Source: an uncultured Hyphomicrobiales bacterium | GTDB taxonomy: Bacteria > Pseudomonadota > Alphaproteobacteria > Rhizobiales > Xanthobacteraceae | Direction: 5' to 3' | DNA: 64,000 nucleotides | Assembly (NCBI GenBank): GCA_903878085.1 | Contig: CAIRGJ010000004.1 | Coordinates: forward strand, 1-64,000 | Shown here: piece by piece, positions 1-64,000 of the stretch | Position numbering within the stretch: the stretch's first letter is position 1 | Layout: each line of letters starts with the position of its first letter | Notes under the pieces: model-generated | Told to the model about the DNA's origin: nothing | Databases searched by the model: none | The model's input: the letters and a program-made list of their open reading frames with translations, nothing else | Position numbers and translations under genes: made by a program

Positions 1-26
1 CGCGCTGCGCAGCGCCCGGGACAGGG

Positions 27-731
27 TTAGATCTTCCGGAAAATAAAATACGCCGGGGTGCGGCCTTCGCGGATCGCCTTGGCTTCGTAGCGCGTTCGGG
101 AAAAGCCGTCCCAGGGCTTGCGCCAATCGTCGGCGCATTCCGCCGTCCAGACAAAATCCTTCGACCGCATCACCCGCGCCAGCGCATAGGCCGCGTAGCT
201 GGCGATATCGGTCGCGAACCGCAGCTCGCCGCCGGGTTTCAGGATGCGCGCCAGCCGCACCAGATTGTCGTCCTGGATGAAGCGCCGTTTCCATTGCCGC
301 CGCTTCGGCCAGGGATCGGGATAGAGCAGGTCGATGCGCGTGAATGCCGCGTCGGGCAGCCAGTCGAGCAACTCGCTGGCATCGCCGAAATGCAGGCGGA
401 TATTGGTGAGGTCGTTGTCCTCGATGGCGACCAGCGCCTTGCCGATGGCGTTGAGGAAGCCGTCGGCGCCGATGAAGCCGCATTCGGGGTGCGCCAAAGC
501 CTGCGCGATCAGATGCTCGGCGCCGCCAAAGCCGATTTCCAGGCGCAGCGTGGCAGGCGTGTGCGGAAACAACGTGGCCAGATCGGCGGGGGCGGGCTTG
601 GTCAGATCGAGCGCGAGCGCCGGCAAAAGCGTGTCGAACAGCTCGGCCTGCCGCGCTTTCAGCGGGTGGCCCTTGCGCCGCCCGAAGAAGGCGCGTTGCG
701 ATGCTGGTGCGTCGTCGTCCATGGCCGTCAT
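27..731 (-). CDS. trmB: tRNA (guanine-N7-)-methyltransferase
   Basis: 234 aa. Transfers a methyl group from S-adenosylmethionine to N7 of G46 in the variable loop of tRNAs (family knowledge). The SAM-binding motif EIGFGGAEH lies near residue 65, the TrmB signature DPWPKRRQWKRR near residue 140, and the C-terminus has the TRYEAKAIREGRTPAYF block; length is normal for the family. It lies 131 bp downstream of metK on the same strand, so a SAM consumer follows the SAM maker, although two strong palindromes separate them. Only 26 bp of the window lie beyond its stop. Confidence 0.95.
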   Translation of the reverse strand: MTAMDDDAPASQRAFFGRRKGHPLKARQAELFDTLLPALALDLTKPAPADLATLFPHTPATLRLEIGFGGAEHLIAQALAHPECGFIGADGFLNAIGKALVAIEDNDLTNIRLHFGDASELLDWLPDAAFTRIDLLYPDPWPKRRQWKRRFIQDDNLVRLARILKPGGELRFATDIASYAAYALARVMRSKDFVWTAECADDWRKPWDGFSRTRYEAKAIREGRTPAYFIFRKI

Positions 732-777
732 GCCCTGCCGGGCATCCGTCTTTCGTTCATCCGACTATCAAAGACAG

Positions 778-804
778 AAATGGCCGGGACAAGCCCGGCC
801 ATTT
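778..804. repeat. REP-like palindrome between metK and trmB
   Basis: A perfect 11-bp stem (AAATGGCCGGG / CCCGGCCATTT) with a 5-nt loop. The GGCCGGGACAAGCCCGGCC core recurs in variant form at 8600 and 11154, so this is a dispersed intergenic repeat and not a private terminator, although it could act as an RNA hairpin. Confidence 0.75.
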
Positions 805-824
805 CGCAAGTCATTAAGTGCTGG

Positions 825-844
825 ATCCCCGCCTTCGCGGGGAT
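825..844. repeat. REP-like palindrome, ATCCCCGC type
   Basis: Perfect 8-bp stem ATCCCCGC/GCGGGGAT with loop CTTC. A close relative occurs at about 36930-36945 next to another repeat. It sits directly after the metK stop and may protect or terminate that transcript (inference). Confidence 0.7.
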
Positions 845-861
845 GACCGGCTAACAGCCCG

Positions 862-2136
862 TCATTTCAGCGCGCTGCGGATCGCCGCCGCGAGGTCGGT
901 CTTTTCCCAGGAGAAGCCGCCGTCCTTGTCAGGAGCGCGGCCGAAATGGCCATAGGCCGCGGTGCGCCGGTAGATCGGCTTGTTCAGCTTGAGGGTGCGG
1001 CGGATGTTGGTGGGCGTCAGGCGGAACAACTCGGGCAGAATCTTCTCGAGCTTCTTCTCATCGACCTTGCCGGTGCCGTGCAGATCGACCAGCACCGACA
1101 TCGGGTCGGCGACGCCGATCGCATAGGCGACCTGAATGGTGCAGCGGTCGGCAACGCCGGCGGCCACCACGTTCTTGGCGAGGTAGCGCGTGGCGTAAGC
1201 GGCCGAACGGTCGACCTTGGTCGGGTCCTTGCCGGAGAAAGCGCCGCCGCCGTGCGGGGCATAGCCGCCGTAGGTGTCGACGATGATCTTGCGGCCGGTG
1301 AGGCCGCAATCGCCGTCGGGACCGCCGACCACGAAGTTGCCGGTCGGGTTGACCAGGAAGTCGGACGGCCTGCTCGGCATCCAGCCCTTCGGCAGTGCGG
1401 ACTCGACCGCGGATGCGATCATGTCCTTGACCATGCCGGGCGTGTACTTCTTGCCGTTGCGGCTTTTCTCATTGTGCTGGGTCGATACCACGACCTTGGT
1501 GCAGCCGACCGGCTTGCCGTCGACGTACTTCACGGTGACCTGGCTCTTGGCGTCGGGTTGCAGGTCGAACAACTGACCGGCGCGGCGCTTGTCGGACAGC
1601 ACCTTGAGGATCTTGTGTGCGAAATAGATCGGCGCCGGCATGAAGGAGTTCTTCTCGTAGACCTCGCTCTCGGTGCAGGCGAAGCCGAACATCATGCCCT
1701 GGTCGCCGGCGCCTTCTTCCTCGCCGCCCTTTTTCTTCTTGGCATTGACGCCCATCGCGATGTCGGGCGACTGGCCGTGCAGCAGCACCTCGACGTCGGC
1801 GCCGTAATAGGAGAAGCCGTCCTGGTCGTAGCCGATGTCCTTGACGACATCGCGCGCGATCTTGGTGATCAACTCGCGATTGACGACCGTCTTATCGCCG
1901 TGCTTGTGGAAGAACGGCGCCTGGCCGCGGCCTTCACCGGCGATGATAATCTTGTTGGTGGTGGTCAGCGTCTCGCAGCCGAGCCGCGTATTGACCTGGC
2001 TGTCGTCGGAGATGCCGAGCTTGATGTCGTTTTCGAGAAATGCATCGAGCACTGCGTCGGAAATCTGATCGCAGACTTTGTCCGGATGACCTTCGGAAAC
2101 CGACTCGCTCGTGAAGAGAAAATTCTTATGCGCCAC
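862..2136 (-). CDS. metK: S-adenosylmethionine synthase
   Basis: 424 aa. Makes SAM from methionine and ATP in the cytoplasm. Family motifs visible: [13 protein letters not shown] near residue 16, [10 protein letters not shown] near residue 143 and [16 protein letters not shown] near residue 297. It is longer than the roughly 385-aa E. coli enzyme, partly because of a Lys/Glu-rich insert ([11 protein letters not shown]) just before the GAGDQG loop. The start is GTG at 2134-2136, supported by a strong Shine-Dalgarno sequence GGGAGGAG 8 nt upstream and by the conserved N-terminus. A 7-bp hairpin lies just 5' of that site (separate entry). Confidence 0.97.
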
Positions 2137-2143
2137 CGCTGAA

Positions 2144-2176
2144 ACTCCTCCCGTGGCACGGGACTACCGCCGTGCC
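2144..2176 (-). promoter_or_regulatory. metK leader: strong RBS preceded by hairpin
   Basis: Read on the minus strand, GGCACGG-8 nt-CCGTGCC forms a perfect 7-bp stem (2155-2176), followed at once by the GGGAGGAG ribosome-binding site (2144-2152) of metK. The compact layout recalls translational control elements, but the loop lacks the conserved bases I know for SAM-II or SAM/SAH riboswitches, so no class is assigned. Confidence 0.35.
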
Positions 2177-2262
2177 GATTGAATTCGGGGTGTTTCTTGC
2201 AGTGACTGACGTCGAGGTCAAGATGCGGGCAGATATGGGCAGCTGCCTCGCAGGTTGAGCGA

Positions 2263-2664
2263 TCACTCTTCTCCGGCGATCTGCTCCACCAGATCGACAA
2301 TGCGCCGGCGCAGCTTGCTGTTCTTGATCTTCATAAACGACTTGGTCAGCGACAGTCCGTCGGACGTGGCGAGGAAGTCGGACACATAGGCCGGCGACGG
2401 GGCTTCCCCCAAGCCGCCGACATGACCCGGCATGTTGGGCGCGCCTTCGAAGAAGAAAGACACCGGCACCTGCAGGATATTGGAAATCTGCTGGAGGCGG
2501 CTGGCGCCGATCCGGTTGGTGCCCTTTTCGTACTTCTGTACCTGCTGGAACGTCAGGCCGAGAGCGTCGCCAAGCTTCTCCTGGCTCATGCTCAGCATCA
2601 TCCGGCGCATGCGCACGCGCGAACCGACATGCTTGTCGATCGGATTGGGTGCTTTCTTAGCCAT
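2263..2664 (-). CDS. XRE-family HTH regulator, PhrR-like
   Basis: 133 aa. Cro/CI-type helix-turn-helix at residues 10-65 (MSQEKLGDALGLTFQQVQKYEKGTNRI pattern) followed by a short C-terminal helical region. In rhizobia a regulator of this type (PhrR, low-pH induced) lies beside the lnt/actA gene, the same position as here. Two ATGs are possible; AGGAG abuts the upstream one with no spacing but lies 6 nt before the second (2662-2664), so I take the second. It is divided from lnt by 222 bp of AT-rich DNA on its promoter side. Confidence 0.85.
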   Translation of the reverse strand: MAKKAPNPIDKHVGSRVRMRRMMLSMSQEKLGDALGLTFQQVQKYEKGTNRIGASRLQQISNILQVPVSFFFEGAPNMPGHVGGLGEAPSPAYVSDFLATSDGLSLTKSFMKIKNSKLRRRIVDLVEQIAGEE

Positions 2665-2670
2665 AAACAT

Positions 2671-2886
2671 CTCCTATGGAACCATCGCGCTTGGTAATGT
2701 CACGATGCAGCGGGACATGCAATCGCTGAATTCTCGTAATCCGATACATGGCAAAAAAATTAAGTGAAAATTTGTAACGATATCAATCGGTTTCCGCATG
2801 GTCAAAATCCATGTCAGGACGCATAAGTCGGAGTTCTTATTGCATACATAACAACTTAGCCGGGAAATACTTAGAATTAATTCAAT
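2671..2886. promoter_or_regulatory. AT-rich upstream region of the phrR-like gene
   Basis: This 216-bp gap, with no ORF, is clearly more AT-rich than the surroundings, with A/T runs such as AAAAAAATTAAG and TTAGAATTAATTC. It is likely to hold the promoter of the HTH gene. No specific operator could be recognised. Confidence 0.4.
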
Positions 2887-4476
2887 CTAGGCGCGTATCC
2901 GTCTGCGACCCACAACTATGAAACTTACTACCAGGGATAGAATCAAGGTGTAATCACCAACTATTTTATAAACGGTTGGCTCGACCGGATTGGGCAACCG
3001 CGAATCAAAAGACCCCTCCGCGCCCAACGGTAGGAAATTAATCACACGCCCGACCGGATCGATCACCGCGGAAATTCCAGTATTGGCCGCGCGCACCAAA
3101 GGCAGACCTTCGGCGATCGCCAGCACGCGGGCCTGCTGGAAATGCTGGTACGGCCCGGTGCTGATGCCGAACCAGCCGTCATTGGTCACATTCACCAGCC
3201 AGCCCGGCCGCTCGCCGGGCGGCACGGCGGCGCCGGGGAAGATGGCCTCGTAACAAATCAGCGGCAGCATTTTTGGCGCGCGCGGCACATCCATGGCGCG
3301 CCGGCGCCCGCCGGAGAGGAATCCGCCGACCTGTTTGGTGAGCTGCTGCAAACCGAGCTTTTCCAGCAGGCGCTGGAACGGCAGATACTCGCCGAACGGC
3401 ACCAGATGCACTTTGTCGTAGATGCCCTGGATCGAGCCATCGGGGTCGATCACATAGACCGAGTTATAGGCGCGCGGATTCTCCGCGGTGGCGTTCGGCG
3501 CGGCGCGCACCGCGCCGGTGATCAGTTCGGTGCCCGGCTTCAGCAGGCCTGAAATCTGCGCCAGCGCGTCCGGCTCGCGCGTCAGGAAAAACGGGAAGGC
3601 CGCTTCCGGCCAAATGAGATGCGTGATGTCACGCAGGCCGTTCGAATCCGGTCCAGTGGCGCGATCGGACAGGCGCAGATAGCGCGCCATGACCTGCGCC
3701 TTGGCGGAGTAATTGAATTTGTCGTCCTGCGGCAGATTGGGCTGCATGACGCGCAGCATCACGCCGTTGGCAAACGTTGTCGGATGCAGCGCCAGCCGGG
3801 CGGCGCCGTAGATGGCAAAGCCCGCCAGGATCGCAAGCCCGATCAGCAGCGCGCGATAGGGACGCGGCGTATCGACGGCATCGTCGGCGAGCACCGCCGG
3901 CGTAGCGCAAATCGCCACGCATAAAAACGTCAGCGTCCAGATGCCAACCAGCGACACGCTTTGCGCCAGCGCCAGCGGCTGGGTCAGCGCGTAACCGAAT
4001 GTGTTCCAGGGAAAACCGCTGAGCAGATGGCCGCGCAGCCACTCCGCGATGGTGACCATGGCGGCCAGCGCCAGCACACGCTCCGGCCCCCGCACCCAGA
4101 TCAGCCGCGCGGCGGCGAGCCCCAATGCGGTGTACAGCGCGAGATAGGCCGGTAGGCCGGCCACCGCGACCGGCAGCAGCCAGCCGAAGGTCTTGGCATC
4201 GACCAGAAAGGCGTAGCCGATCCAATAAAGTCCGGCGACGAAGAAGCCGAATCCGAAACACCAGCCAGCAATCGCCGCCGTGATCGCGCCGCTCCAGCGG
4301 CCGGCGGCCGAACCGTCGACCAGCCAGACCAGCACCGAAAACGTAACGAAGAGTATTGGCCAGGCGTTGAACGGCGCCATCGCCAAGGCCGACGCGGCGC
4401 CGGCGACCAGGGCAATCGCGGCGCGCTGCCAGCCGGAGGCGAGCATGATCGAATGGCTGATGCGGGTCAGCGTCAC
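2887..4476 (-). CDS. lnt: Apolipoprotein N-acyltransferase
   Basis: 529 aa inner-membrane enzyme that adds the third acyl chain to bacterial lipoproteins. The N-terminal half has several hydrophobic segments (residues 10-235); the C-terminal half is a carbon-nitrogen hydrolase domain with the expected triad: Glu in LIWPEAAFPFF, Lys in YDKVHLVPFGEYLPF and Cys in LICYEAIFPG, plus NVTNDGWFG. The start is GTG, overlapping the corC stop (GTGA). It is the last gene of the miaB-phoH-ybeY-corC-lnt run, a common bacterial arrangement. Its 3' end is more AT-rich than the rest. Confidence 0.95.
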   Translation of the reverse strand: MTLTRISHSIMLASGWQRAAIALVAGAASALAMAPFNAWPILFVTFSVLVWLVDGSAAGRWSGAITAAIAGWCFGFGFFVAGLYWIGYAFLVDAKTFGWLLPVAVAGLPAYLALYTALGLAAARLIWVRGPERVLALAAMVTIAEWLRGHLLSGFPWNTFGYALTQPLALAQSVSLVGIWTLTFLCVAICATPAVLADDAVDTPRPYRALLIGLAILAGFAIYGAARLALHPTTFANGVMLRVMQPNLPQDDKFNYSAKAQVMARYLRLSDRATGPDSNGLRDITHLIWPEAAFPFFLTREPDALAQISGLLKPGTELITGAVRAAPNATAENPRAYNSVYVIDPDGSIQGIYDKVHLVPFGEYLPFQRLLEKLGLQQLTKQVGGFLSGGRRRAMDVPRAPKMLPLICYEAIFPGAAVPPGERPGWLVNVTNDGWFGISTGPYQHFQQARVLAIAEGLPLVRAANTGISAVIDPVGRVINFLPLGAEGSFDSRLPNPVEPTVYKIVGDYTLILSLVVSFIVVGRRRIRA

Positions 4477-5624
4477 GAGCGCTTGGCCGCCGGCGAACCG
4501 GCTGCTGGATTGCTGGATTCCTGCAAGGGCGTCTCGTCGAGCGGCAGCGTCGGCGGCGTGGTGCCGGCCAGCACCGCGTCCGGCTCGTCGCGCTTGCGCG
4601 GTTCGCGCAAGCGTTCGCGCCGCTCCTTGATACGGTTGATGCGCACCCGTTTGACGCGCCGCGGGTCGGCGTCGAGAACCTCGAATTCGAACAGCTTCGG
4701 GCCGGGGATGATCTGGCCGCGCAACGGCAGCCGTCCCGCAAGCGTCACCAGATAGCCGCCGAGCGTATCGACATCCTCGGCGGCGTCGCCGAGGTCGAGG
4801 TCGTGACCGACGATCGTCACCACATCCTCGAGTTTGGCGCGCGCATCGGCGATGTAGGAGCCGTCCGGCTGGCGCACCACGTCGGCTTCGGCGTCCTCAT
4901 CGTGCTCGTCGGCGATTTCGCCGACGATCTGCTCGACGATATCCTCGATCGAGACAATGCCGTCGGTGCCGCCATATTCGTCGACCACCAGCGCCAGATG
5001 AATCTGCTTGGCCTGCATGCGCTCCAGCAGATCGATGACCCGCGCCGATGGCGGCACGAACAGAATTTCACGCACGATCTTGGCAGCCGACAGCGGCATC
5101 GCCAGATCGATGGCCTTGAAATCGAGCCCGGCCGGCAGCGGTTTCTTGCGCTTTTTGTTCTTTTCCGGATCGACCGCGGCATGCGCGGTCATGAAGGCGA
5201 TCAGGTCGCGGATGTGCACCATGCCGATCGGATCGTCGAGTGTGTCGTTGTAGACCACCAGACGCGAATGGGCGGCGCTTTCGAAAATCCGCACCAGCTC
5301 GCCGATCTGGATGTCCTGCTGTACGGCAATGATATCCGCGCGGGGCACCATGACGTCGCCGACACGGCGTTCGCGCAGGCCGAGAATGTTCTTCAGCATC
5401 CGGCTTTCTTCCGGCGAGAAGCCGGATTCGCCAGGCGTCATATCGTCGAGCACGTCCTTGAGGTCGGCGCGGATCGAGCCCGGCTTCCAGCCGAACAGCG
5501 AGCGAAACGCGCGCACCAGCCAGTTGCCGCCGCCTTCGGCCGGCGGCAGCACCACCGGAAGATTGCGCGGCTCGAACGGCGCGTCGCCGGCGGAACTGGA
5601 GGTCGATAAGTCGCTGTCGGGCAT
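4473..5624 (-). CDS. corC: CorC/HlyC-family CBS-domain protein
   Basis: 383 aa. Paired CBS domains (about residues 85-235, with VPRADIIAV and GMVHIRDLIAFM motifs, the second pair ending in VVDEYGGTDGIVSIEDIVEQIVGEI) followed by a CorC_HlyC transporter-associated domain. There is no DUF21 membrane domain, so it is the soluble, E. coli CorC (YbeX)-like form, associated with Mg/Co handling and ribosome-related functions. It starts 6 bp after the ybeY stop and overlaps lnt by 4 nt. A short Pro/Ser-rich tail follows residue 340. Confidence 0.9.
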   Translation of the reverse strand: MPDSDLSTSSSAGDAPFEPRNLPVVLPPAEGGGNWLVRAFRSLFGWKPGSIRADLKDVLDDMTPGESGFSPEESRMLKNILGLRERRVGDVMVPRADIIAVQQDIQIGELVRIFESAAHSRLVVYNDTLDDPIGMVHIRDLIAFMTAHAAVDPEKNKKRKKPLPAGLDFKAIDLAMPLSAAKIVREILFVPPSARVIDLLERMQAKQIHLALVVDEYGGTDGIVSIEDIVEQIVGEIADEHDEDAEADVVRQPDGSYIADARAKLEDVVTIVGHDLDLGDAAEDVDTLGGYLVTLAGRLPLRGQIIPGPKLFEFEVLDADPRRVKRVRINRIKERRERLREPRKRDEPDAVLAGTTPPTLPLDETPLQESSNPAAGSPAAKRS

Positions 5625-5629
5625 GGCGG

Positions 5630-6139
5630 TCAGTGTTCGCCGCGGACAAGATCGCGGCCGAGATAGGGGTCGGGCAGCTTCATCGCGATCATGATCTTGC
5701 TTTCAAGCGCTTCCATGGCGTCGGCCTCGGAATCGGTCTGGTGATCGTAGCTGATGAGATGCAGAAAACCATGCACCGTGAGATGGGCGAGGTGATGCAG
5801 GAAAACCCTGTCTTCCTCATGACATTCCCGCGCCAGCGTCTCGTAGGCGATGATGATATCCCCGAACATCTTTTCGCCGGAGGCGCCGGCCGCCGCCGGA
5901 AACGACAGCACGTTGGTCGGCTTGTCGATGTTGCGCCATTCGCGGTTGAGGGTGCGGATCGCCGCGTCGTCGGTCAGCACGATGCTCACTTCGCCATCGC
6001 CGGTTGCGAGCGCGGCAGAGGCTGCTGCAATCGCCTCGCACACGGTCTGCTCCGCCACAGGCTGGGCGTCCCACAGCGGCGAAGCAACCTGAATATCGAC
6101 CGACGGCGCGGCAGCGCGCCGCTTGCGGGCCGGGGTCAT
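5630..6139 (-). CDS. ybeY: Endoribonuclease YbeY (rRNA maturation)
   Basis: 169 aa. Metal-dependent RNase needed for 16S rRNA 3'-end maturation and ribosome quality control. The zinc motif H-x3-H-x5-H is intact in HGFLHLISYDH near residue 128, preceded by the family block FGDIIIAYETLARE. Its ATG overlaps the phoH stop (ATGA), indicating translational coupling. Confidence 0.95.
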   Translation of the reverse strand: MTPARKRRAAAPSVDIQVASPLWDAQPVAEQTVCEAIAAASAALATGDGEVSIVLTDDAAIRTLNREWRNIDKPTNVLSFPAAAGASGEKMFGDIIIAYETLARECHEEDRVFLHHLAHLTVHGFLHLISYDHQTDSEADAMEALESKIMIAMKLPDPYLGRDLVRGEH

Positions 6140-7175
6140 TTTCTTTCCTCGCGCGCTACGGTGCCGCGGTCATAGGCTTCGACGATGCGTCCGACCAGCT
6201 CGTGACGAATGACGTCTTGCGCTGTGAAGGCGACGTGGCCGATGCCCTCGATGCCGGCCAACAGCCGCACCGCTTCGGCCAGGCCCGACGGCTGGCCGTT
6301 GGGCAAATCGACCTGACTTGGGTCGCCGGTGACGATCATGCGGCTGTTTTCGCCAAGCCGGGTCAAAAACATCTTCATCTGCATCGAGGTGGTGTTCTGC
6401 GCCTCGTCGAGAATGACGCAGGCGTTCGACAGCGTGCGGCCGCGCATGAAGGCGAGCGGCGCGATTTCGATGTCGCCGCTTTCCAGTGCGCGCTCGACGA
6501 TGCGCACGTCCATCAGATCGTGCAGCGCGTCGTAGATCGGCCGCAGATAGGGATCGACCTTCTCGCGCATGTCGCCGGGCAGGAAGCCGAGCCGCTCGCC
6601 GGCCTCCACCGCCGGTCGCGACAGGATGATGCGGTCGACTTCCTTACGCTCGTACATCTGAATGGCTTGCGCCACCGCGAGCCAGGTCTTGCCGGTGCCG
6701 GCGGGGCCGGCGCCGAACACCAGCGAATAGCGCTTGAGCGCGCGAATATAGGCGTCCTGCGCCGCGGTGCGGGCGCGCACCGGACGCTTGCGCAGATTGA
6801 TCTCCTCGAAGGCGCCGCGGCCGCTGGCCGGGTCGAAGTCGAACAGCGAGCCTTGCGCGATGGCTTGGCGGATCGCGCCTTCGACGTCGCCGGACGACAA
6901 TTCATGACCGCGCTTCAGGTTTTCGTACAGGCCTTCAAGCACGCGGCGCCCCTGCTCGCAGGTGCCGCGTGAACCGTTGATGGTGACGTGATTGCCGCGC
7001 TGTTCGGCAACGACGCCAAGGCGCCGTTCGATCAGCGCGAGATTCTGGCCGTATTGGCCGAACAGCACCGAGGCAAGCTTGTTGTCCTCGAAGGCGAGCA
7101 CGATCTGTGTAGTCGCCGTCTCTTCGGAGACGGCGGCAGGCGGAATCACGGAATCCGATGTTCGCAAGGTGGGGC

Positions 7176-7179
<4 letters not shown>
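6136..7179 (-). CDS. phoH: PhoH-like ATPase
   Basis: 347 aa cytoplasmic ATPase, RNA-related. Walker [12 protein letters not shown] near residue 155 and Walker B VILDEAQN near residue 257 are intact, followed by the [14 protein letters not shown] block. The long N-terminal domain is typical of alphaproteobacterial PhoH. The frame opens at a TTG codon overlapping the miaB stop; a start a few codons further in is possible because the first 25 residues are poorly conserved. Confidence 0.93.
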
Positions 7180-8564
<1,385 letters not shown>

Positions 8565-8599
8565 GCCATCTCGATGCGAACAATAAGTATTTTAGCGGA

Positions 8600-8622
8600 C
8601 CCGGCCGGGCTTGTCCCGGGCC
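8600..8622. repeat. REP-like palindrome between plsC and miaB
   Basis: CCCGGCCGGGCTTGTCCCGGGCC, an imperfect inverted repeat with the same GGGCTTGTCCCGG core as the copies at 778 and 11154. It occupies the only sizeable gap in this gene string. Confidence 0.6.
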
Positions 8623-8648
8623 TTCCAAGTCATTGATTTAAATTAGTT

Positions 8649-9446
8649 TTACGAATGCGCCCGGGCCGGGTGGGTGCGGCCGGTCAAGGTCGCGGCGGTA
8701 ATCTTGCGCACCGCGCCTTCCAGCGTCTTGGCCAGGACCTTGCGGTCCGAACTGGCGTCTGCAGCGACCGGTTCGCCATAGCTCACCACGGCGTCGATGG
8801 CGCCGCGCGCGATCAACGCCGAAATGTGCGGCATGAAGTCGAGGTCGCCGTACCATGCCACGGTCGGGCGGTGCTGGCGGCCCATCGGGATGCCGTTCAA
8901 TCCCGTGTAGCAGATCGACATCGGCTGAATCAGGATGCCACGCTCCGAGCGCGCGGCGGCTTCCCTGACCGCGCCGATCAGCGCCGAGCGGAACGGCAGC
9001 ACGCGGTTGCCGTCGCTCGAAGTGCCTTCGGCGAACAGCACCACCGAGGTGCCGTTGGCCAGGCGGTCGACGATATCGGCGATGGCGTCGCCGGTCTGCT
9101 GCCGGCGCGAGCGGTCGACGAAGATCGTGCGCTGCGACTTCGCCGCGGTACCGACCAGCGGCCAATTGCCGATTTCGCTTTTCGATACGTAGGCAATCGG
9201 CGCGATCGAGCCGATCACCAGAATGTCGGCCCACGACACATGGTTGGAGACGAACAGCACCGCGCGGTCGCGCACCGGCTCGCCGACCACGCGCACACGA
9301 AGCCGCAGCGCGGTGCACAGCGCGCTGTAATAGCGCACGCCGATCGTGCCCCAGCCCGGCGCGTTGAGCTTGCGCAGCACCCACTGAAAGAAAATCAGCA
9401 TCGGCGTTATGATGAAAAATAACACCGCGACCAAAGGACCGCGCAT
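8649..9446 (-). CDS. plsC: 1-acyl-sn-glycerol-3-phosphate acyltransferase (PlsC-like)
   Basis: 265 aa. Uses acyl-ACP or acyl-CoA to acylate lysophosphatidate in phospholipid synthesis. The N-terminal hydrophobic segment (residues 3-18) is followed by the acyltransferase motif NHVSWAD (HX4D) near residue 68 and FAEGTSSDG near residue 144, which matches the FPEGTRS motif. Its ATG overlaps the fur stop by one base (TGATG). It could instead act on ornithine lipids (OlsA-type); the sequence alone does not decide. Confidence 0.88.
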   Translation of the reverse strand: MRGPLVAVLFFIITPMLIFFQWVLRKLNAPGWGTIGVRYYSALCTALRLRVRVVGEPVRDRAVLFVSNHVSWADILVIGSIAPIAYVSKSEIGNWPLVGTAAKSQRTIFVDRSRRQQTGDAIADIVDRLANGTSVVLFAEGTSSDGNRVLPFRSALIGAVREAAARSERGILIQPMSICYTGLNGIPMGRQHRPTVAWYGDLDFMPHISALIARGAIDAVVSYGEPVAADASSDRKVLAKTLEGAVRKITAATLTGRTHPARAHS

Positions 9447-9925
9447 CAGCTTTTGTTCTTCTCGTCGGTGAGCGGCACGGCGTAGAGCTCGAGCCGGTGA
9501 TCGACCAGTTTATAGCCGAGCTTGCGCGCGACTTCCGCCTGCAGCCGTTCGATCTCTTCCGATCGGAATTCGATCACTTCGCCGCTGCGCAGATTGATCA
9601 GATGGTCGTGGTGGGCTTCCGTCGCGGTTTCGTAGCGCGCGCGGCCCTCGCGGAAATCGTGCCGCTCGATGATGCCGGAATCCTCGAACAGCCGCACGGT
9701 GCGGTAGACCGTGGAAATCGAGATCCGGTCGTCGACCTTGGCGCAGCGCCGGTACAATTCCTCGACGTCGGGATGATCCTCGGACGAGGCCAGCACGCGC
9801 GCGATGACGCGCCGCTGCTCGGTCATGCGCATGCCTTTGGCGGCGCATAGAGCCTCGATATTACGTCTTTCTGAGATGGCTTTTTCCGGCGCGGTCACTT
9901 CTAGGATCTCCTCCTGCGCCCTCAT
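9446..9925 (-). CDS. fur: Fur-family regulator (Fur/Mur type)
   Basis: 159 aa. N-terminal winged helix with CAAKGMRMTEQRRVIARVL and the DNA-recognition stretch SISTVYRTVRLFE, then the dimer/metal domain with AHHDHLINL. The HHDH motif resembles Fur/Mur and not the HHH of Irr. In rhizobia the gene in this position is usually the manganese-responsive Mur. It lies between rimI and plsC and is probably cotranscribed with them; plsC is translationally coupled. Confidence 0.88.
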   Translation of the reverse strand: MRAQEEILEVTAPEKAISERRNIEALCAAKGMRMTEQRRVIARVLASSEDHPDVEELYRRCAKVDDRISISTVYRTVRLFEDSGIIERHDFREGRARYETATEAHHDHLINLRSGEVIEFRSEEIERLQAEVARKLGYKLVDHRLELYAVPLTDEKNKS

Positions 9926-9960
9926 ATCATATTTTGTACGGAGAGCCTGCGATACAGCAA

Positions 9961-10446
9961 TTAGGCAATATCCCGGCGCAGCACCAGCGCCGCAGCGGGT
10001 TTGGCCCCGGGTGCGGCATAATAATTGGGCCGTCGCGATATTTCATGAAAACCGGCGCGCTGATAAAGCCGGATCGCGGGCTTATTATGCTCGTCGACTT
10101 CCAGAAACACGGTGCGGCAGCCCAGCCCCGCCAGCCGCCGCAGATGCAGCGTCAACAGATTGCGGGCCAGCCCGCGGCCGCGCCGGGCGCCGGCGACCGC
10201 GACCGACAGGATTTCCGCTTCATCCTCGACCTGCCGCGACATGATGAAACCGACCAGTTTGCCGCTCACGGTGGCACGGTGCGCGACCACATGGCGGTCG
10301 ATCAGCAGGCCTTCGACCTCCTGCTCGCTCCAGCCGCGCCGGAACGAAGCGGCGTGCAGCGGCGCAATCGCTGCGGCGTCGCGGCTGCTCGCTTCCGACA
10401 GCACCGGCTCGGCGCGCGCAAACAGATTGCGCAGGAAGCCGATCAT
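9961..10446 (-). CDS. rimI: Ribosomal-protein-alanine N-acetyltransferase (RimI-like GNAT)
   Basis: 161 aa. GNAT fold with the acetyl-CoA loop motif ARRGRGLARNLL near residue 87 and the family C-terminal block AIRLYQRAGF. RimI acetylates the N-terminus of ribosomal protein S18. Although the frame is open much further upstream, the ATG at 10444-10446 overlaps the tsaB stop as ATGA and begins the conserved sequence, so I use it. tsaB-rimI is a very common pair. Confidence 0.9.
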   Translation of the reverse strand: MIGFLRNLFARAEPVLSEASSRDAAAIAPLHAASFRRGWSEQEVEGLLIDRHVVAHRATVSGKLVGFIMSRQVEDEAEILSVAVAGARRGRGLARNLLTLHLRRLAGLGCRTVFLEVDEHNKPAIRLYQRAGFHEISRRPNYYAAPGAKPAAALVLRRDIA

Positions 10447-11126
10447 CGGCGCGCCAGTTGCGCGGCGTTCTGTGGCTGAGCGTCCGGCGCGCGCAGGTAC
10501 AGCGGCTTCGGCGGCGTCCCGGTCTCGGTCGCGGCGGCGCCGAGCCGCGCCACCCATTCGATATCGGGCGCATTGAGCGGATCGACCGAACTGGGCGCGC
10601 GTTCGCCTGGCGGCCATGCCGCCGCCAGAAGTTTGGCGCCGGTGCCAATCAGCCGCGGCGCGCCGGTCGAGGCAAAGCGCAGCGCTTCGCGCAGCGGCAC
10701 CAGCCGCGCCGTCACCAGCGTGCGGCCGCCGGGTCCGAAGGCTTGCAGGTAGACGTGATCGTGCCGCGCATCGATCACCGCCACCACTGGCAGCGTGTCG
10801 TCGTCGTCGATCAGGGGCGCGGCGTAAGCAGCGAGCGTGGACAGGCCGACGGCGGCCTTGCCGGTCGCCAGCGCGATGCCGCGTGCGGCCGCGATGCCGA
10901 CGCGCAATCCGGTAAAGCTGCCGGGCCCGGTGGTGACCGCGATGCGGTCGATCTCGGTAAAGGTGACGCGCGCGCGATCCATCACGCGCGCGATCATCGG
11001 GATCAGCGCCTCGGCATGGCCGCGCACCATCGGCAGCGTTTCATGGATGGCAGCGCCATCTTGTTCGGTGTCGAACACGGCGGCCGAGCAGGCCTCCAGT
11101 GCGGTGTCGATGGCGAGAATGCGCAT
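10443..11126 (-). CDS. tsaB: tRNA threonylcarbamoyladenosine biosynthesis protein TsaB
   Basis: 227 aa. Scaffold partner of TsaD in t6A37 synthesis. The ASKHA fold begins with MRILAIDTALEACSAAV, and the signature GPGSFTGLRVGIAAARGIA lies near residue 67. It is first in the tsaB-rimI-fur-plsC string. The C-terminal 40 residues are Ala/Pro-rich and weakly conserved. Confidence 0.93.
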   Translation of the reverse strand: MRILAIDTALEACSAAVFDTEQDGAAIHETLPMVRGHAEALIPMIARVMDRARVTFTEIDRIAVTTGPGSFTGLRVGIAAARGIALATGKAAVGLSTLAAYAAPLIDDDDTLPVVAVIDARHDHVYLQAFGPGGRTLVTARLVPLREALRFASTGAPRLIGTGAKLLAAAWPPGERAPSSVDPLNAPDIEWVARLGAAATETGTPPKPLYLRAPDAQPQNAAQLARR

Positions 11127-11151
11127 GAAGCAATTCTAACACTGTTTTTCG

Positions 11152-11275
11152 TCATGGCCGGGCTTGTCCCGGCCATCCACGTCTTTGTTGCCCCTCCAAA
11201 ACGTGGATGCCCGGCACATAGGCGAGCTAAGCGACGCCGTCCTACGGACGGCTATGTCCGGGCATGACGACGTCT
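11152..11275. repeat. Composite REP-like repeat cluster
   Basis: Three nested inverted repeats fill the gap between tsaB and the nfuA-like gene: ATGGCCGGG-CTTGT-CCCGGCCAT (11154-11176), CCACGT...ACGTGG around 11176-11206, and ATGCCCGG...CCGGGCAT with an internal GCCGTCCTACGGACGGC stem (11207-11265). This is a typical alphaproteobacterial intergenic mosaic repeat. Confidence 0.75.
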
Positions 11276-11293
11276 CAGATTGGTGATGGCTGC

Positions 11294-11854
11294 TTAAACT
11301 GGCCGGATTTCGACCACTTCAGGCACGAAATGCTTGATCAGGTTCTGGATGCCGTGCTGCAGCGTCGCGGTCGAGGACGGGCAGCCGGAGCAGGCGCCCT
11401 TCATCTGCAGGAACACGATGCCTTCCTTGTAGCCCTTGAAGGTGATGTCGCCGCCGTCGCCGGCCACCGCCGGGCGCACCCGGGTCTCGATCAGATCCTT
11501 GATGATGGCGACCGTCTCGGCGTCCTTGGTGTCGAAGAATTCATCGCCGTCGCCTTCCGGCGCCTGCGCATCGGTCGCCACCAGGGCAGCGCCCGAAATG
11601 TAGTGTTCCATGATGGCGCCGAGAACCGCCGGCTTGATCTGCGGCCACTCGCCGTCGCTTTTGGTCACCGAGATGAAATCGGAACCGAAAAACACGCCGT
11701 TGACGTTTGGGATATCGAATAGCCGCGTCGCCAGCGGAGATTGGCTGGCTGCTTCCTTGGTCGGCATGTCGAGGGTGCCGGCGTCGAGCACGGCGCGGCC
11801 GGGCAGGAATTTCAACGTCGCCGGATTGGGCGTGGCTTCGGTCTGGATGAACAT
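11294..11854 (-). CDS. NifU-family iron-sulfur scaffold protein
   Basis: 186 aa. An Nfu_N domain (residues 1-90, MFIQTEATPNPATLKFLPG start) is followed by a NifU C-terminal domain with the cluster-binding GACSGCPSST (CxxC) near residue 155. Such proteins carry or deliver Fe-S clusters to client enzymes. The two-domain form without an A-type carrier domain matches alphaproteobacterial/mitochondrial NFU1 more than E. coli NfuA. It is monocistronic, with its own leader. Confidence 0.93.
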   Translation of the reverse strand: MFIQTEATPNPATLKFLPGRAVLDAGTLDMPTKEAASQSPLATRLFDIPNVNGVFFGSDFISVTKSDGEWPQIKPAVLGAIMEHYISGAALVATDAQAPEGDGDEFFDTKDAETVAIIKDLIETRVRPAVAGDGGDITFKGYKEGIVFLQMKGACSGCPSSTATLQHGIQNLIKHFVPEVVEIRPV

Positions 11855-11936
11855 GTGGCTCTCCTTGCGGGGTTAAGGCCCGTGGATGGCGTGTATCCCG
11901 AATAAATGGGCCTTGCCGGGGGCAAGGTCAACCGGC

Positions 11937-12431
11937 TCACGACATCGCGTCGATGTCTTCGTCGCTGAGATGGCCGGGGATGACTGCCACCGGGATCGGA
12001 AATTCGCCCGCGGTCTTGGCTAGATTGCTGATCAGCGGCCCCGGGCCTTCCTTGCCGGTGCTGGCCGCCAGCACCAGGATGCCGATGTCGGTGTCCTCGT
12101 CGATCACCGTGGTGATCTGCTCGGTGGTGTCGCCCTCGCGGATCACCCGGTCCGGCGTGATGCCGGCGATCGCCTGGCAACGCGCGCTGAACTTGTCGAG
12201 CACCGCGTTGGCCGCTTCCATCGCTTCAGCCTGCATGATGTCGGCGACGCCGAGCCACTGCTGATTGCGATCGGCGGTCTCGATCACGCGCAGCATGACG
12301 ATCTGCGACATGGTGCGGCCGGCGCGCTTGGCCGCCCAATAGACCGCGCGCTCGCACTCTTCGGTATCGTCGATGACGACGAGGTACTTGCGCTTGTGCC
12401 CGGCCTCGAAGCTGCGGCGTTTGTTGTTCAT
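11937..12431 (-). CDS. Universal stress protein (UspA family)
   Basis: 164 aa from the ATG at 12429-12431; the frame stays open to a TTG at 12467, but the extra residues are Ser/His/Arg-rich and unlike the family. Usp fold with YLVVIDDTEECERAVYWA at the start and the nucleotide-binding-type loop LAASTGKEGPGPLISNLA near residue 125. The role in stress survival is unknown for this copy. It lies between the nfuA-like gene and trpS, all on the same strand. Confidence 0.88.
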   Translation of the reverse strand: MNNKRRSFEAGHKRKYLVVIDDTEECERAVYWAAKRAGRTMSQIVMLRVIETADRNQQWLGVADIMQAEAMEAANAVLDKFSARCQAIAGITPDRVIREGDTTEQITTVIDEDTDIGILVLAASTGKEGPGPLISNLAKTAGEFPIPVAVIPGHLSDEDIDAMS

Positions 12432-12480
12432 CCGGGAATGGTGGCACGGCCGGTGCCGAGACGACAAGGTAGGTGTGTCT

Positions 12481-13515
12481 TTAGCGCCGGACGAACCCGA
12501 CGATGTCCTTGACCGCCTTCATGGTTTCGGCGGCGATGACCTGCGCGCGCGCCGAGCCGTCGGCCAAGATAGAATCGATATAGACCGGGTCTTGCACCAG
12601 CTTTTTCATTTCCGCACCGATCGGCCCCAACTTGGCGACCGACAGATCGACCAGCGCCGCCTTGAAAGCGGAGAATTGCGCGCCGCCGAATTCGCGCAGC
12701 ACGTCGGCTTTGGTGGTGCCTTGCAGCGCTGCATAGATGCCGACCAGATTGTCGGCCTCGGGGCGCGGCTCCAGGCCCTTCTCTTCGCTCGGCAACGCTT
12801 CCGGGTCGGTTTTCGCCTTGCGGATTTTCTGCGCGATGGTGTCGGCGTCGTCGGTCAGATTGATGCGCTAATAATCCGACGGCTCCGACTTCGACATTTT
12901 CTTCGAGCCGTCGCGCAGCGACATCACCCGCGTCGCCGGACCCTGGATGATCGGCTCGGGCTGCGGGAAGAACGTTTCGCCGAAACCATGCGCATGGATC
13001 GACGACGCGAAGTCAACATTGAATTTCTGCGCAATGTCGCGTGCCAGTTCGAGATGCTGCTTCTGATCCTCGCCGACCGGTACGTGGGTAGCGCGGTAGA
13101 CCAGAATGTCGGCGGCCATCAAATTCGGATAGGCGTAGAGACCGACCGAGACGTTCTCGCGGTCCTTGCCGGCCTTCTCCTTGAACTGGGTCATGCGGTT
13201 GAGCCAGCCGAGGCGGGCGACGCAATTGAACACCCAGGCGAGCTCGGCGTGCTCGGCGACCTGGCTCTGGTTGAAGATGATCTGCTTTTTCGGGTCGATG
13301 CCGCAGGCCAGAAACGCCGCGGTCACCTCGCGCGTGGCGCGCGGCAGCTCGGCGGGGTCCTGCCACACCGTGATGGCGTGCAGATCAACCACGCAATAGA
13401 TGCAGTCATAGGTATCCTGCAACGCGACGAATTTTACAATCGCGCCGAGGTAATTGCCGAGGTGCAGATTGCCGGTCGGCTGCACGCCGGAAAATACGCG
13501 TTCCTTGAACGCCAT
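12481..13515 (-). pseudogene. trpS: Tryptophanyl-tRNA synthetase interrupted by in-frame TAG
   Basis: Class I aminoacyl-tRNA synthetase charging tRNA-Trp, 344 codons in all. ATG at 13515 with SD GAGAGGAAG; HIGH-type motif PTGNLHLGN near residue 13; KMSKS motif intact near residue 208. The codon at 12870-12868, eight residues after KMSKS, is TAG where relatives have Ser (SDY-S-RINLTDD). Both sides are in the same frame and both look conserved (downstream [15 protein letters not shown] and [14 protein letters not shown]), so this is a single-base TCG-to-TAG change and not a frameshift. It would leave a 215-aa protein without the C-terminal anticodon-side helices. It may be a sequencing error, a new nonsense mutation with a second trpS elsewhere, or amber suppression. 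Confidence 0.85.
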
Positions 13516-13691
13516 CGAAACTTCCTCTCGAGCGCGAATTGTCAGGGTGCAATGCCACGCCGGACCGGCGCGGCGCAAGAGCTTTGCACCCTGCGGCACT
13601 GCGACCTCCGCCGCATGGCGGTCATATGTCTTTCCTACATTGCCTCGGCACGCCCGGCGGTTATAGTGCCGGTTCTCACCCAGAGGTCATC

Positions 13692-14693
13692 ATGGCTGCT
13701 TCCCGCTACGACGTGCTCGGCATCGGCAATGCCATTGTTGACGTCATCGCCCGCGCCGAGGACGATTTCCTCGTTGCCCACGGCATGAACAAAGGTTCCA
13801 TGGCGCTGATCGACGAGCCGCGCGCCGCGAAGATTTACGAGGCCATGGGCCCGGCGACGGAAAGCTCGGGCGGGTCGGCGGCCAATACCATTGTCGGCGT
13901 TTCCAGCTTCGGCGGCCGCGCCGCCTTTGTCGGCAAGGTCAGGGACGACGCGCTCGGCCATGTCTTCACCCACGATATTCGCGCCGCCCGGGTCGGTTTC
14001 GACACGCCGCCGGCGTCGGACGGCCCCTCGACCGCGCGCTGCTACATCATGGTCACGCCCGACGGCGAGCGCACCATGAATACCTTTCTCGGCGCCGCGC
14101 AGGACCTGCATCCGAAAGACATCGACGAGGCGACGATCGCGGCCTCGGCGGTGATCTACCTCGAAGGCTATTTGTGGGACCCGCCCCACGCCAAGGCCGC
14201 CTTCGTCAAGGCCGCCGAAATCGCGCACAAATCCAACCGCAAAGTGGCGCTGACGCTGTCGGACTCGTTCTGCGTCAGCCGCTATCGCGCGGAATTTCTC
14301 AATCTGATCCGCAAAGGCACCGTCGACATTGTTTTCGCCAACGAAAGCGAATTGCTCAGTCTCTACGAGACGGCGGATTTCGACACCGCGGTGAAGGCTT
14401 TGCGCGGCGAAGCCAAGCTCGCCGTGGTGACGCGCAGCGAAAAGGGCTGCGTCGTGGTCACCCGCGACGGCGTCGAAGCGGTGCAGGCCATGCCGATCGA
14501 AAGCGTGGTCGATGTCACCGGCGCCGGCGATCTGTTCGCGGCCGGTTTTCTGGTCGGGCATTCGCACGGCAAGGATCACCGCACCGCGGCCCGCCTCGGC
14601 GCTCTCGCGGCCGCCGAAGTGATCCAGCATATCGGCGCCAGGCCTGGGGTTTCGCTCAAGAGCCTGGCCGCGGAAAACGGCCTGGCGGTTTAG
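13692..14693 (+). CDS. PfkB-family sugar/nucleoside kinase (adenosine kinase-like)
   Basis: 333 aa. Ribokinase fold: GIGNAIVDVIARAEDDFL at the N-terminus, GGSAANTIVGVSSFGGRAAFVGKV near residue 60, and the catalytic/anion-hole motif DVTGAGDLFAAGF near residue 275. The N-terminus is close to adenosine kinase-like members; the exact substrate is not decidable here. ATG at 13692 is preceded by GAGG. It diverges from trpS. Confidence 0.9.
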   Translation: MAASRYDVLGIGNAIVDVIARAEDDFLVAHGMNKGSMALIDEPRAAKIYEAMGPATESSGGSAANTIVGVSSFGGRAAFVGKVRDDALGHVFTHDIRAARVGFDTPPASDGPSTARCYIMVTPDGERTMNTFLGAAQDLHPKDIDEATIAASAVIYLEGYLWDPPHAKAAFVKAAEIAHKSNRKVALTLSDSFCVSRYRAEFLNLIRKGTVDIVFANESELLSLYETADFDTAVKALRGEAKLAVVTRSEKGCVVVTRDGVEAVQAMPIESVVDVTGAGDLFAAGFLVGHSHGKDHRTAARLGALAAAEVIQHIGARPGVSLKSLAAENGLAV

Positions 14694-14708
14694 CCGCCGC
14701 TCCCCGGA

Positions 14709-14760
14709 TTGGTAACCAATTGGTAACCGAACGTGGTTACCGATTGGTGAATATCCAATT
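14709..14760. promoter_or_regulatory. Clustered direct/inverted repeats before a coiled-coil envelope gene
   Basis: ATTGGTAACC occurs twice in tandem (with a CCAATTGG palindrome between) and the second copy forms a 7-bp inverted repeat GGTAACC-GAACGT-GGTTACC. A further ATTGGTGAATATCCAAT follows. The cluster ends just before the SD (CGGAGGA) of the gene at 14774, so it may be an operator or leader hairpin. The regulator is unknown. Confidence 0.45.
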
Positions 14761-14773
14761 CGGAGGACGCGGC

Positions 14774-15646
14774 ATGGCCGAGCGCAACGAAGCCAATCCC
14801 ACCAACGAATCGGCCAAAATCGCAGCAAATAAGCTCGATTTGCCGAGCGTCGAATCGCCCTCGATCTCGCCGGCCGATCTTGTCAGCGAACCGGCCGCCG
14901 TGGCCGCTCCGATCATTGCTTCAATCGTCGAGCCAGCGTCGGTGCCTGCCGCCGAAGCGCCGGTAGCGCCGGTGGTTGAAGCGGCCGTCACGGTGACATC
15001 GGCGGCCTGGCCGAGCGTGACCCTGTTCAGCCTCAAGCCGCGGCAGAAGCGCCAGGCCTTGCTCGCCGCCTCGGTGGCGATCGCGGGTGCGGTCGGCGCT
15101 GTCACCGGCGCGGTGTTGAGCAGCGGCTTCGCGCTGTCCACGCCGCAGACCACCATCGCGGCCGCGGAAGAGCGTAAGGCGATGGAGCAAACGATCGCCC
15201 AGTTGACCAAGGACGTCACCACGCTGAGGACTGGCCTGGAGATCGCCAATAAATCGGCGCATGCGCAGATCGCGAAGATCGCCGAGCGCGCCGACCGCAT
15301 CGAGCGCACCGTCAGCGCTGAACTGGTCACCGGATCGATTTCGGCGCCGCAGACTGTCCCGGCCGTGCCGGTACCAGTGCCGACGCCACGCCCCGCGCCG
15401 CGCATTGCCGCGCCCGAAGTGGCGCCGCCCGCCCGCCCGCAGATCGTGCAGGATTGGGCGATCCGCGAAGCGCGCGACGGCTACGTCTACGTGCAGGGCC
15501 ACGGCGATGTGTTCCAGGTCGTGCCCGGCGCGCCCTTGCCGGGCTTGGGCCCGGTGGAATCGATCAGACGGCAGGACGGTCGCTGGGTGGTGACGACGCC
15601 GAAGGGCATCATCGTTTCCATGCGCGACCGCCGCTATTTCGAGTAG
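14774..15646 (+). CDS. Membrane-anchored coiled-coil protein, function unknown
   Basis: 290 aa. An Ala/Pro-rich acidic N-terminal region (residues 1-85) leads to one transmembrane helix near residues 98-120 (ALLAASVAIAGAVGAVTGAVL), a coiled coil (about 130-180), a Pro-rich linker, and a conserved C-terminal domain (about 225-290; WAIREARDGYVYVQGHGDVFQVVPG...GRWVVTTPKGIIVSMRDRRYF). The layout suggests a cytoplasmic N-terminus and periplasmic C-terminus. I know similar hypothetical proteins only from Rhizobiales. A strong terminator follows. Confidence 0.75.
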   Translation: MAERNEANPTNESAKIAANKLDLPSVESPSISPADLVSEPAAVAAPIIASIVEPASVPAAEAPVAPVVEAAVTVTSAAWPSVTLFSLKPRQKRQALLAASVAIAGAVGAVTGAVLSSGFALSTPQTTIAAAEERKAMEQTIAQLTKDVTTLRTGLEIANKSAHAQIAKIAERADRIERTVSAELVTGSISAPQTVPAVPVPVPTPRPAPRIAAPEVAPPARPQIVQDWAIREARDGYVYVQGHGDVFQVVPGAPLPGLGPVESIRRQDGRWVVTTPKGIIVSMRDRRYFE

Positions 15647-15671
15647 CTTCAATGACTGACTGAAACGGCCA

Positions 15672-15702
15672 AGCGGCGCCAGAACGGCGCCGCTTTTCTT
15701 TT
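15672..15702 (+). terminator. Rho-independent terminator
   Basis: Perfect 9-bp stem AGCGGCGCC-AGAAC-GGCGCCGCT followed by TTTCTTTT, 25 bp after the stop of the coiled-coil gene. Confidence 0.9.
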
Positions 15703-15780
15703 GCGCTGAATGCCGTGGCGGCCCGCTCAAAACCGTGGCAGATTTCAGCGCACGACGCTGAGGTGGCACGGATCGATGTC

Positions 15781-16635
15781 ATGAGCGGCACATCGTTGAA
15801 GATTGTTGTGATGACGGCGTGGATCTTGGCCGCCGCCGCGCCCGCATCGGCGCAAACGCTGGCGCAAAGTCTCGCGCAAGCTGCGCCGCCCGCAGCAAAA
15901 CCGGAAATGATGGAAAGCTGTCCGGGGCTGGTGGCCGACCGGTCGCCGTTCGGCGCCGCCCTTCGCCGCGTCGCGCTCAACGCTGATCAGGTGCGCATCA
16001 GCTATATCGGCCACTCGACCTTTCTGCTCGAAAGCCCGCAACTGGTGCGCGTCGCCACCGATTATAATGACTATGTGAAGCCGCCGGTGCTGCCCGATAT
16101 CGCGACCATGAATCACGCGCACTCGACGCACTACACCGACCGTCCCGATCCCGGCATCAAATATGTGCTGCGCGGTTGGGCGAAAGACGAAAAGCCGGCG
16201 CGAATCGACGTGCAGTTCAAGGACGTGCGCGTGCGCAACGTGCCGACCAATATTCGCTCCTGGGGCGGCGGCACCGAGCGCCACGGCAATTCGATTTTCA
16301 TTTTCGAAATGGCCAATCTGTGCATCGCGCATCTCGGCCACCTGCATCACACGCTGACGCAAGCGCAACTCAACGAGATCGGCCGCGTCGACGTGGTGAT
16401 GGTGCCGGTCGACGGCACCCTGACGCTGGATATGGAAGGCATGGTCGAGGTGCTGCGCTCGCTGAAGGCGCCGTTGATGATCCCGATGCATTATTACAGC
16501 GCCTACACGCTCGACCGCTTCCTGGCTCGCGTGCGGCAGGATTGGAATGTCGAAATAGCCGAAGTGCCGTCGGTGCTGGTGTCGAAAACCAGCCTGCCGT
16601 CGAAGCCCAAAGTCTTGGTGCTGCCCGGGCGCTGA
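15781..16635 (+). CDS. Exported MBL-fold metallohydrolase-like protein
   Basis: 284 aa. Signal peptide at residues 1-23 (ends APASAQT), then a beta-lactamase-fold domain of the UlaG/L-ascorbate-lactonase-like type: VRISYIGHSTFLLES near residue 80, MNHAHSTHYTD near residue 115, and CIAHLGHLHHTL near residue 180. The canonical HxHxDH is replaced by HAHSTHYTD, so metal binding is plausible but altered. Substrate unknown. I use the ATG at 15781 because it begins the signal peptide; the frame opens 66 nt earlier. Confidence 0.75.
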   Translation: MSGTSLKIVVMTAWILAAAAPASAQTLAQSLAQAAPPAAKPEMMESCPGLVADRSPFGAALRRVALNADQVRISYIGHSTFLLESPQLVRVATDYNDYVKPPVLPDIATMNHAHSTHYTDRPDPGIKYVLRGWAKDEKPARIDVQFKDVRVRNVPTNIRSWGGGTERHGNSIFIFEMANLCIAHLGHLHHTLTQAQLNEIGRVDVVMVPVDGTLTLDMEGMVEVLRSLKAPLMIPMHYYSAYTLDRFLARVRQDWNVEIAEVPSVLVSKTSLPSKPKVLVLPGR

Positions 16636-16794
16636 ATTATTTGATCGAAATTCCGGCGGCCGATCAACATTATGTGAGTGCCATTTCGCGGGCACAATGT
16701 CGGCATTATTAACAACGACGGTTGACGCCGAGGAACCAAAGCTTAGGTTCCGCGTTCATCGTTTCGACTCTTAGGTTATTCAAGGATTTCAAAG

Positions 16795-17163
16795 ATGGTG
16801 CAGACCTGGAGTGGCTGGAAGCGCTATCCAGACGCGCAGTTCGGCGGCCATGTCGAGGCGCCAATCGGCCCTGGCGTCTACGAAGTCCGCCAGACCACGA
16901 CGGGTCGTGTCGTGGCCTTCGGGCACACCGGCAATGTCGCCAACGCGATTTCCGAACTGAAGTTGAACGGCGGCTTGGGTCCGATCGCCCGTTTGTTCAG
17001 CCGCGAACCGCTGGTGTCGCGCGCCAACGATCTCGAATACCGCACCTGCGCCGCCGCCAGCCGCGCCGACGCCAAGACCACGGCCAGCCGGCTGTTGGGA
17101 TTGCGGCAGACCGCCTGGCGCCGGCGGCTGGCATCGGGCTGGGCCGCGCGTCACCCCGGCTGA
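16795..17163 (+). CDS. Small conserved protein, GIY-YIG-like N-terminus
   Basis: 122 aa. GPGVYEVRQTTTGRVVAFGHTGNVANAISEL (residues 25-56) resembles the start of a GIY-YIG nuclease fold, but the catalytic Tyr/Arg/Glu set cannot be completed with confidence; the C-terminus is Arg/Ala-rich and basic. Function unknown. It has its own SD (AAGGA) and stands alone upstream of the hydrolase gene. Confidence 0.6.
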   Translation: MVQTWSGWKRYPDAQFGGHVEAPIGPGVYEVRQTTTGRVVAFGHTGNVANAISELKLNGGLGPIARLFSREPLVSRANDLEYRTCAAASRADAKTTASRLLGLRQTAWRRRLASGWAARHPG

Positions 17164-17316
17164 GATTTCGCTTTCAACATGTGTTCTACGGACGGCCTTG
17201 CGCCGGCGGACACGCCCTATGAACACGCCGCGGCGCTGCTACCGAAAAGCCTGAGCGAAGCCTTGACCGCGCTGCGCGCCAATGATGTTTTGCGTGCCGG
17301 AAGTGGAAACAATCTC

Positions 17317-18192
17317 ATGCCCTACGCAACGACCCCCGACAACGTGAAGCTCTATTACGAGGAAGTGGGGCAAGAAACTGAATTTGGCACGCCGATCGTG
17401 TTCGTCCACGAATTTGCCGCCGACCATCGCGGCTGGGAGCCGCAGATGCGCGAATTCGGCAAGCGCCATCGCTGCATTGCCTATTCGGCGCGCGGCTATA
17501 AGCCGTCCGACGTACCGTCCGACAAGAGCGCTTACACCTACATGCATGTGATGCGCGACTGCGTCGCGCTGCTCGATCATCTCAAGATCGACAAAGCCCA
17601 TCTCGTCGGTCTGTCGATGGGCGGCTACACCGCCTTGCAGGTCGCGCTCAATCATCCGGACCGCGTGCGCTCGATGGTGCTGGCCGGCACCGGCTCCGGC
17701 AGCGTGCGTGGCTTCACCGAGACGTTTCACAAGCATTCGCGCGATCTGGCCGACACCTTCGAGCGCGAGGGCGCGGCCAAGGTGGCCAAGACCTACGGCT
17801 ACGGACCGAGCCGGGTGACGTTCCTCATCAAGGACCCGCGAGGCTTTGCCGAGTTCACCGCGATGCTCGCCGAGCATGACGCGCAGGGTTCGGCCAATAC
17901 CTCGCGCGGCTTCCAAGGTGGGCGGCCGTCGCTCTACGACTTCGAGAGCGAGATCGTAAAGCTCAAGACGCCCACGCTGATTGTCGTCGGCGACGAAGAC
18001 GAGCGCTGTATCGAGCCGAGCCTGTTTCTGAAAAAGACGATACCCGCCTCCGGGCTGGTGATGATGCCCAAGACCGGCCACGTCGTGAACTTGGAAGAGC
18101 CCGATCTGTTCAACCAGACGGTCGGCGATTTCCTGGCCAAGGTCGAGGCCGGCCGCTGGCCGCCGCGCGACCCGCGGTCGATACAGACCTGA
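17317..18192 (+). CDS. Alpha/beta hydrolase
   Basis: 291 aa. Classical hydrolase fold with oxyanion segment VFVHEFAADHRGW, nucleophile elbow GLSMGG (Ser near residue 105), acid in VVGDEDERC and catalytic His in KTGHVVNLEEP. Short-chain esterase or lactonase relatives are common; substrate undetermined. The frame is open 138 nt upstream of the chosen ATG (17317), but the family N-terminus MPYATTPDNVKLYYEEVG starts there. Confidence 0.88.
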   Translation: MPYATTPDNVKLYYEEVGQETEFGTPIVFVHEFAADHRGWEPQMREFGKRHRCIAYSARGYKPSDVPSDKSAYTYMHVMRDCVALLDHLKIDKAHLVGLSMGGYTALQVALNHPDRVRSMVLAGTGSGSVRGFTETFHKHSRDLADTFEREGAAKVAKTYGYGPSRVTFLIKDPRGFAEFTAMLAEHDAQGSANTSRGFQGGRPSLYDFESEIVKLKTPTLIVVGDEDERCIEPSLFLKKTIPASGLVMMPKTGHVVNLEEPDLFNQTVGDFLAKVEAGRWPPRDPRSIQT

Positions 18193-18257
18193 TGGAACTT
18201 TTGCTACGCCCGGCGAATTAAAGGGGCGAAATCCCCTGCGTGCGCAAGGAGCCGCCG

Positions 18258-18434
18258 ATGCTGAAATGGGCTGCCATATTCCTGCTGATCGCCATCGTCG
18301 CCGGCATTTTCGGTTTCACCGGCGTCGAAGAAGCCTCGGCGACCATCGCCAAGGTGCTGTTCGGCATCTTCATGGTGCTGTTCTTGGGGGCGGTCATCGT
18401 CGGCCTTGCCATCGGGCGCGGGCTGACGTCGTAA
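18258..18434 (+). CDS. DUF1328 small inner-membrane protein
   Basis: 58 aa with two hydrophobic helices (residues 3-20 and 31-53) and the family's [22 protein letters not shown] start. SD AAGGAG lies 7 nt before the ATG at 18258; an upstream GTG frame (18240) is not needed. DUF1328 (YtjA-type) proteins are widespread and uncharacterised. Confidence 0.85.
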
Positions 18435-18449
18435 GGCGGCCCCAGTGCA

Positions 18450-19760
18450 TTAGCTGGCCGTCGGCGTTTTCGCCTCGGGGATTTTCAGTCCGAGATAGGT
18501 GCCGGCGCTCAGGCCGAGCATGCCCATCAGCGTCGAGTTGAAGACCGGCATTTTCAGCGCTTCATAAACCTCCCAGCAGAAGATGATGCTCAGGATCAGC
18601 GTGAAAGCCGCGATCTGGAAGCGGTGAAAGCTAATGCCGTTGGCATCGCTGAGAATGTCGATCAGCAGGCCCTGCGATCGCCCCTCCAGCAATCCGAGTT
18701 GGATCTCCAGACGTCTTTTGGTCTTCTTTTGAGCAGCCTTTTCCGCCAGCATTGCCGCATCCTTGGAATTAGCCTTCAAATCAGTCTCGACTTTGGCCAA
18801 CGCCGCGTTTGCGTCGTCTATCTGTTTCTTAACCGCGGCGATGGCGGCGGTCGTTTGCGCTTTCTGTGTGTCGTTATCGTTGCGGGCATCGATCGCGGCT
18901 GAGCCGACGACGGTGCCGGCGCCGATGCCGAGCAGGATCAGAGCAGTGCTGTTGATCGAATCGCTGAAGTCTTGGGTGATGATGCCGATGAACAGATAGG
19001 CGGCGACAATGACAAAGAACCACCATGCGCCTTGCAGCCGCGACAGGCTGAACAGGCCGAGCGATGTCGCCGAGACCGGGCCAGGATCGCGGATGATGTT
19101 GGTACAGACCGTATAATAGCCGAACACAAGCAGAAGGCCGATAAAAAATAGCAGCCACAACAGGAACGGCCACTTCGGCACGACGGCGAATGTCAGCGTC
19201 GTCAATTTTGGGTTGGTACTTTTCAACGCGTAGCCGTCTTCAAAGCCCAAGCTGACCTCGACCTCATGACTACGTGTGAGGGGACTTCCGAGGATTTCCG
19301 TCCAGGCAGCTTCACTCTTGTCCGTTCGCTTCAACTTGAAATGCACTCGGTTCTGCGACGTGTCGGTCGGTGGGTCGAGCACCACGCCCTTCATCGGGCG
19401 GCCGTTGAGGAACAGCACGACAGTCCGGGTTGCGCAGGCCTCGCCGAACATCCCGGCTATGTTGTTGCCTCTGATGGTTACAATATCGCCGAGCGCGATG
19501 GTGTTGGCGTCCTCGATGGCGCCGGCGTCCGCCTTCTTGGCGGCTGGACTCTCCGGGTCCTTGTTGTCGCCAAATCTTTCTTTATAGGCGGCGCTATAGT
19601 GGGCCTGGTTATAGGCCGCCACGATTGTCGGCGGGGCTTGTTTGATAACGTCGGCGCAGCTTGGGGTCTCAGCGGCCCGCGCCTGAACTGCCAAGCCGAT
19701 CGTAGCGGCCGAAAGCACCGCAAGGAAAACAGAATTAATCCGCGAATAGACGGTTTCCAT
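18450..19760 (-). CDS. Exported multi-pass membrane protein, function unknown
   Basis: 436 aa from the ATG at 19760. Signal peptide (ends VQARAAE), then a periplasmic domain of about 170 residues that binds the IALGDIVTIRGNNI...RTVVLFLNGRPM stretch, reminiscent of an IPT/TIG-type beta domain. Two TM helices follow (about residues 195-215 and 245-265), one more near 275-295, a cytoplasmic coiled coil (about 300-350) and two C-terminal TM segments (about 375-425). I do not recognise a named family. It is convergent with the DUF1328 gene and faces away from gyrB by only 78 bp. Confidence 0.7.
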   Translation of the reverse strand: METVYSRINSVFLAVLSAATIGLAVQARAAETPSCADVIKQAPPTIVAAYNQAHYSAAYKERFGDNKDPESPAAKKADAGAIEDANTIALGDIVTIRGNNIAGMFGEACATRTVVLFLNGRPMKGVVLDPPTDTSQNRVHFKLKRTDKSEAAWTEILGSPLTRSHEVEVSLGFEDGYALKSTNPKLTTLTFAVVPKWPFLLWLLFFIGLLLVFGYYTVCTNIIRDPGPVSATSLGLFSLSRLQGAWWFFVIVAAYLFIGIITQDFSDSINSTALILLGIGAGTVVGSAAIDARNDNDTQKAQTTAAIAAVKKQIDDANAALAKVETDLKANSKDAAMLAEKAAQKKTKRRLEIQLGLLEGRSQGLLIDILSDANGISFHRFQIAAFTLILSIIFCWEVYEALKMPVFNSTLMGMLGLSAGTYLGLKIPEAKTPTAS

Positions 19761-19837
19761 AGCACGAGCCCCCGTGACCCGCGCAGGTTGCAATGCTTTT
19801 AATTTAAACGCAAGCAGGAGGGGGGCGCTAAACCGGC

Positions 19838-22318
<2,481 letters not shown>

Positions 22319-22384
22319 TCAATTTGTGTGACACGAAAAACCGGCCTCGTACAGGGTAATCTCATCGCCGTTAATATGTTGATT

Positions 22385-22410
22385 CGTCAGCGGTTTTTAA
22401 AGGGCTGACG
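22385..22410. promoter_or_regulatory. Inverted repeat in gyrB-clc divergent promoter region
   Basis: CGTCAGC-12 nt-GCTGACG with an AT-rich centre (GGTTTTTAAAGG), in the 287-bp divergent region between gyrB and the CLC gene. It could be an operator or supercoiling-sensitive promoter element; there is no known consensus match. Confidence 0.3.
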
Positions 22411-22563
22411 ACCCGGAAAACGGCGCGTTTTGAGGCCGGTTTTTGACGCCGAATCAGCGCGCTTGCGGCTGGCCGCGCAAAGGCGCTTCGGTGATCGAAT
22501 CACGGCCTTTGAATGTGCGGTCCTTGCCTGCACCGTGGACCTTCAAGTAGGCCAACCGTCGCA

Positions 22564-24318
22564 ATGACTTGGCGCCGTCCCCGTTTTGAAGTCCCGCATC
22601 GCCTGCGCGCCATCGTGCGCGCGCGGGAGTCGAGCGTTATCGTGCTGGCTGCACTGGCCGGCGCCGTTGCCGGCGTGGTGGTGGCCCTCATGGGCGCGGT
22701 GGTCGCGCTCATGCACATGGTGCTGTTTGGGCTCGGACCCGGCGAGCGGCTGTCGGGCCAGCTCTCGGTCGATCCACTCTACGTGCTGTTGGTCCCGTGC
22801 CTCGGCGGCCTGCTATTCGGCTTGGTGTCGGCCTATATCGCGCGCCGCCGCAGCACCGAGATCGATCCGATCGAGGCCAATGCCTTGCACGGCGGCCGGA
22901 TGTCGATGCGCGGCAGCCTCATTGTCGCCGCCCAAACGATATGGTCGAGCGGCGTCGGCGCCTCGGTCGGCCTCGAGGCCGGCTATACCCAGCTTGCCAG
23001 CGGCATTGCCTCCAAGATCGGCGGCGCGTTCCGCCTGCGCCGCAGCGACATGCGGGTGCTGGTTGGCTGCGGCGCGGCCGGCGCCATTGCCGGGGCTTTC
23101 GGCGCGCCGCTCGGCGGCGCCTTCTATGCCTTCGAGCTGATCATCGGCAGCTACGCCGCCGCCTCCCTGGCGCCGGTCGGCATGGCGGCGCTCATCGGCT
23201 ATCTGACCGCGCGCGCCTTCGACGCCGACCGGCTCGGCATCGACGCCGGTACGGTGTCGAGCCTGGCCGTGCACGACGTGGTAATCGCCGCGGGCTTCGG
23301 CCTGCTCGCCGCGGGCTTCGGCATCGCTTTGATGCGCGGCGTCGCGGCCTGCGAACAGCTGTTCACCAAGGTGCGGATCAGGCCGGCGCTGCGGCCGATG
23401 CTGGGTGGCGCGCTGGTTGGGCTGTTGGCGCTGATCTCGCCGCAGGTGCTGTCGTCGGGCCACGGCGCGCTGCATTTGACCGGCGTGTTCAAGCTGCCGT
23501 TGCAGGCAATTGCCCTGATTTTCGTGCTCAAATCGGTGGCCTCGATGATCTCGCTGGGCTCCGGTTTCCGCGGCGGCCTGTTTTTCGCCACGCTGCTGCT
23601 GGGCTCGCTCGGCGGGCAATTGTTCGCCACCGGCATGAACCTCATTCCCGGCATCCATCTCGAACCGGACGCTTTCGCCATCATCGGTATGAGCGCGCTG
23701 GCGGTGTCGGTGATCGGTGGGCCGCTGACCATGACCTTCATCGCGCTGGAGACCACCGGCGACCTGTGGCTGACCACCGCGGTATTGATCGCGGTTATCA
23801 TCTCGATGCAGGTGACGCGCGAACTGTTCGGCTACTCCTTCACCACCTGGCGCTTCCACCTGCGCGGCGAAACAATCCGCAGCGCCGCCGATGTCGGCTG
23901 GATCCGCGATCTGACGGTCGCGCAGATGATGCGCGCCGACGTCCGCACTACGCCGGTCGAAACCACCGTCGCGGCGTTCCGCGAGGCCTTCCCCTTGGGC
24001 GCCACCAATCAGGTGATGGCGGTCGACGAAGATGGCCGCTACGCCGGCATGGTGATCATGGCGGAGGCGCACTCGACAGAAATGCCAGGTATCGCGGCGC
24101 TGCGCGATATTCTACATCACACCGACAACATGCTGCTGGCGCAGTTAACCGCGCAGGAGGCAATCGCCGCCTTCGAGAAGTTCGAAGCGGAAGCGCTGGC
24201 GGTCGTCGATACCGCGGAGCGCCGCCAGGTGATCGGCCTGCTCAGCGAAGCGCACGCCTTGCGGCGCTACTCCGACGCATCGGAACGCCAGCGCCGCGAA
24301 CTGCTCGGCGAACTGTAG
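22564..24318 (+). CDS. CLC-family chloride channel/transporter with CBS domains
   Basis: 584 aa. About ten TM segments (residues 20-430) then a cytoplasmic CBS pair (about 450-570, starting DLTVAQMMRADVRTTP). The CLC pore loop normally reading GREGP reads VGLEAGY here: the gating glutamate is kept but Arg and Pro are lost. GAFGAPLGGAFYAFE and GSGFRGGLFFATLLLG match the other selectivity segments. It is probably a voltage/ion-dependent Cl- conductor. The start is uncertain: the frame opens at 22513; I prefer 22564. Confidence 0.88.
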   Translation: MTWRRPRFEVPHRLRAIVRARESSVIVLAALAGAVAGVVVALMGAVVALMHMVLFGLGPGERLSGQLSVDPLYVLLVPCLGGLLFGLVSAYIARRRSTEIDPIEANALHGGRMSMRGSLIVAAQTIWSSGVGASVGLEAGYTQLASGIASKIGGAFRLRRSDMRVLVGCGAAGAIAGAFGAPLGGAFYAFELIIGSYAAASLAPVGMAALIGYLTARAFDADRLGIDAGTVSSLAVHDVVIAAGFGLLAAGFGIALMRGVAACEQLFTKVRIRPALRPMLGGALVGLLALISPQVLSSGHGALHLTGVFKLPLQAIALIFVLKSVASMISLGSGFRGGLFFATLLLGSLGGQLFATGMNLIPGIHLEPDAFAIIGMSALAVSVIGGPLTMTFIALETTGDLWLTTAVLIAVIISMQVTRELFGYSFTTWRFHLRGETIRSAADVGWIRDLTVAQMMRADVRTTPVETTVAAFREAFPLGATNQVMAVDEDGRYAGMVIMAEAHSTEMPGIAALRDILHHTDNMLLAQLTAQEAIAAFEKFEAEALAVVDTAERRQVIGLLSEAHALRRYSDASERQRRELLGEL

Positions 24319-24321
24319 CGA

Positions 24322-24513
24322 TCAGCCGATCTGATGCTCCGTCAGCGCCATGTGATGCATGTGCTGGAACGCGGGTTCATAATCGGGAACCGGCTTGCTG
24401 AATGCATTGAGCGCAGCCGTCAGAATCTCGATGCGGTCGAGTTCGGCGCGCATATCGTCGAGCACGCGATCTAAATCGCGCCTCACTCGATCGATGGCCG
24501 GTTCCGATTTCAT
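24322..24513 (-). CDS. Small hypothetical protein
   Basis: 63 aa, tail to tail with the CLC gene (3-bp gap). The predicted helix DRVRRDLDRVLDDMRAELDRIEILTAALNAF has heptad character, and the C-terminus is His/Met-rich (QHMHHMALTEHQ). An AGGGA SD precedes the ATG. It looks like a real short helical protein; no function can be given. Confidence 0.55.
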   Translation of the reverse strand: MKSEPAIDRVRRDLDRVLDDMRAELDRIEILTAALNAFSKPVPDYEPAFQHMHHMALTEHQIG

Positions 24514-24645
24514 CGCTGTTCCCTAAACTGACCCGCTGCCAGTGCTTGTATGCAGGGTTAAGGTACGGGGCGCTGGATGGTTCCGGTTTTCGCAGAGTTC
24601 AAATAGGTTCAATTAATGAAGCGTAGCCAATAACTTATTGGAACC

Positions 24646-25794
24646 TTACCGGGCCGGTCGCACGGTACCGGCGTGCACCACGAAAACTTGCGCGCGGCCG
24701 ACAATATCGCCGAACGCCGCCGGATCGGCGCCCGTCATCCAGACCTGAGCGCCCAACGCCGCCAGCGCGTCGTACAGCGCCGCGCGCCGCGCCGGATCGA
24801 GATGGGCGACGACCTCGTCGAGCAGCAGCAGCGGCGCAAAGCCGGTCATCTCCTTGATCAGCCGCGCATGCGCCAGCACCAGCCGGATCAGCAGCGCCTT
24901 CTGTTCGCCGGTCGAGGCGTCGGCCGCGGGGATGCCTTTGCCGGCATGGGTGACTGCGAAGTCGGACAGATGCGGGCCGTCGAGCGTGCGCCCGGCGGCG
25001 GCGTCGCGGGCGCGGTTGTCTTTGAGCAGCGTGCGGTAGCGATCCTCGATTTCCCGCGCGCTCTGGCTCGGCAGCAATTGTTCCATCCAGCCGTTGAGCG
25101 CGATTTCGGGCATTGGAAATTCCGGCGACTGATCGCGTGTCGCGGCGAGCGCGCCGGACAGACGGCTGACGGTCTCGGCGCGCGCCGCCGCGACCGCGAC
25201 CGCGACCTCCGCGGTCTCGTGCTCGATGGCGTCGAGCCAATGCGGATCGCTACGCGGGTCTTCCAGCAGGCGGTTGCGCGAGCGCAACGAGCGCTCCAGC
25301 GCCGAGACGCGGCTGGAATGCTGCGCATCGACCGCCAGCACCAGCCGGTCGAGGAACCGCCGCCGCTCCGAGGCCGGCCCGTTGAACAGCGGATCCATCG
25401 CCGGCGTCAGCCACACCACGCGCAGATGCTCGGCGAAAGCGGTTGCCGAGCCAACGCCTTCGCGGTCGATGCGGCATTTGCGCGACGACGTTGCGGGGTC
25501 TTCGCCGGCCGGCGGATCGATACCGGTGCCGAGCGTTGACAGGCCCTGCATGCCTTCGATCTCAACCGACACCGCCCAGGAGCCGTCGCCTTCGGAAAAG
25601 GCCAGTTCGTCCATGGTGGCGCGGCGCAGGCCGCGGCCCGGCGCCAGCAGCGAGATCGCCTCGATCATGTTGGTCTTGCCGGCGCCATTGGCGCCGGTCA
25701 GCACCACCGGCCCGGCGCGCTCGAGCGACACCTGCGCGGCGTGATAGCTGCGGAAATTCGTCAGCGTCAGGCGTTGGATGAAAGCAGCGGTCAT
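24646..25794 (-). CDS. recF: DNA replication and repair protein RecF
   Basis: 382 aa. SMC-like ATPase loading RecA at gaps. Walker A GANGAGKTNM near residue 35, signature STGEQKALLIRL near residue 285 and Walker B LLLLDEVVAHLD near residue 318 are all intact. I use the ATG at 25794 (GAGAG 5 nt upstream); a GTG two codons earlier (25800) is possible. It is separated from dnaN by a methyltransferase gene, unusual because the two are normally adjacent. Confidence 0.95.
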   Translation of the reverse strand: MTAAFIQRLTLTNFRSYHAAQVSLERAGPVVLTGANGAGKTNMIEAISLLAPGRGLRRATMDELAFSEGDGSWAVSVEIEGMQGLSTLGTGIDPPAGEDPATSSRKCRIDREGVGSATAFAEHLRVVWLTPAMDPLFNGPASERRRFLDRLVLAVDAQHSSRVSALERSLRSRNRLLEDPRSDPHWLDAIEHETAEVAVAVAAARAETVSRLSGALAATRDQSPEFPMPEIALNGWMEQLLPSQSAREIEDRYRTLLKDNRARDAAAGRTLDGPHLSDFAVTHAGKGIPAADASTGEQKALLIRLVLAHARLIKEMTGFAPLLLLDEVVAHLDPARRAALYDALAALGAQVWMTGADPAAFGDIVGRAQVFVVHAGTVRPAR

Positions 25795-25880
25795 CGTCAC
25801 TCTCGTGTCCCGGGCGACAGGAGCGACGCGCGTAGCGCGAGCGGATGGAGGCCCAGCGGAACAATCCGATTAGCATAGCA

Positions 25881-26699
25881 TCAAAAAAGCCATGCCATCT
25901 TTGTTCTAGGCCGCCGGCTTGCGCGAGATGTGGTACGACATAACACCGGTGAGAAAGCTGCGGTTTTCGATGTCGACGAAGCCGGGCTCTTGAGCAACTC
26001 GGTCAGCTCTTGCGGCTTATAGAAATGCCGTATCGCATCCGCGAAGTAACCGACGCACTTCATGCTTTCGGCGGAACTGCCGAACAGCTTCGCCGTGAAC
26101 CAGACCGAGAAACGCAGAAAAGCCAAATATGGCAATTCGACCACGCGCGACGCCGGGCGCAGCATATCGTTATGGCAGAAGATGCCGCCCGGTTTGAGAA
26201 CCCGATTGATTTCCTTGAACGCCTTAATGATTTCGAGATGGCGTGAAGCGAATTGCAGCGTTACGGCATCGAACGAATTGTCGGGAAAGGGCAGTACATG
26301 GGCGTCGCAGACGCGCGCATCGATCTTCAGATCACGCTCGCGGGCGCGGCGTTGACCCTCGGCGGTCATGTGCACGCTGCCGTCCACGGTGTGGATGTCG
26401 AGCGTCGGGTCAAGCGCCAAAAGCCGCAGCGGGATGTCGTGCGTGCCGGAACAGACGTCGAGAATTTTCGCGCCTGGCGGCAGATGGGCATGGATGGCGT
26501 TGGCAAACGTCGCGCTCCATCGCGAACAGCTGCCGAGCGAGGCGACCGCATTGCCTCTATCGTAGTAAGTCGGAACGTCCCGAAACACTTCCGGGATCAA
26601 AGTGCTCCACGTCTCTCTAAAAAGATGAGAGCGGAGGTCTTCTCGCTTTAAAAAGTCTTCTGAAATGCTCATCCGGCTGGCCTCTGAGGCTTCGAGCAT
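25881..26699 (-). CDS. UbiE/COQ5-like SAM methyltransferase with frameshifted C-terminus
   Basis: 272 aa as read. A class I methyltransferase core is clear: ILDVCSGTHDIPLRLLAL (motif I, residues 80-97), VCDAHVLPFPDNSFDAVTLQFASRHL, EINRVLKPGG. It resembles UbiE/MenG-type quinone C-methyltransferases. After LTELLK (about residue 232) the reading frame changes: the +1 frame encodes the family-like end PGFVDIENRSFLTGVMSYHISRK and stops at 25908-25910, so one base appears to be missing near 25985-25991. The SD (GAGGA, 8 nt) supports the start at 26699, only 10 bp after dnaN. Either a sequencing error or a recently altered tail. Confidence 0.75.
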   Translation of the reverse strand: MLEASEASRMSISEDFLKREDLRSHLFRETWSTLIPEVFRDVPTYYDRGNAVASLGSCSRWSATFANAIHAHLPPGAKILDVCSGTHDIPLRLLALDPTLDIHTVDGSVHMTAEGQRRARERDLKIDARVCDAHVLPFPDNSFDAVTLQFASRHLEIIKAFKEINRVLKPGGIFCHNDMLRPASRVVELPYLAFLRFSVWFTAKLFGSSAESMKCVGYFADAIRHFYKPQELTELLKSPASSTSKTAAFSPVLCRTTSRASRRPRTKMAWLF

Positions 26700-26709
26700 G
26701 AGCCATTCC

Positions 26710-27828
26710 TCACACTCGCATCGGCATCAATACATACAAGGCGCCCTTGGCGTCTTTGTCCTGGATCAAAGTGGGCGAACCGGGATCGGCGAGCCTGAGC
26801 ACCGCGACTTCGCCTTCGATCTGGGCGGCGATGTCGAGCAGATAACGCGAGTTAAATCCGATATCGAGCGGCTCACTGTCGTACTCGACTTCGAGTTCCT
26901 CGGTGGCGCTACCCGAATCCGGGTTGGTCACCGACAGCACCAAGCGGCCGCTGGTGATGGCGAGTTTGACGGCGCGGCCGCGCTCGCTCGACACCGTCGA
27001 GACGCGGTCGACCGCGGCCTCGAAATCCTTCTTGTCGACGACCAGGCTCTTATCGTTGTTGGCCGGAATGACGCGGCCGTAATCCGGGAAGGTGCCGTCG
27101 ATCAGCTTGGAGGTCAGCACCGCGTTGCCGATGGTGAAGCGGATTTTACCGGCCGACAGTTCGATCGAGATTTCGCCCTCGCCGGTCTCGATCAGGCGCT
27201 GTACTTCGGCGACCGTCTTGCGCGGCACGATGATGCCCGGCATGCCGGCGGTGCCTTCCGGCAGCGGCAGTTCGACCTGCGCCAGCCGATGGCCGTCGGT
27301 CGCCACCGCGCGCAGCGTGCCGGCCTTGGCCGTGCCGGCGACATGCAGATAGATGCCGTTGAGGTAATAGCGCGTCTCCTCGGTCGAGATCGCGAACTGG
27401 GTCTTGTCGATCAGCCGCTTGAGATCGCCGGCCCCGACCTTGAACGAATGCGTCATCTCGCCGGCGGCGAGGTCGGGGAAGTCGCTCTCTGGCAGCGTCT
27501 GCAGGGTGAAGCGCGAGCGCCCGGCGCGCAGCGACAGCACGGCGCGGTCGCCGGAGCCTTCGATCACGATCTGCGCGCCCTCGGGCAGCTTGCGCACGAT
27601 CTCGTAGAACATATGCGCCGGCACGGTGGTGGAGCCGCCGGGCGCGACCTCGGCGGCGATGCTGTCGGTCATCTCCAGATCGAGATCGGTCGCCTTCAGG
27701 CTCAGTTTGCCCTTGTCGGCCTTGATCAGCACGTTGGCGAGGATCGGAATGGTGTTGCGCCGTTCCACGACGCGGTGGACGTGGCCCAGCGACTTCAGCA
27801 GCTCTGCACGCTCGACAGTAACTTTCAT
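26710..27828 (-). CDS. dnaN: DNA polymerase III subunit beta (sliding clamp)
   Basis: 372 aa. The three-domain clamp is recognisable: MKVTVERAELLKSLGHVHRVVERRNTIPILANVLI at the start, LPEGTAGMPGIIVPRKTVAEV in domain 2, and LIQDKDAKGALYVLMPMRV at the end. It gives processivity to DNA polymerase III. It lies downstream of dnaA with a 242-bp gap containing tandem repeats. Confidence 0.97.
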   Translation of the reverse strand: MKVTVERAELLKSLGHVHRVVERRNTIPILANVLIKADKGKLSLKATDLDLEMTDSIAAEVAPGGSTTVPAHMFYEIVRKLPEGAQIVIEGSGDRAVLSLRAGRSRFTLQTLPESDFPDLAAGEMTHSFKVGAGDLKRLIDKTQFAISTEETRYYLNGIYLHVAGTAKAGTLRAVATDGHRLAQVELPLPEGTAGMPGIIVPRKTVAEVQRLIETGEGEISIELSAGKIRFTIGNAVLTSKLIDGTFPDYGRVIPANNDKSLVVDKKDFEAAVDRVSTVSSERGRAVKLAITSGRLVLSVTNPDSGSATEELEVEYDSEPLDIGFNSRYLLDIAAQIEGEVAVLRLADPGSPTLIQDKDAKGALYVLMPMRV

Positions 27829-27865
27829 GGGAAACCCGCTTCGGCGCCTTTGAACAGGCCTTCAA

Positions 27866-27907
27866 TCAAGGCAAGACTTCTCAAGGCAAGACTTATCAAG
27901 GCAAGAC
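27866..27907. repeat. 15-bp tandem repeats upstream of dnaN
   Basis: TCAAGGCAAGACTT plus C or A is repeated with exact 15-bp period beginning at 27866, 27881 and 27896 (third copy partial). They lie 38 bp upstream of the dnaN start codon. They could be a protein-binding array, or simply a short tandem duplication; there is no DnaA-box match. Confidence 0.8.
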
Positions 27908-27999
27908 GCCAAGCCGGCCGATCGCGGAATGCGAGGCCGGGGAGCAAAGGTGACAAGAGCGGATCAAATGCGCAAGAGCGGTCTTCAATCCCCGCTCAT

Positions 28000-28057
28000 A
28001 TCCCCAGCACTTCACAGGCTGGGGGATGCGTCCCGGCGCTAAAATCGCCCGGGACGC
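28000..28057 (-). other. Two hairpins downstream of dnaA
   Basis: On the minus strand, GCGTCCCGG-12 nt-CCGGGACGC (28028-28057) is followed by a second stem ATCCCCCAGC/GCTGGGGAT (28000-28027). No T-run follows, so they are more likely transcript-stability or Rho-related structures than an intrinsic terminator. Confidence 0.45.
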
Positions 28058-28070
28058 CAAGGTTTAGCGG

Positions 28071-29501
28071 CTACTCCTGCAACTGCCGCTTCAGCAGCTC
28101 GATTTCCTCGGCCAGCGACATATCGTTGCCGACCAGGCCTTCGATCTTGCGGACCGCGTGCAGCACCGTGGTGTGGTCGCGGCCGCCGAACCGGCGCCCG
28201 ATCTCCGGCAGCGAACGCAGGGTCAGGGTCTTGGCCAGATACATGGCCACCTGACGGGGGCGGACGACGTTGGCGGTCCGGCGCGATGACAGCAGGTCGG
28301 AGCGGCTGACATTGTACTGGCGCGCCACCACCCGCTGGATGTCCTCGATCTTGACCCGCTTGGGCTCCTGCGGGCGGATCAGGTCGCGCACCTCGCGCTC
28401 GGCCATTTCCAGCGTCACCGGGTGGCCGGTCAGCTTGTTATGGGCGAGCAGGCGGTTGAGCGCGCCTTCCAGGTCGCGGCCGTTGTGGGTCACGGTCTTG
28501 GCGATATAGGCCAGCACCGGCAGCGGCACGTCGAAGGTCGGATGATAGGCGCGCGCGGCCAGCACGCGGACTTTCAGGATCTCGAGACGCAGTTCCTCGC
28601 CGAGCGATCCCATCTCGACCACCAAGCCACCGGCCAGCCGCGAGCGGACACGGTCATCGAGGCTTTCCAGATCGGATGGCGGACGGTCGGAGGCGATCAC
28701 CACCTGGCGGCCGGCATCGATCAGCGCGTTGAGGGTGTGGCAGAACTCGGCCTGGGTCGACTTGCCCTGCAGGAATTGCAGGTCGTCGATCACCAGCACG
28801 CCGATGCCGCGCAGCGCTTCCTTGAAGGCCAGCGCCGTTTGCGTTCGAAGCGCCGACACGAAGCCGTACATGAACTTCTCGGCGGTGAGGTAGAGCACTT
28901 TGCGTTCGCCCGCGGCATTGCCGGCCCAGGTGATGGCCTGCAACAGATGCGTCTTGCCGAGGCCCACGCCGGCATGGATGTAGAGCGGATTGAACATTAC
29001 CGGGTCGGTGCGCCTGGCCGCAGCGACCTGCTTGGCGGCGGCATGGGCCAGCGTATTGGAACGGCCGATCACGAAGCTGTCGAACGACAGCCGCGCATCG
29101 AGCGGCGAGCCGCCGAGCGCTTCATGCACGCCCGGATCGCCAACCGACATGGCCCGGCCGCTGCTGTTACCGTTGTAACGGTTGCTGCCGTCATTGACGC
29201 CGGCCGCGATTTCCGGCCGCGGCTTGGGCGCGACCGTCGATTTGAGCACCGCTGACCGTACGGTCAGCTCGATGCGGCCGATCTTGTTGTCTTCCGCCTG
29301 CCAGCAGGCCAGCACGCGCTCGGCATAGTGATTTTGGATCCAGCTTTTCAGGAACCGGGTCGGCACCGAGAGGCGGACGGTGCCTTCTTCGATGGCTTCC
29401 AGGTCCATGCGGGCAAACCAGCTTGAATAGACGTCGTCGCCGACTTCGGCGCGCAAACGGCTGCGAACCCGTGTCCAGCCGCCCTGATCTTCGTCCGACA
29501 T
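28071..29501 (-). CDS. dnaA: Chromosomal replication initiator DnaA
   Basis: 476 aa. Domain I (residues 8-90), variable linker with [14 protein letters not shown]+ domain III with Walker [11 protein letters not shown] near residue 180 and Walker [12 protein letters not shown] near residue 243, and DNA-binding domain IV with the signature [16 protein letters not shown] near residue 437. It opens chromosome replication at oriC. The gene is followed by dnaN and preceded by a long gene-free region up to rpsT. Confidence 0.98.
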
Positions 29502-30585
29502 TTTCTTTTTCTCGATTCTTGAAACGGTTTGAACGAACTCGGTTGCTCAGCTTGACGGCATCATGCCGTCAACGCGCCGGGAACAGGACGCAACAACACT
29601 CAGGCGATGATCGGGAGACGTTGGTTCCGCGAAAGGCGCTAACGCCGGCGGGACGACTTCGACATGGGCCGAGGGTGCTTGCGCCTTAGCCCAAAGGCGG
29701 CGGCGCCGTACCCCGAATTCCAGTCGTGAATGTACAAGCTCTATGATCGGCCAGACGGCCGGCGCAAACAGGACGGATGCCCGCACTGGAGGAGATCGTT
29801 GACGCGCTATTTCCAGACATCGCAGTCACTATTCCCAATCCAGTCATGACGCCCCCCCCAGTTGCTCACGGACTAATTGTCCGGCGGTCGATGTGCTTCC
29901 GGATCGCGGCAGTTCCCGGAATGCTTCGTCGTAATGTCTTGTCGTACCGCTCGCTGTCGTCTCGTTGCGTCCGCTTCTTCGCTGTTGGCTTGCCGAGGTG
30001 ACGTTCGGACAAACGACCGCCGTCCTCACCCGCGCATGAGCGTGAAGCAGTATCCTTTTTTCTGGTCGCGTGCGGTGAAGCCCGTGCGCAAGGACAAAAA
30101 AACACATGCGACCAGCTTGGGCAACGATAATCGCGTCAGTATGCGCTCGGCACGAGCGCCGATACCGTGCGCGCCATGTCGATGGCTGTGAAAGATTAGT
30201 TACCAAGGTCTTGAAGACTCGTCGTGAATCTCAGCGCCGGGACTTTGAAATGCGGCAACGCGCCGCTGAAAATTTAATTTTGAACGTGTGTCCGGAAATG
30301 CCTGCCGCACAGCGGATTCTTAAGTCCTCGCGGCCGTGTCGGGTCTAAGTCGTTATCGTGCCGTGAAGATTCATGCGCGGGAATTCAGGGTAGCTGGCGT
30401 CCGAAAAGTGCTGCGGCGCTTGCGTTGGCGTGGCCGGCGCGAAATTCTGTCCAGTAAAAATCGTGGCACGCAGATTTTTCTGACAGCGCTATGACAAATT
30501 CGCAACAACGTGCGCCGGTACCGCTGGTTTGAGCGTCAAGGCGAACCGTCCGGTCAAATATGACATGAATTGCAGGCAAAAAATA
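29502..30585. other. Long gene-free dnaA-rpsT intergenic region
   Basis: With the terminator that follows, about 1.19 kb between dnaA and rpsT holds no ORF with convincing protein features and no TTATCCACA-type DnaA box that I could find. It becomes steadily more AT-rich toward rpsT. It contains an 11-bp inverted repeat CTGGTCGC(G/A)TG at 30062-30072/30105-30115. It probably holds the dnaA promoter and leader; an origin function is possible but unsupported by visible boxes. Confidence 0.5.
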
Positions 30586-30616
30586 CGCCGCACGCAATTG
30601 CGCACGGCGATTTTTA
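30577..30616 (-). terminator. Bidirectional terminator downstream of rpsT
   Basis: The stem CGCCG-CACGCAATTGCGCA-CGGCG (30586-30609; a GC-rich arm, two mismatches, then a CGCAATTGCG core) is flanked by an A-run (30578-30583) and a T-run (30611-30615). Read on the minus strand it is a hairpin followed by TATTTTTTG, suited to end the rpsT transcript. Confidence 0.7.
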
Positions 30617-30691
30617 TTGTCGAGATTTTTATATTGAAATTATGCGGCGGAGAACGTCGCCGCGCTGACGCGGCGCAACAACGCGCCTGAA

Positions 30692-30958
30692 CTACTTGCC
30701 GAGTTTCGCGATGCGATGCGCGAGCCGCGAAACTTTGCGGCTGGCGGTATTCTTATGCACGACGTTACGCTGCGCTGCACGCATGATCACCGGCTCAGCC
30801 GCTTTGAAGGCCGCCATCGCCACCTTGGCGTCGCCGCCGGCGATTGCTTCTTCGACTTTGCGGACCGAATTGCGCAGCACGGTGCGGCGCGTCTTGTTGA
30901 TCTCGGTCTTGCGCGCGATCTTGCGCGTGGCTTTTTTGGCGGAACTGGTATTGGCCAT
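30692..30958 (-). CDS. rpsT: 30S ribosomal protein S20
   Basis: 88 aa, basic, three-helix family pattern: [25 protein letters not shown] start, [19 protein letters not shown] and [20 protein letters not shown] end. Binds 16S rRNA early in 30S assembly. It is upstream of dnaA in the same orientation, a typical alphaproteobacterial order. Confidence 0.97.
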
Positions 30959-31109
30959 AGGTCTCTCGTGGGCACTGGCGCTTAGAGGCGGAAACTTACC
31001 GCCAAAGCGACCGTTAATTGCAAGAAAATGCGGCGCGATAAAACAGCGCCGCTGTTGCGAGGCTTATAGTAAGGCAGGGCCGGGGCGTCAACGCCGGAAA
31101 ACGTCGTGG

Positions 31110-32003
31110 TTAAGCGACCTTTTTGGCCCGAACGGCGTCATAACCGGCGAAAACGGCGGTCCGGTCGGCCGCTGCGAACGGGGCCAGCGGCGGGCGGACC
31201 CGCGCCAGCGCCGGATCGCCATGGATATGGCTGAGCAGAGCCTTGACGCCGGACACCAGTTGCCGGCCTTCGAACAGCTTGCGGATCGTCACGGCGGCGT
31301 CGAGGGCCGCGGCATCGCCGTCGCGCCAGGCGCGGGCGCACAAATCCGGATTGCAGTTCGCCGTCGCCGAGATGCAGCCGGCGAAGGCGCCGCCGCGCGC
31401 CTCGATCAGGCAGGCTTCGGTCGATGGGAAGACCGCGAAGTCTTTGGCAATCGCCGCGGCCGAGCGCGCGAAGGCCATGTCGCCGGACGAGTCCTTGAGA
31501 CCCACGATACGGGACGGGAAGGATTCTCGCAGGCGTTTGATCAGCGGCACATGCCACAGCAGGCCGGTGAGCTGCGGGTAGTGGTACAGATAGATCGGTA
31601 GCGCGCTGTCCGCCGTCGCCGTCACCAGCGCTTCGATATAGGCGACCAGGCCGTCGTCGGGCAGGCCTTTGTAATAAAACGGCGGTAGCACCAGCGCCCC
31701 GGCAAAGCCGAGGTCGGCGGCGTGCTTGGTCAGCGCGATGGCGTCCGACACCGACGCCGCGCCGGTCCCCACCATCAGGCGGTCCAGCGGCAGGCCGTTC
31801 TTCTTATAGGCGTCCATCACCGACTTGCGCTCGTCGCGCGAGAACGACGTCGCCTCTCCGGTCGAGCCGAGCACGTTGAGGCCGTCGCAGCCATTGTCGA
31901 GCAGATGCCGCGCCAGATCGGTGGCGCGCTTGAGATCGGGCGCGCCGCTCTCGTCGATCGGGGTGGCAACGGCGGCAATCACGCCGGACAAGGTCTTGCT
32001 CAA
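31110..32003 (-). CDS. DapA-family lyase (dihydrodipicolinate synthase-like)
   Basis: 297 aa TIM-barrel class I aldolase. GSTGEATSFSRDER matches the DapA GTTGE loop, YLYHYPQLTG holds the conserved Tyr, and IVGLKDSSGDM holds the Schiff-base Lys near residue 165. The family contains DHDPS, N-acetylneuraminate lyase, KDG dehydratase and others; details of the active site do not allow a substrate call, and it differs from housekeeping DapA. It lies downstream of maeB by 32 bp, possibly cotranscribed. Confidence 0.85.
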   Translation of the reverse strand: MSKTLSGVIAAVATPIDESGAPDLKRATDLARHLLDNGCDGLNVLGSTGEATSFSRDERKSVMDAYKKNGLPLDRLMVGTGAASVSDAIALTKHAADLGFAGALVLPPFYYKGLPDDGLVAYIEALVTATADSALPIYLYHYPQLTGLLWHVPLIKRLRESFPSRIVGLKDSSGDMAFARSAAAIAKDFAVFPSTEACLIEARGGAFAGCISATANCNPDLCARAWRDGDAAALDAAVTIRKLFEGRQLVSGVKALLSHIHGDPALARVRPPLAPFAAADRTAVFAGYDAVRAKKVA

Positions 32004-32035
32004 GGCGTCTCTCCAGGTTCGGTATTTTTGTAGTC

Positions 32036-34315
<2,280 letters not shown>

Positions 34316-34370
34316 ATCTACTCCAATAGCGACCGGAGACGCCCGGCGCGGGCGACGGTTGCGGATGCAG

Positions 34371-34406
34371 CTATAGTACCTCAGCGGAAGCACCTATAGT
34401 ACCTCA
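34371..34406. promoter_or_regulatory. Direct repeat CTATAGTACCTCA upstream of maeB
   Basis: An exact 13-bp direct repeat (34371-34383 and 34394-34406) with 23-bp centre spacing, about 60 bp 5' of the maeB start. The spacing of roughly two helix turns suggests tandem operator half-sites, or a small duplication. No regulator is known to me for this motif. Confidence 0.4.
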
Positions 34407-34556
34407 AGGCACCGTCAGCCTTGCGGTATTTGCATTGGTCGGGAAGGCGATAGTAGAAGCCGGACGCTGCGCAGGGTCATCGGCGGCCATAATCCGCGCG
34501 CAAACTCCGTGGTATGAACACCCGAAATCGAGCGCGTAACAAGAGCCCCCTTTATT

Positions 34557-34874
34557 ATGATCCGTTTTCTATTCCGATTTATCGGTCTGATCCTGCTGGC
34601 CGCCGCCTTTATCCTGGTGATCTATGACGGCACCAAGTCGATCGCGGCCAACAGTCTCTATCTCACCAGCACCCGGACGCTGTGGGAACTGGTCAGCGCC
34701 GGCAGTCTGGCCAAGCTCAAGCCCATGATAGAACCCTATGCCGGCGGCTTGTTGTGGGACCCCGGCATGGTCGCGATCCTGGCGGCGCCGAGCTGGAGCC
34801 TGCTCGGCGGCTTCGGCATCCTGCTGCTGCTGTTCGGCCGCCGCAAAAAACCGCTGATCGGCTACGCGCGCTAA
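34557..34874 (+). CDS. Small two-helix membrane protein
   Basis: 105 aa. TM helices at residues 3-22 and about 73-93, with a loop that includes TRTLWELVSAGSL, and a basic end GRRKKPLIGYAR. It is of a type seen as a conserved hypothetical protein in Rhizobiales; no function known. It is transcribed away from maeB. Confidence 0.65.
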   Translation: MIRFLFRFIGLILLAAAFILVIYDGTKSIAANSLYLTSTRTLWELVSAGSLAKLKPMIEPYAGGLLWDPGMVAILAAPSWSLLGGFGILLLLFGRRKKPLIGYAR

Positions 34875-34940
34875 CTTCCCCCACCCCCGACCCCTCCCCA
34901 CACTCGCAAACGCTCACGGGGGAGGGGAGTAGAGGCCGCG
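34875..34940. repeat. CCCTCCCC/GGGGAGGG intergenic palindrome
   Basis: CCCCTCCCCACACTCGCAAACGCTCACGGGGGAGGGG: an inverted repeat of C-rich and G-rich arms after the small membrane protein gene. It looks like another of the dispersed intergenic repeats and could double as a weak terminator. Confidence 0.5.
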
Positions 34941-35072
34941 CTCGGTTCTCGCTTCATCGCGCGCTCGTGAACGCCGGGTGAGGCCGCTTGCCCCAACAGT
35001 GATCGGCCGCGGCATTCCGAAGCGAGGGATAGGCGCTTATATTGCGGCTATCGATTTTTCGGAGAACCAATC

Positions 35073-35735
35073 ATGTTTGGCTTCAAGAAAAGCACCGTTC
35101 CGACGCGCGAGCAGGCACTGCCGGGACGTCCGACACCGATCCCCACCGCCAAAGAGCATTTCGTCAATCGCCACGCGCTCAAGGGCCCTTATCCTGAGGG
35201 CACGCAGAAGGCGATGTTCGGCCTCGGCTGTTTCTGGGGTTCGGAGAAAAGTTTCTGGCAGTTGGGCGAGGGCATCACCGTCACCGCGGTCGGCTATGCC
35301 GGCGGCGTCACGCCCAACCCGACCTATGAGGAAGTCTGTTCCGGCGGCACCGGGCACAACGAAGTCGTGCTGGTGGTCTACGACCCGAGCAAGATTGCCT
35401 ACGAGGCTTTGCTGAAGACTTTCTGGGAAGGCCACGACCCAACGCAGGGCATGCGCCAGGGCGGCGATGTCGGCACGCAGTATCGCTCCGGTATCTACGT
35501 GTTCAACGCCGCGCAGCGCCAAGCCGCCGAGGCCTCGAAGGCAATGTACGAGAAGGAGCTGGCGAAGAAGCGTTACGGCGCCGTCACCACCGAGATCGTC
35601 GATGCGCCGGAATTCTATTTCGCCGAGGACTATCACCAGCAGTATCTGGCCAAGAACCCGTTCGGTTATTGCGGGCACGGGGGGACCGGGGTGTCGTGCC
35701 CGATCGGCACCGGCGCCAAGCTCGCCAACTCCTAG
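35073..35735 (+). CDS. msrA: Peptide-methionine (S)-S-oxide reductase
   Basis: 220 aa. Repairs oxidised methionine. The catalytic motif [13 protein letters not shown] is near residue 49, [21 protein letters not shown] near 130, and a C-terminal [12 protein letters not shown] supplies resolving cysteines. The N-terminal 45 residues match the longer alphaproteobacterial form. A strong terminator follows. Confidence 0.96.
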
Positions 35736-35760
35736 GCCGGATCGAGAATCGACTTGCCGC

Positions 35761-35792
35761 GGGCGCCTCTTGGGAGGCGCCCGTTGCGTTTT
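35761..35792 (+). terminator. Rho-independent terminator after msrA
   Basis: Perfect 9-bp stem GGGCGCCTC-TTGG-GAGGCGCCC, then GTTGCGTTTT. Confidence 0.85.
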
Positions 35793-35843
35793 AAGTCCAT
35801 GAAATCACGGATTTAACGCCGTCAGCAGCCCGGTGAGGATTCC

Positions 35844-35851
35844 TTAACCAT
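35844..35851 (+). promoter_or_regulatory. CtrA-like half site TTAACCAT
   Basis: TTAACCAT matches the CtrA half-site consensus of alphaproteobacteria, with a second TTAA at 35860-35863. It lies about 55 bp upstream of the polysaccharide-export gene. The spacing is not the classical 7 bp of a full site, so support is weak. Confidence 0.3.
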
Positions 35852-35902
35852 ATAAAGCGTTAATCGGTCTCACGTTTCTTCACCGGCCCGGATTCTAACG
35901 TC

Positions 35903-36847
35903 ATGCGGGGAGCCCGATTGCTGTTGGCCGTCGTCACCGCCCTCGCGGTGAGCGCCTGTGCGCGACAGCAGCCCGTCTATTATGTGATGGACCCCAACAC
36001 CGGCCAGCCGGTGCCGGTGGTCAGTCAGCAGGCGCCGCCATCGTTGCCGCCCGGCGCTTCGGCGCAGGCGAGCGACCAAGCCGACAGCCGCGGCCTGTTC
36101 TCGTCGTCGCCGGCTTACGCGCAGCAGGCCTATGGCCAGCAGGTTTACGCGCAGCAGACTCAGCCTGCCTATCAGCCGCCGCCAGCCGCCTCCGGCGAGC
36201 GCGGCCTGTTCAATTCGCGGGCCAGGTCGCAACCGCTCTACGCACCGCAGCCTGCCGTGCAGCAACCTTACGTCGCGCAGTACGGCGCGCCGCAATATCC
36301 GCCGCAAGCCACGCCGCAAGCGCAAGGCGGGCCTTATGTCGCCGCGCCGCCTTACGGCTACGCCTCGGCGCCGGCCAATGGCGGTCAGCAGACTTACACG
36401 CTCGATAGCGGCGACAAGCTGCGCGTCGTGGTGTTCGGCCAGGACGGCATCACCAACAGCTACATGGTCGACGCCGGCGGCAATATCAGTTTGCCCTTGG
36501 TCGGCATCGTGCCGGCGCGCGGCTTCTCGACCCAGCAGCTCTCGCACATGATCGCCGAGCGGCTGAAGCAAGGCTATGTGCGCGAGCCGCATGTCAGCGT
36601 CGAGGTCGAAGCCTATCGGCCGTTCTTTATTCTCGGCGAAGTGACCAATCCGGGGCAGTACCCCTACGTCGCCAACATGACGGCGGAAACCGCCATCGCG
36701 ATCGCCGGCGGCTTTGCGCCGCGCGCCGCCAAAGGCAAGGTCGAGATCACCCGCAGCGCGCCCGGCCAGCAGATGCATGGCGACGTGCCGCTCGGCTTCC
36801 CGCTGCGCCCCGGCGATACGATCGTCGTCAAGGAGCGGTGGTTCTAG
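35903..36847 (+). CDS. Wza-like polysaccharide export lipoprotein
   Basis: 314 aa. Lipoprotein signal (lipobox around VSAC, Cys near residue 15), a long Gln/Pro/Tyr/Ala-rich low-complexity region (residues 25-160), then a polysaccharide export domain (YTLDSGDKLRVVVFGQDG...GNISLPLVGIVPARG) and an SLBB-type beta-grasp (FFILGEVTNPGQYPY...GGFAPRAAKG). It probably helps form an outer-membrane channel for capsule or exopolysaccharide. No other export genes are adjacent, so the partner locus is elsewhere. Confidence 0.85.
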   Translation: MRGARLLLAVVTALAVSACARQQPVYYVMDPNTGQPVPVVSQQAPPSLPPGASAQASDQADSRGLFSSSPAYAQQAYGQQVYAQQTQPAYQPPPAASGERGLFNSRARSQPLYAPQPAVQQPYVAQYGAPQYPPQATPQAQGGPYVAAPPYGYASAPANGGQQTYTLDSGDKLRVVVFGQDGITNSYMVDAGGNISLPLVGIVPARGFSTQQLSHMIAERLKQGYVREPHVSVEVEAYRPFFILGEVTNPGQYPYVANMTAETAIAIAGGFAPRAAKGKVEITRSAPGQQMHGDVPLGFPLRPGDTIVVKERWF

Positions 36848-36856
36848 AATTTATCT

Positions 36857-36955
36857 GTCGTCCCGGCCGAGCGTTAGCGAGGGCCGGGACCCATAGCCAC
36901 CAGACTATCGAGACGCGTCGGAGTATGGGTCCCCGCTTTCGCGGGGACGACAGCA
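36857..36955. repeat. REP-like mosaic repeat
   Basis: Contains GTCCCGGCCGAGCG...GAGGGCCGGGAC and GTCCCCGC-TTTC-GCGGGGAC palindromes, related to the copies at 825 and 11154. It lies between convergent genes. Confidence 0.7.
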
Positions 36956-36959
36956 GAGT

Positions 36960-37634
36960 CTACTTCTTCATATTTTTCGTCAGAAATTCCTGCGTCCGGC
37001 TCCAGGCGAGATCGGCGGACGTCTTGTTGTAACTGGCGCGTTCGTCGCAATAGAAGCCATGCGCCGCGCCGGGATAGACGTAAGTTTCGGCCTGCGGCTG
37101 CTTCTTCTTGATCTCGTCGACCACGCTCATCGGGATGCCTTCGTCCTTCTCGCCGAAATGCAGCTGCAGCGGACATTTCGGTTTCTCGTCGGCGAACTTA
37201 CCGATCATGCCGCCGTAATAGGCGACCGCGGCCGATAGTCCGGGAATGCGGCAGGCCGCGAGAAACGCCGCGGTGCCGCCCATGCAGAAGCCGATCACGC
37301 CGAACGGGCCGACGCCCTTCATGTCGTCTTTGGCCGCCGTCATGTCGGCCATCATGTGATCGAAGTTGAGATTGCCGAGATAGCTGCGGGCATTGGCGAT
37401 CTCGTCGGGCGTATAGCCGCATTCGAAGTCGCGCACGAAACGGTCGAACACCGCCGGCGCCACCGCCACGTAGCCGAGCGCCGCCAGCCGGTCGCAGACC
37501 GCGCGGATGTGATGATTGACGCCGAAAATCTCCTGCACCACGACCAGGCCGCCCTTCGGCGTGCCTTGCGGATCGGCGCGGTAGCCGCCGAACTTGTGAT
37601 GGTCGGCGGTGGTCAGTGACAAATGCTTACCCAA
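36960..37634 (-). CDS. Dienelactone hydrolase family protein
   Basis: 224 aa alpha/beta hydrolase with Cys nucleophile in GFCMGG (near residue 118) and the catalytic His in PGAAHGFYCDER, as in carboxymethylenebutenolidase. Acid residue plausibly in HFGEKDEGIP. It may open lactone rings in aromatic degradation, but many homologues have other esterase roles. It is convergent with the Wza-like gene. Confidence 0.88.
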   Translation of the reverse strand: MGKHLSLTTADHHKFGGYRADPQGTPKGGLVVVQEIFGVNHHIRAVCDRLAALGYVAVAPAVFDRFVRDFECGYTPDEIANARSYLGNLNFDHMMADMTAAKDDMKGVGPFGVIGFCMGGTAAFLAACRIPGLSAAVAYYGGMIGKFADEKPKCPLQLHFGEKDEGIPMSVVDEIKKKQPQAETYVYPGAAHGFYCDERASYNKTSADLAWSRTQEFLTKNMKK

Positions 37635-37745
37635 GGAAACCTCCCGTTACATTCAATGCTGCGGATTGTGTGAAAATGTCTGGCGCAAGGGCTTCTCTAG
37701 CATGGCAGCGCGCGCCCGAACCAGACAGGCCTCCTTACTTGGCCT

Positions 37746-38399
37746 TCATTCGTTCTTTGCCGGCTTGGCGGCGGGCTCGTTCGGATAGCTGAGAAAGATT
37801 TCATAGACCCGGGGCCGCGAGGCCCGCATGTTGGAATCGGTCGACGTAAAATCTTTGTCGCCCATGACCTTGTCGCGCGCCGTTGCCGGCGATTGGCGAT
37901 CCGCGTCGAACCGCACGCCGAGACGGCAGCCGCCCGGCAGTGTTTCGAGTTTGCCGCCCTGCCAATCGGTGACGGTGCCGCCATAGTCCCAATCGAAGCC
38001 CGCCAGCGTGAAGGGCTTGCCATTGAGCGCCTCGACCTCGGCCAGCGTCGATCCGATCCGCACGCCGCCCGCGACCCATTGGGCGGCGCGGCCGAGCGAC
38101 ACCATATTGATGCGCTTGCGGGCCTTGGCGTCGTTCCAACTGATCTCGATCCGGCGGGCCTTGACCTTGGCGAAGAGCGCCGTGACCACCAGCTTGTCGC
38201 CCTCGGCGCCGTCAACCTGCTCGGTGGTGACATTCGCCGGCCCGAACGCCTGCTGCAATTTGGCAAAGCTGGAATCGGGCGCAAAAGGTCCGGCGCAGAA
38301 AATTACATTGGCTTTTGCCGGCTCCGGCGCCGGCTGAGCCAGCGCCGGAGAGGCGAGCATTGCGAGACTGACGGCGAACAACCGCGCGGAACGCTTCAT
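37746..38399 (-). CDS. Secreted hypothetical protein
   Basis: 217 aa with a clear signal peptide (MKRSARLFAVSLAMLASPALAQ). The mature part has a conserved block QWVAGGVRIGSTLAEVEALNGKPFTLAGFDWDYGG and two cysteines (AFCAGP-type start and PGGCRLGV), which could form a disulfide. Similar periplasmic proteins exist in Rhizobiales without known function. It is 23 bp downstream of the NHL-repeat gene, likely one operon. Confidence 0.7.
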   Translation of the reverse strand: MKRSARLFAVSLAMLASPALAQPAPEPAKANVIFCAGPFAPDSSFAKLQQAFGPANVTTEQVDGAEGDKLVVTALFAKVKARRIEISWNDAKARKRINMVSLGRAAQWVAGGVRIGSTLAEVEALNGKPFTLAGFDWDYGGTVTDWQGGKLETLPGGCRLGVRFDADRQSPATARDKVMGDKDFTSTDSNMRASRPRVYEIFLSYPNEPAAKPAKNE

Positions 38400-38422
38400 G
38401 GTTTCGCGATGTTGGCGGTCCG

Positions 38423-39541
38423 TTACTTCGGATGCAAGATCAACTTCTGCACCCGCCAGTTCAACAGTTCAGCAACGTAGAGTTCGTTCTCCGACGGGCA
38501 GGCGATCTGGTGGATCCAGCCGAACTGCTTGAGTTGCTTGCCCGCGCCGCCGAACCAACCGAGCACCTTGCCGTCGAGGCTGAGTTTGTAGACCCGGCCC
38601 GGATAGGCGTCGGAGGCATAGAGCACTTGATTGGGCGGCGGCGTGATGCACAGCGCCCAAGGCGAGCCCGGTGCCTGCGTCAGCACCTTCTGATACGACT
38701 GCAGCGTCGGCTGGTTGCCGATGGCCGGCCGCGCCTTTTCGTCGAACGGCACGTCGATGGTCATGATGCGCAGGTACTTGCCGTCGCCGTCGAACACCTG
38801 GATGCGGCGGTTGCCGCGGTCGGCGACATAGATGTTGCCTGCGGCATCGGACGCGATGCTGTGCGGCGTGTTGAGTTCGCCTTCCTTGTTGCCGCGGTCG
38901 CCCCAGGACTTGAGCCAGTTGCCGTTCTTGTCGGCTTTGGCGACGCGCGAATTGATGTAGCCGTCGCTGATGAAAATCGAGCCGTCCGGCCCGAACGCGA
39001 CGTCGGTCGGTTGCCGGAAGCGGCCGTCCTCCGCCGCCTTCGGCGGCACCGGATGTTCCAGCGGCTTGGTGTCTTCGTCGGAGGCTTCCTGCTTGCGGCC
39101 GAACACCATGGTGACGCGGCCTTCCGGATTGAACCGGACGATCATGTCCGAGCCTTTGTCGATGGCCCAGATGTTGTCCTGTTTGTCGATGCGCACCGCA
39201 TGCCCGAACGACCAGGCGTACAGGTTCTTGCCGATCTCACGGATGAAGTGGCCGTCTGGCCCGAACTCAAGCAGTTGTGCCGCCGCCGCGGCATAAGCCG
39301 GGCCGCTGGTGTTGCCGCGGGAAAACACGAACACATGCTTCTTGGAATTCGTCGCGACGCCGGTGACTTCGCCGAAATGCAGGTTCGCCGGCAGCTTCAT
39401 CGGGTCGGGCACCGAATCGAACGCAATTTCCGGCGCCGGCTGCGGCGCGAAGCCCGGCGGCTGTTGCGCCGATGCCATCGCGGCGCTGAAGGCAAGAACC
39501 GACAACGCGCCAACAATCCTTGTCGCACTTCGTGAGTTCAT
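38423..39541 (-). CDS. Exported NHL-repeat beta-propeller protein
   Basis: 372 aa. Signal peptide (ends AMASAQQ), then NHL repeats: FGEVTGVATNSKKHVFVFSRGN, FRQPTDVAFGPDGSIFISDGY, ELNTPHSIASDAAGNIYVADRGNRRIQVFD. These resemble the peptidyl-alpha-hydroxyglycine alpha-amidating lyase-like six-bladed propellers. Such proteins are common in this group and mostly uncharacterised; lyase activity should not be assumed. The secreted hypothetical gene follows directly. Confidence 0.82.
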   Translation of the reverse strand: MNSRSATRIVGALSVLAFSAAMASAQQPPGFAPQPAPEIAFDSVPDPMKLPANLHFGEVTGVATNSKKHVFVFSRGNTSGPAYAAAAAQLLEFGPDGHFIREIGKNLYAWSFGHAVRIDKQDNIWAIDKGSDMIVRFNPEGRVTMVFGRKQEASDEDTKPLEHPVPPKAAEDGRFRQPTDVAFGPDGSIFISDGYINSRVAKADKNGNWLKSWGDRGNKEGELNTPHSIASDAAGNIYVADRGNRRIQVFDGDGKYLRIMTIDVPFDEKARPAIGNQPTLQSYQKVLTQAPGSPWALCITPPPNQVLYASDAYPGRVYKLSLDGKVLGWFGGAGKQLKQFGWIHQIACPSENELYVAELLNWRVQKLILHPK

Positions 39542-39633
39542 GGCGTCCTCCCTGGACGATTGATGGCGGATTGGTCCGCACGTCGTTTACGGGAGCAGTT
39601 TATCGGATTGTGCGGCCTGCGTCAGTGGGGGTG

Positions 39634-40650
39634 TCAGGCCGCAAACGCCTGCGCTAGCAACTCATACGAATGCTTGCGCGCCGCGTGATCGAAAATCATC
39701 GAGGTCACCATCAACTCGTCGGCCTTGGTCACCTCGATCAAGGCCGTCAGCTTCGCCTTCACCGTCGCCGGCGAGCCGACCGAGATGCGGTTGCGGCCTT
39801 GCGCGATGCGGGCGCGGTCGACCGGCGTGTAATCGTAAGCCGCGGCGTCTTCCGGTGACGCCAGGGCTGCGTATTCGCCTTTGGCGCGGCGCACCGCGTT
39901 GAGATCGAAAGTCTGCGCCAGCCGCTCGGCTTCTGCGTGGGTGTCGGCACACACCACTTGGGTGCCGAGGATCGCCAGCGGTTTGTCATGCGACACCGAC
40001 GGCTTGAAGCTGTCGCGATAAAGACGCATCGCCTCGTCGGCGGGAAACGTCGCGAAGTGATGCGCAAACGCAAAGGCAGCACCAATCTGTCCGGCCAGTT
40101 GCGCGCTGTAATCCGACGAGCCGAGCAGATAGATCGGCGGCAGGGCTACGTCGGACGGCATCGCCACCACCTTGTGAAACGGATGGCCGGCGGGATAGCC
40201 GCGCGTCTCCAGCAGCATCAGTTCCTGGAAGCGCTCGAGGAAATCGTCCTCCTCGCTGATGCCCTGGCGGCGGCGTAGCGCGTAGGAGGTCGCCGGATCG
40301 GTGCCCGGCGCGCGGCCCAAGCCCAGATCGATGCGGCCGGGAAACAGCGCCTCCAGCACCTTGAAGCGTTCGGCCACCATCAGCGGCGCGTGGTTGGGCA
40401 GCATCACGCCGCCGGAGCCGACGCGCATATTTGTTGTGATCGCGGCAATTTGCCCGATCATGATGTCGGGCGCCGAACTCGCCACCGCCGGCAGATTATG
40501 GTGTTCGGCCACCCAGTAGCGGACATAGCCCAAGCGGTCGCACAGCCGCGCCAGATCGAGCGAATTGCGCAGCGCCTGGGCGCCGGTCGAATTGGCCGAG
40601 ATCGGCGAAAGATCGAGAACCGACAAGGGAATGGAAGACTTGGGGGTCAT
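39634..40650 (-). CDS. Luciferase-like (LLM class) flavin-dependent oxidoreductase
   Basis: 338 aa TIM barrel. Typical segments: RLGYVRYWVAEHHNLPAVASSAPDI, MRVGSGGVMLPNHAPLMVAERFKVLEALFPGRIDLGLGRAPGTDP and IYLLGSSDYSAQLAGQIGAAFAFAHHF. It belongs to the bacterial luciferase superfamily (YhbW-like subgroup), using reduced FMN or F420-like flavin; substrate unknown. Single gene, divergent from the HtrA-like gene. Confidence 0.9.
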   Translation of the reverse strand: MTPKSSIPLSVLDLSPISANSTGAQALRNSLDLARLCDRLGYVRYWVAEHHNLPAVASSAPDIMIGQIAAITTNMRVGSGGVMLPNHAPLMVAERFKVLEALFPGRIDLGLGRAPGTDPATSYALRRRQGISEEDDFLERFQELMLLETRGYPAGHPFHKVVAMPSDVALPPIYLLGSSDYSAQLAGQIGAAFAFAHHFATFPADEAMRLYRDSFKPSVSHDKPLAILGTQVVCADTHAEAERLAQTFDLNAVRRAKGEYAALASPEDAAAYDYTPVDRARIAQGRNRISVGSPATVKAKLTALIEVTKADELMVTSMIFDHAARKHSYELLAQAFAA

Positions 40651-40734
40651 GGGGCCTTCCTATCACGCCGCGCGCCTCTTTTTGTGCGCGCAACATAGCC
40701 TATGTTAGACAGCCGCTTGGAGAGGGGATCGATC

Positions 40735-41706
40735 ATGGCCGCGTTGACCGAATGGAAGGTGCCGCCGTCGGCGCAGCCGCGCGCCGAGGACTATTCCTAC
40801 GATCTCGAGCGCGCGCTGTCCTCGGTGGTTGGCCTGCATTCGATCGTCCCGTCCGACGCCTTTACCGCCGATACGCTCGGCATCGAGCGCGCCGGCAACG
40901 GCGTCTTGATCGACAAAGGCCTGGTGCTGACCATCGGCTATCTGATTACCGAGGCCGAGACGGTCTGGCTGCATTTCGGCGACGGCCGCGTGGTGCAGGG
41001 CCATGCGCTCGGCCTCGATCAGGAAACCGGCTTCGGCCTGGTGCAGGCGCTGGGCTCGATCGATGTGCCGCCGCTGCCGATCGGCTCGTCGAAGGCCGCC
41101 GAGATCGGCGACCGCACCGTGGTCGGCGGCGCCGGCGGCCGCACCCGCTCGCTGGCGGGACGCATCGCCGCCAAACAGGAATTCGCCGGTTACTGGGAAT
41201 ACGTGCTCGACGAGGCCATCTTCACCCACCCCGCGCATCCGAACTGGGGCGGCACCGCGCTGATTTCGCCGAAGGGCGAACTGATCGGCATCGGCTCGCT
41301 GCAGATCGAGCGCGAACGCGACGGCAAGAACGAGCATCTCAACATGACGGTGCCGATCGACCTGCTGACGCCGGTGCTCGACGACCTGCGCAAGTTCGGC
41401 CGCGTCAACAAGAAGGTCAGGCCGTGGCTCGGGCTGTATTCGACCGAGATCGAGAACAGAATCGTCATCGTCGGCATCGCGCCGAAGGGTCCGGCGGCAC
41501 GCGCCGAACTCAAAACCGGCGACGTCGTGCTGTCGGTCGCCGGCGAGACCGTGACGACGCTGGCTGCGTTCTACCGCAAGGTCTGGTCGCTGGGCACGTC
41601 CGGGGTAGAAGTGCCGCTGACGCTGTATCGCGACGGCGTCACCTTCGAGGTGCGGGTCAATTCATCCGACCGCGCCAAGTTTCTCAAAGGGCCAAGGATG
41701 CATTAG
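40735..41706 (+). CDS. HtrA-like protein lacking the catalytic triad, with PDZ domain
   Basis: 323 aa. The trypsin-like fold of DegP/HtrA is followed by a C-terminal PDZ domain (about residues 225-310, IAPKGPAARAELKTGDVVLSVAGETV). All three catalytic positions are changed: TNNHVV is TIGYLI (His to Tyr69), the TDLAVL Asp is Gly99 in ETGFGLV, and GNSGG is PNWGG (Ser to Trp171). No signal peptide is seen, so it may be cytoplasmic. Likely a protein-binding scaffold or inactive chaperone, not a protease. SD GGAGAGGGG supports ATG at 40735. Confidence 0.85.
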   Translation: MAALTEWKVPPSAQPRAEDYSYDLERALSSVVGLHSIVPSDAFTADTLGIERAGNGVLIDKGLVLTIGYLITEAETVWLHFGDGRVVQGHALGLDQETGFGLVQALGSIDVPPLPIGSSKAAEIGDRTVVGGAGGRTRSLAGRIAAKQEFAGYWEYVLDEAIFTHPAHPNWGGTALISPKGELIGIGSLQIERERDGKNEHLNMTVPIDLLTPVLDDLRKFGRVNKKVRPWLGLYSTEIENRIVIVGIAPKGPAARAELKTGDVVLSVAGETVTTLAAFYRKVWSLGTSGVEVPLTLYRDGVTFEVRVNSSDRAKFLKGPRMH

Positions 41707-41891
41707 TGGCTTTTGTGCCCCGGACGCGGTGCAACACGAAGCCATAAGCGCGTTCACGCGCGTCTTCGACGCGCTATGGCGGAGTGATGCGCCGCTGATC
41801 CGGGGCCGTTCCAAATTCCGATTTTGCGAAGGTCCCGGTTCTGCAGCGCATCGTTCGCGTTGCTCACGCCGCGCTGCGCCCGGGACAGGCC

Positions 41892-42251
41892 TCAGCCCTC
41901 CTCAATCTTCTCCACCCGGTTCGGATAGAACGCCAGATACTCTTTGATCTCCATCATCGCCGGGAACGGCTGCTCGTAGGACCACACCGCGTTTGCGGCC
42001 GTCTTAGCCCCGGCCGAAATCGAGAAATAGCTGGCGTCGCCTTTGTACGGGCAGTGCGAGGCATGTTCGGTTTTGGTGAGCAGCTCCATTTTGGCGTCGG
42101 CGCGCGGGATATAGAGCACCGGCGGATAGCTCGCCTCTTGCAGCGTCAACGCCTTCGTCGTGTCGGCGATCACCTGTCCGCCGAACGTCACGCGCACGCG
42201 CTTGCCGTTGGGCGCAATCGTGATCGGATGGTCCGGGCCGGGCAACTTCAC
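41892..42251 (-). CDS. DUF427 domain protein
   Basis: 119 aa. Conserved features of the family: GQVIADTTKALTLQEASYPPVLYIPRADAKMELL and HASHCPYKGDASYFSI. DUF427 members are small beta-tent-fold proteins of unknown function. It is divergent from the receiver gene. Confidence 0.85.
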   Translation of the reverse strand: MKLPGPDHPITIAPNGKRVRVTFGGQVIADTTKALTLQEASYPPVLYIPRADAKMELLTKTEHASHCPYKGDASYFSISAGAKTAANAVWSYEQPFPAMMEIKEYLAFYPNRVEKIEEG

Positions 42252-42427
42252 GGTCGCGCCTCCGTTATGGCCGGTAAGATTGCGCTAAGCATAACGCCGC
42301 CGTCCTATAGTTACCGCTTTCGCAATCACAGCGCCGGATTGTGAAAAATTGGACCGATGTTTTTAGGGGAGCGGCAGAGAGTTTGAACTAGTTTCGGCGC
42401 AACGCAAGTCACCGAAAGCGCGCCCGC

Positions 42428-42913
42428 ATGCACGATCCCGCCATCGAGAAGCTGCTGCAAGGCCTCAGTATTCTGATCGTCGACGGCAACAGCTACATGC
42501 GCAAAATGACGCGCATGATGCTGATGAACATGGGCGCCAAGTCGGTGATCGAAGCCGCCGACGGTCTGGCCGGTCTCGAGCAAATCCGCCTGTGCGATCC
42601 CGACGTTATGCTGCTGGAGTGGGACATGCCGGTGCTCGGCGGCATGGAGGTGATGCACATCGTGCGCTCGCCCGGCGTCTTTCCGCGGCCCAATCTGCCG
42701 ATCATCATGCTGACGCATCGCGCCGAGCGCTCGTCGGTGGTGGAGGCGATCCGCGCTGGCGTCCACGAATTCCTGATCAAGCCGACTTCGCCAAAGGCGC
42801 TGCGCGACCGCTTGACCTCGATCGCCGTCAACCCGCGGCCGATGGTGAAGGTCGGCGATTGCTACGTGCCGGAACCGCGCCGCGCCAGCGCCGAAGCCAT
42901 CGTCTCGGCGTAA
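42428..42913 (+). CDS. Stand-alone receiver protein with Glu at the phosphorylation site
   Basis: 161 aa, a single response-regulator receiver domain with a short tail. The switch Thr (LTHRAE, T96) and Lys (LIKPTS, K118) are kept, but the phospho-acceptor position reads LLEWDMP with Glu64 in place of Asp, and the acidic pair is D19-G20 instead of DD. Glu can mimic aspartyl phosphate, so the protein may be locked in an active-like state. It has no output domain and no kinase neighbour. Confidence 0.88.
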   Translation: MHDPAIEKLLQGLSILIVDGNSYMRKMTRMMLMNMGAKSVIEAADGLAGLEQIRLCDPDVMLLEWDMPVLGGMEVMHIVRSPGVFPRPNLPIIMLTHRAERSSVVEAIRAGVHEFLIKPTSPKALRDRLTSIAVNPRPMVKVGDCYVPEPRRASAEAIVSA

Positions 42914-42916
42914 CCT

Positions 42917-43765
42917 TCAGGCGCGCGGAAAATCGTACAGCCTGGCCGGATTGTCGGTGAGGATCGCCTGCCGCAAAGCGGCATCTGGCGTCCATGCCAG
43001 AAACACATCGCGCAGCCGCGCGGCATCCGGCACCGGGCCTTCCGGGCGCGGATGCGGCCAGTCGGTACCCCACACTAAATTCTGCGGATTGGCGGCGACC
43101 AGCGCGTCGTGGAACGGCTTGGCTTGCGCATAATCGGGCGGCGTCGCGCCGAGCCGATAGGTGCCCGACAGTTTCGACCAGAATTTACCCTCGCCGACGC
43201 CGCGCAGCAGCGCCTGGAAGCCGGGGTTGCCGACGCCGTGGTGATATTCCAGCCGCCCCATGTGATCGACGACCACCGGCACCGGCACGCGCGCCAGCTG
43301 TGGCAACAGATCGGGCAGGTCGCGGGTGTCGATCCACAATTGCAGATGCCAGCCGAGTTCGGCCATCAGCGGCAGATGCGGCTCGACATCTTTCAGGCCG
43401 ACGCCGTTCTGGTAATAGGGCTTGCCGTCGCGGCGGAATTCATTGGCGCGCAAGCCGCGCACGCCGTTGGCGTGCCATTGCCGGATGATCGCCGGCGTCA
43501 ATTCGCTGCCGCCGACCCCGACGCCGCGCAGGCGCTTGGGCTCGCGCGTCAAGGCATCGAGCATCGCCGTGTTGTCGCGGCCATAGGCCGACGGCTGCAC
43601 CAGCACACCGCGGTCGAAGCCGAGCCGGTCGAGCAGCGCGAGATAGGCTTCGAGCGGCGCGTCGTCCGGCGTGTAGCTGCGCGGCTCGGCATAAGGAAAC
43701 GTCGCGGCCGGTCCGAACACGTGGCAGTGACAATCGCAGGCGCCCTGCGGCAAGAGTCCGCTCAT
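42917..43765 (-). CDS. Amidohydrolase (2-pyrone-4,6-dicarboxylate lactonase-like)
   Basis: 282 aa. Amidohydrolase-2 TIM barrel: metal motif DCHCHVFGP near residue 12, VVVDHMGRLEYHHG near 168, KLSGTYRL near 201 and LVWGTDWPHP near 235. LigI-type lactonases and related dicarboxylate hydrolases share this pattern. The ATG overlaps the stop of the upstream Bug protein gene (ATGA), so uptake and hydrolysis of a carboxylate are probably coupled. Four bases lie between its stop and that of the receiver gene. Confidence 0.87.
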   Translation of the reverse strand: MSGLLPQGACDCHCHVFGPAATFPYAEPRSYTPDDAPLEAYLALLDRLGFDRGVLVQPSAYGRDNTAMLDALTREPKRLRGVGVGGSELTPAIIRQWHANGVRGLRANEFRRDGKPYYQNGVGLKDVEPHLPLMAELGWHLQLWIDTRDLPDLLPQLARVPVPVVVDHMGRLEYHHGVGNPGFQALLRGVGEGKFWSKLSGTYRLGATPPDYAQAKPFHDALVAANPQNLVWGTDWPHPRPEGPVPDAARLRDVFLAWTPDAALRQAILTDNPARLYDFPRA

Positions 43766-44748
43766 TTCGGCTCCAGCCCGGCGAGCTTGGCGGCTTCGCC
43801 CATGCGCTTGTAGTCGTCGCGGATGAAGGCCGCAAAGCCCGCCGCCGTCATCTGCTCGGGCGTGGCGATTTCCGACCCCATGGCGCGCAATTTGTCCGGC
43901 GCGGGGCTCGAACCGCTGAGTCCGTCGGCGATCGCCTTCTGCAATTGCGCGACGATCGCTGCCGGCGTTCCGGCCGGCGCCAGGATGCCGATATAGCTCG
44001 ACGCGGTGAAATCCTTGACGCCGCCTTCGATGAAGGTAGCGACGTCGGGCGCGATCTGCGAGCGCTTCTCCAGCGCCACCGCGACGATGTGCGCCTGGCC
44101 GCCTTTGTGCAGCGGCATTGCGGTGGAGAATTCCGTCATCGCCGCCTGGATGCTGCCGCCGATCAGGTCCGGCATCAGCGCGCCGCCGGAGCGATAGGGC
44201 ACGTGCACGACGTTGGCGCCGGTCTGCGCCTTGAAGCGCTCCAGCGTCATGTGCGTGGCGCTGCCGACGCCCGAAGTGGCGATGCTGATCTGCTCTTTCT
44301 TCGACAGCGCGATCAGTTCGGGCAAGGTCTTCGCCTCGACCTTGTTGCCGAGGATGATGCAATGCGGCGCGTAGCTGGTCAGCGCTACGGCTACGAAATC
44401 CTTGAGCGGATCGTAGCCGAGCTTGGCCTGTACGAAGGGATTGACGGTGAGCGGGCCGTTGGAGCCGACCAGCAGTGTGTAGCCGTCGGGCGTGGCGCGT
44501 GCGACCGCCTCGGCGCCGATGCTGCCGCCGGCGCCGCCGCGATTGTCGACGATCACCGGCTGGCCGAGCGCGTTGGAGATGCGTTCGCCGACGATGCGCC
44601 CGACAATGTCGGCATTGCCGCCGGCCGCGAACGGCACGATCAGCCGGATAGGCCGGTCGGGGTAAGCGGCGAAGGCTGCGCGCGGCAGCAGGCTTGCGGC
44701 GCTGCCGAGGCCGATGGTCGCGAGCAGCGAGCGGCGTGACAGTGTCAT
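43762..44748 (-). CDS. Bug-family tripartite tricarboxylate transporter receptor (TctC-like)
   Basis: 328 aa periplasmic binding protein. Twin-arginine-like signal MTLSRRSLLATIGLGSAASLLPRAAFA, then YPDRPIRLIVPFAAGGNADIVGRIV and GQPVIVDNRGGAGGSIGAEAVARA, the family hallmark. Binds a carboxylate or similar ligand; TctAB membrane partners are not in this window. It heads a two-gene unit with the amidohydrolase, and is next to tRNA-Arg. Confidence 0.92.
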   Translation of the reverse strand: MTLSRRSLLATIGLGSAASLLPRAAFAAYPDRPIRLIVPFAAGGNADIVGRIVGERISNALGQPVIVDNRGGAGGSIGAEAVARATPDGYTLLVGSNGPLTVNPFVQAKLGYDPLKDFVAVALTSYAPHCIILGNKVEAKTLPELIALSKKEQISIATSGVGSATHMTLERFKAQTGANVVHVPYRSGGALMPDLIGGSIQAAMTEFSTAMPLHKGGQAHIVAVALEKRSQIAPDVATFIEGGVKDFTASSYIGILAPAGTPAAIVAQLQKAIADGLSGSSPAPDKLRAMGSEIATPEQMTAAGFAAFIRDDYKRMGEAAKLAGLEPK

Positions 44749-44806
44749 GGCGCGTTTCCCCCGGATGGCATGCGGCCCGGCGTTGATCCGCCGGCGTTAT
44801 GAAGAG

Positions 44807-44883
44807 TGGCGCGCCCGAGACGATTCGAACGTCCGACCTTTGCCTTCGGAGGGCAACGCTCTATCCAGCTGAGCTACGGGCGC
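44807..44883 (-). tRNA. tRNA-Arg (anticodon CCG)
   Basis: 77 nt including an encoded CCA. Cloverleaf by eye: acceptor GCGCCCG/CGGGCGC, D arm GCUC...GAGC, anticodon stem UUGCC/GGCAA with loop CUCCGAA (anticodon CCG), T arm GGACG-UUCGAAU-CGUCU, discriminator G. Its 5' half is directly repeated at 55750-55792 and its 3' half inverted at 44965-45002, which marks it as an integration and rearrangement hot spot. Confidence 0.95.
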
Positions 44884-44886
44884 CTG
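44844..44886. repeat. 43-bp tRNA-Arg 5'-half direct repeat, left copy
   Basis: Anticodon loop to 5' end of tRNA-Arg plus 3 bp. An identical copy in the same orientation is at 55750-55792. The pair brackets a 10.9-kb accessory region and is the best candidate for its attachment sites. Confidence 0.85.
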
Positions 44887-44964
44887 ACCAATTCAATAGA
44901 CGAATAATCCAGAAGCGGCAACGGGCGTGATTTTGCTCGTAGGGACGGTGCGTGAAGCTCCTGC

Positions 44965-45002
44965 GGCAAAGGTCGGACGTTCGAATCGTCTCGGGCGCGC
45001 CA
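44965..45002 (+). repeat. Inverted 38-bp copy of the tRNA-Arg 3' half
   Basis: Exact reverse-complement copy of 44807-44844: from the 3' side of the anticodon stem (GGCAA) through CCA. It has no 5' half attached. Joined to the 5'-half copy at 55750-55792 it would regenerate a complete tRNA, the junction falling at the 3' edge of the anticodon loop. Confidence 0.9.
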
Positions 45003-45102
45003 GGAGTTGCGTGCCGAGGGTGTGGCGGGCTCAAATTTGGATGGCCGTTCTTAAAATCACTTCGGCTCAAACGCCGCTAAATAACTGAACTAGGTCTTCC
45101 TA

Positions 45103-45432
45103 CTATCGAGCCATAGACAGGTCCCGTGCGCCGCGTCGCACCGCTTCGTGCTTCCGCCAATGCGGCACATAAGCAGACATTAGTGCTTTGAAAAGCCGCC
45201 CGTGGTTTGGAATACGCAGATGAAGGAGTTCGTGCACTATCACGAACTCCTGGAAGCCCTCGTCTTGCGCCGTGAGGTCAGCCGCAAGTGTTACCGCGCC
45301 ACCAGATGAGCACGAGCCCCACTTCCGGGTCATTTTCTGAATTCGCACACGCCTCGGTTTGACCTTGAGTTTGGTCGTCCATCGTTCGACGCGGCGTTTC
45401 AATGCTTGCTGCTCAGAAGTGCTAATTCTCAT
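45103..45432 (-). CDS. YgjP-type (DUF45) metallopeptidase-like protein
   Basis: 109 aa. [18 protein letters not shown] and the zinc motif [22 protein letters not shown] (HExxH with a third His) are those of YgjP-like M48-related proteins, which often follow hsdR in type I restriction-modification loci. Start at ATG 45432, just after the hsdR remnant's stop; a TTG at 45447 is an alternative. It is short for the family (about 230 aa), keeping only the zinc-binding part, and may not be functional alone. Confidence 0.7.
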
Positions 45433-45439
45433 GTGCCAG

Positions 45440-45646
45440 TTAGCCAATTACGTTTGCGATGATCAGATCGACCACGCTGGCGCGGGCGTCTTTGGGAAGG
45501 CTAATCAAAGGGCGATAAAGAGCGGCGCGTAACTGCCGCTGCTCGTCCGGATTAACCTTCGCGTTCGGGAACCGAGCTAGAAGTTTTTCAATTTCGCCGG
45601 CTAATTCGAGAGGATCAATCCCGCAGCTCTCTGCTTGGGGTCGGAT
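45440..45646 (-). pseudogene. C-terminal remnant of type I restriction subunit HsdR
   Basis: An open stretch of about 68 codons without start ends at TAA 45440-45442 and reads DPLELAGEIEKLLARFP, then NPDEQRQLRAALYRPL and [16 protein letters not shown], characteristic of HsdR C-termini. A TAG at 45647-45649 closes the frame upstream, and no HsdR motor or nuclease sequence precedes it. It is the tail of a lost restriction locus, with its usual YgjP neighbour kept. Confidence 0.65.
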
Positions 45647-45666
45647 CTATCGTCACGTCTGCTTTA

Positions 45667-45730
45667 CCCCCAAGAGCGGACATTCATCAGCGCAGTCGGC
45701 ATGTCCGTTTTGGGCCAATAAGCGACATGG
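45667..45730. repeat. Palindromic accessory-region repeat, copy 1
   Basis: Contains CCCCCAAGAGCGGACATTC and ATGTCCGTTTTGGGCCAATAAGCGACAT. It shares the AGC(G/A)GACATTC and GGGCCA-AGCGACAT parts with copies near 48047, 49781 and 52376, the only ones I see in the window. Confidence 0.65.
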
Positions 45731-45807
45731 TGACGCAATCACCCGATATTGCGTTCCCGAGGGAGGACGTATCTCCCCCTCGGGAAATGAAACTAACGCG
45801 ACTACCG

Positions 45808-47193
45808 TTAGAACTCTTTCCAGTCAGGCTCCACCTTGAGCGCCGTGGCGAGGCCCGCCTGCATCCGGCCGACCGGACCGTGGTCCGCGGCACCATTCGA
45901 TTTCGGCGCGGGAGTCGGACGCCTTGCTGCCGGTCCGCGTGACGGCACGGCAGCTTTCGGCTGGGGTGTCGGTGCGGCCTGCCGTTTGGCGGCGGGCGCG
46001 GGTTGCGCAAAGTCGGTTTGTTCTGAGCCACCGCGCAGCCGGAAATGGGCAACGCGATCGTCCATCGACTTGGCCTGGCCTTCGAGCGTCTTGGCGGTAG
46101 CGGCGTTTTCCTCGACCAGCGCTGAGTTCTGCTGCGTGACCTCGTCCATCTGGGTCAGCGCCTTGTTGATCTCTTCGATGCCGGTCGATTGCTCGGCGCT
46201 GGCATTGGCGATTTCGGAAACAACCGCGGTGACCTTCTTGATCGAGTCGACGATCTCGCCAAGCGCCTGACCGGCTTTGTTGACCAGTTCGACGCCGTCT
46301 TTGACCTGGCCATTGCTGTTTGTGATCAGATCCTTGATGTCTTTCGCCGCCTGCGACGAGCGCTGCGCCAGGCTGCGCACTTCGGACGCCACCACCGCAA
46401 AACCGCGGCCCGCTTCGCCGGCACGCGCGGCTTCCACGGCGGCGTTGAGCGCCAGCAAATTGGTCTGGCGGGCGATTTCGTCGATGACACCGATGATGTC
46501 GGAAATCTTACGCGACGATTCCTCGATCTTTGCCATGGCGTCGACAGTCTTGGCGACGACCTGACCGCCGCGATCCGCGACGTCTTGCGTGCTGCTTGCC
46601 AGATCGCTGGCCATCTTGGCGTTCTCGGCGTTCTTCTTGACCGTCGCCGTCATCTCTTCCATCGACGCCGAGGTCTGTTCAAGGCTGGCGGCCTGTTCCT
46701 CGGTGCGCTGCGACAGATCGGTGGTACTGGTCGAAATCTCGGCCGAGGCGTTGGTGACCTCGTTCGCCGAAATCTTGATGTTGCCGATGGTCGCACCGAC
46801 TCGCTCGGCGACCATCTCGGCCGCTTCGGCGATCTGCCCGACTTCGTCCTTGCGGCCGAGCCCGGGAATGGTGACGTTGAAATCGCCGTCGGCCAGCTTT
46901 TTTAGCTCAGGCACAAGCGCAGCGATCGGCTTCGAGATAGCCCGACCGATCAGCCAGGAGAGGAATCCCGTCAAAAAGCCAATGATGATGATGGCAGCCA
47001 CAACAGTTTGCATTGCTTTGGCGCGAAAATCCGCAATTTTGACTTCGGAATCTGCGCCCATCACGCCAATAGCATTGCCGAAAGCCACCATCTGCGGCTC
47101 CAGCGTCGCGAATAGCGTCGATAGCGATTTCTGGGCGACGGTGGATTTCTCCACACCTTCCACATAGGCCAGGAAATCGCGTTGATAACCTAT
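45808..47193 (-). pseudogene. 5'-truncated methyl-accepting chemotaxis protein
   Basis: The longest start-to-stop frame gives 451 aa (GTG at 47163): end of a periplasmic domain, TM helix ([24 protein letters not shown], about residues 50-72), HAMP, signalling domain with the hairpin tip [24 protein letters not shown], and C-terminal WKEF. Homology-like sequence ([11 protein letters not shown]) continues upstream to about 47193, then stops at a TGA (47215) with no signal or first TM helix. The 5' end was therefore cut off, and the Crp/Fnr gene begins at the junction. Confidence 0.8.
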
Positions 47194-47210
47194 GTGCCGC
47201 GGCGGACAAT

Positions 47211-47864
47211 ATGCTCACGCCGAATGCCGACTGGCACGCTTGGACGTTATCGCCTGAGTCGTCCAGCAAGACCATTCCGGCTCGACGGACGGTTTGGCAT
47301 CCCAAAGATTGGACTGAGTTTGTACCGGTCATCTGCAGTGGCTGGGCTGCAGCCTCGATTGTATTGTCAAATGGCCATCGGCAAATCTTGTCGTTCCTTC
47401 TTCCCGGTGATCTCGTTTCCACCGCATCTTTATTTGGACCAATATCAGGCCGCTCCGTCGAGGCCATCACCGAAGTGCAGTACCGTAAATTCAGACGCGA
47501 CGACATCAAGGTGCTTCTACGCAAGAATCAAGATATGCTGGATCAGGTTTCAAAACTCATGATTGATGAGAGGGAACAGGCCGATCATTTAGCCGTCGAC
47601 CTCGGCCGCCGGATGGCTGACGAACGAATAGCCCGGCAGATCCTGTATTTGGCGAAAAGACTTGCCAAACGTGGCATGATGAACGGCCAGACAATGGCAT
47701 TTCCGTTACGCCATCGACACATCGCGGATGCCACGGGATTGACTATCCATCATGTCTCCAAGGTATTGGCGGCATTTCAACGGGCAGGCCTGATCAGTAT
47801 TGCTAACCGTTCACTTACGATCACTAATGTGACGGAATTACACAAGGTCGGCGTTTGGCCGTAA
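47211..47864 (+). CDS. Crp/Fnr-family transcription regulator
   Basis: 217 aa. Cyclic-nucleotide-binding-like domain ([31 protein letters not shown], residues 41-70) and a C-terminal winged helix with [34 protein letters not shown]. There are no FNR-type cluster cysteines, so it does not sense oxygen through Fe-S. The N-terminal 20 residues look atypical, and the gene starts at the broken end of the chemotaxis receptor, so its natural promoter may be missing. Confidence 0.85.
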
Positions 47865-48046
47865 GAAGAACTAAAAACGCCGCCACCAAAACAAAACTCT
47901 AGCGGCTCGCCGCCCGGCCATTCTCATAAATGATCCGCCGACGCCAGAATGCGTGAAACTGCCGTGGTATGAACGTTCAGCTTCCGCCTCTCCATGACGC
48001 GCCTCCGGTCCCACTAAAGCACCTTACTCGGTGTCTTCGGAACCGG

Positions 48047-48070
48047 GTATGGGCCATCAGCGGACATTAG
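48047..48070. repeat. Palindromic accessory-region repeat, copy 2 (partial)
   Basis: TATGGGCCATCAGCGGACATTAG combines the GGGCCA and AGCGGACATT parts of the repeat in a short form. It lies in the 268-bp gap before apbE, in which I see nothing else. Confidence 0.5.
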
Positions 48071-48132
48071 TCGCGGATACGAATTATATTGCCGATGGAG
48101 AATGATTCGCGTGGCGCTCCGGACGGTTATCC

Positions 48133-49044
48133 ATGCTTCAACTTTTCAGTTTTCCTTTTTCGGCCATGGCATCTGCATGCTCCATACACCTATACGCTGA
48201 AGTCAAAGCCGAAGCGGAAGCCGCTGCTGAAGCAGCAATGAATGAAGTTATACGAATTGAGAATCGGTATTCGCGATATCGTTCTGACGGCATACTTGCC
48301 GATATTAATGGTGTGGCAAAGCGTGCGGGTAGCATAACAGTTGACGATGAAACGGCGAAGCTAATTGACTACGCCTTTGCCTGTTACCAACGTAGCGACG
48401 GGCTGTTTGATGTCACCTCAGGCATATTGCGCAGGGTTTGGGATTTCAAGTCTGACAAGCTGCCTGACCGCAAGGTAGTCCAAGAGCTGCTGCCGTTAAT
48501 TGGTCTATCCAAAATCTCTTGGGCACGGCCGCACCTCACTTTTCCCATCGCCGGTATGGAGTTTGATTTTGGAGGGATTGGGAAGGAATACGCCGCGGAT
48601 CAAGCGGCGGCGGTCTGCATCGCGTTAGGGGCTCGCCATGGCTTGGTTGATCTTGGCGGCGACGTTGCCGTGATAGGCCCACATCCAAATTTTGCCCCAT
48701 GGAACATCGGCATCAGGCATCCACGGGACACAAAGTCCACCATCGGATCTCTGCTGCTCGATCACGGCGCACTCGCCAGTAGTGGTGATTACGAGCGATA
48801 CATGATGATTGACGGGCAGCGCTATTGTCACATCCTCAACCCGATCACGGGCTGGCCCTGCCGTGGTCTCGCGGCGGTGAGTGTAGTAGCAGACCGATGT
48901 CTAGTAGCAGGCAGCATTGCGACAATCGCAATGCTGAAGGGCCGCAGCGGCGTTAAGTGGCTAGCCGGTCTCGGCCTCAGGCATTTCGTTGTGGACGAGG
49001 GTGGCGCCGGAGACGGCGATACGATTATTCCGACATCAAATTAA
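48133..49044 (+). CDS. apbE: FAD:protein FMN transferase (ApbE-like)
   Basis: 303 aa. Attaches FMN from FAD to Thr/Ser of target flavoproteins. Motifs: MEFDFGGIGKEYAADQAA near residue 142, GLVDLGGDVAVIGPHP near 170, SSGDYERYMMIDGQRYCHILNPITGWP near 216. There is no lipobox or signal peptide, unlike most ApbE proteins, so it may act in the cytoplasm. Lower GC than core genes. No NqrB/C or other obvious FMN-binding target lies nearby. Confidence 0.88.
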   Translation: MLQLFSFPFSAMASACSIHLYAEVKAEAEAAAEAAMNEVIRIENRYSRYRSDGILADINGVAKRAGSITVDDETAKLIDYAFACYQRSDGLFDVTSGILRRVWDFKSDKLPDRKVVQELLPLIGLSKISWARPHLTFPIAGMEFDFGGIGKEYAADQAAAVCIALGARHGLVDLGGDVAVIGPHPNFAPWNIGIRHPRDTKSTIGSLLLDHGALASSGDYERYMMIDGQRYCHILNPITGWPCRGLAAVSVVADRCLVAGSIATIAMLKGRSGVKWLAGLGLRHFVVDEGGAGDGDTIIPTSN

Positions 49045-49116
49045 AATTATAGCGCGCACGACCTCGCGTAACGCGAGACGCAGTATGGGCGCATTCCATT
49101 TGGACGTGAGTGCTAA

Positions 49117-49506
49117 TTATGCCAGGATGTTGAGAGATTGAAGGCTAGAGTCTACAGTCTGGCCCGGAGCAACTGACGTGACCGCCACTGGTTTATCGGC
49201 ACGAAGTTGAGCCATCAGATCTTTCATCGTATTGACGAAATTCTGTTTCGAGACACTTCCAGACCCGCTTGGATCGAGGGCACTCCATATTGTACTGGAA
49301 CCCTGCGCTTTAAATACTGCCGGTGGATCGAGTGTTTGAAAAGCCTGGTTGAATTGGGACTGATTAATTGAACCAGCGCCAGTGGCATCGATGGCGTCAA
49401 ACAGGCTCGTCATTTTTTGGACAGGCGGCGCCATATTACCGCTCGCGCCTGAAATCATGTCGAGGCTTGGGGGGCCACCAACCGCGGCAACCGCTGCTGT
49501 CATCAC
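49117..49506 (-). CDS. EF-hand-like protein with degenerate loops
   Basis: 129 aa. Two helix-loop-helix units: SLFDAIDATGAGSINQSQFNQAF (about residues 34-56) and IWSALDPSGSGSVSKQNFVNTM (about 73-94). The calcium loops keep the first Asp and central Gly but lose most acidic ligands, including the position-12 Glu, so Ca2+ binding is doubtful. No clear signal peptide. It is convergent with apbE. Confidence 0.7.
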   Translation of the reverse strand: MMTAAVAAVGGPPSLDMISGASGNMAPPVQKMTSLFDAIDATGAGSINQSQFNQAFQTLDPPAVFKAQGSSTIWSALDPSGSGSVSKQNFVNTMKDLMAQLRADKPVAVTSVAPGQTVDSSLQSLNILA

Positions 49507-49780
49507 ACTCTCCAGATAGATCCGCCTTTACGATGCGCTAACCATAGTGCCCATCTGTAAATGGCCGGTTAATTGTGGATTTTCGCATTGGTGTAATTCC
49601 GACTTTCGCGTGGAACACGATAGTTCGCCCGGTAACATCGGCATTGGCTGACGCAGCCGCACTGCAAGTGCCTTTCGGTCGCCGCACAATTGCAAGGCCG
49701 CCCGGTGCCTCGCAGCGTCGCTTGGCTGCCCAATAACCTTGGTCAAGAAGGAAGGATGATTCCCTGCATCTGTGAAGATC

Positions 49781-49860
49781 GAATGTCCGCCCTGGGTCAT
49801 TAGGCAACATGGCAGCACGTCCGCGTTATGTCCGTTCTTCCCCTCAAAGCAGACATTCGG
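49781..49860. repeat. Palindromic accessory-region repeat, copy 3 (longest)
   Basis: About 80 bp with near-perfect terminal inverted repeats GAATGTCCGC ... GCAGACATTC and an internal GTCCGCGTTATGTCCGTTC. It lies in the 413-bp interval between the EF-hand gene and the TPM genes, which otherwise holds no convincing gene. Confidence 0.65.
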
Positions 49861-49919
49861 CAACTCGACCGGCATGTCGAACCTCGTCACCATCAAAATT
49901 GACGTTTGATCTATCCGGT

Positions 49920-50531
49920 TTAGATCAAATGAATTCGGTCCGGCAGTTTATCTCGGCTGGCCTCGGAGCGCGGAAAATGCTGGGCCAGTTCGTCGCCACA
50001 CAGGCCTATGGCTGTAACAAAGCCATCCGCGATACGCCGGTCACGCATGTGTGCAATGAGAGCATCAACGGCCGCTTGCCAATGCGATTGAGGAACGCGC
50101 GACGAAATTCCCTCGTCGGCAATAATTCGTGCATAACGCTCGGCCAGAGAAACGAAGATCAGAATACTGGAGCGGTCCATTTTCCGCCCAAGATCACGAA
50201 TTGTGAACTGCTCCATAGCCACGCGATGAGCGATGGCGCGGCGCGCTCTCCGGGGCATCAGCGCGACCCGAATACGTGGCAGACAGAGCATAATCGTAAG
50301 AACCACGAAAATGATGATTTGCAGCGATAGGATTCGGTAAATCGCCATCGCCGTTAAAAGCACCAGCCCCCAAGGCAGCGCGAGCGCGATCACAGCAGCG
50401 ATAAAAATCGGCAATGCCGTGACGTGAGATGATGTCCGCGCCAGGACGCAGACGATCTCCCCTGACGTCCGTGCCTCTGCTGCGCGGATAGCGTCAGAAA
50501 TGCGATCGCGGTCCTGCGCCGAAATGGTCAT
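49920..50531 (-). CDS. TPM-domain membrane protein (COG3762 type)
   Basis: 203 aa. RISDAIRAAEARTSGEIVCVLAR at the start and SILIFVSLAERYARIIADEGI near residue 125 are TPM-domain features; hydrophobic segments at about 40-60 and 65-85. Its ATG overlaps the stop of the preceding TPM gene (TGATG), completing a LemA-TPM-TPM set. The group is widely conserved, thought to act at the membrane, but its biochemical role is not settled. Confidence 0.85.
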   Translation of the reverse strand: MTISAQDRDRISDAIRAAEARTSGEIVCVLARTSSHVTALPIFIAAVIALALPWGLVLLTAMAIYRILSLQIIIFVVLTIMLCLPRIRVALMPRRARRAIAHRVAMEQFTIRDLGRKMDRSSILIFVSLAERYARIIADEGISSRVPQSHWQAAVDALIAHMRDRRIADGFVTAIGLCGDELAQHFPRSEASRDKLPDRIHLI

Positions 50532-51310
50532 CACCAACTCCCCGAAGCCCCGCCGCCACCCGACGAACCGCCGCCGCCCGAAAATCCGCCCCCGCTTGAA
50601 GATCCACTACTACTGCTTGAGTTGCCCGAGCTGACCAGAATGTTGAGCAGGATGTTGAAGAAGATCCAGCGGAAGCCGGGGGAAACGATGAGCATCACAC
50701 CGACGACGATGATGACAAGCACAATTAGCCAGTTGAACCGATCGCCGGATGGTTGACTGTCAAGCCGTAGCGAAGGGCGCTTTTCCCATTCGGAAGAGTC
50801 GGTCGTAAGTACTGTAATGATGTCGTCAACGCCGCGAGAGATGCCGCCGCTGAAATCACCGCTTTTGAAGCGCGGGGTGATGGCATTCGTGATGATCACC
50901 TTCCCCAGCGCATCGGTAAGCGTACCCTCAAGGCCATAGCCGACCTCAATGCGGACACGCCGCTCGTTCGGTGCAACGAGCAACAGCACACCGTTGTTCT
51001 TTGTTTTCTCGCCTAGCTTCCAGTCTCGGAATAAGCCGTTGGCGTAAGGCTCGATCTCCTGGCCTTCAAGGGAGGCTATTGTGGCGACAACGAGCTGAAT
51101 TCCCGACTTGGCTTCCAGGTCGGCAAGCTTTGGCTCGATTGAGCGGCGCGCGTCGGCCGAAATAATATTCGCTTGATCGACGATTCGGCCCGAGAGCGCT
51201 GGGAAGGTCAGCGCGAAGGCGGTGACGATTGTGCACGCCAGAGCCACGGCCGCGATGGCGAAACGCCATGCTTGCTGTGAGACGCGCCAGAATCGTCCGG
51301 CAATGTTCAT
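50531..51310 (-). CDS. TPM-domain exported protein with Gly/Ser tail (YgcG-like)
   Basis: 259 aa. N-terminal signal/TM segment (about residues 13-36), a TPM domain (FPALSGRIVDQANIISADARRSIEPKLADLE...NGVLLLVAPNERRVRIEVGYGLEG), one TM helix near 195-225 and a flexible tail rich in Gly/Ser, as usual for the family. It is 28 bp downstream of lemA. Confidence 0.88.
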   Translation of the reverse strand: MNIAGRFWRVSQQAWRFAIAAVALACTIVTAFALTFPALSGRIVDQANIISADARRSIEPKLADLEAKSGIQLVVATIASLEGQEIEPYANGLFRDWKLGEKTKNNGVLLLVAPNERRVRIEVGYGLEGTLTDALGKVIITNAITPRFKSGDFSGGISRGVDDIITVLTTDSSEWEKRPSLRLDSQPSGDRFNWLIVLVIIVVGVMLIVSPGFRWIFFNILLNILVSSGNSSSSSGSSSGGGFSGGGGSSGGGGASGSW

Positions 51311-51338
51311 GTCGAAGTCTTGATATCGCGACCGAATA

Positions 51339-51938
51339 TCAGAATTTCACCTGCGGTGGGGTCTGCGCATTTTCATTCGCGGCGAACTCCGCCATCGGCT
51401 TGTTAGAGCGAAATACGGTCGCGGCCCACAAAATGCCGGGGAAGGTCTTTAGCTCGGTGTTGTAAATCCGCACGGCCTCAATGTAGTCACGGCGAGCGAC
51501 GGCAATGCGATTTTCGGTGCCCTCAAGCTGAGATTGCAGCGCCAAAAAATTCTGATTCGATTTCAGATCCGGATAATTCTCGCTTACCGCTAGAAGCCGG
51601 CCGAGGGCACCAGAAAGCTGGTTTTGGGCGTCCTGGAACTGCTTCAGCTTTTCGGGATCGCTGAGCTGGGATACATCGATTTTGACCTGCGTCGCTTTCG
51701 CTCGTGCCTCGACCACGGCGGTCAGGACCTCCCGTTCCTGTTTGGCATAGCCTTGGACGGTGGCGACGAGATTGGGAATGAGGTCGGCGCGGCGCTGGTA
51801 GTTATTCTGCACATCCGCCCATTTCGCCTTGGCCTGTTCCTCGGCCGTCGGAATAGTGTTGTAGCCGCAGGCTGACACTGTGAGGCCCAAGAGAACAGCG
51901 GTTAGCCCCGCGCGCACGCTCGAAAGGGAAACAGTCAT
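51339..51938 (-). CDS. lemA: LemA family protein
   Basis: 199 aa. Lipoprotein-like N-terminus (LLGLTVSACGYN, Cys near residue 24), then the LemA helical domain: VQNNYQRRADLIPNLVATVQGYAKQEREVL, ENYPDLKSNQNFLALQSQLEGTENRIAVARRDYIEAVRIYNT and FPGILWAA. First gene of the LemA-TPM-TPM unit. Confidence 0.92.
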   Translation of the reverse strand: MTVSLSSVRAGLTAVLLGLTVSACGYNTIPTAEEQAKAKWADVQNNYQRRADLIPNLVATVQGYAKQEREVLTAVVEARAKATQVKIDVSQLSDPEKLKQFQDAQNQLSGALGRLLAVSENYPDLKSNQNFLALQSQLEGTENRIAVARRDYIEAVRIYNTELKTFPGILWAATVFRSNKPMAEFAANENAQTPPQVKF

Positions 51939-51998
51939 GAAGGCTTCCTGCTTGGTTCAGAAATAGGTAGCCAAAAACGGTTTGATGTTAGCTTGTTA

Positions 51999-52250
51999 TC
52001 AGCGATGCGGGCGTTTTACGCCACGTTTCTTTTTAGCCTTCTTCTTTGATTTCATTACGACCTTCTTTTTCTTCCGGCTCACCTTTGCTTTCCGCTTCTT
52101 TTTGGTCTGGGCTGGCCTCATTTCCTCTTCTACCGCCAATTCAAGCACGCCAAGCTGTGAGCCTGTGGACGCTACGCTTGCGGCATCCACAATATCGCTA
52201 ACCGCTTCACCGATCATCCCCACAACTGAGTGCGGCTTTTTCTTTGCCAT
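51999..52250 (-). CDS. Small lysine-rich, histone-like-tailed protein
   Basis: 83 aa. A short N-terminal helical part (VVGMIGEAVSDIVDAASVAS) followed by a C-terminal tail of about 35 residues that is mostly Lys/Arg (QTKKKRKAKVSRKKKKVV). The tail resembles H1-like nucleoid proteins and suggests nucleic-acid binding (inference). It lies upstream of lemA on the same strand, 60 bp away. Confidence 0.6.
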   Translation of the reverse strand: MAKKKPHSVVGMIGEAVSDIVDAASVASTGSQLGVLELAVEEEMRPAQTKKKRKAKVSRKKKKVVMKSKKKAKKKRGVKRPHR

Positions 52251-52375
52251 ATCCCCAACCCCATTTGTTCAAAAGCATCGTTTCATTAGTGCCCCAGAGC
52301 GATCAGATGGAGTTCGGATTCGTTTTAGGGCCCGTGGACTCAGTATTTTGCGTTGGAGGCTAGTAGGGTATTCGG

Positions 52376-52447
52376 TCGCTATTGGGGGAAGAGCAGACAT
52401 TCACTGCAACGCGGCGAATGGTCGCGAAGGGCCATTAGCGACATTGG
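52376..52447. repeat. Palindromic accessory-region repeat, copy 4
   Basis: GTCGCTATTGGGGGAAGAGCAGACATTC ... GGGCCATTAGCGACATT: the same two half elements as copy 1, about 40 bp apart. It lies in the gap before the DASS transporter stop. Confidence 0.65.
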
Positions 52448-52455
52448 AAACGATT

Positions 52456-53943
52456 TTACAGCATAATTAAAGGAACTCCGATGCAGAGTAAGGCGGCCAA
52501 GAATATGAGTCCGAAGATCGTTCCCAGCCGCCAGAACTCCGGCGACGTGATGTAGCCGCTGTTGTAGTAGGGCAGCGCGGCGCCCGTGGCATACGGGGTG
52601 ATCACCGCCATGATGCCGGTGGTCAGCGCCAGCGCCAGCGCGAATTTGTCCAGCGGCAATCCCTTGATGCCCATTCCGACCGCCAGCACGACCGGCAGCA
52701 TAGCGGTGGTATGGGCAGTCAGACTCGCGAACATGTAATGCGAGAAGAAATACACCGACACCAGGACTACGATCATCACGGTCGGCGGTAGCCCGCCGAT
52801 GTGGTCGGCGACGAAAACGGCGAACCATTTGATGAAGCCAGAGCGCGCTAGGCCGTCCGCCATGGTGACAAGCAACGCGAGCAGCGCAATCGTCGTCCAG
52901 GCGGCATCGTTCTTCGCCATATCGTTCCAAGTGATGATTCCGGTGACAAGCATGAGCGATACGACGATCAATGCCGCTGTCGCGGCATCGACGTAATCGC
53001 CGCCGCCAACCCATAGCGTGATTGCGATCAGCACTAAGACGGTCAAGATGATCTCGCGAACCGTCATGCCACCCATCTTCTTGAGTTCGCCGGCAGCCCA
53101 TTCCGGCACCGCAGGGCTGTGCTTGATTCCGGGTGGATAGACCCAATAGACAAGCACCGGTAGCGCCAGTAGCAGCGGGATGGCGAACGGGGCGGAAGCC
53201 GTGAACCATTGTCGATAGGTGATTTCGACATGAAGAATTTTACGAATGAATTCGAGTGCGAGAAAATTCGGCGCGCAGGCGGTCATAAAAAGGGAACTGG
53301 TGATGCAACTCGCAGCGAACGTAGTCCACAAGATGTAGCCGCCGATCTTGCGCGCAGACGGATCGTGCGGTTTGGAATCGTAGATCGGCGGCAAGTTGAC
53401 CACAACGGGAAACAACGTTCCGGCGCTGCGTGCGGTATTGGATGGAGTGAACGGCGCGAGGATCGTATCGGCGAAAGTGGTAGCGTAGCCGAGCGAGAGG
53501 GTACTGCGGCCAAGCGCTTTGACAAGAACCAGCGCGATACGCCGGCCGAGACCGGTCTTTTTGTAGCCGAGCGCAAACATGAAGGCCGCGCCGACCAGCC
53601 ATACGGTGCTGCTGGCAAACCCGGACAAGGCCCATTTGATAGCTTCACCCGCGGCGTTGAAACCCGGTTTAGCAAGGTCGCTGGCGCCAAAAAGCGTCCA
53701 CTTCGACAGAACAGCGACGGTCGTCACGCCGATCAGCCCGACGGCTGGGTTCGGCAGCGGTTCAAGCACCAATCCGGCAATGACGACGGAGAAGATCGCA
53801 AAATAATACCAAGTATGCTGCTCCAGACCTTGCGGGGGCGGCAGAACGGCGATGATCGCGATAACCGCCAAGGGGACGGCGATGCGCCACCACTGCGGCG
53901 CTTTTGTTTCCACGGGTGGTTCTGAAACTGTCGTGGACGACAT
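52456..53943 (-). CDS. DASS/SLC13-family anion symporter
   Basis: 495 aa, about 12 hydrophobic segments. Family features: SKWTLFGASDLAKPGFNAAGEAIKWALSGFAS, TILAPFTPSNTARSAGTLFPVV (SNT motif near residue 170) and a second ALALTTGIMAVITPYATGAALPYY near 430. Related proteins carry di- or tricarboxylates; chloroplast-type 2-oxoglutarate/malate translocators are close in pattern. GGGAGGG 3 nt before the ATG at 53943 sets the start. It lies downstream of a PrpD-family gene, which would fit a citrate-like substrate (inference). Confidence 0.88.
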   Translation of the reverse strand: MSSTTVSEPPVETKAPQWWRIAVPLAVIAIIAVLPPPQGLEQHTWYYFAIFSVVIAGLVLEPLPNPAVGLIGVTTVAVLSKWTLFGASDLAKPGFNAAGEAIKWALSGFASSTVWLVGAAFMFALGYKKTGLGRRIALVLVKALGRSTLSLGYATTFADTILAPFTPSNTARSAGTLFPVVVNLPPIYDSKPHDPSARKIGGYILWTTFAASCITSSLFMTACAPNFLALEFIRKILHVEITYRQWFTASAPFAIPLLLALPVLVYWVYPPGIKHSPAVPEWAAGELKKMGGMTVREIILTVLVLIAITLWVGGGDYVDAATAALIVVSLMLVTGIITWNDMAKNDAAWTTIALLALLVTMADGLARSGFIKWFAVFVADHIGGLPPTVMIVVLVSVYFFSHYMFASLTAHTTAMLPVVLAVGMGIKGLPLDKFALALALTTGIMAVITPYATGAALPYYNSGYITSPEFWRLGTIFGLIFLAALLCIGVPLIML

Positions 53944-54059
53944 GAAGCCCTCCCACACGAGCGTAAAGTCGCTATTTGTCCTTTATCGGGGCAACGCTTT
54001 ATGCCGGCGTTGATCTACCTCAAGGGCGCGCATGACGGCAGCGGAAATTGCGCGCTAGG

Positions 54060-55406
54060 TCATGACGGGGCTCGCAGCTTGTCCATGAAATCGCATACCG
54101 GCAGGAGTTTCATGGTTTCGGCATCCAGCAGTTGTGCCAGCAGGTCGCTGCGAAACGGCTCGAGCCAATGATAGCACGTCAGGGCGTGGAATTTGTCCGT
54201 GAGCATCGGCAGGGCGCCATCCCGCCGCGACGGATCGCCGATCGGGAATGCAGTTTCTTCCAATGGAGAGAGTGTTCCATCCTGAAGCTCGATCTGGATC
54301 GCATTGGCGCAGCTCCTGATCGTAAGGTCATAGTGGTCGTGGGTATAGTTGACGTCCTCCAGGACGGTGGTGCGGTCACGCAACCAATCAATACGGGGAT
54401 CGCTTGCGGATTCGTCAGAATAGTCGTCCGAGATTAGGCGGCCGCGCAAAAGGGCGATAGCAACCGCGTACTGGATCGAGTGATCGCGCGCCGCACGATT
54501 CGGCAGCAATCCGGGCTTATTGATGCGTCGCAACGCTTCGTTTTGGGTGAAAATCATGATCCGCTTGACACTCGATAAGCGGCCATTCAGCCAGCGGTGT
54601 AGCCGCAGCGCGCATTCGACAGCCGTACTGGCATTGCGTTGAACCGGATGAAGTTTGAAGATTACATTGTCGAGCACGAAGCTGCCCAATGGCCGCGATA
54701 TCTTGAGGCTCGCGCCACTCAGGTACACGGCCTCAAATCCCCACGTCGGCGCTGAGAGCGCGGTGGGATATCCCATTTCGCCCCGCATCGCGTTCAGCGC
54801 TAGCCAGACCGCGCGACCCGCCGCGTCGCCGCCTGCCCAGCCTTTGCGTGGGCCGGCATTCGGCGTGTGGCGATAGGCGTTGAGCGGATGGCCATCAAGA
54901 AATGCGTTGGAGAGAGCGCCAGCAATCGTCGTGACATCGCCGCCAAGGAGGCGCGTCGCCATAGCCGTCGATGCCACCTTGACCCCAATGACATGATCCA
55001 ATCCGACGGAGGGATCGTCGAACCGGTTGTCTGAAGCCAGCAGGCCCTGGATTTCATAGGCGCCAACCATCGCGGCATAGACATCGGCCATCAGCAGCGG
55101 AGCCGCGCCGGAGCGCCGCCGCTGTCGGCTGACATAGTCGCTTGCAGCTAGAATCGCGCCGAGATTATCGGAGGGGTGGCCACCGACAAAGGTCGTATCG
55201 CTGAAATCGAGCCAGCGGATCATAACGCCGATATCATGGGCAGCCTTTATGGGATCAACGACATGGCCGGTTCCCCAGACGGGAACGCCTTCAACAACGG
55301 TTGTGCCGGGCACCCATGCGCCAAGCCGGCGCGTGCAGTCTGGATCCCGAAGGGCCGCAATAGCGCAGCCGACGGCGTCGGTGAGGCAGAGCGCCGCGGT
55401 TCGCAA
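54060..55406 (-). CDS. MmgE/PrpD-family protein, 5' end abnormal
   Basis: 448 aa from TTG 55406. PrpD-like features: ALCLTDAVGCAIAAL, WLDFSDTTFVGGHPSDNLGAILAASDY, GLDHVIGVKVASTAMATRLLGGD, FKLHPVQRNASTAVECAL, LTDKF. The family includes 2-methylcitrate dehydratase and iminodisuccinate epimerase. N-terminal homology-like sequence (RAYDKILVQLAEYAAKVAAPTGATLRTAAL) continues upstream of the TTG to about 55480 but contains no ATG, GTG or TTG before a TGA. The native start therefore seems lost or changed. Confidence 0.75.
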   Translation of the reverse strand: MRTAALCLTDAVGCAIAALRDPDCTRRLGAWVPGTTVVEGVPVWGTGHVVDPIKAAHDIGVMIRWLDFSDTTFVGGHPSDNLGAILAASDYVSRQRRRSGAAPLLMADVYAAMVGAYEIQGLLASDNRFDDPSVGLDHVIGVKVASTAMATRLLGGDVTTIAGALSNAFLDGHPLNAYRHTPNAGPRKGWAGGDAAGRAVWLALNAMRGEMGYPTALSAPTWGFEAVYLSGASLKISRPLGSFVLDNVIFKLHPVQRNASTAVECALRLHRWLNGRLSSVKRIMIFTQNEALRRINKPGLLPNRAARDHSIQYAVAIALLRGRLISDDYSDESASDPRIDWLRDRTTVLEDVNYTHDHYDLTIRSCANAIQIELQDGTLSPLEETAFPIGDPSRRDGALPMLTDKFHALTCYHWLEPFRSDLLAQLLDAETMKLLPVCDFMDKLRAPS

Positions 55407-55503
55407 CGTCGCACCCGTGGGAGCCGCGACCTTGGCTGCATATTCGGCCAGTTGGACCAGAATCTTATCGTAGGCCCGGCTGTTCGTTGTGCTCGGTGGA
55501 ATT

Positions 55504-55749
55504 TTACGATCCGCTATGGTTGTTGATCTTGGGTTCAGTCAAATTTGAATTTGATGGTCTTTGCAACCTCGGCCCATCGCGGCTGAGAGCTTCTTCCTTG
55601 TCGGCTTGAAACGGCAGTAGCCCATTTAACCAACGATCCGACCACCGCTGTGGCCCGGCAGTGCCGCTGACTGCAGCAAAACGTTGCGCTGCAATGGGTA
55701 CTGCTGTTCCAATAGGACTTTTCGAAAGGGCGAGCCAATTTCCTGCCAG
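55504..55749 (-). pseudogene. 3' gene remnant ending at the tRNA junction
   Basis: An 81-codon open stretch without start runs from the split tRNA-Arg junction to TAA at 55504-55506 (includes NWLALSKSPIGTAVPIAA and PQRWSDRWLNGLLPFQAD). It has coding-like composition and no stop, but I do not recognise the family. Its 5' part would have been removed by the tRNA-site rearrangement. Confidence 0.35.
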
Positions 55750-55792
55750 CTTCGGAGGGCAACGCTCTATCCAGCTGAGCTACGGGCGCCTG
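55750..55792. repeat. 43-bp tRNA-Arg 5'-half direct repeat, right copy
   Basis: Identical to 44844-44886: the 5' half of tRNA-Arg (minus orientation) up to the anticodon loop, with no 3' half attached. Its upstream flank (55793-55831) still resembles the promoter region of the intact gene (GAATAGAC...AGCGGCAACGGG). Confidence 0.85.
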
Positions 55793-55817
55793 GCGACCTG
55801 AATAGACCAAACCTCCG

Positions 55818-55832
55818 CCAGCGGCAACGGGC
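55818..55832. repeat. 15-bp boundary repeat, left copy
   Basis: CCAGCGGCAACGGGC, repeated exactly at 61533-61547. The two copies bracket the 5.7-kb block with the Cys-rich operon. The sequence is part of the tRNA-Arg upstream region. Confidence 0.7.
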
Positions 55833-55940
55833 CGCTGCGCGCCGGCAGCTGTTTCTTCAAGTCGGCGCAGGGATGGGCTTGAGCGCGTTTATATCGCCCG
55901 ATGAGCCCCTTATCGGGGCTCTTGCGGGCATAGCGGAACC

Positions 55941-56810
55941 TCAGCCCGCGCGCCGTTTGCGTAAGACGGAAATTTGCGTCTTCAATGAATTAACCCCGAC
56001 TGCACCGGGCACGATTTCGTCACCGACCACATAACCCGGCGTGCCGTTGATGCCGAGCGCGCGCGCCAGCGTCGTGCTTTCCGAAATCGTCTGGTCGGCT
56101 TCGGCGCTGGCCATGTCGCGCTCCAAGCGCGCCATGTCGAGGCCGGCGCCGGAGGCCGCCGCCATCGCGCTATCTTTGTTCGCCTGACCGCGGTCGCCCA
56201 TCATTTTTTGGTGGAAGGCGAAATATTTGCCGCCGTTTGAATCCTGCATGCGCACAGCGACCGCGACCCGCGCCGCCTCCACCGAGCCGGGACCCAGGAT
56301 CGGAAATTCCTTGAGCACGATCTTGAGGTTCGGATCGTCCTTCAAGAGCGCCAGCGTATCGGCCAGCGCCCGCTTGCAGTAGCCACAGTTGTAATCGAAG
56401 AACTCGACCAGCGTGACGTCGCCTTGCGGATTGCCGATCGTGACCTGGCGCGCGGATGTGAACAGTAACGCGGCATTGCTCTTGATCGCGGCCGACTTGT
56501 CGGCGGCACTCGGCCCTTGCGCGGTTGCCGGCGTGCGCCGCTTGATCAGTTCAGTCAGCGCCTCCTGAAGCACGTCGGGATTCTTGACAAGGTAATCCTT
56601 GACGATGCGCTGCACGTCCTCGGGGTGCTTGGTGAGATAGTCCTGCACGATCGCCTCGATCTCGGCGCGCTGCGCTTTTTGCAGCAAGTAATCCTTTACG
56701 ACGGTATCCATGTCCGGGCGCGAGGCTTGCGCGTTGCCGGCGCTTGGTATCGCCACCATCAAGATGGTGAAAGCCATCGCGGCAACGATTGTGCGGATCG
56801 ACGGGTGCAT
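55941..56810 (-). CDS. DsbA/ScsC-like periplasmic thiol oxidoreductase
   Basis: 289 aa. Signal peptide (ends AGNAQA); an N-terminal helical region with three repeats of a DYL-K-P-E/D unit (residues 38-90), like the oligomerisation arms of ScsC/BcfH-type DsbA relatives; then a thioredoxin fold with FFDYNCGYCK (C142-G-Y-C145) and cis-Pro loop INGTPGYV near residue 255. Such oligomeric forms can act as disulfide isomerases. It is last in a five-gene operon whose other products are Cys-rich, which makes it a likely dedicated folding enzyme (inference). Confidence 0.9.
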   Translation of the reverse strand: MHPSIRTIVAAMAFTILMVAIPSAGNAQASRPDMDTVVKDYLLQKAQRAEIEAIVQDYLTKHPEDVQRIVKDYLVKNPDVLQEALTELIKRRTPATAQGPSAADKSAAIKSNAALLFTSARQVTIGNPQGDVTLVEFFDYNCGYCKRALADTLALLKDDPNLKIVLKEFPILGPGSVEAARVAVAVRMQDSNGGKYFAFHQKMMGDRGQANKDSAMAAASGAGLDMARLERDMASAEADQTISESTTLARALGINGTPGYVVGDEIVPGAVGVNSLKTQISVLRKRRAG

Positions 56811-56882
56811 GGAATTCTCCTTCGCAGAGTCAGGCAGCTTTACAACAAGGCAAGTCCAGACAGGGTCGCACGAATAACAGGC

Positions 56883-57230
56883 TCATCCCGGGGGTCTCGT
56901 CGAGCTCGGGCGGCGGCACTTGCAATGCCCAGCCTCCAGCGTCCACGTACAGCCAAATTCGGCCGCGATATTAGGCCTGACCTCGATGATGTCCTTGATA
57001 TCGGCGCGGCCGCAATACCAGCGCCCACAGGCGTCCTGCCGGACGACGCCAGGCCGGGTGTCGGTCTTCCGGCTGCACGTGTCGCCCTGCTTCATCAGGG
57101 CCCGCGGCGGGGTCGATTGCGGCGCGAGCTGGGCCATCGCCGGCAGGGTGCTCGCGGCGAACACAAGGGCGACGGCCATCGCACGATAAACCGCAGTATT
57201 GTTGAACCCGTGTCGCATCGACGTTTTCAT
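56883..57230 (-). CDS. Small secreted six-cysteine protein
   Basis: 115 aa. Signal peptide (residues 1-34, ends LPAMAQ) and a mature domain with six Cys (DTCSRK, DACGRWYCGR, FGCTW, GHCKCRR), probably three disulfides. No family recognised. Its ATG overlaps the stop of the 823-aa gene (ATGA), so the two are translationally coupled and are likely partners. Confidence 0.75.
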   Translation of the reverse strand: MKTSMRHGFNNTAVYRAMAVALVFAASTLPAMAQLAPQSTPPRALMKQGDTCSRKTDTRPGVVRQDACGRWYCGRADIKDIIEVRPNIAAEFGCTWTLEAGHCKCRRPSSTRPPG

Positions 57231-59698
57231 CTCCCCCGATATGGCGGTGCTGGTACCGGTGCTGTCACCGGTGCTGTTACCGGAGAATTGAGGACCGGTG
57301 GCGAGCCGGGATGCGGCCCTTTGGTGGCGGGAATATTGGGCTGCGGCTCATCGTCTAAACCTAGCACGCAGCCGGTGCCCGCTTTGTTCAGCACGCGGCC
57401 GGGCGGACAATTGATCGGCGTTGGCCGCGGGGTCGTGGCCTGCCGCTTCGGCTCGTCTTGCTTTTTCAGGACTGGGCAACTGCCGTCGGCGCGCGGCGTT
57501 CCGACCGCACATTTTTTCTCAGGCCGGCCGGTTTTCTTTGGCAAGGTTTTTGGAATCGTAAATTGAGGCGGGCCGCTCTTCGTCAGCGCCGGGATGCCGA
57601 CTTTAGGCGTCACGCAACGCGTGCGATCTTCATTCAGCACCAGATAGGCTGGGCAGTTCAACGACGGAATGTAGTTCGGCACCACCAGCCCGGCCCCGCT
57701 TGGTTTCATATTCGGCGGCTTGGTCAGGAGGCAGACATTTTCCACCCGGGTCAAATCGCCACACGACATGCATTTATTGTAAGGGTCTTTGGGGTCGGGG
57801 ACCGAATTGCCGCTGCATGTTTTGAATGGCCGTTTAGACGGCGGCGCCGAGCAGAGCAGGTTGCCGGCGGCTATTGCGGCCTGAGCTTCGTCCTGCGTAT
57901 TGACGTTTACGCAAGGGAGACACTTACCACCGAGACCAAAGCCCCAGCCCGACAAGAGCGTGTCGGGCGGACATACCGAACAGGCGCCGTCGACGTTGCC
58001 CTGGTTTTCCGGGCACGTGCACGACGCGAGGCCAGCGACCGAGTAGTAGGAGGCCCCGGTGGGACAGGAATCGCACGTATTCGTCGTGGAATTAGCGACG
58101 GTCTCACCGGTGCAGGGCGTGCAATGGGCGTCTGTTTTTTTAAATTCTCCGCCACCAAGGGTAATTATTTCGTTTGATCCGCAGTCGATCACATTCTTGC
58201 ACACCATGTTCACGTAATCGGGGTCCTGGGCCGAATTGCACTGCAGGTCCGTCACGCACACACCGTTCTGCTTGGTGGTGCCTTCCTTGCAATCGCAAAC
58301 GAAACCCTGCAGCGAAAAATCCGCCGAGCCGGCGTCGGAGAATTTCACCGGCCGGGGAGCCTCACCGGGTCCGCAGCTATTGGCGCTAAAACAGGCCGTC
58401 CCGCCGGCGTTGAGATATTGTCCCTTCGAAGCGTCGCACGTATTGCAAGACTGTGTGCCTGGGTTGAGATACTCGTTCGCTTGACAGCTGACGCAGTTGT
58501 GCTGGGTCGCATCCGGGTGTGCGCGAGAACCACAGCTCGAGCACGCGCCCTTGATATCCTCCCAGTTGTCGTGGGCAATTTGACCGGGCTCGCACAGAAC
58601 GCAAACCGGTTCACCAAACCACTGCCTTGCTCCGTTTGCAGGGCAAACGCCGCACGCAGCAGCGCCGTTGATGCCCGCCTGGACGATCGTTTCTCCCTGC
58701 CCGCACTGGCAGGTTTGTCCGTCTTTTGAAGCGCCCGCCGGACAAACGCTGCAGAAGGGTTCGTGGCCGTCCAATTTGAGGAGCTGCTGGTTGCCGGAGC
58801 AGGCGCAAACATTCGCTTCGACGAATGACTGGCCTGCATAGGGGCATACGCATTTGTAGTCGCTGCCGGCGCCGTTGGTGTTTTGACCGAGGTAAACCAT
58901 CTCTAACGGTGCGGGGCAGGAGCAAGTTTGGCCGCTGATGTTTGCGCCATCACCGTATTTTACCAAATAGCCCGTATCTCCCACTTTTTCGAGCGTAGTG
59001 CCTTCAGGCACAAAGAGCTTTCCACTTTGGCAATCGACAACCTCGGGTGGCACATCGCAACCGAAGATGCTGCAATACGCGTCTTCGAAAAATTCGCCGA
59101 CGGCGTTCGCGCCGCTCTCGAGCCCATCGGCGAAGGCGCCGACGGCATCCGCGGCGAAGTCTTTGCAGCCTTCTCCCGTGGCAATGAGCCCCTCGACCGT
59201 GGCTTTGATGTCGCCGGGAGCGCCGGCCACGGTGCAACCGCAATCGATGTAACCGGCCAGCACCGGAATCGCGTCGGTGATCGATTGGGTCGCGGTGCCG
59301 CCGGCGATGTCCGCCAGCAGGCTCGAAGCGCCCGGCGTTATTTTGTCCAAAAGCCCCGCGAGCCCCGACTCGATCAGCATCTTTGCGATGAGTGCGCCGA
59401 TCGCGGTGTCGATCATCTGGTGGCAGGCGTCCGCGCCCTCGAATTTGCCGGCGATGGCGAGCGCCGTCAGTACGCCGATGGTCGCGCCCATGATGATATC
59501 GCCACCAGCGACTGTGGACGTACACCCCGCGACCGTGATCGCTTTCGCGGCGATAATGGCTTCGGCTTCAGTCCCTTTGACGGCGAGATTGAAGCAATCG
59601 CCGAGACTCGCTTTCGCCGGCGTGGAAAAATGGACGGCGAGCACAATAGCAAGCGCCAGCCCGATCAGCTTCGCCGGCAATCCTCTGGTCCATCGCAT
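57227..59698 (-). CDS. Large secreted Cys-rich repeat protein
   Basis: 823 aa with about 58 cysteines by hand count. Signal peptide (ends TPAKAS); residues 35-235 are Ala/Gly-rich, partly hydrophobic, with paired Cys; residues 240-650 hold tandem short repeats of the type CxxCPxG...xxCxxC (SVCPAGASKDGQTCQC, GVCPANGARQW, TCDSCPTGASYYS), like the ephrin-receptor/GCC2-GCC3 growth-factor-receptor repeats of eukaryotes. The tail has two copies of NCPxxxVLNxxxTxCV and a Pro-rich PVTAPVTAPVPAPP end. No enzyme domain seen. Probably an extracellular or surface protein stabilised by many disulfides; role unknown. Confidence 0.85.
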   Translation of the reverse strand: MRWTRGLPAKLIGLALAIVLAVHFSTPAKASLGDCFNLAVKGTEAEAIIAAKAITVAGCTSTVAGGDIIMGATIGVLTALAIAGKFEGADACHQMIDTAIGALIAKMLIESGLAGLLDKITPGASSLLADIAGGTATQSITDAIPVLAGYIDCGCTVAGAPGDIKATVEGLIATGEGCKDFAADAVGAFADGLESGANAVGEFFEDAYCSIFGCDVPPEVVDCQSGKLFVPEGTTLEKVGDTGYLVKYGDGANISGQTCSCPAPLEMVYLGQNTNGAGSDYKCVCPYAGQSFVEANVCACSGNQQLLKLDGHEPFCSVCPAGASKDGQTCQCGQGETIVQAGINGAAACGVCPANGARQWFGEPVCVLCEPGQIAHDNWEDIKGACSSCGSRAHPDATQHNCVSCQANEYLNPGTQSCNTCDASKGQYLNAGGTACFSANSCGPGEAPRPVKFSDAGSADFSLQGFVCDCKEGTTKQNGVCVTDLQCNSAQDPDYVNMVCKNVIDCGSNEIITLGGGEFKKTDAHCTPCTGETVANSTTNTCDSCPTGASYYSVAGLASCTCPENQGNVDGACSVCPPDTLLSGWGFGLGGKCLPCVNVNTQDEAQAAIAAGNLLCSAPPSKRPFKTCSGNSVPDPKDPYNKCMSCGDLTRVENVCLLTKPPNMKPSGAGLVVPNYIPSLNCPAYLVLNEDRTRCVTPKVGIPALTKSGPPQFTIPKTLPKKTGRPEKKCAVGTPRADGSCPVLKKQDEPKRQATTPRPTPINCPPGRVLNKAGTGCVLGLDDEPQPNIPATKGPHPGSPPVLNSPVTAPVTAPVPAPPYRGR

Positions 59699-59730
59699 GG
59701 ATAGCGCCCCCGGCGCCCACTGCTAAGCCG

Positions 59731-60057
59731 CTAACAAGGGTTGGTACGCGACGGCACGCAGGCCGGCGGAATGACGGCCGGCCGAATGAAGGTGCCGACA
59801 CCGTAGATTGCGCTCAACTCGTGGTAATCGCGCGGAATGCCATAGCTCCCGTCCTCGCTCGGCAGCACCGGCGGCGCGGTGTACGAAATCTTCGGCTGCG
59901 TGGCGACGAACACCTGCTTGCGCAGGCTCTCGCCGAGCTCGGGCTTCACGCAGGCGCCGGAAAAAGTCTTGCCGTCGGGGCAAACGGTCAACGCGCTTGT
60001 CGGCGCGATCGCGATCGCACCGAGTAAGACGGCGGTCATCAATGTAAGCCCGCGCAT
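59731..60057 (-). CDS. Small secreted four-cysteine protein
   Basis: 108 aa. Two ATGs lie close together; AAGGAG is 6 nt before the second (60057), which I use. Signal peptide (ends PTSA), then LTVCPDGKTFSGACVKPELGESLRKQVFVATQ and a Cys-containing end PPACVPSRTNPC. Four mature Cys. It lies 11 bp after the beta-barrel gene and 32 bp before the Cys-rich gene. Confidence 0.75.
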   Translation of the reverse strand: MRGLTLMTAVLLGAIAIAPTSALTVCPDGKTFSGACVKPELGESLRKQVFVATQPKISYTAPPVLPSEDGSYGIPRDYHELSAIYGVGTFIRPAVIPPACVPSRTNPC

Positions 60058-60068
60058 GGTCATCTCCT

Positions 60069-61277
60069 TCAATATCTCACGCTGCCGCCAATCGAGGCGA
60101 CCCACGCATTGGTGGAGGACTCCGGAACGGCGCTGTTCGGAACGACGGCGTTGGTCGCGTCGATCTTGGTCGGACTGCCGCCCTCGCTGACCCATATATG
60201 TTGCAGCGACAGGTTCAAGGTGAGCTGCTTGCTGACGGCGATGGAGCCGCCGACGCCCGCATTCCAGCTGGTCTTGGCAGCCAGGAACTGGAACGTGGTC
60301 GGATCGTAGCCGTTGCGATTGCGATACAGGAAGCCAACCGTCGGCCCAACGGTGTAGTTGCTACCGGTGTAGGGCACCTCGAGCGACAGCTTGGTCACGT
60401 CGCTGTTGGAGTTGAAGGCTTCGCGCACCAGGTCGGGCACCCCGGTCGCAGGCACGTAGTTCTTTTCGAAATGCGAATAGTTGACGCCGACCTTCGTGCC
60501 CCAGTTGTCGTTCCAGGTATAGGCGGCCTTCAATCCAGCGATGATCCGGCCGCCGGCGCGATACAGCGCCACGCCATCTTGCGTCGTCGTCGTCTCCCAT
60601 GAATAAGCGAGCGAACCCTGCACGCTGAGCAGGTCACCGCTATAAGCGAGGGTGCTGTTAAGGGTGTAGACGTCGCCCGGATTGAAGCGGCTCAGGGTCG
60701 TCGTGCCTGCCTGGTCGAATGGACCGCGATAGGTGTAACCGGCGCCAAGGCCAAGCACGAACGACTCGCTGATATTGATGTTGGCGCCGATCGTCGGACC
60801 GACATTGAAACCTTCGCCGAACGCGGGTGTCGGCACGATATCGGGATCGGTTTTGTTGTTCGATTGGGTGGTGTTCGGGGCCGATGCTTTTTTCGCCGTT
60901 GGAAGATTGAAGCTGACCGATACGAATGGGGTAATTCCGTTCCAGCCCAGGTAGGTCGCAGTCGGCGTGAAATTCGTGTCGGTCGGCGTCGACACGGTGC
61001 TTGACGCCGTCGGCGTCGACTGGCGCGACCAGATCGCTCCGCCGCGCAGGAGGAAATTGAACTTCCAATCGGGATTGGGCCGTCCCGACAGTTGCACGCC
61101 GAGCGGCGCATACATTTGTGAGCCGCTGCCGCCGAGCGTGTTGGTCCAGCCGGAATACCTGACATCGGTGTTGAAAGTCGTGGACCAGGTGGGGGCCGCG
61201 GGTTGCGCCTGTACCGTCGACGCGGCCGACAAAAACCCACCAACGGCGGCACACGCTGCCGCGAAAAGCCGCCTCAT
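60069..61277 (-). CDS. Outer-membrane beta-barrel protein
   Basis: 402 aa. Signal peptide (ends STVQAQP); alternating amphipathic strands throughout (NPDWKFNFLLRGGAIW, FVLGLGAGYTYRGPF, LSVQGSLAYSWETTT, WGTKVGVNYSHFEKNY) and a terminal ...GGSVRY ending in an aromatic residue, as BAM substrates do. It resembles the 'MetA-pathway of phenol degradation'/transporter-like barrels. First gene of the five-gene operon, so it may anchor or pass the Cys-rich protein (inference). Confidence 0.82.
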   Translation of the reverse strand: MRRLFAAACAAVGGFLSAASTVQAQPAAPTWSTTFNTDVRYSGWTNTLGGSGSQMYAPLGVQLSGRPNPDWKFNFLLRGGAIWSRQSTPTASSTVSTPTDTNFTPTATYLGWNGITPFVSVSFNLPTAKKASAPNTTQSNNKTDPDIVPTPAFGEGFNVGPTIGANINISESFVLGLGAGYTYRGPFDQAGTTTLSRFNPGDVYTLNSTLAYSGDLLSVQGSLAYSWETTTTQDGVALYRAGGRIIAGLKAAYTWNDNWGTKVGVNYSHFEKNYVPATGVPDLVREAFNSNSDVTKLSLEVPYTGSNYTVGPTVGFLYRNRNGYDPTTFQFLAAKTSWNAGVGGSIAVSKQLTLNLSLQHIWVSEGGSPTKIDATNAVVPNSAVPESSTNAWVASIGGSVRY

Positions 61278-61655
61278 CGCCTCGCCCCTAAATCGTGCAG
61301 TGAAGCTCGCCCACCGGGCCCATGAACCCTAAAGACCGTGTTTATGCTTGTCGACGTTTGGCAGAGTACGAGTATTCGGCTGGCGGGACTAGGACTGGAG
61401 CGATATGGATTAGGACTACGGCGACAAAAACCAAATCAAGTCGTCGCGTTGCATCTCGGCGCGCTGGCACCGATATTTCGGTCACGAAGCCGAAAGTCTA
61501 GCAGCGGTCGATGCGTGCGGGCGAGGCGCCCCCAGCGGCAACGGGCGTGATTTTGCTCGGCCGGGGGCTGCGGCAGGCTGGTACGCCGATGTCAGCCGGG
61601 CTAGCTTTAACCCAGCCTGACCACAAAGACTCAAAACATAAAAACGGGGGAAACA
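61278..61655. promoter_or_regulatory. Divergent intergenic region upstream of the Cys-rich operon
   Basis: 378 bp without a gene. It must contain the operon promoter; TAGGACT is repeated 22 bp apart near 61386-61415. It also carries the right-hand boundary repeats (61533-61560). Confidence 0.4.
61533..61560. repeat. Boundary repeat, right copy
   Basis: 61533-61547 repeats 55818-55832 exactly (15 bp). 61535-61560 repeats 44914-44939 exactly (26 bp), a segment upstream of tRNA-Arg. Together they show that DNA once joined to the tRNA promoter is now 16.6 kb away. Confidence 0.85.
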
Positions 61656-62102
61656 ATGAATATCGATCGTCGTCACTTGCTGTTGCCGGCGCTGGCCGTC
61701 GGACTTCTGGGCGCGCTGCCGGCCTTCGCGGCGCCTGGCGATGAAGAGGCGGTCGCCAAGAACGTCGCGGCATTCCGCGCGGCGCAACTTGCGACCGACG
61801 CCAAGGCATTGGACGCGCTGACCGCGGCCGAACTCAGCTACAGCCATTCCGATGCCCGTATCGAGGACAAGGCGACCTTCATCACCAACGCCACAAAGCC
61901 GGCCACGGGCTCGCGGACGCTGGAATATCAGGACGTCAAAATCCGCGTCGTCGGCGACGCCGCCATCGTGCGGTTTCACTGGGTGTCCGAAGCTGTATCC
62001 GCCGACGGCAAGAAAAGCGGCACCAATCTCCACATCCTGATGAATTGGCAAAAACAGGGTGCGGACTGGAAGCTTCTGTCGCGCGCGGCCACCAAGCTCT
62101 GA
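61656..62102 (+). CDS. Secreted SnoaL/DUF4440-like protein
   Basis: 148 aa. Signal peptide (ends LPAFAAP), possibly Tat-like (NIDRRHLLLPAL). NTF2-like fold: EEAVAKNVAAFRAAQLATDAKALDALTAAELSYSHSDARIEDK and LHILMNWQKQGADWKLLSRAATKL. Family members bind small ligands or have lyase activity; nothing specific can be said here. Confidence 0.82.
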   Translation: MNIDRRHLLLPALAVGLLGALPAFAAPGDEEAVAKNVAAFRAAQLATDAKALDALTAAELSYSHSDARIEDKATFITNATKPATGSRTLEYQDVKIRVVGDAAIVRFHWVSEAVSADGKKSGTNLHILMNWQKQGADWKLLSRAATKL

Positions 62103-62175
62103 CCGGCTGCTCCGCGGCTAAGTCCGGCCTGACCGCCGGCGCGCCCGCGAAACCGCCGTCGGCGCGCCGTTCTAA

Positions 62176-62189
62176 TTGATTTGTATCAA
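62176..62189. promoter_or_regulatory. FNR/FixK-type binding site
   Basis: TTGATTTGTATCAA is a perfect match to the TTGAT-N4-ATCAA consensus of FNR, Anr and FixK. It lies 150 bp upstream of the molybdopterin oxidoreductase start, so that gene is probably induced at low oxygen. Confidence 0.75.
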
Positions 62190-62339
62190 TGTTCCGCGGG
62201 GTGCCGGGCGCATGCTTTGTCTCTGTTGAGGTTTTGGCCTTCGACGGAAATGCCGGGCCGATCCATTTGCTTGGGCGGCCTATGAGCGGTTCCTCCTGAC
62301 GCGCGGCAAAGATGCCGTCTTTTGCGCAGTGGAGATTTG

Positions 62340-64000
62340 ATGAACGCCGTCACGACGCAAGTCTTCAAAAGCGCCTGTCGCATGTGCCACGGCGGCTGCG
62401 GCGTTCTCGTCCATGTGGTCGACGGCGTGATCCAGAAAGTGGCGGGCAATCCGGAGTCGCCGCTCAACAAGGGGCTGCTCTGCCTGAAGGGCCCCGCCAG
62501 CACCGATATCGTCAGTCACCCCGATCGCCTGACGCATCCGATGAAGCGGATTGGCGCGCGCGGCGAAGGCAAATGGGCTCGTATCAGCTGGGAGGAAGCC
62601 TACGACATCATCGCCGACAAGCTCGAACTCATCATCAAGGAGAACGGTCCCGAGAGCATCGTCATCGGTACCGGCACCGGGCGGCATCACTGCAATTTCG
62701 TCCCTCGATTCGCCAACGCGCTCGGCACGCCGAACTGGTGCGAGCCCGGGCATGCGCAATGTTTTTTCCCGCGGGTCAATGTTACCCACCTGACCTTTGG
62801 CGGTCTTCCGGTGTGCGACTATTACGGCGATGTCGAGCCGGCTTGCGTGCTGGTCTGGGGCCACAATCCGCTTAATTCCGGCCCCGATGGCGAACTCCCC
62901 TTCCACACCCGCGATCTGATGTATGGCGGAAAGACCAAATACATCGTCGTCGATCCGCGCCGGACCAAGATCGCCGAACAAGCCGCCGTATGGCTCCAGG
63001 TGCGCCCCGGCACCGACGACGCGCTCGCTCTGGCCATGATCAACGTCATTATTGCGGAAGGGCTGCACGACAAGGAATTCGTCGCGAAATGGACCTACGG
63101 CTTCGACCAGCTGGCGGAGCATGTCCGCCTGCTGACGCCGGAATGGGCCGAGCCAATCACCTGGGTGCCGGCGGATACGATCCGCGCCGCAGCGCGGCTA
63201 TTCGCCACCACCAAACCGGCCACGCTGGAATGGGGCTGTGCGATCGAGCACACCCCGAACTCGATCCAGACCGCGCGCGCCATCTCCATCTTGCCGGCCA
63301 TCACCGGCAACATCGATATTCCCGGCGGCTGGGTGTTCGGCACGCCGACCGTCACGCCGGTGCCCTCGCTCGACGACAATTTGAGCGCGGAGACGAAAGC
63401 GAAACGGCTCGGCTCGAGCGAATTCCGCGTGCTCGGCCAGGCCAATGTGCAGCCGTCGGCGCATATCCCGGCGGTGTTCAAGGCGATGCGCACCGGCAAG
63501 CCCTATCCGGTGCGCGCCTTTATGGTTTTCGGCAACAATCCGCTGCTGAGCTACGCCAATTCGAAAGTCATCCACGAATCGCTGCAAAAGCTCGAATTCT
63601 TCATGGTCATGGAATTGTTCATGACCCCCAGCGCGGATCTCGCCGATCTGGTGCTGCCGGCGGCGAGCTGGTTCGAGGTCGATGCGATGCCGGCGTTCCC
63701 CTATTTCGCCGAGAATGCCGTGCTGGTGCAGCAGAAGATCGTGCAAGTCGGCGAATGTAAGCAGGACGAAGTGGTGTTCGCCGAGATCGCGCGACGCATG
63801 AAGCTGAAAGTCGGCACCGAGGATCCCAAGGACATCTACACCCAGCAACTCGCCGCCAATATCGGCATCACCTATGACGAATTGCGCGAGCGCGGTTCGG
63901 TCTGGCGGCCAATGACCTATCGCAAATACGAGACTCGCGGCTTCAAGACGCAATCCGGCAAGATCGAGCTCTATTCGCTGGCGCTCGAAAAGCTCGGCTA
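62340..64000 (+). CDS. Molybdopterin oxidoreductase, catalytic subunit (3' end beyond window)
   Basis: At least 553 codons; open to the window end. DMSO-reductase family: [4Fe-4S] motif C13-x2-C16-x3-C20-x27-C48, GTGTGRHHCNFVPRFANALGTPNW, then GHAQCFFPR, where Cys is a likely Mo ligand as in the polysulfide/thiosulfate reductase and acetylene-hydratase-like groups, and molybdopterin-binding stretches VLVWGHNPLNSGPDGE and VVDPRRTKIAEQA. No Tat signal at the N-terminus, so a cytoplasmic location is likely. GGAG precedes the ATG at 62340. Substrate not determinable. Confidence 0.9.
   Translation, partial: MNAVTTQVFKSACRMCHGGCGVLVHVVDGVIQKVAGNPESPLNKGLLCLKGPASTDIVSHPDRLTHPMKRIGARGEGKWARISWEEAYDIIADKLELIIKENGPESIVIGTGTGRHHCNFVPRFANALGTPNWCEPGHAQCFFPRVNVTHLTFGGLPVCDYYGDVEPACVLVWGHNPLNSGPDGELPFHTRDLMYGGKTKYIVVDPRRTKIAEQAAVWLQVRPGTDDALALAMINVIIAEGLHDKEFVAKWTYGFDQLAEHVRLLTPEWAEPITWVPADTIRAAARLFATTKPATLEWGCAIEHTPNSIQTARAISILPAITGNIDIPGGWVFGTPTVTPVPSLDDNLSAETKAKRLGSSEFRVLGQANVQPSAHIPAVFKAMRTGKPYPVRAFMVFGNNPLLSYANSKVIHESLQKLEFFMVMELFMTPSADLADLVLPAASWFEVDAMPAFPYFAENAVLVQQKIVQVGECKQDEVVFAEIARRMKLKVGTEDPKDIYTQQLAANIGITYDELRERGSVWRPMTYRKYETRGFKTQSGKIELYSLALEKLG

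Follow-up and report, generated by a model that had tools for sequence, protein, structure and literature searches.

Several described systems come close to the locus reported here. The long-stalk ScsC proteins of Caulobacter and Proteus are presented, in excerpts of the respective papers, as trimeric isomerases (PMC8900818; PMC5524982), and according to the Caulobacter excerpt the ScsC family owes its name to copper tolerance, with Cu(I) being bound by CcScsC (PMC8900818). Bordetella DsbA has been described, in a further excerpt, as a Dsb enzyme specialised for a particular client (PMC12724015). The TraA/TraB system of myxobacteria, as outlined in part of PMC12045341, has in one operon the genes for an exported Cys-rich protein and for a barrel of the outer membrane; we use it as a comparison of how such a locus might work, and for no more. 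Here we describe a Hyphomicrobiales operon that encodes an ScsC along with a barrel, a small protein and a product containing 58 Cys; the last of these would be an obvious client for a long-stalk isomerase of this type. The unit formed by the barrel, the small and the Cys-rich gene is a candidate envelope system, of which we found no description in listings of open-licence papers. If one client has an isomerase genetically tied to it, this would also offer a clean route to the question of how bacteria fold proteins with dozens of disulfides.

The operon lies in the window, by which we mean the whole 64,000-nucleotide stretch of DNA that was analysed, part of contig C4 of the source genome G000 (4.4 Mb, 64 contigs). 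Five minus-strand open reading frames fill positions 55941-61277 (Table 1). In the order of transcription they encode the barrel P0001, the 4-Cys protein P0005, the Cys-rich P0002, the 6-Cys P0003 and the thiol enzyme P0004; these contain 1, 4, 58, 6 and 2 Cys, and the genes are separated by 11, 32, -4 and 72 bp. The gaps were computed with the 4-Cys gene starting at 60057, a choice of ours, made because AAGGAG stands six bases before that ATG; the stored P0005 carries extra upstream residues compared with the 108-aa version starting there. In a crude hydropathy scan, all five proteins had a hydrophobic 12-residue stretch that starts within the first 18 residues (mean hydropathy 2.0-3.1). Strand, spacing and Cys contents were all recovered as an earlier sequence-only reading of this DNA had given them, and the signal peptides that it had assigned to all five products agree with the scan. 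No Pfam model matched P0002, P0003 or P0005 over its cut-off, and no NCBIfam model matched any of the operon proteins over its cut-off.

Table 1. The five genes of the operon in the order of transcription, with their coordinates in the window.
Feature	Position	Strand	Basis
Outer-membrane beta-barrel P0001, 402 aa, OMP_b-brl	60069..61277	-	Pfam, AlphaFold2 model, relatives
Small 4-Cys protein P0005, 108 aa, hydrophobic N-terminus, conserved barrel partner	59731..60057	-	Adjoins barrel in relatives
Cys-rich protein P0002, 823 aa, 58 Cys	57227..59698	-	ORF, composition, relatives
6-Cys protein P0003, 115 aa, hydrophobic N-terminus	56883..57230	-	ORF; without convincing relative
ScsC/DsbA-like thiol-disulfide enzyme P0004, 289 aa, CGYC, GINGTPGYV loop, repeated ScsC_N stalk motif	55941..56810	-	Pfam, solved-structure relatives, sequence

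P0004 exceeded the Pfam cut-offs of DSBA (PF01323, 92.6 bits), Thioredoxin_4 and ScsC_N (PF18312, 58.4 bits, in two stretches). Its CxxC is CGYC, as expected of a DSBA/thioredoxin domain, and a loop of the Thr-cis-Pro type is present in the sequence, its cis state being predicted. The ScsC_N part corresponds to the N-terminal helices through which ScsCs of the isomerase type trimerise, and a trimer is predicted from the family. The closest solved relatives were 3gyk, which ranked best, and the CcScsC entry 7rgv, which came second. The DSBA and ScsC_N matches and the CGYC thus favour the assignment made in the sequence-only reading, that of a putative oligomeric-type DsbA/ScsC-like enzyme. With the ScsCs of Caulobacter and Proteus P0004 shares the DSBA/thioredoxin domain with its CxxC, the Thr-Pro loop and the ScsC_N stalk. 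Unlike them, it is an extra copy that repeats the stalk motif and closes an operon for a Cys-rich protein, and the one DsbD_N protein of its genome, a candidate for the ScsB-type reductase partner, is encoded on contig C6, apart from the operon contig. The likeness to Bordetella DsbA is that of a thiol enzyme devoted to one client, a role that is proposed for P0004; judging by the excerpt (PMC12724015), that enzyme is an oxidase, whereas P0004 is a paralogue of the ScsC type with a Cys-rich gene in its operon, and its activity is predicted.

A match to P0004 was found in 100 of 100 relatives. From this list we picked 22 further ScsC loci (9.0-15.0 kb each) blind to their neighbours. Sixteen of these copies are near aroQ: 15 were recognised by the motif NGPNLN, which occurs in L087, in L088 and in all but one of the 14 loci L071, L072 and L091-L102, and one, the source genome's own copy L072, was recognised by reading, since it has the variant NGSNMN (at 9034). 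L072 is on a different contig from the operon. We write "near" and not "next to" because the distances reach ~3.5 kb. The motif was not found at the remaining six loci (L083-L086, L089, L090), nor was it present around the ScsCs of the window (in the part 45001-64000), L047 and L078. These last three are extra copies, because their genomes (G000, G042 and G048) also hold an aroQ-side ScsC (L072, L071 and L091, respectively). We therefore rejected the idea that P0004 is the housekeeping ScsC of its genome.

In G048, the extra ScsC follows two tandem Cys-rich exported genes, P0007 and P0008 (L078, 3783-8899), with 34 Cys in 423 residues and 70 in 1283; in the latter, a long first half with few Cys is seen, and the tail is Pro-rich. 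Kinship of these proteins to P0002 is without support: BLASTP gave E 0.013 for a Cys-rich part, and for P0007 and the N-domain of P0002 the hhalign probability was 0.9% (single sequence against profile). The idea of a dedicated foldase is strengthened by this locus, since here an extra ScsC follows two other Cys-rich genes. Among the 22 other ScsC loci, there was no ORF of at least 100 aa with at least 22 Cys. A looser Cys filter returned 16 ORFs in 11 of the 22 loci, with a maximum of 21 Cys, which we discounted by eye as Arg-rich shadow frames; the three loci with an extra ScsC (window, L047, L078) likewise contain shadow frames that it marks.

The repeated stalk motif, scored by reading the N-termini and with the variants of L078 counted, was seen in all three extra ScsCs, compared with one of the 22 others (L088). 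In a tree that includes the stalk, the three extra ScsCs form one clade (100/99), but when the catalytic domain was used alone, a single origin was recovered in 16% of 200 bootstrap trees, so that the stalk may be what holds the clade together. The sequences are compatible both with one origin of the extra ScsCs and with two or more recruitments. Because the operon of the window and that of G042 are the same one, they count as a single case, which leaves two contexts.

P0002 itself is 7.0% Cys, the highest of the 45 window ORFs of at least 300 aa (the runner-up has 4.3%), and comprises an Ala-rich N-domain (~30-235), a Cys-rich middle and a Pro-rich tail. Its relatives and the comparison with other ORFs rule out chance enrichment in Cys. 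It contains 11 CxxC, a count without discriminating value, the Cys-rich ORFs of G048 having 1 and 0. The repeats had been called eukaryote-like; of this the resemblance in Cys spacing stands, and the profile of P0002 gave no match to solved structures at E<=1. An AlphaFold2 model of the N-domain (3 sequences, mean pLDDT 43.2) was helical and too poor for use.

Searches with the single P0002 sequence in 100 relatives and in 391 family genomes each gave G000, G029 and a weak match in G040 (E 8e-4), which was dropped because by eye the ORF is rich in Lys and Pro. When the copies of the window, G042 and G029 were combined into a profile, the 391 family genomes yielded those three and no others. 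With an N-domain profile, 5 of 397 genomes had matches, namely the source genome, G466 and G531, both in another family, and two weak ones that were dropped (G675 and G570, in ORFs with 4 and 3 Cys). A later profile matched the source genome as the sole one in 289 genomes of the class. The genomes behind L052 and L054-L064, 12 in all, were also searched with the Cys-rich profile; this gave the BEIJ3 MAG, which is the place of L054, and matches in G431 (E 0.1) and G438 (E 0.07) that were dropped as weak. The genome of L052 had no Cys-rich relative beyond the E 0.1 match, and the L052 contig ends at the barrel.

Six copies of the Cys-rich gene were thus retained, and five of them (the window, L047 of G042, L054, L079 and L080) stand right after a barrel gene and a small gene; the L054 copy is cut by the contig end after the start of the N-domain. 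Two of these five loci with the order barrel-small-CysRich, those of G466 and G531, belong to another family of the order. The sixth copy (G029, L051 4974-6782) is alone among genes that by eye are unrelated, with a TAG between the N-domain and the Cys-rich part. A Cys-rich gene widespread without its neighbours, which the sequence-only reading had named as evidence against a dedicated system, is hence not what the copies found here suggest. The protein is 23-34% identical to its relatives, compared with 41% for the barrel, 44% for the small protein and ~60% for ScsC in the G042 operon, and is therefore the fastest-changing part; the N-domain Cys, the Cys-rich middle and the Pro-rich tail are kept across the relatives.

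The only Pfam match of P0001 was OMP_b-brl (PF13505), at 33.2 bits (cut-off 28.7), and an OmpA domain is absent. Its AlphaFold2 model (14 sequences, mean pLDDT 79.1, pTM 0.74) has 16 strands of at least 7 residues by manual count and stops at the last strand, with no further domain. In two-partner secretion, POTRA domains precede the barrel; P0001 differs from such barrels, having no POTRA match in Pfam at E<=1 and strands that begin at residue 32. Among the 50 Foldseek matches listed for the model, the best were the OmpG, CymA, TodX, FadL and COG4313 channels (E 1.6e-8 to 1.4e-6), from which it differs in that identity is 7-15% and TM by query 0.29-0.48. The best match of the P0001 sequence profile to solved structures had E 0.12. 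The model looks like general outer-membrane channels.

The barrel profile led to 13 loci in the named collection, which together with the window, G466 and G531 make 16 distinct loci; four of the 13 (L053, L056, L063 and L059) are places in the same-genus relatives G042, G001, G013 and G012. The contigs of L052, whose barrel is the closest (72% identical), and of L060 end within ~100 bp of the barrel, and these two loci were left out (n=14). Where the contig continues downstream (14 loci), a small gene lies next to the barrel on the same strand in 13 cases, the exception being L050. Six of the 13 small genes (L055, L057, L058, L061, L062 and L064) were absent from the profile with which small genes were sought, and so were those of L054, L079 and L080. 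Eight of the 13 pairs are without a Cys-rich gene, including pairs in Bradyrhizobium (three loci), Methylobacterium (one; the other Methylobacterium locus is L060), Microvirga and Enterovirga. Barrel and small protein are a pair more widespread than the full operon. In two Bradyrhizobium loci, a 1327-aa ORF whose start by eye resembles SARP-type regulators lies within ~3 kb of the pair (L055 2520-6503, L058 3880-7863).

The fourth and fifth genes are variable. In G042, the position of the 6-Cys protein is taken by one of 494 aa, and ScsC follows; in G466 and G531, a relative of the 494-aa protein comes after the Cys-rich gene, and no ScsC was present in the surrounding DNA examined (20.0 and 13.4 kb). 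ScsC is the last gene of the unit in two of the four loci with DNA downstream (the window and G042). No convincing relative of P0003 was found, a match in G088 (E 7e-4) being dropped because of two in-frame stops. Relatives of the 494-aa protein occur in 18 of 100 genomes, G042 included, and none in the source genome. We rejected this type of protein as a member of a fixed unit, since L108-L110 carry it without an accepted Cys-rich gene (two Cys-rich ORFs there, with 26 and 17 Cys, were discounted by eye as shadow frames). In L108 (G046), it lies beside genes that by eye look like cytochrome c maturation and two-component genes.

The locus is thus real and recurring, but loosely built. The co-occurrence of all five genes as a unit, as first proposed, does not hold: most pairs are without the Cys-rich gene, P0003 is without a convincing relative and ScsC is missing at G466 and G531. 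This last point also weighs on the claim that the thiol enzyme is dedicated to the Cys-rich product, of which another part survives, namely the extra copies beside Cys-rich genes, that of G048 included, and the lack of any ORF with at least 22 Cys around the 22 other ScsCs.

We give about an even chance to a reading in which the folding of a Cys-rich envelope protein that works with the barrel pair falls to a recruited disulfide isomerase, within a variable export-and-folding locus. Against it stand the absence of ScsC at G466 and G531, the loss of the single clade once the stalk is left out, the shared operon of window and G042, the genome of L052 with nothing better than an E 0.1 match, and the likeness of the barrel model to general channels. 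Such a locus would be built on the pair of barrel and small protein. The Cys-rich protein would be exported to the periplasm, as its hydrophobic N-terminus suggests, and the extra trimer-type ScsC, kept for this client, would sort its disulfides; the association is seen in the gene order, and the activity would be that of the family. The disulfide-braced P0002 would then stay in the envelope or reach the surface with the barrel pair, where the barrel may carry it, anchor it or simply be its companion. From the pattern of conservation, the N-domain may be a docking part and the Cys-rich middle a stiff stalk or a binding region. By their position, the 6-Cys protein here and the unrelated 494-aa-type protein in relatives may be interchangeable accessories. 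More tentatively, and at somewhat less than even chances, one may think of a client-foldase module, in which duplicated long-stalk ScsCs were recruited, perhaps repeatedly, each to one large Cys-rich exported protein, and one such protein in Hyphomicrobiales became part of a barrel-based surface assembly.

Other readings of the same genes have to be weighed. The pair could have a transport job of its own, the Cys-rich and thiol genes being separate additions co-transcribed by happenstance, a possibility that gains from the 8 of 13 pairs without a Cys-rich gene and from the variation of genes 4 and 5 among loci; however, five of six Cys-rich genes come directly after the pair, across two families of the order, and the one apart from it (G029) has a stop, so that we think this rather unlikely. 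In a metal-handling role, P0002 would be an envelope sink for copper or other metals, with ScsC holding the P0002 thiols in the reduced state, and metal or a chelate would pass through the barrel. This would fit the 11 CxxC in an 823-aa protein and the naming of the ScsC family for copper tolerance together with Cu(I) binding by CcScsC (excerpt of PMC8900818). We judge, however, that the Cys spacing and the Pro-rich tail suit a disulfide-braced protein at least equally, and a by-eye survey of the ORFs listed around the operon (window, L047, L079, L080) saw no copper gene; metal handling therefore seems to us distinctly improbable.

P0002 might also be a surface receptor or adhesin stalk with the barrel as its outer-membrane partner, much as in Myxococcus, where the Cys-rich repeats of TraA are thought, in the excerpt cited, to form a stalk, and TraB, encoded in the same operon, is an outer-membrane barrel (PMC12045341). 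The exported Cys-rich partner of TraAB has a counterpart in P0002, with its 58 Cys and a hydrophobic N-terminus that suggests export. The MYXO-CTERM sorting tag had no match in P0002 at E<=1 in the NCBIfam library, which we take to include a model of this tag, and no MYXO-CTERM or OmpA match was obtained for P0001 or P0002 at that threshold. Because two defining features are thus missing, the OmpA domain in P0001 and MYXO-CTERM in P0002, TraAB serves as a comparison and does not imply membership; the window operon moreover adds a small protein and a thiol enzyme. We hold a TraAB-like working to be very unlikely.

Neither P0001 nor P0002 had a plasmid match, and defence models matched none of 8 proteins at E<=0.01. 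Some 150 bp past the end of the operon lies a truncated copy of tRNA-Arg(CCG) (55755-55795, minus strand), whose first 40 bases are identical to those of the whole gene 11 kb off (44807-44883, minus strand) and whose 5' flank is partly similar; this copy may mark a rearrangement or an insertion site.
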